DNA of 28,080 nt. Source: an uncultured Agathobacter sp. (GTDB taxonomy: Bacteria > Bacillota > Clostridia > Lachnospirales > Lachnospiraceae). A program made the position numbers and the translations under genes. The stretch covers positions 1 through 28,080 of the forward strand of contig CAKRDT010000027.1 in the NCBI GenBank assembly GCA_934316545.1. Reading direction: 5' to 3'. Of the stretch, positions 1-28,080 are shown in pieces (the stretch's first letter is position 1; every line of letters begins with the position of its first letter). The notes beneath the pieces are model-generated. The model was given only the letters and a program-made list of their open reading frames with translations, did not search any database and was not told the origin of the DNA.

Positions 1-23
1 AATGATTTTGTCTAAAATCGTGT

Positions 24-93
24 TCAGCGTAGAAGCCCGCCATCGGGTCAGCCCAGCCGGAGCACGCCGCCACAGGAATTTCGCAAACGCCTA
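24..93 (-). repeat. Dispersed 70-bp repeat, copy A
   Basis: Read on the minus strand this 70-bp GC-rich stretch matches 28004-28073 on the plus strand with 3 mismatches in 70. It begins about 16 nt after the stop of the epimerase gene and points the same way as that gene. Copy B stands in the same relation to mutS2. Beyond it, bases 4-19 form a small AT hairpin (GATTTT/AAAATC). It may be an intergenic repeat family that stops assembly, or a conserved 3' element; the sequence does not decide between these. Confidence 0.85.
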
Positions 94-108
94 TCTTTAC
101 GTACGCGG

Positions 109-981
109 CTAGACAAGAATTGCATATCCTGCTTCCCACGTTGCGCCTGCTGCAATCACATTCTCATATTCACGGTCACGAAGTTCTCCTTCATAACCAA
201 TGCGGTCGCTTCTTCCGTACCAAGGCTCGATACATACAAACGGCGCACTCGGATCTGCCGGTCTCCACACACCAAAAAGCGGTGCATCCATCTCGATCGT
301 AAGGTATGCTTCTCCTGACGCATTGCACAAAGAGGCCTGATGGATTCCCTGATCCGCTAAAATAAGCGCATCGTTATCAAACATATGCTCATCGATTCGA
401 AGTCTGCGATCCTCTAAGACGTAGCTTTTTGTCGCCTCTCCGACAAGATAGCCATCGATTGTCTGACTTACTATGGTTCCATCCACATCAAATTTCAGAT
501 AACACTCACTCTGCTTTTCCGCCTCATTGATCGGACAGTTGAATGCCGGATGCCCACCGATTGCAAATGGCAGCTCTTCCTGAGACGGATTTTCCACATG
601 CCAGAGGACTTCCACTTTCGTATCGCTCAGGCGATATCCGAGTTTTAATACAAATTCGTATGGATATTTTGCCAACGTTTCCTCGTTGGAGTGCAACACA
701 AACCAGATTTCATTCCCGCTCTGTGTATCCAATGCAAACTCCATATCACGCGCGAATCCATGCTGCCCCATATCATACGTCTTGCCCTTCGTGCGGTACT
801 GCTTACCGCTTACATTTCCTACAAACGGGAACAGGACAGGCGAAGTTCTGCCCCAGTATTTCGGATCTGCACACCACATATATTCCGTCCCGGTTTCCTT
901 TTTGACCAACGATTTCAGCTCCGCACCGTGTGAATCAATCTCGATGCGGATCTTATCATTTTCCAAACCATATCTTGCCAT
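109..981 (-). CDS. Aldose 1-epimerase family protein (LacX/GalM-like mutarotase)
   Basis: The 290-residue product belongs to the aldose 1-epimerase superfamily, closest in layout to the LacX-like branch. Family members interconvert the alpha and beta anomers of hexoses in the cytoplasm. Expected motifs are visible: QHGFARD with His74, GGHPAF with His144 (the likely general acid) and CIEPWYGRSD with Glu252 (the likely general base). There is no signal peptide. The start is supported by AAGGAGGAG at 988-996, 6 nt before the ATG. It is the last gene of the sugar locus, 91 nt after the MglB-like lipoprotein gene, with its own extended -10 promoter. The context suggests it handles sugar brought in by MglBAC. 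The exact substrate (galactose, glucose or a phosphorylated sugar) cannot be read from sequence. Confidence 0.9.
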   Translation of the reverse strand: MARYGLENDKIRIEIDSHGAELKSLVKKETGTEYMWCADPKYWGRTSPVLFPFVGNVSGKQYRTKGKTYDMGQHGFARDMEFALDTQSGNEIWFVLHSNEETLAKYPYEFVLKLGYRLSDTKVEVLWHVENPSQEELPFAIGGHPAFNCPINEAEKQSECYLKFDVDGTIVSQTIDGYLVGEATKSYVLEDRRLRIDEHMFDNDALILADQGIHQASLCNASGEAYLTIEMDAPLFGVWRPADPSAPFVCIEPWYGRSDRIGYEGELRDREYENVIAAGATWEAGYAILV

Positions 982-1018
982 AGATAACTCCTCCTTATTT
1001 TCATCTCACTTGTTTTCT

Positions 1019-1027
1019 ATTATAACA
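1019..1027 (-). promoter_or_regulatory. Extended -10 promoter for the epimerase gene
   Basis: The minus strand reads TGTTATAAT, an extended -10 element (TGn plus a perfect TATAAT), about 38 nt upstream of the epimerase start. No good -35 hexamer lies at the right spacing, as is common for extended -10 promoters. It implies the epimerase can be transcribed apart from the regulatory genes upstream. Confidence 0.55.
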
Positions 1028-1072
1028 GACCTTGCGTTTTTTTCATCTGACGGTTGTACATTTTATACTTTT

Positions 1073-2134
1073 TTAAGGAGTTGTGTTACCCTCATTTGTT
1101 TCCAGATAATGATCCACATTGTCGATCGTGACCTTCTGATACGGAAGATAGACTTCGGTTAGATTTTCAAAATTGATCCCGTCCAATCCTTTTCCCGATA
1201 CCGATGCAAATACGATGGCCGCCATCACCTGCGCCTGGCCTTCTTTATCATTGTAGACCGTTCCTGTAAGACGCCCATCCTTCACAGCCTCTAACGCTTC
1301 CTGCATACCATCAACCCCCAGTATCATCGGCATATTATCCTTTGTATATCCCATGAGCCGGTAACTGTCCAATGCTCCCAAAGCCATATCATCATTATTG
1401 GACAGCACCAGTTCAATCGTATTTCCATACTGCCTGATCAGCTGCTCCATTCGGTTCTGAGCCTGTGCACGCTTCCAGTTTGCAATCTCATAACTAAGCT
1501 TTTCCATCTTTATTCCTTTGGCAAGAATCGTCTCTACCGAGCTGTCCGTTCTTACAATTGCATCCTGATGCCCCATCTCGCCTTCCAAAACCACATACTG
1601 GATCTTTCCATCATGATTTTTGTCGATCGATTTGTCATTTAAAATGAGATCCGCTGCAATTTCTCCCTGCATCTGTCCCGACTGTCTCGCTTTCGCGCCA
1701 ACATAATAAAGCTTATCCCATTGCATCATATCTTCCGCGACCGGTTCCCGGTTAAAGAAAATGATCGGAATATTTTTTTCTTTTGCACTATCTATAATTT
1801 CAGACGGGTCTGTGCGGTCCACCAGATTAATGCACAAAATGTTGCATCCCTCATCAATCATTTCTTTTACCTGATCGTTTTGTGTCTTCTGTGAGCCAAC
1901 AGCATCACGGACCGTCACCATAACATCATACGAATCGCCTTTTTGACTATTTAATTCATTCTTAAAACATTGGATCAGATTGCTGATAAAAAGATCTCCC
2001 TGATCGTAGCATGCAATCCCTACATATATTTCGTTTTGATTGTCGGACTCAGAAGCTCCACAGCCCATGATCAGGCAGCCGATTCCGATAACGGTCAAAA
2101 CGGCAATACAAAGTCTGATTCTATTTTGTCTCAT
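1073..2134 (-). CDS. MglB-like galactose/glucose-binding lipoprotein, canonical domain order
   Basis: The 353-residue product is a type I periplasmic-binding protein close to the E. coli galactose/glucose-binding protein. A signal peptide ends in a lipobox (LIMGC, Cys25), so it is a lipoprotein on the outer face of the membrane. Sugar-contact positions known from the E. coli protein are kept: Asp47 and Phe49 near the N-terminus, Asn128 (FFNREP), His189/Asp191/Arg195 (GHQDAIVR), Trp220, Asn247, Asp275 and Asn295. A calcium-binding loop is present at 171-179 (DKNHDGKIQ). It is encoded with the two-component genes rather than with mglA/mglC, 24 nt after the tethered binding protein. It probably feeds the sensor kinase, although sharing the MglAC transporter is also possible. 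It serves as the reference for the permuted MglB at 9988-11283. Confidence 0.9.
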   Translation of the reverse strand: MRQNRIRLCIAVLTVIGIGCLIMGCGASESDNQNEIYVGIACYDQGDLFISNLIQCFKNELNSQKGDSYDVMVTVRDAVGSQKTQNDQVKEMIDEGCNILCINLVDRTDPSEIIDSAKEKNIPIIFFNREPVAEDMMQWDKLYYVGAKARQSGQMQGEIAADLILNDKSIDKNHDGKIQYVVLEGEMGHQDAIVRTDSSVETILAKGIKMEKLSYEIANWKRAQAQNRMEQLIRQYGNTIELVLSNNDDMALGALDSYRLMGYTKDNMPMILGVDGMQEALEAVKDGRLTGTVYNDKEGQAQVMAAIVFASVSGKGLDGINFENLTEVYLPYQKVTIDNVDHYLETNEGNTTP

Positions 2135-2158
2135 ATCGTTTATCCCTCATTCAAGCAA

Positions 2159-3139
2159 TTACTGGCTCATGATAAAAAGCAATTCCTGATTACACTCCGA
2201 AAACAATTCCGATCTGCGGATCACGGTATATTGCACCGTCTGATCCTTCATTTTCCGAATATCTCCGTTCAGTTTCCGGACCACCTGTGTCATACACTGA
2301 TATCCGGCTCCGAATTCATCCGGGACGACCAGACATTTGACGCTGCCATTGTCCAGATAATAGACCGATTCCGTAGAATTACCGATTCCATATACATCCG
2401 CTCCGTGAAGCCGGTTTTCTTTCGAACAGGTTCCGGCTTGTACCACACTCCGATCATCAAGCGTCAAAACGACATCCACCGGTTTTTGCTTCTCCAGAAT
2501 GGTAAGACCATCCTCATTCAGATTGCCGATCAACTTCCAGTCGATTTGCGCCCCCATACGTTCAAGCTCGCTGCAGACAGCCTCCCTCTTCACATAAGCG
2601 ACATCCGACGCCACATCGGACGAAAAGATACCGAAGGTTTTCCCACTGATATCTCCTCCATTGTCATTGAGCACTTCCTGCACCAGCTGCTTCACAAGCG
2701 CAGCCGCATCTGCCTCGGTCGTTGCATATGCAGACTGGCTGCGATTATAACCGGCCGATGACCCGATCAGCATCACCGGTATCTTCGCAGATATCGTTTG
2801 CAAAAGTTCCTCGGAGTCTGCTCCCGGTATCGGTTTGACAATTACCGCATCTGCACCTTTTTTTATTGCAAACTGAATGATCGATGCTTCATCTTCCATC
2901 GATGCAATATCATCCGTACTGATCACTACCATATTGGCCTCACAATCCTCAGAAGCCATGCGAAGACCGTATTTCAGCGATGACCACTGACGGCTGTCCG
3001 AATCAGGAAGTACAACCGCGACTTTATAAACTTCCTTTTCTTTGTTCTGAAAAAGCATCGAACCGGCAAACACAACGACAAGTATTCCAAGCACGATCTC
3101 CAGAATAATGTATTTCTTTGTTCCACTGTGTATATTCAT
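2159..3139 (-). CDS. Membrane-tethered periplasmic-binding-like protein (putative kinase co-sensor)
   Basis: The 326-residue product has an uncleaved-looking membrane anchor (about residues 10-29) and then a substrate-binding fold of the Peripla_BP_4/LacI type, starting at YKVAVVLPDSDS. There is no lipobox cysteine, unlike the two MglB-type proteins here, so it should stay attached through its N-terminal helix. The gene starts 3 nt after the histidine kinase stop and is almost certainly cotranscribed with it. Kinases of the YesM/LytS class are often encoded next to such binding proteins, which present the ligand to the kinase; that role is inferred from position. The sugar ligand is unknown, and conserved galactose contacts are not obvious. 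Confidence 0.8.
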   Translation of the reverse strand: MNIHSGTKKYIILEIVLGILVVVFAGSMLFQNKEKEVYKVAVVLPDSDSRQWSSLKYGLRMASEDCEANMVVISTDDIASMEDEASIIQFAIKKGADAVIVKPIPGADSEELLQTISAKIPVMLIGSSAGYNRSQSAYATTEADAAALVKQLVQEVLNDNGGDISGKTFGIFSSDVASDVAYVKREAVCSELERMGAQIDWKLIGNLNEDGLTILEKQKPVDVVLTLDDRSVVQAGTCSKENRLHGADVYGIGNSTESVYYLDNGSVKCLVVPDEFGAGYQCMTQVVRKLNGDIRKMKDQTVQYTVIRRSELFSECNQELLFIMSQ

Positions 3140-3142
3140 ACC

Positions 3143-4990
3143 TTATTCCTCAACTCTCCTGTCTGTTTCGTGTTCATGGATCTGCCGCCCCTTTTCAAAA
3201 TACTTCTGACGTTCCTCACTGAAGAGTTCCGCCGGCATGCATATGGATACCGTTGTGCCCTCATCCAGTTCACTTTCAATCTTTAATCCATACTCTTTTC
3301 CAAACAGAATCTGAATACGATTATTCACATTTACAAGACCGACTCCCGAACCCTTTTTGTGCACACGCCCCGTATCCGTAAGAAGATCATCAATCTCATC
3401 CGGTGGAATACCTATTCCGTTATCGGTCACAGAAAGAATCAGCATACCATTGTCCATTTTTCCGGAAACTCTAATTTCTCCACAATCTTCCATCCCACGG
3501 ACTCCATAATTGATGGCATTCTCAAGGAGCGGCTGCAACGATAATTTTACGGTACAATATTCATAGAGTGACGGATCCACATCGAACACGACAGAAAACT
3601 GGTTTTTGTAACGTGTCATCTGAATATTCATATAACTTTGTGCATGCTGAAGCTCATCTCTCACGCGAATGATCGTATGCCCCTTCGAGAGACTGATTCG
3701 AAACAGCTTCGCAAGCTGCGTGATCATAAACGAGGCTTCCTCATTTTTGCCGCCTTCTACCATCCATGTGATGGAATCTAACGTATTATACAAAAAATGC
3801 GGATTAATCTGGCTTTGGAGCGCATCCAATTCGCTTTTGCGCCGCTCATTCTGCTGCCACACCACTTCTTTCATCAGTTCTGCATTCTGTTGATACGATT
3901 TTTGGATAGACTCTCCCAGATGGCGGATCTCCGTAGAACCTCCGATGTAGATTTGGGGTTCCCTGTCGGCTTCGTACTTTGTAACCGAATCATTCAATTT
4001 GCGAATCGGTCTTGAAACGCGAAGCGATACGATCCGGTTTATGCCCACAAGCATCATGACCATCAGAAGACTCAGCATGATGATAAACTGTCTGGCATCG
4101 ATCATTTCATCCGTAAAAGCAGAATACGGAACCACTCCGACCAATTTCCATCCGGTATACCCGATGGAGTTTACAAGTACCTTGCGATGCTCCCCCTGAA
4201 ACCTTTCATCGTACACACCATCCTTTTTCTTTGCAGTCTCCAGATTGCTTTCGCTTACGATTCTTCTGGAGAGCTGCACCTGCTGCGGATGATAAATAAT
4301 CTCACCGTTGCTGTCGCACAGATAAAAATACTGTCCGTTACCGAGAGTATTAAGCTGCCGCATCATCCTGGAAATACTTGAATAATCCATATCAACAAGA
4401 AGCACACCAAGCTTTGCGATCTCTCCATTTGACATATCCACTGCGCGGCTGGAAGAAATAACCCAGTAATAACGTCTGGTTCCATCATCAAAGATATTTT
4501 GGATATGAGGTGTTGAAAAATGGATATTTTCCACCTCGCGTTCTGCCTCAACGAACCACTGCTGCGACGTAACATCGATCTCCTCTTTCTGCGCCGCAAC
4601 CGGCTCTGCTGCAAGCAGTTCCCCATTGTTCGTATAGACAGCGATGCTTCGCAGCTTGTCTTTATTGGCTTCATAAAGCAGCTGCATCTGTTCCTTGACC
4701 TGTGCCAAATCCGTAGCGAAATTGGTTTCCTTGATAATATTGTAATATGCTGCGTCCGATACCTGCCGCATATTGACCAGGTATTCTTCTATATTATCTT
4801 CCGTCTGTTCCATCAGCTTCGCTGTGCTGTTAACGCTCTCCTGTCGGGAAGCAGAAGCGAACAGGATATACATGACACTTCCCATGCATAAAACAATAGA
4901 AATAGAAATCAGTGAAAAAGCAATCATGATGGTTGTCTGAATTTCTCCCGGTTTCCATTTTTTTAAATGCTTCAATCGTTTTTTATTCAA
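3143..4990 (-). CDS. Sensor histidine kinase, YesM/LytS type
   Basis: The protein is 615 residues from the chosen TTG. Order: transmembrane helix (about 20-45), extracellular Cache-like sensor (about 46-300), second helix (about 301-320), HAMP-like linker, His_kinase domain with NPHFLYN (His398) and a GHKL ATPase with LLENAINYG, DNGIGI and GSGVGLVNVNNR. It should phosphorylate the response regulator encoded just upstream. The reading frame is open back to an ATG at 5050, but that start would overlap the regulator by 68 nt and has no clear ribosome binding site. TTG at 4988-4990 overlaps the regulator stop by 8 nt, with GGAG 10 nt upstream, and is favoured. The next gene begins 3 nt after the stop and encodes a tethered binding protein. 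Confidence 0.9.
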   Translation of the reverse strand: MNKKRLKHLKKWKPGEIQTTIMIAFSLISISIVLCMGSVMYILFASASRQESVNSTAKLMEQTEDNIEEYLVNMRQVSDAAYYNIIKETNFATDLAQVKEQMQLLYEANKDKLRSIAVYTNNGELLAAEPVAAQKEEIDVTSQQWFVEAEREVENIHFSTPHIQNIFDDGTRRYYWVISSSRAVDMSNGEIAKLGVLLVDMDYSSISRMMRQLNTLGNGQYFYLCDSNGEIIYHPQQVQLSRRIVSESNLETAKKKDGVYDERFQGEHRKVLVNSIGYTGWKLVGVVPYSAFTDEMIDARQFIIMLSLLMVMMLVGINRIVSLRVSRPIRKLNDSVTKYEADREPQIYIGGSTEIRHLGESIQKSYQQNAELMKEVVWQQNERRKSELDALQSQINPHFLYNTLDSITWMVEGGKNEEASFMITQLAKLFRISLSKGHTIIRVRDELQHAQSYMNIQMTRYKNQFSVVFDVDPSLYEYCTVKLSLQPLLENAINYGVRGMEDCGEIRVSGKMDNGMLILSVTDNGIGIPPDEIDDLLTDTGRVHKKGSGVGLVNVNNRIQILFGKEYGLKIESELDEGTTVSICMPAELFSEERQKYFEKGRQIHEHETDRRVEE

Positions 4991-6590
4991 CCTTTGTATA
5001 CTCCGATCTGTATTTCGATGGTGAAACCCCATATTGCCGCTTAAATACATAGCTAAAATAGTTAGGATCTGTATAACCTACACTCTGCGCAATCACGTAG
5101 CTTTTCTCCGTTGTCTCAATCAGAAGGCGGGCCGCCTTTCCCATACGATATTGTGTCAGATAGGCAACAAACGAGTCCCCTGTCTCTTTTTTGAACATAC
5201 TCGAAAAATAGGAATTGGATATCGCAAGTGCATCACAGATATCATCCAGTGATAAATCCTCCTTCTGATAATTATTGTGAACATATTCCTTTGCCTGCCG
5301 TATCATCGACTGCGCAGAACTGTCTCGTGCACTCTGGATTTTCTCATGCAGCCTGATACAGATTTCAAGCAGCCATTGTTTTAACACATCCTTTTCCATC
5401 GTGATCAGATTGGAGTACTCTGCGATCATTTCGCCGGCCTCCTCCCCCATACCGGCATCATTATTGATGGTAAAACGATAAAGTGTACTGACCAGCTCCA
5501 TTACCGTCACCTGATGCTCCTTTATGGATCTGGAATGTTCATAGATCTTATCCAGATAATTCTCAATTGCATCACCAATATCTTCCGCTGTTCCGAGACG
5601 TATCATCTTAAGCACCTGCGCCAGTTCCGATTCACTGTCGGTCACTGAGATTTCTGCTTTCTGCGGAATGATCTCCCGAATATTGATGGCGCGTTCCCCA
5701 CCGTAAAGCACCCGGTAGGATACTGCCTCTTTTGCACTGTTGTATGACTGCGGCAGATCTATGATATTCTGACATATCTGCCCGATTCCGATTGTCACAA
5801 CCGCCCCCATAATACGATACATATATTTGCAGAACCGGTCACATTCATCCGTGAGTTCCGGAATCTCGCTCTCCTCCTGAATCTGTACGATCATCAGGGT
5901 ATTGTCCAGGTAGGTAAAACTGCTTGCATTCCATTTTTCTGCCAGCTGCTCCCTTACCTGCTTGTCGACCGACACTCTGAGCAGCCGGACGTCCATATCT
6001 TTTGGGGCTTTGGATGCCGAAGTATGCACAACCAGGCAGCAAAAAAGCGGACCGTCAAACGAGATCTGGAAGTTTTCCATATATCCGGCAAGCTCGTCCT
6101 CATGGATTTTACCCTCGATCAAAGTCGAATAAAAATTTGCCTGAAACAACGGAAGGGAATGCATATAATATTCCTGCAGGACCGCCACGTTTTTCTTTTC
6201 GTCGATCTCCTGATCCATCTTCTCCTTGAGTTTTCGGAATACATTGGTCAATTCACCCGCATTCAAAGGCTTTAACACATACTCCTCAATTTCTAAGTGA
6301 ACCGCTTCTCTCGCATACTCAAATTCATCGAATCCGGTAAAAAGCAGCACGTGTGTCGTCGGGTATTTCTGCCTGATATTGCTGCACAGCTCCATTCCAT
6401 CCATGTATGGCATACGAATATCCGTCATCACCACATCCGGCTGGTTTTCTTCCATGATTTCCAACGCCTTGATTCCGTTGTTCGCATGCCCGATAACGGA
6501 AAATCCCAGCTCTTCCCACGGAATCTTATGCATGATCACCTGAATAACTTCTTCTTCATCATCTACAAGAAGTAATGTATATTGATTCAT
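4983..6590 (-). CDS. Response regulator, REC plus AraC-type DNA-binding domain (YesN-like)
   Basis: The 535-residue product has an N-terminal receiver domain with acidic pocket Asp10/Asp11, phosphoacceptor Asp57 (MTDIRMPYMDG), Thr85 and Lys107 (VLKPL). A long middle region follows, then a C-terminal AraC/XylS double helix-turn-helix (about 430-535) ending in SVGYTDPNYFSYVFKRQYGVSP. It is the first gene of the regulatory operon, directly downstream of the mglBAC terminator, and overlaps the kinase gene. The probable target is the mglB promoter region and perhaps its own operon; this is inferred from position. The start ATG at 6590 is preceded by a G-rich GGGGAAAAAGG stretch and an extended -10 element about 40 nt further up. 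Confidence 0.93.
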   Translation of the reverse strand: MNQYTLLLVDDEEEVIQVIMHKIPWEELGFSVIGHANNGIKALEIMEENQPDVVMTDIRMPYMDGMELCSNIRQKYPTTHVLLFTGFDEFEYAREAVHLEIEEYVLKPLNAGELTNVFRKLKEKMDQEIDEKKNVAVLQEYYMHSLPLFQANFYSTLIEGKIHEDELAGYMENFQISFDGPLFCCLVVHTSASKAPKDMDVRLLRVSVDKQVREQLAEKWNASSFTYLDNTLMIVQIQEESEIPELTDECDRFCKYMYRIMGAVVTIGIGQICQNIIDLPQSYNSAKEAVSYRVLYGGERAINIREIIPQKAEISVTDSESELAQVLKMIRLGTAEDIGDAIENYLDKIYEHSRSIKEHQVTVMELVSTLYRFTINNDAGMGEEAGEMIAEYSNLITMEKDVLKQWLLEICIRLHEKIQSARDSSAQSMIRQAKEYVHNNYQKEDLSLDDICDALAISNSYFSSMFKKETGDSFVAYLTQYRMGKAARLLIETTEKSYVIAQSVGYTDPNYFSYVFKRQYGVSPSKYRSEYTKVE

Positions 6591-6630
6591 CCTTTTTCCC
6601 CACTTATTTTTGTTCTATCATCTACGACTA

Positions 6631-6639
6631 ATTATACCA
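6631..6639 (-). promoter_or_regulatory. Extended -10 promoter of the regulator/kinase operon
   Basis: The minus strand reads TGGTATAAT, which is TGn followed by a perfect TATAAT, between the mglC terminator and the response regulator start. A -35 hexamer is not recognisable because that position falls in the T-run of the terminator. It makes the regulatory operon a separate transcription unit from mglBAC. Confidence 0.6.
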
Positions 6640-6652
6640 ATTTCTTCGTATG

Positions 6653-6690
6653 AAAAAAAGAGTGTCAGACCAATATTTCGTCTGACACTC
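6653..6690 (-). terminator. Intrinsic terminator after mglC
   Basis: On the minus strand a perfect 11-bp stem (GAGTGTCAGAC with GTCTGACACTC, 6660-6670 and 6680-6690) with a 9-nt loop is followed by seven T. It lies just after the mglC stop and closes the mglBAC transcription unit. Confidence 0.92.
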
Positions 6691-6712
6691 CTGTTTTAAA
6701 ATCAATCAGTCA

Positions 6713-8365
6713 TTACTTCTTCTGAACATATTTCAGGCAGTCGAGTGTTACGGCTACAAGAATAATGATGCCGGAGAATACGAACTGAAGGTTTGTATCG
6801 ATACCAAGGATTGTAAGAGAGTATGTCAATGCAGTAAAGATGAACACACCAGTTACAACACCGGAGATTTTACCGATACCACCGGTAAAGGATACACCAC
6901 CAACTACACAGGCTGCAATGGCATCCATATCCCAGCCCTGTCCATAAGCTGCGGATCCGGAACCTACCATTCGGATACACTCAAGCCATGAACCGAATCC
7001 ATATAACACACCTGCCATAACAAATGCGCAAAGTGTAATTGCAAATACAGAAATACCGGACACTGCTGCTGCCTCAGGGTTTCCACCTACTGCATATAAA
7101 TATTTTCCAAATGTTGTCTTATTCCAGATGAACCATACAATAATGATTGCTGCAAGTGCCCAGAGAATAATTGTCGGGAAACCATTAATCTTAGGGATGA
7201 TCATGTTTGGAATCGTAGGCTCGATTGCACCGAAGGATACACCCTTTGTTGCGTAAGTTACCAGACCGAATATTACAAGCATATTTGCCATGGTTGAAAT
7301 AAACGGATGCATCTTAAACTTCGCAGTAAAGAATCCGGCAATACTCGTAAAGAACGTACAGAACACGATACACAGTACTAAAGCAAGTAATACGCGTGCT
7401 CCTGTCGGCATACCTGTAAAGTCAAAGATATGTCCGAACACACCACCGGTGTTGATTCCCTGATGCATCACGATCGTTGCAGTGGTCATACCCATACCAA
7501 CCATTCGTCCTACAGAAAGATCCGTTCCGGCAAGGAGGATCAATCCTGCAACACCCAGTGCAAGGAACATTCTAGGCGAAGCCTGCTGTAAAATGTTCAG
7601 CACATTATTATAGGTAAGAAGAGGAGTTCCCTTCTTAATCGGTGTGATAATACACAAAGCGATGAAAATGATAAGGATTGCAATATACAGACCATTCTGC
7701 AGGAGGAACGAACGACGGTTGAACGTATATTTGTAATTCTCCCACTTCTGTGCTCTTGATTCCATAAATGTAAATTTGGAAAGTCTCAAATTATCGATCA
7801 GATGATATTTATGACGGAATGCCTCATGCTTTCTGTCCTTAATCTCCTGATATTCCTTTTCAAGTTCCAGCTTTGCATTAGAAAGACGGTTCTTATGTAC
7901 ATAATTCTCGTCTTTGATCTCCCGCTGCTCCGAGAGTGATGCCAGATTATCTTTGTGCTGCTTGTCAAGTTCTGCAAGCTTTCTCTCGTAATTCTCTTTT
8001 GCCTGCACCTTCTGTGCTTCGCAGCTTTCTTTTACCTGGTTAAAATAATCCACTTCAAAGTGTGCTTTTAAATATGCTTCCGCATCCGCGATCAGCTTGT
8101 CGATTTCAGCCTTGTTCTTTGCTTCCACTGCTTTTGCTTTGGAAAGATCTTTACTGATTTCGGCAATATGCTCGCTTTTCTCTGTCTTTGACAATGTACG
8201 GTCTCTCTTGATCGCATCAATCGTATTATTGTATGAGAGTACCTTTGCCGTACCATCTTCTCGCAAAGCATCAATTTTTTTCTGTATTCCACCGACATAT
8301 TCATCGATCGGCTTGCGCAGGGCGAGTTCCTGCTCTGCCGTAAGAATTTTACTGTTATTAGCCAT
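6713..8365 (-). CDS. mglC: Galactose/methyl-galactoside ABC permease with long N-terminal extension
   Basis: The 550-residue product ends in about 330 residues of a typical MglC/RbsC-type membrane permease. The first helix is at about 224-241, and family stretches such as LALGVAGLILLAGTDLSVG and VGGVSFTGGIGK are present. Usual family length is about 335, so the first ~215 residues are extra. They are soluble, rich in Lys, Glu and Ala with long heptad-like stretches (about 60-185), and look like a cytoplasmic coiled coil. No known domain is recognised in them. There is one clean frame, with AAAGGGAG before the ATG, so this is not an artefact of a wrong start. It works with MglA and MglB to import hexose and is the last gene of the operon. 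Confidence 0.93.
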   Translation of the reverse strand: MANNSKILTAEQELALRKPIDEYVGGIQKKIDALREDGTAKVLSYNNTIDAIKRDRTLSKTEKSEHIAEISKDLSKAKAVEAKNKAEIDKLIADAEAYLKAHFEVDYFNQVKESCEAQKVQAKENYERKLAELDKQHKDNLASLSEQREIKDENYVHKNRLSNAKLELEKEYQEIKDRKHEAFRHKYHLIDNLRLSKFTFMESRAQKWENYKYTFNRRSFLLQNGLYIAILIIFIALCIITPIKKGTPLLTYNNVLNILQQASPRMFLALGVAGLILLAGTDLSVGRMVGMGMTTATIVMHQGINTGGVFGHIFDFTGMPTGARVLLALVLCIVFCTFFTSIAGFFTAKFKMHPFISTMANMLVIFGLVTYATKGVSFGAIEPTIPNMIIPKINGFPTIILWALAAIIIVWFIWNKTTFGKYLYAVGGNPEAAAVSGISVFAITLCAFVMAGVLYGFGSWLECIRMVGSGSAAYGQGWDMDAIAACVVGGVSFTGGIGKISGVVTGVFIFTALTYSLTILGIDTNLQFVFSGIIILVAVTLDCLKYVQKK

Positions 8366-8383
8366 ATCTGTCTTCTCCCTTTA

Positions 8384-9892
8384 TTATAGGTATTTTGCAC
8401 TGAGTCTTAACAACTCTTCCTGATTGGTTTCTTTCGTGTTAACGATTCCTGAAAGATGTCCGTTGGACATAACACCAATTCGATTGGTAATACCAAGAAT
8501 CTCCGGCATCTCGGAAGATACTACGATGATCGTTTTACCTTCTTTTGCCATCTGGATGATCAGCTCATAAATTTCATATTTCGCACCTACATCGATTCCT
8601 CGTGTCGGTTCATCCATCATGAATACCTGTGGTCCTCTTTCCAGCCACTTTCCGAAGATAACCTTCTGCTGATTACCGCCGGAAAGACTCGTGATCATAT
8701 CTTCCGGTCCCATACATTTGGTATGCATGATCTTGATTTCATTGGCCGTCGCGTTTGTCATCTTCGTATCCGACAACGGTATTCCCGCTTTATAAGATCC
8801 AAGATTGGCAATCGTTGTATTAAAAGTAAGATCACCTTTTAAGAATAAACCATTCGCTTTACGTTCCTCTGTAATCATCGCAAAGCCATAATCCATTGCT
8901 TCTTTTGCACTCTTAAAATTCATAAGGTGTCCATTCAGGTAAACACGGCCTGCTGCTCTGGTACGAACACCAAAAATCGTTTCCAGAAGTTCTGTACGTC
9001 CTGCACCAACCAATCCGTATAATCCAAAGATTTCACCTTTGCGGACATCAAACGAAATGTCCTGCAGATGTGGCTCATACTTTGTTGACAGATGCTGCAC
9101 GGATAAGACAACATCCCCCGGAGTATTATCAACCGGTGGAAATCGGTTTTCCAGCACACGTCCAACCATCGCTGTGATCAGTTCATTCATATCAGTTTCT
9201 TTTGCCGGCTTGGTCATAACGAGATTACCATCTCGAAGAACGGAGATTTCATCACAGATTTCAAAGATCTCATCCATCTTATGCGAAATATAGATCAGTG
9301 AAATTCCTTGCGACTTCAACATTCTCATCATTTCAAACAGCTTATCAACTTCCTGAACCGTCAGGGACGATGTCGGCTCATCAAGAACAATAACCTTGGA
9401 ATTATAAGAAATTGCCTTGGCGATCTCACACATCTGACGTTGTGAAACCGACATCTTTTTCATCGGCTGCTCCAGATTGACCGTCATTCCCAGCTTTCGG
9501 AACAGTTCGGACGCCTCAGACTTCATTCTGTTTTCATCAACCATGCCCAATCCATTGCGCGGATAACGTCCGAGGAACAAATTGTCCACTACGTTTCTTT
9601 CCAAACACTGATTTAATTCCTGATGCACCATTGCAATTCCATTCTCAAGGGCATCTTTTGGTCCGGAAAAGTTTACTTCTTTTCCTTCAAGATAGATCGT
9701 ACCTTCATCTTTCTGATAGGTGCCGAAGAGGCACTTCATCATCGTTGACTTACCGGCGCCATTCTCACCCATAAGACCCATGACCGTACCCTCTTTCACA
9801 TCCAGATTGATGTGGTCAAGAACCCGGTTTCGTCCGAAGGATTTACACATGCCGCGTATGGATAAGACGATGTTATCTTTCTTATCTTCCAT
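8384..9892 (-). CDS. mglA: Sugar ABC transporter, two-domain ATPase
   Basis: The 502-residue product has two nucleotide-binding domains in tandem, as in MglA, RbsA and XylG. The first has Walker A GENGAGKST (42-50), a degenerate signature (VSQRQM) and Walker B with VIVLDEPTSS. The second has an altered Walker A GLVGAGRTE (292-300) with no lysine, and an intact LSGGNQQKV (402-410) with MMDEPTRGID. That asymmetry is normal for this family. It powers the MglC permease from the cytoplasmic face. AGGAG precedes the ATG. The gene is separated from mglB by 95 nt containing a hairpin, and mglC starts 18 nt after its stop. Confidence 0.95.
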   Translation of the reverse strand: MEDKKDNIVLSIRGMCKSFGRNRVLDHINLDVKEGTVMGLMGENGAGKSTMMKCLFGTYQKDEGTIYLEGKEVNFSGPKDALENGIAMVHQELNQCLERNVVDNLFLGRYPRNGLGMVDENRMKSEASELFRKLGMTVNLEQPMKKMSVSQRQMCEIAKAISYNSKVIVLDEPTSSLTVQEVDKLFEMMRMLKSQGISLIYISHKMDEIFEICDEISVLRDGNLVMTKPAKETDMNELITAMVGRVLENRFPPVDNTPGDVVLSVQHLSTKYEPHLQDISFDVRKGEIFGLYGLVGAGRTELLETIFGVRTRAAGRVYLNGHLMNFKSAKEAMDYGFAMITEERKANGLFLKGDLTFNTTIANLGSYKAGIPLSDTKMTNATANEIKIMHTKCMGPEDMITSLSGGNQQKVIFGKWLERGPQVFMMDEPTRGIDVGAKYEIYELIIQMAKEGKTIIVVSSEMPEILGITNRIGVMSNGHLSGIVNTKETNQEELLRLSAKYL

Positions 9893-9938
9893 TGCTCTTA
9901 CTCCTGTCCTATAATCGATTAATATGTCTTCTACAAAA

Positions 9939-9968
9939 AGTTTAGGGAGAATTTCTTCTCCCTAAACT
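9939..9968 (-). terminator. Hairpin between mglB and mglA (attenuator or mRNA stabiliser)
   Basis: A perfect 13-bp stem (AGTTTAGGGAGAA with its complement) closed by a 4-nt loop sits 19 nt after the mglB stop. On the minus strand it is followed by five T. It can act as a partial terminator or as a 3' stabiliser, either of which would give more binding protein than ATPase and permease, the usual ratio for such operons. Confidence 0.75.
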
Positions 9969-9987
9969 GTCTAAATCCTATCGGTTT

Positions 9988-11283
9988 TTACTGATTAAGG
10001 ATTGCTGTATATGAAGCTGCATTGTCTGTCTTAACCATGTTGATTGCAAATGCATCATACTGGCTTGGGTTTCCTAAACGGTTTGTAATATTGGACTCTG
10101 TCTGTCCGTCACCACCGATGTACTCAACATCAAGATTTAACAGATCATCATACTTCTGAAGAAGTGGCTGGTAAGTAGAGCTTAAGAAGTTATCAGCTGC
10201 ATTATAAATGTTCAGCCATACCTTCTTTGTTGCATGAGCAGACTCATCAAGCTGGTTTGAAACCGGAGCCCATGTAACTGTAGAATCTGTGAAATCCTGA
10301 TAGTTGTCAGCTGTAACTGCTACGTTTAATGCGTAGTAAGAACGCTGATCAGCATCATATTTGTAAACATCCTCAGTTAATACGTTTCCTGCATCATCAG
10401 CAGTTCCGATACCAGTGTCGATGTCAACGCCGTCTAATGCGTTACGAAGAACACGAAGTGTTAAGTAAGCCTGAACGTCAGCATGCTGGCTGATTGTTCC
10501 GCCGTATCCCTCTGCGATAGCTGCAACAGCATCACTGTTTGCATCGTATCCGAATGTAGCTACCTTGTTATCTTTTGACCATGCATTGAACATTGACATT
10601 CCCATTCCATCATTGTTAGATGCAACGATATCAATCTGATCGCCGAATGAAGATGACCATGTTCCGATTGCATTACCTGCTGTAGCAGCATCCCATGTTG
10701 CTCCTGCTGAGTTCTTCATTTCCTGTGAAGCAAGCTCACGTACTACATAATCTTTACCATTGACAGTAATCTTTCCATCCTGTACAACGCTTGCAGATCC
10801 GTCTGTGTTTGTTCCTGCCGGGTCACTGACGATTTCACCATTATTGTCAACTGCTGTTCCAAGAGCCTTACGAACACCTCTTGTACGAGCGATGGAATCA
10901 TTATGTCCGATATCACCGATTGCAAGTACGTATCCGATCACGCCATCACCGTTGCGGTCGATGGTATCAATATTTTTCTCAATGTAATCTGCGATCATCT
11001 GTCCCTGAAGTTCAGCACCCTGATTTGCGTCGAAACCTACATAGTAAGTATCTTTATTAAAGTTTAACGCTGTCATATCAAGTTCGCCTGTTGAACTGTT
11101 CGATGGCTGACGATTGAACCATACTAAAGGCTTATCCTTGTTGGCAACTTCTCCGGAGTTTGTAGCAGAAGCATTTCCGCCGCCCTGTGTTCCTGAGTTC
11201 GATGCATCTCCACCTGAGCCACATGCCATAGATGACATAGCAAGGATTGCTGCCATAGTTAAAACCACGATTTTTTTCTTCAT
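9988..11283 (-). CDS. mglB: Circularly permuted galactose/glucose-binding lipoprotein
   Basis: The 431-residue product is the binding protein of the mglBAC operon. A signal peptide with lipobox (SSMAC, Cys21) and a Gly/Ser/Asn-rich linker lead to residue 50, where the fold enters at what is residue ~120 of the canonical paralogue (PLVWFNRQP matches PIIFFNREP). It then follows normal order: calcium loop DRNGDGVIG (109-117), GHNDSIAR (127-133), Trp197, SNNDGM (222-227), FGYD (Asp247), to the usual C-terminal strand near 318-331. A ~20-residue linker follows, and residues 353-431 are the normal N-terminal segment (VWLNIYNAADNF with Asp364 and Phe366; AFAINMVKTDNA matching CINLVDRTDP). Sugar contacts are kept except the Asn256 equivalent, which is Gln266. 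GGGGG precedes the ATG by 9 nt. Confidence 0.93.
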   Translation of the reverse strand: MKKKIVVLTMAAILAMSSMACGSGGDASNSGTQGGGNASATNSGEVANKDKPLVWFNRQPSNSSTGELDMTALNFNKDTYYVGFDANQGAELQGQMIADYIEKNIDTIDRNGDGVIGYVLAIGDIGHNDSIARTRGVRKALGTAVDNNGEIVSDPAGTNTDGSASVVQDGKITVNGKDYVVRELASQEMKNSAGATWDAATAGNAIGTWSSSFGDQIDIVASNNDGMGMSMFNAWSKDNKVATFGYDANSDAVAAIAEGYGGTISQHADVQAYLTLRVLRNALDGVDIDTGIGTADDAGNVLTEDVYKYDADQRSYYALNVAVTADNYQDFTDSTVTWAPVSNQLDESAHATKKVWLNIYNAADNFLSSTYQPLLQKYDDLLNLDVEYIGGDGQTESNITNRLGNPSQYDAFAINMVKTDNAASYTAILNQ

Positions 11284-11464
11284 ATTGTATTTCCCCCTTT
11301 TGCTTGGTTGTTTGTTGATATTGACAGTATATCGATTTATGGGCTTTAACTCTATAGAAAATTTTTCGATGGATATTAAAAATTTTTGTATTTTTTCGTC
11401 ACAACGCCCAACGTTCTTATTATTTTAATCACCCGTTCGTCGCTTTGCACTATATCAAAGAGGT
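11284..11464. other. Intergenic region upstream of mglB
   Basis: This AT-rich stretch should hold the mglB promoter on the minus strand. A weak candidate is TTAATA and TATAGA with 17-nt spacing, about 55-80 nt before the start, and a TATACT lies nearer the gene. Neither is strong, which fits an activator-dependent promoter. No operator for the AraC-type regulator can be picked out with confidence. Confidence 0.4.
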
Positions 11465-11500
11465 AAAAAGCCTCTCCATGCTTGCGCAGAGAGAGGCTTT
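11465..11500 (-). terminator. Intrinsic terminator after the Bce-type permease
   Basis: A 10-bp stem (AAAGCCTCTC with GAGAGGCTTT, 11467-11476 and 11491-11500) is followed on the minus strand by a T-run. It closes the transporter operon a few bases after the permease stop. Confidence 0.85.
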
Positions 11501-11503
11501 CGC

Positions 11504-13537
11504 TTAAATCTGGTTTCCCACGATCCTGTAATATGATTTTGAAGTGATTTTAAACACAATATAATAAATGATTACAAACACGATAAATGTAACAAGCAGA
11601 CATCCTGCAAACAATGATGTGTTCGTCAGATTCAACATTGCAAGCAGTCTGGCCATCATCGGAAATGCTGCAAGCGTATGGATGGCTGCAGTCACAAGCG
11701 GCAGGAAAAAGACGATGCGTACCTGCGACCGGATCGATGCCTTCACCTCACGGTTGCTCATTCCGACTTTCTCCATGATCTCGTAGCGTTGCTTATCCTC
11801 ATACCCTTCCGAAACCTGTTTGTAGAAGATGATCATAACCGTTACCATAAGGAAAATGATTCCAAGATAGATACCGATAAAGAAGAATCCACCGTAGATT
11901 GCAAAGAATCCCGCCCTATTTGCCTGACGGCTCTCCACATAGTAATCCTTCACATCGGACTGTTCCTCCTTGGATGGCACAAGTTGCTTTCTGACCGCTT
12001 CGCCGAATGCAGCTTTCTGCTCGTCGGTGCCCGCAGGATCAATCCCTATGACATCGTTGTACTGATTGCCTCGGATCGACGCTGCATCGGCAAACAGATT
12101 CTGCAGTGTCTCCTCGGAATCTACAACCACGTAATAATCGTCCTCCAGCATGCTTGCCATATAATTATCCTGTGCGGCGGCATACACATGCGAATCCGCA
12201 ACCGGAAACAAATGACCAAACAAAGTAACCGTGTCTTCGTCATATTCCTTTGAAGCGTAAATGTTGACTTTTCCCTCCGGCACCTTCGGAACATCTGTTT
12301 CCGTAAATGCATCGTCCATCTGGATCAGGCTGTCTCTCGTGATCAGATTAACAAGCGACATCTGTCCAGCAAAACTGCCCCGGTTCGCCAGCGTAAAGTC
12401 CGCATTATCGCGGACTGCCAAAACATGCACATACTGATAATGCCGGAAATTTTCTGCGAAAACCTTCTGATCTTCCAGAATCTTTCTGATTTTTTTCTCA
12501 TTCTCTGCCGGTACATCATTCTTTAAATCTTCCTGCAAAGCATTCACATCCGAATACTCGGTGTACAATGTAGTCTCCATCGGATAACGCGCCGCAAGTT
12601 CATCATCCACGCCCGCATACATACTCACTGTCATGGACACCATGACGAGTACCATGGTGGAAAGGATACAGATACTTGCCAGTCCCGCCGCATTCTGCTT
12701 CATACGATAGATCATACCCGATACCGCGGCAAAATGCTTCGGATGATAATAGAACTTCTTATTGCTGCGCAGACCTTTTAACAAAGCGATACTCCCCGCG
12801 GTAAAAAGCAGGTAGGTTCCGATCATAACCAGTACGACTGCAATAAAGAACATTCCAAGAACCTTGAGCGGATTTTGCGTCGTAACCGCAATATAGTAAG
12901 CGACAGCAATACATGCCACCCCGAAGATGGTGCTAAACGCTTTGGTCTTCGGTTCCTTCTCCCCGACATTGCTGCCACGGAGCAGTTCGATCGGGTTTGC
13001 AAGTCCGATCTGCATCAGATTATGCACAAGTGTCAGAAAATACAGAACACCGAACGCAACCAGAGTCAGTTCGATTCCGGAACCGTTCACAGAGAACATA
13101 ATGCTTTCTTTATACTGAAGAATGCGATACAGAAGCATGAGTATCAGTTTTGAGAATACAATTCCGAATGCCAGTCCCCCGCCGATTGCGAGCAAAGCAA
13201 CAAACAGGGTCTCAAGCCCCAGTACTTTCGCAATATGGCGTTTCTCCATGCCAAGAATGTTATACACACCGATCTCACGTTTTCTGCGCTTGATGATAAA
13301 ACTATTCGTGTAGAAAATAAAGATATAGGAAAAAATCCCCATTACACCAACGCCCAGCGCAAAGATTATACGAAGGTTTCCCGCGCTCGGCATCTTGTCG
13401 AGTCCCTTGTTCCCGTTTAAAAAGAGGATCAGATAAAACATCGCCACCGTCATAATACCCGAGAGTATATATGGAAGATAAAGCGGCTTATTGTTTTTCA
13501 TATTGGTTTTCGCCAGCTTTACATACAGATTATTCAT
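11504..13537 (-). CDS. Bce-type ABC transporter permease (FtsX-like)
   Basis: The 677-residue product has the layout of the BceB/VraE/YxdM family: clusters of membrane helices with FtsX-like repeats near both ends and one large extracellular domain (roughly 305-545) between helices 7 and 8. These permeases recognise peptide antibiotics that bind cell-wall lipid intermediates, and also pass a flux signal to a partner kinase. The frame continues to an ATG at 13549, but ATG 13535-13537 (MNNLYVKLAKTN) overlaps the ATPase stop by 8 nt and fits translational coupling. The peptide substrate cannot be inferred. Confidence 0.9.
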   Translation of the reverse strand: MNNLYVKLAKTNMKNNKPLYLPYILSGIMTVAMFYLILFLNGNKGLDKMPSAGNLRIIFALGVGVMGIFSYIFIFYTNSFIIKRRKREIGVYNILGMEKRHIAKVLGLETLFVALLAIGGGLAFGIVFSKLILMLLYRILQYKESIMFSVNGSGIELTLVAFGVLYFLTLVHNLMQIGLANPIELLRGSNVGEKEPKTKAFSTIFGVACIAVAYYIAVTTQNPLKVLGMFFIAVVLVMIGTYLLFTAGSIALLKGLRSNKKFYYHPKHFAAVSGMIYRMKQNAAGLASICILSTMVLVMVSMTVSMYAGVDDELAARYPMETTLYTEYSDVNALQEDLKNDVPAENEKKIRKILEDQKVFAENFRHYQYVHVLAVRDNADFTLANRGSFAGQMSLVNLITRDSLIQMDDAFTETDVPKVPEGKVNIYASKEYDEDTVTLFGHLFPVADSHVYAAAQDNYMASMLEDDYYVVVDSEETLQNLFADAASIRGNQYNDVIGIDPAGTDEQKAAFGEAVRKQLVPSKEEQSDVKDYYVESRQANRAGFFAIYGGFFFIGIYLGIIFLMVTVMIIFYKQVSEGYEDKQRYEIMEKVGMSNREVKASIRSQVRIVFFLPLVTAAIHTLAAFPMMARLLAMLNLTNTSLFAGCLLVTFIVFVIIYYIVFKITSKSYYRIVGNQI

Positions 13538-14297
13538 GTTTCTCACCACCTGTCGTCAAAACGGTCAGTGCGTCAGAAATCTTAACATACAGCTGCTCGT
13601 TCGTCATATTGCCGCGATAAATCTGGTGGAACACTTCTCCATCCTTGATAAAAAGTACACGATTCGCGTGACTTGCCGCCTTGGTACTGTGCGTTACCAT
13701 AAGGATCGTCTGCCCATCCTCATTAATCTGGTTAAACAACTCCAGCAGTTCACCGGATGCCTTAGAGTCAAGTGCTCCTGTCGGCTCATCCGCAAGGATC
13801 AGTTCGGGTTTTGTGATCAGTGCACGTGCAACTGCCGCTCTCTGCTTTTGTCCGCCAGACACCTCATACGGATATTTGTCAAGGATCTGATCGATTCCAA
13901 GCTTGATAGCGATCGGCATCAGCCACTCCTGCATCTGTTTGTATGGAACACTCGATAACACAAGTGGAAGAAAGATATTGTCTTTCAGTGAGAAATTATC
14001 CAGCAGATTAAAGTCCTGAAATACAAATCCGAGATGCTCCCGGCGAAAGGTTGCCAGCTCCTTTTCCTTGACCGATACCAGATTCTTTCCGTTGATCAGC
14101 ACTTCTCCGGCCGTCGGCTTATCGAGTGCTGCCAAAATATTAAGCAGCGTTGTCTTACCCGATCCTGACTCTCCCATGATCGCGACATACTCTCCCTGTT
14201 CCACAGAAAAATTGATATTGGACAATGCCTGTATCTGATTGCCTCCGAACCGTGTCGTATATATCTTTTTCAGATTACTAACTTCTAAGATTGCCAT
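13530..14297 (-). CDS. Bce-type ABC transporter ATPase
   Basis: The 255-residue product is a single nucleotide-binding domain of the MacB/BceA class. It has Walker A GESGSGKTT, Q-loop FVFQDFNLLD, signature VSGGQKQR and Walker B LILADEPTGALDS, with the family N-terminal stretch KIYTTRFGGNQ. It energises the FtsX-like permease whose gene overlaps its 3' end. Two in-frame ATGs lie close together. AAGGAG is only 2 nt from the first (14306) and 11 nt from the second (14297), so the second is preferred, giving a start at MAILEV. Its promoter and operator lie in the 170-nt gap after the kinase gene, so the transporter is probably induced through the neighbouring two-component system. Confidence 0.93.
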   Translation of the reverse strand: MAILEVSNLKKIYTTRFGGNQIQALSNINFSVEQGEYVAIMGESGSGKTTLLNILAALDKPTAGEVLINGKNLVSVKEKELATFRREHLGFVFQDFNLLDNFSLKDNIFLPLVLSSVPYKQMQEWLMPIAIKLGIDQILDKYPYEVSGGQKQRAAVARALITKPELILADEPTGALDSKASGELLELFNQINEDGQTILMVTHSTKAASHANRVLFIKDGEVFHQIYRGNMTNEQLYVKISDALTVLTTGGEKHE

Positions 14298-14342
14298 CTT
14301 TTCCATTGCTCCTTCTCATTTTGTTTCGTTCTTACAAATGGA

Positions 14343-14351
14343 AGTATAGCA
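14343..14351 (-). promoter_or_regulatory. Extended -10 element of the Bce-type transporter promoter
   Basis: The minus strand reads TGCTATACT about 46 nt before the preferred ATPase start. The -35 position (TGGCTG at 17-nt spacing) is poor, as expected for an activator-driven promoter. The operator at 14399-14418 lies about 50 nt further upstream. Confidence 0.55.
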
Positions 14352-14398
14352 AAAGGCCGAAACGCCAGCCATCGATTCAACTTACATTTCGACCTCCT

Positions 14399-14418
14399 AT
14401 CTTACAAGTTTGTAAGAT
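14399..14418. promoter_or_regulatory. BceR-type operator (inverted repeat)
   Basis: A perfect 9-bp inverted repeat with a 2-nt centre reads ATCTTACAAGTTTGTAAGAT. It contains TTACA-AGTT-TGTAA, which matches the TNACA-N4-TGTAA pattern described for BceR-like regulators. Its position between kinase and ATPase genes, upstream of an extended -10, is where such operators control the transporter genes. Confidence 0.8.
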
Positions 14419-14465
14419 TACACATATTTTCACCATTCACGTTTTCCGTTCTCAGACACAACCTG

Positions 14466-15482
14466 TCACTTCTTTATCTTTTGAAATCCGATCCACACCG
14501 TCGTCCCGATTCCATACTCCGATTCGAGCCGGATGCTGTGTCCCAGCTTATTTAATACGAGCTTGCTTAAATGCAACCCAATTCCCGTCGATTTCTTGTC
14601 GGAATGACCATTGTAACCGGTATACCCGTTCTCAAACACGCGCGTTAAGTCCTCCGCCTTAATTCCGATTCCGTGATCCGTAATCTTCAGATAGTCCCAG
14701 TCCGGCTCATGCACGGTCTCGATGTTGATTAACTGCCCCTCATGCGAATATTTGATCGCATTCGAAAGAATCTGTTCGATTGCAAATGATACCCACTTTG
14801 CATCGGTCGTAACCATGATATCCGTGCCTGCATATTGAAGCGGAATGCGTCTGCGTACCATAATCTTCGCATATTTGCGAACCACCTCGCGCACAAGTTC
14901 ATCTAAATGAAGTTTCTCAAGTACATAATCATTGCCCGGTGTATTCACCCTCTGATACTGCAGTGCCATATTGACATACTGTTCAATATCAAACAATTCT
15001 TTTTCCATCTCCGACTGCTGTTGTAACAGTTCTCCGTTCTCCATCTGATTCCGTTGCACCTGAAGCAAAAGCTGCAATGCAGAGATCGGTGTCTTAATCT
15101 GATGTACCCACATGGAATAGTATTCGCGCATCTCCGTCTGATTTCTTGCATAGGCTGCCGCTTCCAGCTTCCGCTTCATCGAGACGTCCTCAATCATTTC
15201 CTGATAAAGATTCTCGATCATATCCCCACTCTCCCGAATCAGAGTACTCTCATTTTTAAGATGATTCCCGGCTTCCTCCAACTTTCGGATTCTCCCCACA
15301 TAGGCGGCAAAACCACTCACAAATAACATGACAAACAAGAATAGTTCCAATCCAGCAAAATACATAATATCCCATGCACAAACATGCATCAGGAACATAT
15401 AAAACAACGCAAACGCCATCATAAGTACCGTACATGCCATCCAAAGGCGATTTCTTTTCATATAAGACGCTATCCGTTTCAT
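14466..15482 (-). CDS. Intramembrane-sensing histidine kinase, BceS type
   Basis: The 338-residue product starts with two membrane helices (about 12-32 and 40-60) joined by only a few outside residues, so it has no sensor domain of its own, the mark of BceS-like kinases. The dimerisation domain carries His127 in MWVHQIKTPISAL. The ATPase domain has the N-box (EQILSNAIKYS), DHGIGI and STGIGLHLSKLVL. Such kinases receive their signal from the partner ABC permease. The start ATG overlaps the regulator stop as ATGA, so the two are translationally coupled. The transporter genes follow after the operator-containing gap. Confidence 0.93.
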   Translation of the reverse strand: MKRIASYMKRNRLWMACTVLMMAFALFYMFLMHVCAWDIMYFAGLELFLFVMLFVSGFAAYVGRIRKLEEAGNHLKNESTLIRESGDMIENLYQEMIEDVSMKRKLEAAAYARNQTEMREYYSMWVHQIKTPISALQLLLQVQRNQMENGELLQQQSEMEKELFDIEQYVNMALQYQRVNTPGNDYVLEKLHLDELVREVVRKYAKIMVRRRIPLQYAGTDIMVTTDAKWVSFAIEQILSNAIKYSHEGQLINIETVHEPDWDYLKITDHGIGIKAEDLTRVFENGYTGYNGHSDKKSTGIGLHLSKLVLNKLGHSIRLESEYGIGTTVWIGFQKIKK

Positions 15483-16150
15483 CCGATTCGGTAACCAATT
15501 CCTTTCTTTGTCACAATAAAGTCCTCAAGTCCAATCGTTGCAAGCTTCTTGCGTAGACGATTCACATTGACAGAAAGCGTGTTCTCATCCACGTACTCAT
15601 CATTCTCCCAAAGCTTCGTCATCAGCGCATCACGGGAAACGATCTTCTCCTTATTTTCAAACAAGGTCTGCAAAATACGAAGCTCATTCTTCGTCAGTTC
15701 CACTTTCTGCTCCTCATACATCAGTGTCGCATCCGTAAGATTAAGAATCGCGCCATTGTGCTCACAAACACTTGCACTCCCCGCGAAATCATAGCTTCTT
15801 CGAAGCAGGGCCTGCACCTTCGCCGTCAATACTTCGAGTGTAAACGGTTTCGGAATGAAATCATCCCCACCCATACTGACTGCCATCACAATATTCATAT
15901 CATCCGACATCGATGATAAAAAGATGATCGGCAGCTGCGATACCTGACGGATCTGCGTACACCAGTGATACCCGTTATAAAAAGGCAGATGAATATCCAT
16001 CAACACAAGCTGCGGATCAAACGCCGCAAACTCCGCCATCACATCATTAAAATTTTCCACACAGTGCACCGTGTAATTCCACTTTTCCAAATGACTTTTT
16101 ACGGTCTTGGCAATGATTTCATCATCTTCCACGATAAAAATGCGATACAT
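15479..16150 (-). CDS. OmpR-family response regulator, BceR type
   Basis: The 223-residue product has a receiver domain with Asp9/Asp10, phosphoacceptor Asp52 (MDIHLPFYNG), Ser79/Ser80 and Lys101 (IPKPF). A winged-helix DNA-binding domain follows (about 130-223, with VDENTLSVNVNRLRKKL). GAGGAG precedes the ATG. It is the first gene of the regulator-kinase pair and the obvious candidate to bind the inverted repeat at 14399-14418 and switch on the ABC transporter genes. Confidence 0.93.
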   Translation of the reverse strand: MYRIFIVEDDEIIAKTVKSHLEKWNYTVHCVENFNDVMAEFAAFDPQLVLMDIHLPFYNGYHWCTQIRQVSQLPIIFLSSMSDDMNIVMAVSMGGDDFIPKPFTLEVLTAKVQALLRRSYDFAGSASVCEHNGAILNLTDATLMYEEQKVELTKNELRILQTLFENKEKIVSRDALMTKLWENDEYVDENTLSVNVNRLRKKLATIGLEDFIVTKKGIGYRIG

Positions 16151-16256
16151 GATTAACTCCTCTTCGTGTTTCTTTCGTCGATCAACACATCATTCTTCGC
16201 AATGTTTCCCCTAATGTTTTTCTTCACGCTTCTATTCATATTGGTCTTACGAATGA

Positions 16257-17135
16257 TTATTCCCGGTTCTCCTTACCTGTCTTTATGATTTTCGGAACAA
16301 CCGCTCCCGGCTGCGTGACCGCCGTACTTAAGATGATCTTCACGATCCATATAAAAAAGATCATAACAAGGATCGGGATCAGACAGGTTGTGACGATCAG
16401 CACCGCAAGTCCGTCGACAAACTTATTCAACATATACTTGAATTGCTCCGTTGCTCCGCCGATCGTGTCTTTTGCCTGATCGATCGTATCCTTCGCCTTG
16501 TCGATCAGTCCTGATAAGAATCCCTCATCCTGTGTATCCTGCGCTTCTTTCTCCTGCGCATTTGCCGCATCCTCCGTCTGACTGACCAGATTCTCCGTTT
16601 CCGCAAGTGTCATGTCAATGGATTCCTGATAGGTGCTATAGATCAATTGTGACACGTGCACACTCACCGGAATGACCGCATACAGTGCCAGTGCGAGGAG
16701 CAGGATCTTTACTCCAAGCTTCCAGAAAAGCTCCTTATTCACTGCAAAGAACAAAGCGATCGCAGCCATCGCCACCGGTATCAGCCACCTGAAAGTCAAC
16801 GCTCCCAGAATCGTCAGCAGATATTTTTCAAGATAGATTGCTGATACCACGATCAGAAAATATCCGCTCAGATCCGTCAATTTTTCAGCGATCGGCGTTC
16901 CGGTATCGCCCGGTGCCAGCGTGATGGCCGCCGAGAGTGCGGTCGCACCCGCACACAGTTCCAAAGCCGTGGTCTTCTTTTCATCCAGATAGGTAATGGT
17001 TTCCTTATTCAGTTTATAATCTGGCGACGAAAAGTTCTTCGCAAGAACCACGTTCGAAACAACCGCGATCACAACACACAGCGCAATCATGCACCATTTT
17101 AAAATCCGGTTTTCTTTTGTTTTCAATCGTTCCAT
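16257..17135 (-). CDS. Hypothetical multi-pass membrane protein
   Basis: I do not recognise this 292-residue protein. It has an N-terminal helix (about 13-32), a group of hydrophobic stretches (about 57-75, 90-108, 117-132 and 141-158) and a strong helix near the C-terminus (about 240-268). Between the last two lies a polar, acidic stretch (about 170-205), then an amphipathic segment with two near copies of AKDTI. It has a good ribosome binding site (GGAGGG, 6 nt before the ATG) and base composition like its upstream neighbours. It lies 106 nt upstream of the Bce-type regulator gene on the same strand, so it could be cotranscribed with it. A coding gene is well supported; no function is assigned. 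Confidence 0.8.
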   Translation of the reverse strand: MERLKTKENRILKWCMIALCVVIAVVSNVVLAKNFSSPDYKLNKETITYLDEKKTTALELCAGATALSAAITLAPGDTGTPIAEKLTDLSGYFLIVVSAIYLEKYLLTILGALTFRWLIPVAMAAIALFFAVNKELFWKLGVKILLLALALYAVIPVSVHVSQLIYSTYQESIDMTLAETENLVSQTEDAANAQEKEAQDTQDEGFLSGLIDKAKDTIDQAKDTIGGATEQFKYMLNKFVDGLAVLIVTTCLIPILVMIFFIWIVKIILSTAVTQPGAVVPKIIKTGKENRE

Positions 17136-17207
17136 GTTCTCCCTCCTTCGCCTTTTCGTAGATTCTCAGACGATTTCTTATTTAAATAAGCCGAGTACTG
17201 TTCCGCT

Positions 17208-17432
17208 TCATAGGGCTTCGATTTTTTCTTTATTATAAAGAACTTTGTTCCATGGGGCAATCTGATCCCAGCTGATCAGAACACTTCCATTTGTGACCAA
17301 CTTCCCACTTAACACGGTCATTAACATATATAATCCTTGTTCTGTAAACACATACGGATTACTGCGAGACATCGAATTGGTATTTGCGGTCGCAATTTGC
17401 GACCACAAATTGTTATTAACTTGATATAAACA
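17208..17432 (-). pseudogene. Remnant of an ORF6N-domain (phage antirepressor-like) gene
   Basis: The core NPYVFTEQGLYMLMTVL, preceded by SQIATAN, is the hallmark of ORF6N-domain proteins, which are DNA-binding proteins of phages and mobile elements. Only about 45 family-like residues remain. The frame is closed upstream by a stop after 8 further codons (YQVNNNLWSQIAT reads as the family continuation) and there is no proper start. Downstream the similarity ends near GKLVTN and an unrelated tail runs to the stop. It is best read as debris next to the recombinase fragment. Confidence 0.7.
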
Positions 17433-17580
17433 TCATTTTAATGGAGAAGAATGAATCTATCAAAAATAGGTATCTTGTCGGCTTCCTAAACTTGTCCTTT
17501 TGTGCATCCAAGCTGTAACCATCAACCTGAATTGCTGTTGATACACGAGTATATATGTAGCATTTTGTTTTCTTTTTCAA
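17416..17580 (-). pseudogene. 5' fragment of a large serine recombinase gene
   Basis: The residues KCYIYTRVSTAIQVDGYSLD, then AQKDKFRK, are the start of the resolvase domain of large serine recombinases, including the YTRVS stretch with the catalytic serine. Full proteins run to about 500 residues; here similarity stops after about 32 and a foreign tail ends in a stop at 17416. The likely start is TTG at 17578-17580, overlapping the stop of the small ORF upstream; the frame is also open further back. It overlaps the ORF6N remnant, so the two were brought together by deletion. Confidence 0.75.
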
Positions 17581-17756
17581 TACATAGCATATATACCCAG
17601 TTCTGCCGGAAGCGTCCAACCAATACCCTTCAATTTATCAGTAACTCTATCAAGGGTTTTATCAAATGCATCTAGGCTCTTTTTTGTTTCTTCCTGAATA
17701 TGCTTATTTACTGTTTCCATCAGTGCTTTTTGTTGTTCTTCCGAAAGATTAAGCAT
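17577..17756 (-). CDS. Small ORF of 59 residues, unknown
   Basis: An ATG at 17754-17756 with AGGGGG about 8 nt upstream opens a 59-codon frame. The product starts MLNLSEEQQKALMETVNK, is charged and helix-like, and ends in WTLPAELGIYAMY. Its stop overlaps the probable TTG start of the recombinase fragment, suggesting it was the gene before the recombinase in a mobile element or is itself cut short. It follows the AlbA_2-type gene by 29 nt. No family is recognised and it may be a truncated gene. Confidence 0.45.
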   Translation of the reverse strand: MLNLSEEQQKALMETVNKHIQEETKKSLDAFDKTLDRVTDKLKGIGWTLPAELGIYAMY

Positions 17757-17785
17757 ATAAACTATCCCCCTAATAAACTTAAATT

Positions 17786-19288
17786 CTATTTATTCTCTTT
17801 GACGATAATCCAGCGTCCTCTTCTGTTTGTGCCTTCTCTTGCAATTATGTGCATCTCTTGTAACTCTTTCATATCCTTTTGCACTTGCTTTCTAGTCAAA
17901 CCTAATTCTTTCATAATTTCAACTTGTGTAATAGTTGAGTTTACCTTTATCAGCTTCAAAATTTCCTTTTTTCTTTCAGCTCCTTTTATTGGCTCCTTTT
18001 CGGCTCCTTTTTGGCTCCTTTTGGGCTCCTTTTCCTCTTCGCTTGTTTTTATCGTTTGTTTTTTCGCAAATTCAAGCGATAAACGAGTCCTGTCAGGATT
18101 ATAACTTTCCTCTACAACAGGCATTGGCCAGCCTTCATTCTCCCAAACCTGATAAATATCTGGGATACCACTACCGGCTCTTTCGCCAATACCAATCATA
18201 TTAAACATCTTCATTAGTGTTTTATTTCTAGGATCTGAAATACCACCACGAAGCATCTGCTTTTTACCAGTGCGAATGCTACCAGGATTCTCGATAACCA
18301 ACTTGTCATCTTCCTTCTTAATCACTACACCGCAAGGCAAGAAATAATCTGTATTAACCAAACAATTAACTAAAGCCTCCCGAACTGCCTTATGAACTGG
18401 AGTATCATCCACCCTCGTAATACCTTCAAGCTTAAAAGGCTTCTTAATATCCTTTGCAATTTTGCTATTTACTCTAAAGAAGAAATCAAATACATTACCG
18501 CTCCAATCACCGGAGCTAGACTGCAAGCGATCTGTCCAACGTATTGTTGGGTCCAGCATCTCTCTATAATCTAGGAAATACTCTGGAAATTCTCTTACGA
18601 TATGATATTCTTCACCGAACATAAGCAACCCAGCTGTAGTAGGATGTAATTTACCATCCTCACCAAATCCTGCTGCACCTATTCTCTCTAAATACTCATC
18701 ATCTGGTAAATTATTAAATACGTGCTCTGGACGATAGCTCTTATGATGATTTCTGAATCCCTTCAAGGACTCTGTATCAATTGCAGAAATATCAAACTGT
18801 TCTACAATCTTCATATCCTCTGTCTCATCCGCAGCATCACGAAGCATACCTTTAATTTCTGCCTTTGAGCAATGATAGTCGCCTTCCCAATCTCTACGAT
18901 AGCAGCCACCAAATAAATCGTTATTAATATAAACAGGCTTCTGCTCACGTTTAGCTCTTGGTACATAAATAACCAGAATAGTATCGCCATTAACCTTGTA
19001 GGACTCCACATTTTTATCCGATAGCAAATTAATGCTTACCTTCTTAGTATCATGAATTGTGTTCCAAAAGTTTCTCTTAAGTTTATCCGCATTCTTAAGT
19101 CCAGTAGTATACCAAGTTCCATCCTGACGCTCTCCAACGCCAAGAATAATAACACCACCATTAGAATTGGCAAATGAGGAATACGACTCCCATAATGCTA
19201 TAGGCAATCCACCTTCTGCCTTTTTCACTTCTCGGCAGTTATCTTCTTTATATTTATCAAAGTTCGATAAATCAAACAAATCTGACAT
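17786..19288 (-). CDS. AlbA_2/Schlafen-domain putative ATP-binding transcriptional regulator
   Basis: The 500-residue product begins with an AlbA_2 (Schlafen-related) domain (about 10-135; ANSNGGVIILGVGE is typical). A middle region and an HATPase_c_4-like domain follow (about 290-405; AVREALVNCLVN and GIGERAGSGIPDIYQVW). The end is a winged helix-turn-helix (about 435-500; TITQVEIMKELGLTRKQVQKDM). Proteins of this build are common in bacterial accessory regions, usually annotated as RNA-binding or transcriptional regulators, with little proven function. The linker at 417-437 is encoded by an 11-bp tandem repeat. Base composition is clearly more AT-rich than the sugar and Bce loci. Confidence 0.85.
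   Translation of the reverse strand: MSDLFDLSNFDKYKEDNCREVKKAEGGLPIALWESYSSFANSNGGVIILGVGERQDGTWYTTGLKNADKLKRNFWNTIHDTKKVSINLLSDKNVESYKVNGDTILVIYVPRAKREQKPVYINNDLFGGCYRRDWEGDYHCSKAEIKGMLRDAADETEDMKIVEQFDISAIDTESLKGFRNHHKSYRPEHVFNNLPDDEYLERIGAAGFGEDGKLHPTTAGLLMFGEEYHIVREFPEYFLDYREMLDPTIRWTDRLQSSSGDWSGNVFDFFFRVNSKIAKDIKKPFKLEGITRVDDTPVHKAVREALVNCLVNTDYFLPCGVVIKKEDDKLVIENPGSIRTGKKQMLRGGISDPRNKTLMKMFNMIGIGERAGSGIPDIYQVWENEGWPMPVVEESYNPDRTRLSLEFAKKQTIKTSEEEKEPKRSQKGAEKEPIKGAERKKEILKLIKVNSTITQVEIMKELGLTRKQVQKDMKELQEMHIIAREGTNRRGRWIIVKENK
17980..18036 (-). repeat. 11-bp tandem repeat inside the AlbA_2-type gene
   Basis: On the minus strand the unit AAAAGGAGCCN is repeated five times in a row, with spacing 11, 11, 11 and 13. 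It encodes the linker KEPKRSQKGAEKEPIKGAE just before the helix-turn-helix. The unit is not a multiple of three, so gaining or losing one copy would shift the frame and remove the DNA-binding domain. Each unit also resembles a ribosome binding site. Confidence 0.85.
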
Positions 19289-19341
19289 ATGAGATTCTCA
19301 GCTCCTTTCCTCCATATACATAAACGAATTATTAATAATAA

Positions 19342-19692
19342 TCAATTCAATTTTTCAGACCATTCCGCTTCCTTAAAACCAACCAGCACAGTACCACCAT
19401 TTACAACAAGAGGTCGCTTTACCAACATTCCATTTGTAGCAAGTAACTGAAGCTGTTCCTCTTCACTCATTGTTGGAAGCTTGTCCTTAAGCTGCATTTC
19501 TTTATAAAGAAGTCCGCTAGTATTAAAGAACTTCTTAAGCGGAAGTCCGCTCTTTCCATACCATTCCTTTAATTCATCATAAGTAGGATTCACCTCTACA
19601 ATATGACGCTCAGTATATTTTATATTATGCTCATCCAGCCATTTTTTAGCCTTTTGACAGGTTGAACATTTTGGGTAACATATAAATAACAT
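19342..19692 (-). CDS. Possible separately translated Spx/ArsC-like protein (internal start)
   Basis: Codon 386 of the fusion is an ATG that coincides exactly with the usual first residue of Spx/ArsC-family proteins (MLFICYPKCSTC). AAGGAG lies 9 nt upstream, inside the fusion ORF. The 116-residue product is the normal length of the family, has the CxxC pair and the cis-proline region (RPLVV), and would be a cytoplasmic reductase-like or regulatory protein. It may be made alone as well as in the fusion. This suggests an originally independent gene whose upstream neighbour became joined to it in frame. Confidence 0.55.
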   Translation of the reverse strand: MLFICYPKCSTCQKAKKWLDEHNIKYTERHIVEVNPTYDELKEWYGKSGLPLKKFFNTSGLLYKEMQLKDKLPTMSEEEQLQLLATNGMLVKRPLVVNGGTVLVGFKEAEWSEKLN

Positions 19693-20847
19693 TTGTGATT
19701 GCTCCTTATCTTCATTTTCCATTGGCATAACTTGGCTAATATCTATATCTAGTGTATTAACAGTATACACTTTTGAACCTGTAATATCATAAACTCTTGT
19801 CTTCGCATCAACATCAAAAAGCAACACATTTGTACCAGTTGCTGATACTGCACTTTTAAACTTAATTCCATCAAAACCAAGTCTTTTAATATATTCACAG
19901 AGAAATTGTGTCGGTGCATACTCTATTTGATCTCCAAAATTAGGCTTAGAAAACTCTTCAGAAATTCTATGTAAGTCCGCAACTATAGAATACTCATCCT
20001 CCTTTATTTTTTCGGGCGAATATGTAAAATCAAATATCTTAGCATCTCTGATGATTTCTATAATGGCTATGTTATACATTTTCTGCATCTGTGGCCGCAT
20101 TTCCAATATTGCCGTTTTAATATCTTTTGCAGTATATAAATAGCTTATTCCTTTTGGATTAGCTCTCCCCTCTTTTGCATAAGCATTCGGCGGAGCATCA
20201 GAATTACTTTTATCAAAACCATAGAAGTCCTTTTTATTATTCAACAGATTATCTATTTTTTCTGTAATTCTTCTCCTCTTTTCCTCATCACCACATAGGT
20301 AAATGGACGCAATATTCATTGCTGATTCATTAAAAATGTCAGTAGCATCAAATTCTAAATTAGAAAACTCATCCTTCATTATCTCAGAAAGAGCTATTAC
20401 CATATCATTTTTAAAGAAATCTTGTTCGGTATAATCTCGTGCACGATACAAAATATCACCTTTTGATATAGTACACGTTGCTTTTTCTGCGATATCAGAT
20501 ATCTTTTTTAGCAATTCACTTTCTGGAAAAAATCTGTTTTTTGTCTTTACTTCTTCTGCAAAACTTTCCCATAACTTTTGTGTATTGTAATCAATATACA
20601 TCAATAGGATAAACAGCATAATAAACCAATACGTTGTTTCATCATCATTTTCCATTGTTTCATCGGAATAATAAAAAAAACTGATACTCTCATCGTTACT
20701 AAAATAGGTATATAAGGATGGTCTTAATAGTTTGGTTTTATCAGCATTAAATTCGCTTCTATGCCCATTATTAGGATTTCTTCGAACTTTATTACAATAT
20801 ATTTTACTTGGATCCTCCGAATCACTCTTACTCAAGGATTGTATCAT
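19342..20847 (-). CDS. RES-domain protein fused to Spx/ArsC-like thioredoxin-fold protein
   Basis: The 501-residue product has three parts. Residues 1-125 are unrecognised. Residues about 126-350 form a RES domain: ILYRAR (Arg135/137), GRANPKGISYLY (227-238), Glu249 in AILEM and FKSAVSATGTNVLLF (330-344). RES proteins are known as NAD-degrading toxins. Residues 386-501 are a complete Spx/ArsC-family protein (CYPKCSTCQKAKKWL, FFNTSGLLYKE, VKRPLVV). The ATG at 20845-20847 overlaps the stop of an upstream ATPase remnant as ATGA. There is no antitoxin-like partner of the usual Xre/MbcA type next to it. The fusion is in one clean frame and the RES part is very AT-rich. Confidence 0.85.
   Translation of the reverse strand: MIQSLSKSDSEDPSKIYCNKVRRNPNNGHRSEFNADKTKLLRPSLYTYFSNDESISFFYYSDETMENDDETTYWFIMLFILLMYIDYNTQKLWESFAEEVKTKNRFFPESELLKKISDIAEKATCTISKGDILYRARDYTEQDFFKNDMVIALSEIMKDEFSNLEFDATDIFNESAMNIASIYLCGDEEKRRRITEKIDNLLNNKKDFYGFDKSNSDAPPNAYAKEGRANPKGISYLYTAKDIKTAILEMRPQMQKMYNIAIIEIIRDAKIFDFTYSPEKIKEDEYSIVADLHRISEEFSKPNFGDQIEYAPTQFLCEYIKRLGFDGIKFKSAVSATGTNVLLFDVDAKTRVYDITGSKVYTVNTLDIDISQVMPMENEDKEQSQMLFICYPKCSTCQKAKKWLDEHNIKYTERHIVEVNPTYDELKEWYGKSGLPLKKFFNTSGLLYKEMQLKDKLPTMSEEEQLQLLATNGMLVKRPLVVNGGTVLVGFKEAEWSEKLN
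19702..19707 (-). promoter_or_regulatory. Internal ribosome binding site before the Spx/ArsC part
   Basis: AAGGAG on the minus strand is placed 9 nt before the internal ATG at 19690-19692. It is stronger than anything seen before the ORF start at 20847, which has no clear site and probably relies on coupling. Confidence 0.55.
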
Positions 20848-21225
20848 TGCATTTTTTCTATTTCAGATACATTGTTGGGAATACTTGTAGGAATAAAAGT
20901 TCCTAGCCTTTCTATAAATTCATGAAGGATATCTCCTAAATTTTCATTATACTCTATTTCAAAATATTCTCTTTTCCATATCTATATAGTATTCATATCT
21001 TTTTCCATCTTTAACAAACACAGTATTCCATCTTGCAGTTTGCGCAAATGAGAAAAAGGTCAATCTACCTATACCTTGTCTTCCATGTGGCAAAGAATGA
21101 TTTATTTTCTTTGAATTATCTGCTTTTTTCGAACTCACTCATTGCTTTATCTTCATGTTCCAAGTTTTTCTAATTATCCGATATCATTTTTATCTATCTC
21201 AAAATTTCTTACTATAATCTGTAAT
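20844..21225 (-). pseudogene. Frameshifted remnant of an Hsp90-like (GHKL) ATPase gene
   Basis: Translation of the minus strand gives pieces in different frames that read on from each other: a short stretch near 21180-21225, then about 50 residues holding HGRQGIGRLTFFSFAQTA (21040-21087). A final frame starts near 20970 and ends in EIEKMQ, with its stop overlapping the next gene. HGRxGIGR is the ATP-lid motif of Hsp90-like ATPase domains. At least two frameshifts are needed, near 21135 and 20970, and most of the family length is missing. It was evidently the gene before the RES-domain gene, coupled through ATGA. Confidence 0.65.
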
Positions 21226-21390
21226 TATGCCACACATATATAATTAAATTCTAACACTTAAATCATTGTTTGACTATTACTATATTGAAATCATCGACCT
21301 TCATCCGCAGATCAGATAAGATAGATATCATTCATATCAGTCTTATACCTCCGTATCATTACCCTGTCCCTTGAACACTTCCATATCTGC
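21226..21390. other. AT-rich intergenic stretch
   Basis: This marks the change from the AT-rich island to the GC-richer rlmD operon. I see no ORF, no tRNA and no clear attachment-site repeat in it. Confidence 0.4.
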
Positions 21391-21442
21391 AAAAAGGACA
21401 TCCCCTGACCTGTAAACTCTACAGTTCTGGAATGTCCTTTTT
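21391..21442. terminator. Bidirectional-looking terminator after rlmD
   Basis: An 11-bp outer stem (AAAAAGGACAT at 21391-21401 with ATGTCCTTTTT at 21432-21442) encloses a smaller hairpin (TGTA/TACA). There are T-runs on both strands. It follows the rlmD stop by about 80 nt and also isolates the rlmD operon from the island. Confidence 0.8.
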
Positions 21443-21520
21443 CCCATATTTCACTATATTTTTAACACACGATGCTGCTTATCCACAATCTATATGATTC
21501 CAAAATGTCTAATCGGACCT

Positions 21521-23017
21521 TTAGCGCCCCTTGGAAAGTAAGACTACCGTCTCCACATGCACAGTATGTGCGAATTGATCAACTGCCCGCACTTTCTCCA
21601 GCCGATAGCCGCCATCCACAAGGACACGCAGATCTCGCGCGAGTGTTGCGGAATCACAGCTGACATACACGATGCGCTCCGGCTGCATCGCAAGCATAGT
21701 ATTTAAGCAGACTTCGTCGCAGCCCTTGCGCGGCGGATCAACAACGATCACATCCGGGTGCCGCATCGCAGTGTCCGAATCATGATTTCTCTGTTGCAAT
21801 GTATCATTCTCTGCATTCGGTGTTTTTGTACCTTCGGAAGCACGAACAACCGAATCTTTCTGCTCATAGAATTCCGGCAGCACTTCCTCCGCCTTGCCGA
21901 CGAAGAACTGCGCGTTCGTGATTCCGTTTAACTTTGCATTATTTTTTGCATCCTCGATCGCCTGCGGAACGATCTCCACACCATAAACCTGTTTTGCTTT
22001 CTGCGAGAGAAAAAGCGAGATGGTTCCGATACCGCAATACAGATCCCATACAGCTTCTTTCCCTGTAAGTCCCGCAAAATCCAAAGCAAGACTATACAGC
22101 TTCTCCGTCTGTTCCGGATTTACCTGATAAAACGACTGTGGCGAGATATGGTATGCGATCGCCGTATCCGTCAGCGAGAAATCATCCGTGTTGCGCAGAT
22201 GAATGTAATCCGTGATGTATGGTTGCCCCCAGATGCAGCGTGTTGCGGCACCGAGAATGACATTCGTATGCTCCGTATTCGTATTCAGCGAAACCGAAGT
22301 CATACCGTCAATCTTCTGCAACTGCTGCACCAGTTCCTCCTCATGCGGGATCTCAGTTCCGTTGACAATCAGGCATACCATAATCTCCTTTGTGGTAAAT
22401 CCATACCGGATCAGCACGTGGCGCACAAGTCCTCTTCCGTCCGCCTCATTGTACGGACGGATATGATACTTCTCCATCCATTCACAGACAGTCTCAAGAA
22501 CCGGCTGATTTACAGAAACCCCCAGCTTACAATCCGCAACCGGAATAATACTGTGGGTGCGTGCCGCATAAAAGCCGACGATCACATGACCATCCCTGTC
22601 CGTTCCGACCGGAAACTGGGCCTTATTGCGATAACGGTAAGGCTGCTCCATCCCCACGATCGGCAGCATGACCGCATCCACTTCCTCCGCGGTAAATCCA
22701 CCGAGACGAAGAAGGTTATTTCGTACCTTCTGCTCCTTGAATGCAAGCTGCTTTTCATAAGAAAGAGCCTGAATCTGACAACCTCCACAGCTTCTGTGCA
22801 GAGGGCACTCCGGCTCTACTCGATGAGGGGAAGGAGTTGTAATTTCCTCCACCCTCGCATATCCATAATTTTTCTTTACCTTGGTAGCTCGTGCGACAAT
22901 CACGTCACCGATGAGTGCATCCTTTACAAAAAAGGTCATTCCTTCATATTTGCCGATGCCCTCTCCACCAACTCCCATATCCGTAATCGTCAATGAGAAT
23001 AAATCGTTTTTTTTCAC
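21521..23017 (-). CDS. rlmD: 23S rRNA (uracil-C5)-methyltransferase, RlmD/RumA family
   Basis: The 498-residue product has a TRAM domain (about 3-58), an iron-sulphur cysteine cluster (Cys71, Cys77, Cys80, Cys163), an S-adenosylmethionine fold (DLYCGIGTISLFLSQ, GVEIV) and the catalytic part with VDPPRKGC, Cys454 in YVSCDSATLARD and Glu489 near the end. It methylates a uracil of 23S rRNA; E. coli RlmD acts on U1939, but Gram-positive homologues may act on another position. A polar insert (about 386-421) sits just before VDPPRKG. The start is GTG, with AAGGG 8 nt upstream. It is the last gene of an operon after yhaM (27-nt gap). Confidence 0.93.
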   Translation of the reverse strand: MKKNDLFSLTITDMGVGGEGIGKYEGMTFFVKDALIGDVIVARATKVKKNYGYARVEEITTPSPHRVEPECPLHRSCGGCQIQALSYEKQLAFKEQKVRNNLLRLGGFTAEEVDAVMLPIVGMEQPYRYRNKAQFPVGTDRDGHVIVGFYAARTHSIIPVADCKLGVSVNQPVLETVCEWMEKYHIRPYNEADGRGLVRHVLIRYGFTTKEIMVCLIVNGTEIPHEEELVQQLQKIDGMTSVSLNTNTEHTNVILGAATRCIWGQPYITDYIHLRNTDDFSLTDTAIAYHISPQSFYQVNPEQTEKLYSLALDFAGLTGKEAVWDLYCGIGTISLFLSQKAKQVYGVEIVPQAIEDAKNNAKLNGITNAQFFVGKAEEVLPEFYEQKDSVVRASEGTKTPNAENDTLQQRNHDSDTAMRHPDVIVVDPPRKGCDEVCLNTMLAMQPERIVYVSCDSATLARDLRVLVDGGYRLEKVRAVDQFAHTVHVETVVLLSKGR

Positions 23018-23044
23018 TCGCGTTACCCTTTTCTATAAATACCG

Positions 23045-23992
23045 TTATATCGTACTTGTTCTACGAATATTCGTATCTAACAGACGATTGAATCCCTGCC
23101 ACTGTAAATTATTCTCCGGCACTCCCGCAAGAACCTCGCGCATGGTCTCCATCTTTGCATCCAGATTGTCCGCAAAGCTTAATGCCATCGCCTCAACCAA
23201 AGCAGGCTTCTTCGGCGAACCATACTCAAGCTCTCCGTGATGCGCAAGAATACAATGCTTCAATTCGTTGGCAAGCACAACCGGAAATCCGTCAATTTCA
23301 CGCATCTTATCTCCGACCCATTCCGCACCGATCATAATATGTCCAAGCAGCTGCCCCGCATCGGTGTAATCATTCTCCGGGAATGTGGAGAGTTCCTTTA
23401 ACTTACCGATATCATGAAACATCGCAGCCGTCAAAAGCAGATCCCTGTTCAAAAACGGGTAGTTTTCTGCAAAATAATTACAATTTCTCGTCACACTGAC
23501 CGTGTGTTCAAGAAGTCCACCCACAAATCCGTGATGCACGCTTTTGGCAGCGGAATGAAACTTAAATGCCTTTGCAAAAGCGGCATTATCAAAGAACATA
23601 TGTAACAGCTTGGAAAGGTATGGATTCTTGATGGAATTGATATACCCCATCATCTCCCCATACATCTCTTCGATATCCTTGTCGGTCACCGGAAGATAAT
23701 TCTCCGGCTCATATTCACCCTCACCGACTTTGCGCACGCGCTTGATGGACATCTGCAGATTTCCCTGAAAGCTGGTAATATCTCCGGTAACTGCAATGTA
23801 GTCCATCGCATCAAACTCATCGATGCCAACGGAACCCGGATCCCAGATCTTCGCATCAAGTGTTCCCGTCTTATCCTGTAAGATCACATTATCATATGGC
23901 TTTCCTGACTTGGTCAGTGCCGCCTGCTTAAACTTGCATAAATAAATTTCATTGATTCTCTCTCCCTCGCGGAGAGTTTCGATAAACTTCAT
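23045..23992 (-). CDS. yhaM: 3'-5' exoribonuclease YhaM (OB fold plus HD domain)
   Basis: The 315-residue product has an N-terminal OB-fold nucleic acid-binding domain (about 1-90) and an HD hydrolase domain with HHGFVGGLLEHT, MFHDIGK (His193/Asp194), AHHGELEYGSPKKP and SFADNLDAKM. This is the standard build and length of YhaM/CBF1, a cytoplasmic nuclease of Gram-positive bacteria that trims RNA from the 3' end and can act on single-stranded DNA. AAGGAG precedes the ATG. It lies between the HtrA-like gene (10-nt gap) and rlmD, in one operon. The C-terminus is cleanly present. Confidence 0.93.
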   Translation of the reverse strand: MKFIETLREGERINEIYLCKFKQAALTKSGKPYDNVILQDKTGTLDAKIWDPGSVGIDEFDAMDYIAVTGDITSFQGNLQMSIKRVRKVGEGEYEPENYLPVTDKDIEEMYGEMMGYINSIKNPYLSKLLHMFFDNAAFAKAFKFHSAAKSVHHGFVGGLLEHTVSVTRNCNYFAENYPFLNRDLLLTAAMFHDIGKLKELSTFPENDYTDAGQLLGHIMIGAEWVGDKMREIDGFPVVLANELKHCILAHHGELEYGSPKKPALVEAMALSFADNLDAKMETMREVLAGVPENNLQWQGFNRLLDTNIRRTSTI

Positions 23993-24002
23993 AATAACTC
24001 CT

Positions 24003-25259
24003 TTATTTTAAAATTCCTGCTTCAATTTCACAGGTTAATTCTTTATATCCATTGCTGCCTTCACGCATGAATACCACAAAATACGTTTCCCCCGGTGTCA
24101 GTCCCAATACGGTTTGCGTATAAGAATCATCCGTCGTAATATCCTGATCACCAATCTGCACTACCACATCGCCGCTCTGCAATCCTGCATTCATAGCCGG
24201 CGAATCCATTGCCACTTCTTTGATGTATACACCTTTCGGGATGCCGTATGTATTGGAAATTTTGTCCGTCACAGTCGAAATATGTGCACCGAGATACGGA
24301 ATATCTTTCGATGCGAACAGAAGCTGAATCATTTCATCCAACTCCGATACATCAACAGCTGTAAGCGCACCGGTTGAGGCCGCGCTGTAATTCTGCATTA
24401 CCACACCAATCATCTCGCCATCCGTATTGATCAATATTCCGCTGGCATTCTTATTGGCAACAATATCTGTCGTATATACCGAATAATTACTGTCCTGCGT
24501 CGAGATTTCATTGCTTGTGGATGTAATGCTTCCTGTAAGAATCGAATAATTGGTTCCGAGTGGGCTTCCCAAAGCAATAACAATGCTTCCTTTATGCACC
24601 GGATTGCTGCTCCCCATGGACATAACCCGAATAAGCGAAAGCGTTGCATCCTCCATCTTATCCTTTGCGACGGAAAGTAACGCAAGCCCGGTATTCGCAT
24701 CATATTTTACCAGCTCCGCCGGTGCCACCGTATCGTCAATAAAAGTAACCCTTATCTTCGAAGCATCTTTAATTACCTTGCGCTCCGTCAGTATCATAAG
24801 CTTGTTTCCCCGATCACCAACAATCGTTCCCGAGCCCTGGCCTTCCCTCTCATAGGAATTGTTAAACCAGTCGGTATCGCTGACCACACTTGTGATTGTT
24901 ACGATCGATTTATTGGCAACATTGCCAATTGCGTACAACTGTGTCTGAACCTTCTGATAATCCTCGATCGTGAATTCCTTAATCTTCTCCGTGGCGTCCT
25001 GTGTGTCTTCCTGCGTCTGGGTTTCCTGCGCGACCTGCTGCGTCTGGGTTTCATAAATCTGCGACTCCGGCACCTGTGGCTGCGTGTTTTCACGCAGCGT
25101 CGGAAGCATCAAAACCATGACAAGAACCGCAGCCAGAGCAAACACGATTCCACAGCCTGCGGCTGTCAAAAGCTTCGTCCAAAGACGCTTATAATTCTTC
25201 GGTTTATCTTTAATTTTCTCTCGAACAAATTCATTCTTTGGTAATTGTCTGTCTTCCAT
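24003..25259 (-). CDS. HtrA-like S1C protein with PDZ domain, catalytic triad missing
   Basis: The 418-residue product has a cytoplasmic N-terminus, one membrane helix (about 30-53), a Gln/Thr/Glu-rich extracellular linker (58-92), a trypsin-like domain (about 105-315) and one PDZ domain (about 322-415). The fold aligns easily with HtrA/DegP, but the catalytic positions do not. The usual TNxHV is TERKV (158-162), the usual TDLAVL is TGLALL (190-195), and the usual GNSGGP is KNASGI (270-275). It should therefore not be an active protease and may act as a binding or chaperone protein. AGAAGG lies 6 nt before the ATG. It is the first gene of the operon with yhaM and rlmD. Confidence 0.88.
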   Translation of the reverse strand: MEDRQLPKNEFVREKIKDKPKNYKRLWTKLLTAAGCGIVFALAAVLVMVLMLPTLRENTQPQVPESQIYETQTQQVAQETQTQEDTQDATEKIKEFTIEDYQKVQTQLYAIGNVANKSIVTITSVVSDTDWFNNSYEREGQGSGTIVGDRGNKLMILTERKVIKDASKIRVTFIDDTVAPAELVKYDANTGLALLSVAKDKMEDATLSLIRVMSMGSSNPVHKGSIVIALGSPLGTNYSILTGSITSTSNEISTQDSNYSVYTTDIVANKNASGILINTDGEMIGVVMQNYSAASTGALTAVDVSELDEMIQLLFASKDIPYLGAHISTVTDKISNTYGIPKGVYIKEVAMDSPAMNAGLQSGDVVVQIGDQDITTDDSYTQTVLGLTPGETYFVVFMREGSNGYKELTCEIEAGILK

Positions 25260-25304
25260 ATGCGCCTTCTCATCCTCATCCGAAAAACTAACACATCAAC
25301 AAAT

Positions 25305-25333
25305 ATTATATTCGCATTTATCGACTCTTGCAA
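25305..25333 (-). promoter_or_regulatory. Sigma-A type promoter of the htrA-like/yhaM/rlmD operon
   Basis: On the minus strand TTGCAA (25328-25333) and a perfect TATAAT (25305-25310) are separated by exactly 17 nt, about 45 nt before the first gene. This is the best-formed vegetative promoter in the window. Confidence 0.75.
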
Positions 25334-25367
25334 CCACTTTTGCCTTTTCCAAAACGTTATTATGGGA

Positions 25368-25373
25368 TATAAT
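25368..25373 (+). promoter_or_regulatory. Probable -10 box of the mutS2 promoter
   Basis: TATAAT on the plus strand, in the divergent gap, lies about 207 nt before the mutS2 start. The -35 region (TTTTCC at 17-nt spacing) is poor. If used, the transcript has a leader of about 200 nt with two hairpins. Confidence 0.4.
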
Positions 25374-25464
25374 GATAACAACAGTGGCAACATCATATTT
25401 CTGCGATTGTGCTTGCACAAATGAGCAGAATATGATTTTTGCCACGCCAAACACCGAGGGTGAA

Positions 25465-25492
25465 ATACCATGTCATACATACGACATGGTAT
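25465..25492 (+). other. Leader hairpin 1 upstream of mutS2
   Basis: A perfect 10-bp inverted repeat (ATACCATGTC and GACATGGTAT) with an 8-nt loop. No T-run follows, so it is not an ordinary terminator. The stem contains an ATG that opens an in-frame extension of mutS2, which I regard as not used. Confidence 0.75.
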
Positions 25493-25511
25493 GGGAGCCC
25501 GAGGTGGTTGC

Positions 25512-25545
25512 CGATTGCGGGAATTGCGCAGCAATGAAGCAATCG
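25512..25545 (+). other. Leader hairpin 2 upstream of mutS2 (nested stem)
   Basis: An outer CGATTGC/GCAATCG stem of 7 bp encloses an inner ATTGC/GCAAT stem of 5 bp with a 3-nt loop. The two internal bulges differ in length (4 and 3 nt). It ends 36 nt before the mutS2 start and could affect translation or be a small repeat element. Confidence 0.7.
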
Positions 25546-25580
25546 AGTTATACATACACTTATATGATAGAGGTCACACC

Positions 25581-27962
25581 ATGAATAAGAAAGTTTTCCA
25601 TACATTAGAATATTACAAGATCCTTGACATGCTCGCCGAATATGCCGCATGCGAGGAAACAAAAGAGCGCTGCCTTACTCTGACACCGCTGACGGATGCC
25701 GCAGAGATTGATCAGCTTCAGAGAACCACCGCAGATGCCTTAAGCCGCTTATACAAAGGAAGCAGCATCAGTTTTTCCGGTGTCCATAATGTGAGCGGTC
25801 CATTAAAGCGTCTGGATATCGGAGGCACCCTGAATACTTCGGAGCTTCTTATGATCCGCTCCCTTCTTGAAGTGGCAAAACGCGCCAAATCCTATGACCG
25901 CTCCGACCGCGCGGACGACAAGACCGATTCTCTCTCGCCGCTTTTTTCACAGATTGAGCCTCTGACACCTCTAAACGAAGAGATCAGGCGCTGCATCATC
26001 GGTGAGGATGAAATCGCGGACGATGCAAGCCCGGCACTTGCCAAGGTGCGTAAATCCATCCGTGGCATGAATGACCGCATTCATGCGCAACTGACCAGTC
26101 TTATGAACAATACAACAACCCGAAGCTACCTGCAGGATGCGGTCATCACGATGCGTGACGGACGTTACTGCCTGCCGGTTAAGGCAGAGGCAAAAACATC
26201 GGTTCCGGGAATGGTACACGACCAGTCTTCCAGCGGTTCCACCCTTTTCATCGAGCCGATGGCTGTGGTCAATTTAAATAACGAGCTCCGCGAACTCTTC
26301 TTAAAAGAGCAGGAGGAAATCAATGCAATCCTCGCTGAATTATCAAACCGTGTTGCCGAAAACGCAAACGGAATCCGCCAGGATTACTCCGTTCTCGCCG
26401 AACTTGATTTCATCTTTGCCAAAGCGCAGCTCGCCAAATCCTACAATGGTGTTGCCCCCGTCTTCAACGAAGAGGGTCGCATCAACATAAGAAAGGGTCG
26501 GCATCCGCTGCTTGATTCAAAAAAAGTGGTTCCGATCGATGTCCGTCTCGGCGATGAATTCCGTCAGCTGATCGTAACCGGACCGAATACCGGCGGTAAA
26601 ACAGTATCACTGAAAACCGTCGGTCTCCTGACTCTGATGGGTCAGGCCGGACTTCACATTCCGGCGGGCGACCGCTCGGAGCTTGCGATCTTCCATGAAA
26701 TCTTCGCAGATATCGGGGACGAGCAGAGTATTGAGCAAAGTCTGAGTACGTTTTCTTCGCATATGACCAATATCGTCCGCATCTTAAAGAAAGCTGACGA
26801 TCGAAGCTTATGCCTTTTTGATGAGTTATGTGCCGGAACCGATCCGACGGAAGGTGCCGCACTTGCCATCTCAATCCTGCACAAGCTGCATCAGTACGGT
26901 GCCACTACCATGGCAACCACTCATTACAGTGAGTTAAAAGTCTATGCGCTCTCCACAGAAGGAGTCGAAAATGCGTGCTGCGAATTCGATGTGGAAACAT
27001 TAAGTCCGACTTACCGGCTTCTTATCGGAATTCCGGGCAAGAGTAACGCTTTTGCAATCAGTTCCAAGCTCGGTCTTGCAGAAAATATCATCGAAGATGC
27101 CAAAAGCCGGTTAAGCGATAAAGATGTGGACTTCGAAGATATGCTTGCCAATCTGGAAGCCAGCCGCATCACAATTGAAAAAGAGCAGTTAGAGATCCAG
27201 AAATATAAATCGGAAATCGAGCAGTTAAAGCAGAAACTGACCACGAAAAACGAACGCCTCGATGCAAGTCGTGATGATATCCTGCGCAAGGCCAACGAGG
27301 AGGCTTATCAGATTCTCAAAGAAGCGAAGGATCTGGCCGATGAAACGATCCGCAACTTCAACAAATACGGACAGGGGCAGGCTCCGATGAGCAAAATGGA
27401 GCAGGAAAGAAGCCGTGTGCGCGACAAGATGAGTGAACGCGAGAAGAAGCTTTCCATGAAAAAGAAAGAAGCGGTCAACCACAAAGTCCCGAAGAAGCTT
27501 CGCGTCGGTGATTCCGTCAAGGTTCTGTCCATGAATCTGAAAGGTACCGTTCACACGCTGCCGAATGCGAAGGGTGATCTGTATGTACAGATGGGTATTC
27601 TCCGGTCCCTTGTCAATATCAAGGATCTTGTACTGATCGATGACGATGCCGCATCTCCAATCGCAAAAAAATACGGTGGCAGCGGATCTGGTAAGATTAA
27701 GATGAGCAAATCCGCATCGGTATCAACCGAGATCAACCTCATCGGTATGACTGTAGACGAAGCGATTGCACATCTCGACAAATATCTCGATGATGCTTAT
27801 CTTGCGCATTTACCGTCTGTCCGCATTGTTCACGGTAAAGGAACCGGTGCGCTCCGCAACGCCGTACAGGCGCATCTGCGCAAGCAAAAATATGTGAAAT
27901 CCTTCCATGCCGGAGCCGCAGGCGAAGGTGATGCCGGTGTAACCATCGCTGAATTTGACTGA
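25581..27962 (+). CDS. mutS2: Endonuclease/ribosome-rescue ATPase MutS2
   Basis: The 793-residue product has the MutS core and clamp region, an ATPase domain with Walker A GPNTGGKTVSLKT and Walker B CLFDELCAGTDPTEG, a long coiled-coil region and a C-terminal Smr domain (about 715-793; NLIGMTVDEAIAHLDKYLDD and VHGKGTGALR). MutS2 was first linked to suppression of recombination and more recently to resolving collided ribosomes in Gram-positive bacteria. The frame is open to an ATG at 25470, but the extra 37 codons run through two hairpins and look unlike protein. ATG 25581 has AGAGGT 6 nt upstream and gives the usual MNKKVFHTLEY start. It is divergent from the HtrA-like operon. Confidence 0.95.
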   Translation: MNKKVFHTLEYYKILDMLAEYAACEETKERCLTLTPLTDAAEIDQLQRTTADALSRLYKGSSISFSGVHNVSGPLKRLDIGGTLNTSELLMIRSLLEVAKRAKSYDRSDRADDKTDSLSPLFSQIEPLTPLNEEIRRCIIGEDEIADDASPALAKVRKSIRGMNDRIHAQLTSLMNNTTTRSYLQDAVITMRDGRYCLPVKAEAKTSVPGMVHDQSSSGSTLFIEPMAVVNLNNELRELFLKEQEEINAILAELSNRVAENANGIRQDYSVLAELDFIFAKAQLAKSYNGVAPVFNEEGRINIRKGRHPLLDSKKVVPIDVRLGDEFRQLIVTGPNTGGKTVSLKTVGLLTLMGQAGLHIPAGDRSELAIFHEIFADIGDEQSIEQSLSTFSSHMTNIVRILKKADDRSLCLFDELCAGTDPTEGAALAISILHKLHQYGATTMATTHYSELKVYALSTEGVENACCEFDVETLSPTYRLLIGIPGKSNAFAISSKLGLAENIIEDAKSRLSDKDVDFEDMLANLEASRITIEKEQLEIQKYKSEIEQLKQKLTTKNERLDASRDDILRKANEEAYQILKEAKDLADETIRNFNKYGQGQAPMSKMEQERSRVRDKMSEREKKLSMKKKEAVNHKVPKKLRVGDSVKVLSMNLKGTVHTLPNAKGDLYVQMGILRSLVNIKDLVLIDDDAASPIAKKYGGSGSGKIKMSKSASVSTEINLIGMTVDEAIAHLDKYLDDAYLAHLPSVRIVHGKGTGALRNAVQAHLRKQKYVKSFHAGAAGEGDAGVTIAEFD

Positions 27963-27968
27963 TAACAT

Positions 27969-27991
27969 GCCTGCCGCCACTGTCGGCAGGC
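27969..27991 (+). terminator. GC-rich hairpin after mutS2
   Basis: GCCTGCCG and CGGCAGGC form a perfect 8-bp stem with a 7-nt loop, 6 nt after the mutS2 stop. No T-run follows, so it may be a stabilising or weak termination hairpin. Confidence 0.5.
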
Positions 27992-28003
27992 TCTGAATAA
28001 TAG

Positions 28004-28073
28004 TAGGCGATTGCGAAACTCCTGTGGCGGCGTGCTCCGGCTGGGCTGACCCGGTGGCGGGCTTCTACGCTGA
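28004..28073 (+). repeat. Dispersed 70-bp repeat, copy B
   Basis: This matches copy A (24-93, minus strand) at 67 of 70 positions and lies 41 nt after the mutS2 stop, in the same orientation as that gene. The three differences correspond to copy A positions near 86, 78 and 44. The match ends a few bases before the window does. Confidence 0.85.
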
Positions 28074-28080
28074 CACTAGT

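Follow-up and report, generated by a model that had tools for sequence, protein, structure and literature searches.

To our knowledge, transport proteins that are circularly permuted in nature have rarely been described. The closest system to the locus considered here is MglB-2 of Treponema pallidum, which was described as circularly permuted, with a crystal structure and biophysics (Brautigam et al. 2016; PMC4990184). The available part of that article extends the permuted topology to further treponemes and to many Gram-positive bacteria, often from the gut, sets out an explicit Gram-positive/gut clade, and proposes “Type Ic/Cluster Bc” as the name of the class. It also reports that permease homologues are distributed similarly to the permuted proteins, and suggests horizontal sharing.

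The stretch of uncultured Agathobacter DNA analysed here (the window, 28,080 nucleotides) carries a member of the 2016 class in an ordinary gut-commensal galactose/glucose operon. The original prediction knew of no permuted MglB serving an ordinary mgl operon, and on this point it is superseded by the published class with its crystal structure (PMC4990184, in the part available). Natural permutation was previously known in this protein as one topology; what is new is a third cyclic order among the relatives, together with evidence that the opening of the ring has moved.

The mgl operon, its extended permease and its putative sensor neighbours

The open reading frame at 9988..11283 (minus strand) encodes a permuted MglB, the D-galactose/D-glucose-binding component, as a 431-aa lipoprotein whose parts follow the order A-B-C by structure search, Pfam, alignment and segment HMMs. 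An AGGGGG-type ribosome-binding site lies just 5' of its ATG (at 11283), and a signal peptide (residues 1-21; 11221..11283, minus strand) leads to the lipobox Cys21, ending SMAC-GS; a Gly/Ser/Asn-rich linker is also present. Segment A (residues 48-110; 10954..11142, minus strand), delimited by its HMM and 5jx2-type alignment, runs from the strand bearing Asn57 (Asn91 in E. coli) as far as the Ca2+ loop. Segment B (residues 113-335; 10279..10947, minus strand), placed by HMM and alignments, holds His127, Asp129, Arg133, Trp197, Asn224, Asp247 and Gln266. Segment C (residues 350-430; 9994..10236, minus strand), placed by Pfam (PF18610), HMM and alignment, corresponds to the former N-terminal strands and holds Asp364 and Phe366. 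Between B and C, by alignment, a linker at about residues 332-352 (10228..10290, minus strand) leads from the old C-terminus to the old N-terminus; it is 21 residues long in the sequence and would take the position of the fourth hinge, or extended piece, of MglB-2 as the available account of that structure gives it. The linker of the original prediction is supported. The old C- and N-termini are joined through these ~20 residues, with the chain opening just ahead of the Asn91-equivalent strand. Segment HMMs recover A, B and C in this order in a six-frame scan; since they were built from the permuted MglB family, they speak to order and not to homology.

MglA (8384..9892, minus strand) and MglC (6713..8365, minus strand) lie downstream, as expected of the ordinary mgl operon that had been predicted, and the arrangement permuted mglB-mglA-mglC is conserved in relatives. 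MglA is a two-domain ABC ATPase; the model that fits it best, NF008215 MglA, gives 669 bits and so stays under the cut-off of 828. The features of a CUT2 importer occur together in one operon: a two-domain ATPase, a BPD_transp_2 permease and a type I binding protein. On the best reading, the gene encodes the lipoprotein that binds substrate for a galactose/glucose ABC importer of the CUT2 type (MglB-MglA-MglC); this protein would shut on D-galactose or D-glucose like a Venus flytrap and then pass the sugar to MglC/MglA. The locus almost certainly holds a permuted, MglB-2-class galactose/glucose receptor of an MglB-MglA-MglC importer, with neighbours that are probably a sugar-sensing module.

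In MglC, 550 aa long, the usual permease takes up the last ~335 residues (Pfam, NCBIfam, alignment). The preceding ~215 residues (7721..8365, minus strand) form a helical, coiled-coil extension, for which Pfam gives no match and no description was found in the open-licence literature searched. AlphaFold renders it as long helices, and it is mainly the extension that is modelled with confidence (blocks over residues 11-190 average 82-92). Across 80 loci with an A-B-C binding protein the extension occurs in 76, and no MglC is visible in the other four (L004, L032, L042, L062); among the 76, one has a broken frame (L050), two are cut by a contig end (L030, L076) and three carry a shorter extension (L047, L054, L080). 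An intact short MglC was found at none of the 80.

Could the permuted binding protein functionally need the extended permease? Permuted MglB and the extension occur in the same 17 of 150 genomes of the Roseburia faecis family (G001), in the same 12 of 148 genomes of the order of Holdemanella biformis (G440; one more weak extension match, E 8e-4), and in the same 3 of 291 genomes of a class sample (two more weak extension matches), counts to be read with the overlap of these samples in mind, as G001, G440 and others recur. Both also occur in Treponema saccharophilum, whose MglC is extended too (562 aa). In 146 genomes of a further family (G726), the binding-protein query matches 21, 18 permuted and 3 linear, and an extension alignment matches 23: the same 18 strongly and 5 weakly. 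Since 13 of these 18 genomes, together with the window and T. saccharophilum, supplied the sequences for that alignment, only the absence of other strong matches is informative; an HMM built from A-B-C loci and the window finds the extension at 18 of the 18 permuted loci of this family, at E 1e-11 or better. In seven linear-MglB operons of the Roseburia faecis family MglC has 337-410 aa, and in E. coli 336. However, linear MglB stands beside an MglC of 625-629 aa in three operons (L177, L182, L183), so permutation is no precondition of a long MglC. The MglCs of these three fall outside the permuted-partner clade and give no match to the extension HMM; the extension alignment has a weak match to that of G749 (E 3e-4). 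The strict two-way link first suggested by the identical genome sets is ruled out by these operons: permuted MglB goes with extended MglC, and not the reverse. Moreover, the permuted-partner MglCs form one clade (100/100), so co-inheritance of the operon can by itself explain their company, and the shared occurrences count for less where the query came mostly from the same genomes or the samples overlap. A functional need is therefore conceivable but doubtful.

Beyond MglC, all on the minus strand, lie a response regulator with an AraC-type DNA-binding domain (4983..6590), which we take to be YesN-like, and a dCache sensor histidine kinase (3143..5050), presumably LytS/YesM-like, both recognised by domain search. 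Next come a second sugar-binding-protein-like sensor (2159..3139), a linear MglB paralogue of order C-A-B (1073..2134; Pfam, NCBIfam and structure comparison), which is probably the sensing arm, and an aldose 1-epimerase-like protein (109..981; PF01263). The second sensor matches the putative sugar-binding protein 6gq0, titled GanP, at E 1.8e-4, a level at which de novo TIM barrels appear in the same list, so the match lends the sensing role slight support. Linear MglB, second binding protein, kinase and regulator are probably a sugar-sensing module that would control the operon.

The presence of two MglB genes in one cluster, here and in many relatives, would fit an origin of the permuted gene from the adjacent paralogue (1073-2134) by local duplication. 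However, a tree of the shared core, built without two rows, pairs the permuted clade with a linear transport MglB (L120; support 83) and then with MglB of E. coli and Fusobacterium (70), and sets the sensor paralogues in a group of their own (95). Supports are moderate; a wider tree likewise shows L120 as the closest linear protein to the permuted clade (89.1/92). With the sensor paralogues kept apart from the permuted clade in these trees, local duplication is very unlikely and was rejected; the neighbouring paralogue appears not to be the closest linear relative of the permuted gene.

Several observations concern the setting of these genes. In one relative (L105, NZ_CP143948.1) the A-B-C operon and sensor module lie on a 252-kb plasmid record of Agathobacter rectalis, with an integrase and a transposase of the IS91 type close by; the T. 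saccharophilum copy is also plasmid-borne. Elsewhere in the window, 11504-16150 (minus strand) encodes an FtsX-type ABC permease, an ATPase, a histidine kinase and an OmpR-type regulator, presumably a Bce-like antimicrobial peptide module. One open reading frame at 19342-20847 (minus strand) joins DUF6037 (partial), RES and ArsC/glutaredoxin-like domains, either an unusual fusion or a joined remnant. A Clostridiales-1 RNA (RF01699, 93.5 bits) at 25373-25554 (plus strand) lies just upstream of a MutS2-like open reading frame and overlaps its start as mechanically called.

Placement of segment C and the sugar contacts

The prediction that this MglB is circularly permuted holds on three counts: a co-linear structural match, the order of its segments, and the MglB-2 structure. 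The structures of MglB-2 (5jx2, 6bgc, 6bgd) align with residues 48-428 in a single stretch (E 3e-89 to 2e-87), and E. coli/Salmonella-type MglB structures align in pieces only. Pfam places PF18610 at 352-422 and splits PF13407, and the linear MglB model NF011924 matches in two stretches with 88 bits, below its cut-off of 420. The protein is 46% identical to that of T. saccharophilum, and its homology to the solved MglB-2 is clear. Relatives are encoded in 465 genomic stretches, from which the 80 loci were kept; Roseburia faecis supplies the top-ranked of these (86%), and a protein of an uncultured Lachnospiraceae reaches 90% over residues 46-431, which makes a Lachnospiraceae source of the window likely. 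The best 120 listed relatives are all ordered A, B, C, 118 plainly and 2 with repeated B matches.

Segment C is the demanding part. The original prediction matched both portions of the protein to the linear paralogue in the window, and this stood for residues 46-335, which score 211 (BLOSUM62) against 38.5 +/- 5.8 for shuffled sequences, with none of 1000 shuffles as good. It did not stand pairwise for residues 350-431, which score 28 where shuffles average 30.7, with 728 of 1000 shuffles as good; the pairwise match of segment C to the local paralogue is therefore not evidence on its own. Profiles reach further. By hhalign, segment C falls on residues 30-116 of the linear protein (P 5e-4, probability 31%). 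The C-segment HMM finds the N-terminus of a linear MglB from another locus (L128; residues 31-99, 22 bits) and that of E. coli MglB (27-93, 7 bits); on seven other linear MglBs it gives nothing in three and 1-5 bits in four, one of these at the wrong end. PF18610 itself matches the L128 protein at about residues 31-92 by our arithmetic (E 2.7e-4, 22.1 bits, below cut-off).

These profiles accompany the decisive evidence, which is the crystal structure of MglB-2: there, the residues homologous to segment C are the first three strands of the N-lobe (PMC4990184, available text). By our count on the structure alignment, the strands of this permuted part fall at residues 353-360, 384-390 and 411-414 of the window protein. 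An AlphaFold model made from 20-23 close homologues has strands at 353-360, 384-389 and 411-416, at low confidence (mean pLDDT 49.9). Foldseek matches it to 5jx2 (E 2e-26, TM 0.39-0.45), which is not independent evidence; with a model this poor, the topology rests on homology.

Are the C-terminal 80 residues instead an unrelated domain, added to a truncated MglB that was never permuted? Residues 350-431 do lack pairwise similarity to the linear paralogue, and in MglB-2 the same comparison gives only 13% identity (PMC4990184, available text). This is nevertheless contradicted by the crystal structure of the homologous MglB-2 (5jx2), in which this part supplies the first three N-lobe strands (same source), by the in-register profile match and the 22-bit match to the L128 N-terminus, and by the equivalents of Asp14 and Phe16, which sit in segment C and are invariant in 83 of 83 rows; an unrelated domain is highly improbable and was rejected. 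An assembly or frameshift artefact has a negligible chance, since nothing at the window speaks for one (its frame and operon are intact) and the same order recurs in the best 120 listed proteins and in many named genomes, so that the original worry over an assembly join falls away, although isolated relatives do show internal repeats (P0004), broken mglA and mglC frames (L050) or a truncated mglA without MglC (L004). The repeats in P0004, a protein of 525 aa, are two and in tandem.

The sugar contacts lie at their predicted new positions, Gln266 included. By our count on the structure-search alignment and Table 2 of PMC4990184, Asn57, His127, Asp129, Arg133 and Trp197 correspond to N19, H89, D91, R95 and W145 of MglB-2, and Asn224, Asp247, Gln266, Asp364 and Phe366 to N172, D195, Q215, N311 and F313. 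None of the ten varies across the 83 aligned rows (the window, the 80 loci, T. saccharophilum and A. rectalis). Nine are as in MglB-2; the tenth, Asp364, is as Asp14 of E. coli and is kept in T. saccharophilum, whereas MglB-2 has Asn311. MglB-2 shows a marked glucose preference (PMC4990184, available text). Asp364, kept as E. coli Asp14, suggests that the permuted MglB may retain galactose binding, and the best reading of the sequence is a lipid-anchored galactose/glucose receptor of an ABC importer.

Anchoring, or tethering, has been proposed as the driver of permutation (PMC4990184, in the part available). With starts as called, four of the 83 A-B-C proteins in the alignment lack a Cys within residues 11-75, so anchoring may not be universal. 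The proteins of L024 and L032 (also L007 and L049) lack the lipobox Cys and are apparently not lipid-anchored.

A third cyclic order and the probable movement of the opening

PF18610 has matches in 7 of 195 genomes of a phylum sample, that of Holdemanella biformis (G440). One of the seven (G726) encodes a 411-residue lipoprotein ordered B, C, A (L127, 5483-6718, minus strand). No published description of this order was found in the open-licence literature searched; the homologue search of the 2016 study demanded more than 90% coverage and well-matching N-termini (PMC4990184, available text), and would thus probably have passed over it. Used as a query, the L127 protein matched 413 proteins at E<=0.001, of which the best 120 were taken (P0241-P0360). 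With the query (n=121), segment matches class these as 111 B-C-A, 7 A-B-C, 2 B-C and 1 B; a second method, BLAST with T. saccharophilum segments, gives 107 B-C-A, 7 A-B-C, 3 B-A, 2 B-C and 1 B (n=120). Where organisms are named among the listed sources, they are Bacilli or Firmicutes bacterium. A Cys lies within residues 12-35 in 104 of 107 B-C-A proteins. In the family of G726 the 18 permuted loci (L127, L159-L175) comprise 15 B-C-A and 3 A-B-C, with segment B in two pieces at L175, and six-frame scans of all 18 show the segments in the called order; in second tandem copies C lies below the 12-bit print limit of that scan and at 10-13 bits in another. A 498-aa protein of another genome (L176; G862:C5, 6588-8081, plus strand) shows weak B and C only, with no recognised mglA or MglC in its stretch, and is not classed as permuted; a related protein may lie in G855 (L156).

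At L127, galactokinase-like and GalT-like genes, so named from their sequences, lie upstream of the B-C-A operon, at a distance of some 2.5 kb. In the main group of B-C-A proteins (14 rows) the equivalents of N91, H152, D154, W183, N211 and D14 are kept in 14 of 14, F16 in 13, and R158, D236 and Gln256 in 12 each. Four rows make up a short group with Asn/Glu at H152/D154; in a long tandem group (5 rows) Gln256 and F16 vary, and D14 does so once. The first Asp of the Ca2+ loop is present in 9/9 linear, 9/15 A-B-C and 0/23 B-C-A rows, the alignment at the chain end being uncertain. Judged by alignment, the B-C-A chain ends fall in the former Ca2+ loop.

All three cyclic orders thus exist: C-A-B (E. 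coli), A-B-C (the window, Treponema) and B-C-A (uncultured Bacilli). How are they related? The B-C linker, of 16-22 residues in A-B-C, 20-26 in main-group B-C-A, 16 in short-group and 21-42 in long tandem proteins, can be aligned between A-B-C and B-C-A proteins, and a linker common to both permuted orders is most simply explained by one closure of the ring followed by two openings. At the C-A junction, in the rows printed, three main-group B-C-A proteins are ~9 residues longer than four linear MglBs and two short-group proteins are near-native, a difference that hints at two separate B-C-A openings.

A tree of 47 taxa splits permuted from linear proteins (100/100) and places the short B-C-A proteins (L170-L175) deepest (98.8/100); by our count the maximum-likelihood tree needs at least two switches between A-B-C and B-C-A. 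With the short group left out, the B-C-A proteins form one clade (0.862) and the A-B-C proteins are paraphyletic. In the MglC tree the short group sits, weakly supported, with the partners of A-B-C proteins. By AU tests, reciprocal clades (p 0.00016) and one clade of all B-C-A proteins (p 0.003) are rejected, and one clade of all A-B-C proteins is not (p 0.059).

At four loci (L166, L168, L169, L174) two B-C-A genes are directly adjacent or overlap by a few bases; they encode 507-613 aa and are followed by mglA and an MglC of ~650 aa (L168 is cut by a contig end). Such a tandem contains A-B-C across its junction, as the classical duplication route would have it, and is a plausible intermediate of the order switch. 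Taken together, these observations very probably reflect one closure through the B-C linker and two openings, with more than one switch being probable and tandem genes as possible intermediates; the permuted MglB would then be no single, fixed rearrangement. The relatives form a natural series that reads one binding protein from three different starts, so that the origin and movement of permutations become testable in one family, and they offer natural GGBP opening sites to biosensor designers.

Comparison with known systems

Three-component sugar-sensing systems of the GanPST and XylFII-LytS type resemble the putative sensor module of the window, as far as genes go, in placing a sugar-binding sensor, a kinase and an AraC-type regulator beside a sugar operon; unlike them, the window module has two binding proteins. 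MglB of E. coli and Salmonella (GGBP, Type I/Cluster B) shares with the permuted protein a common fold, the contacts, a D-x-N-x-D Ca2+ loop and an mglBAC operon, whereas its order is C-A-B and the E. coli MglC, of 336 aa, has no extension. The B-C-A proteins (L127 and relatives) have the same segments A, B and C, an alignable B-C linker, mglA and a long MglC, but their opening lies between A and B, in what was the Ca2+ loop, and that of the window protein between C and A.

The nearest likeness is to T. pallidum MglB-2 (TP0684; 5jx2, 6bgc, 6bgd), with which, in the available description, the window protein shares the segment order, ten contact positions, Gln in place of Asn256 and an ABC transporter operon, and probably the position of the linker or fourth hinge. 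It departs from MglB-2 in keeping Asp at the position of Asp14, in a longer insertion ahead of Trp197 and in a Gly/Ser/Asn linker. With its A-B-C order and its contacts at the permuted positions, the window protein is a member of the Type Ic/Cluster Bc class as the available part of PMC4990184 defines it.
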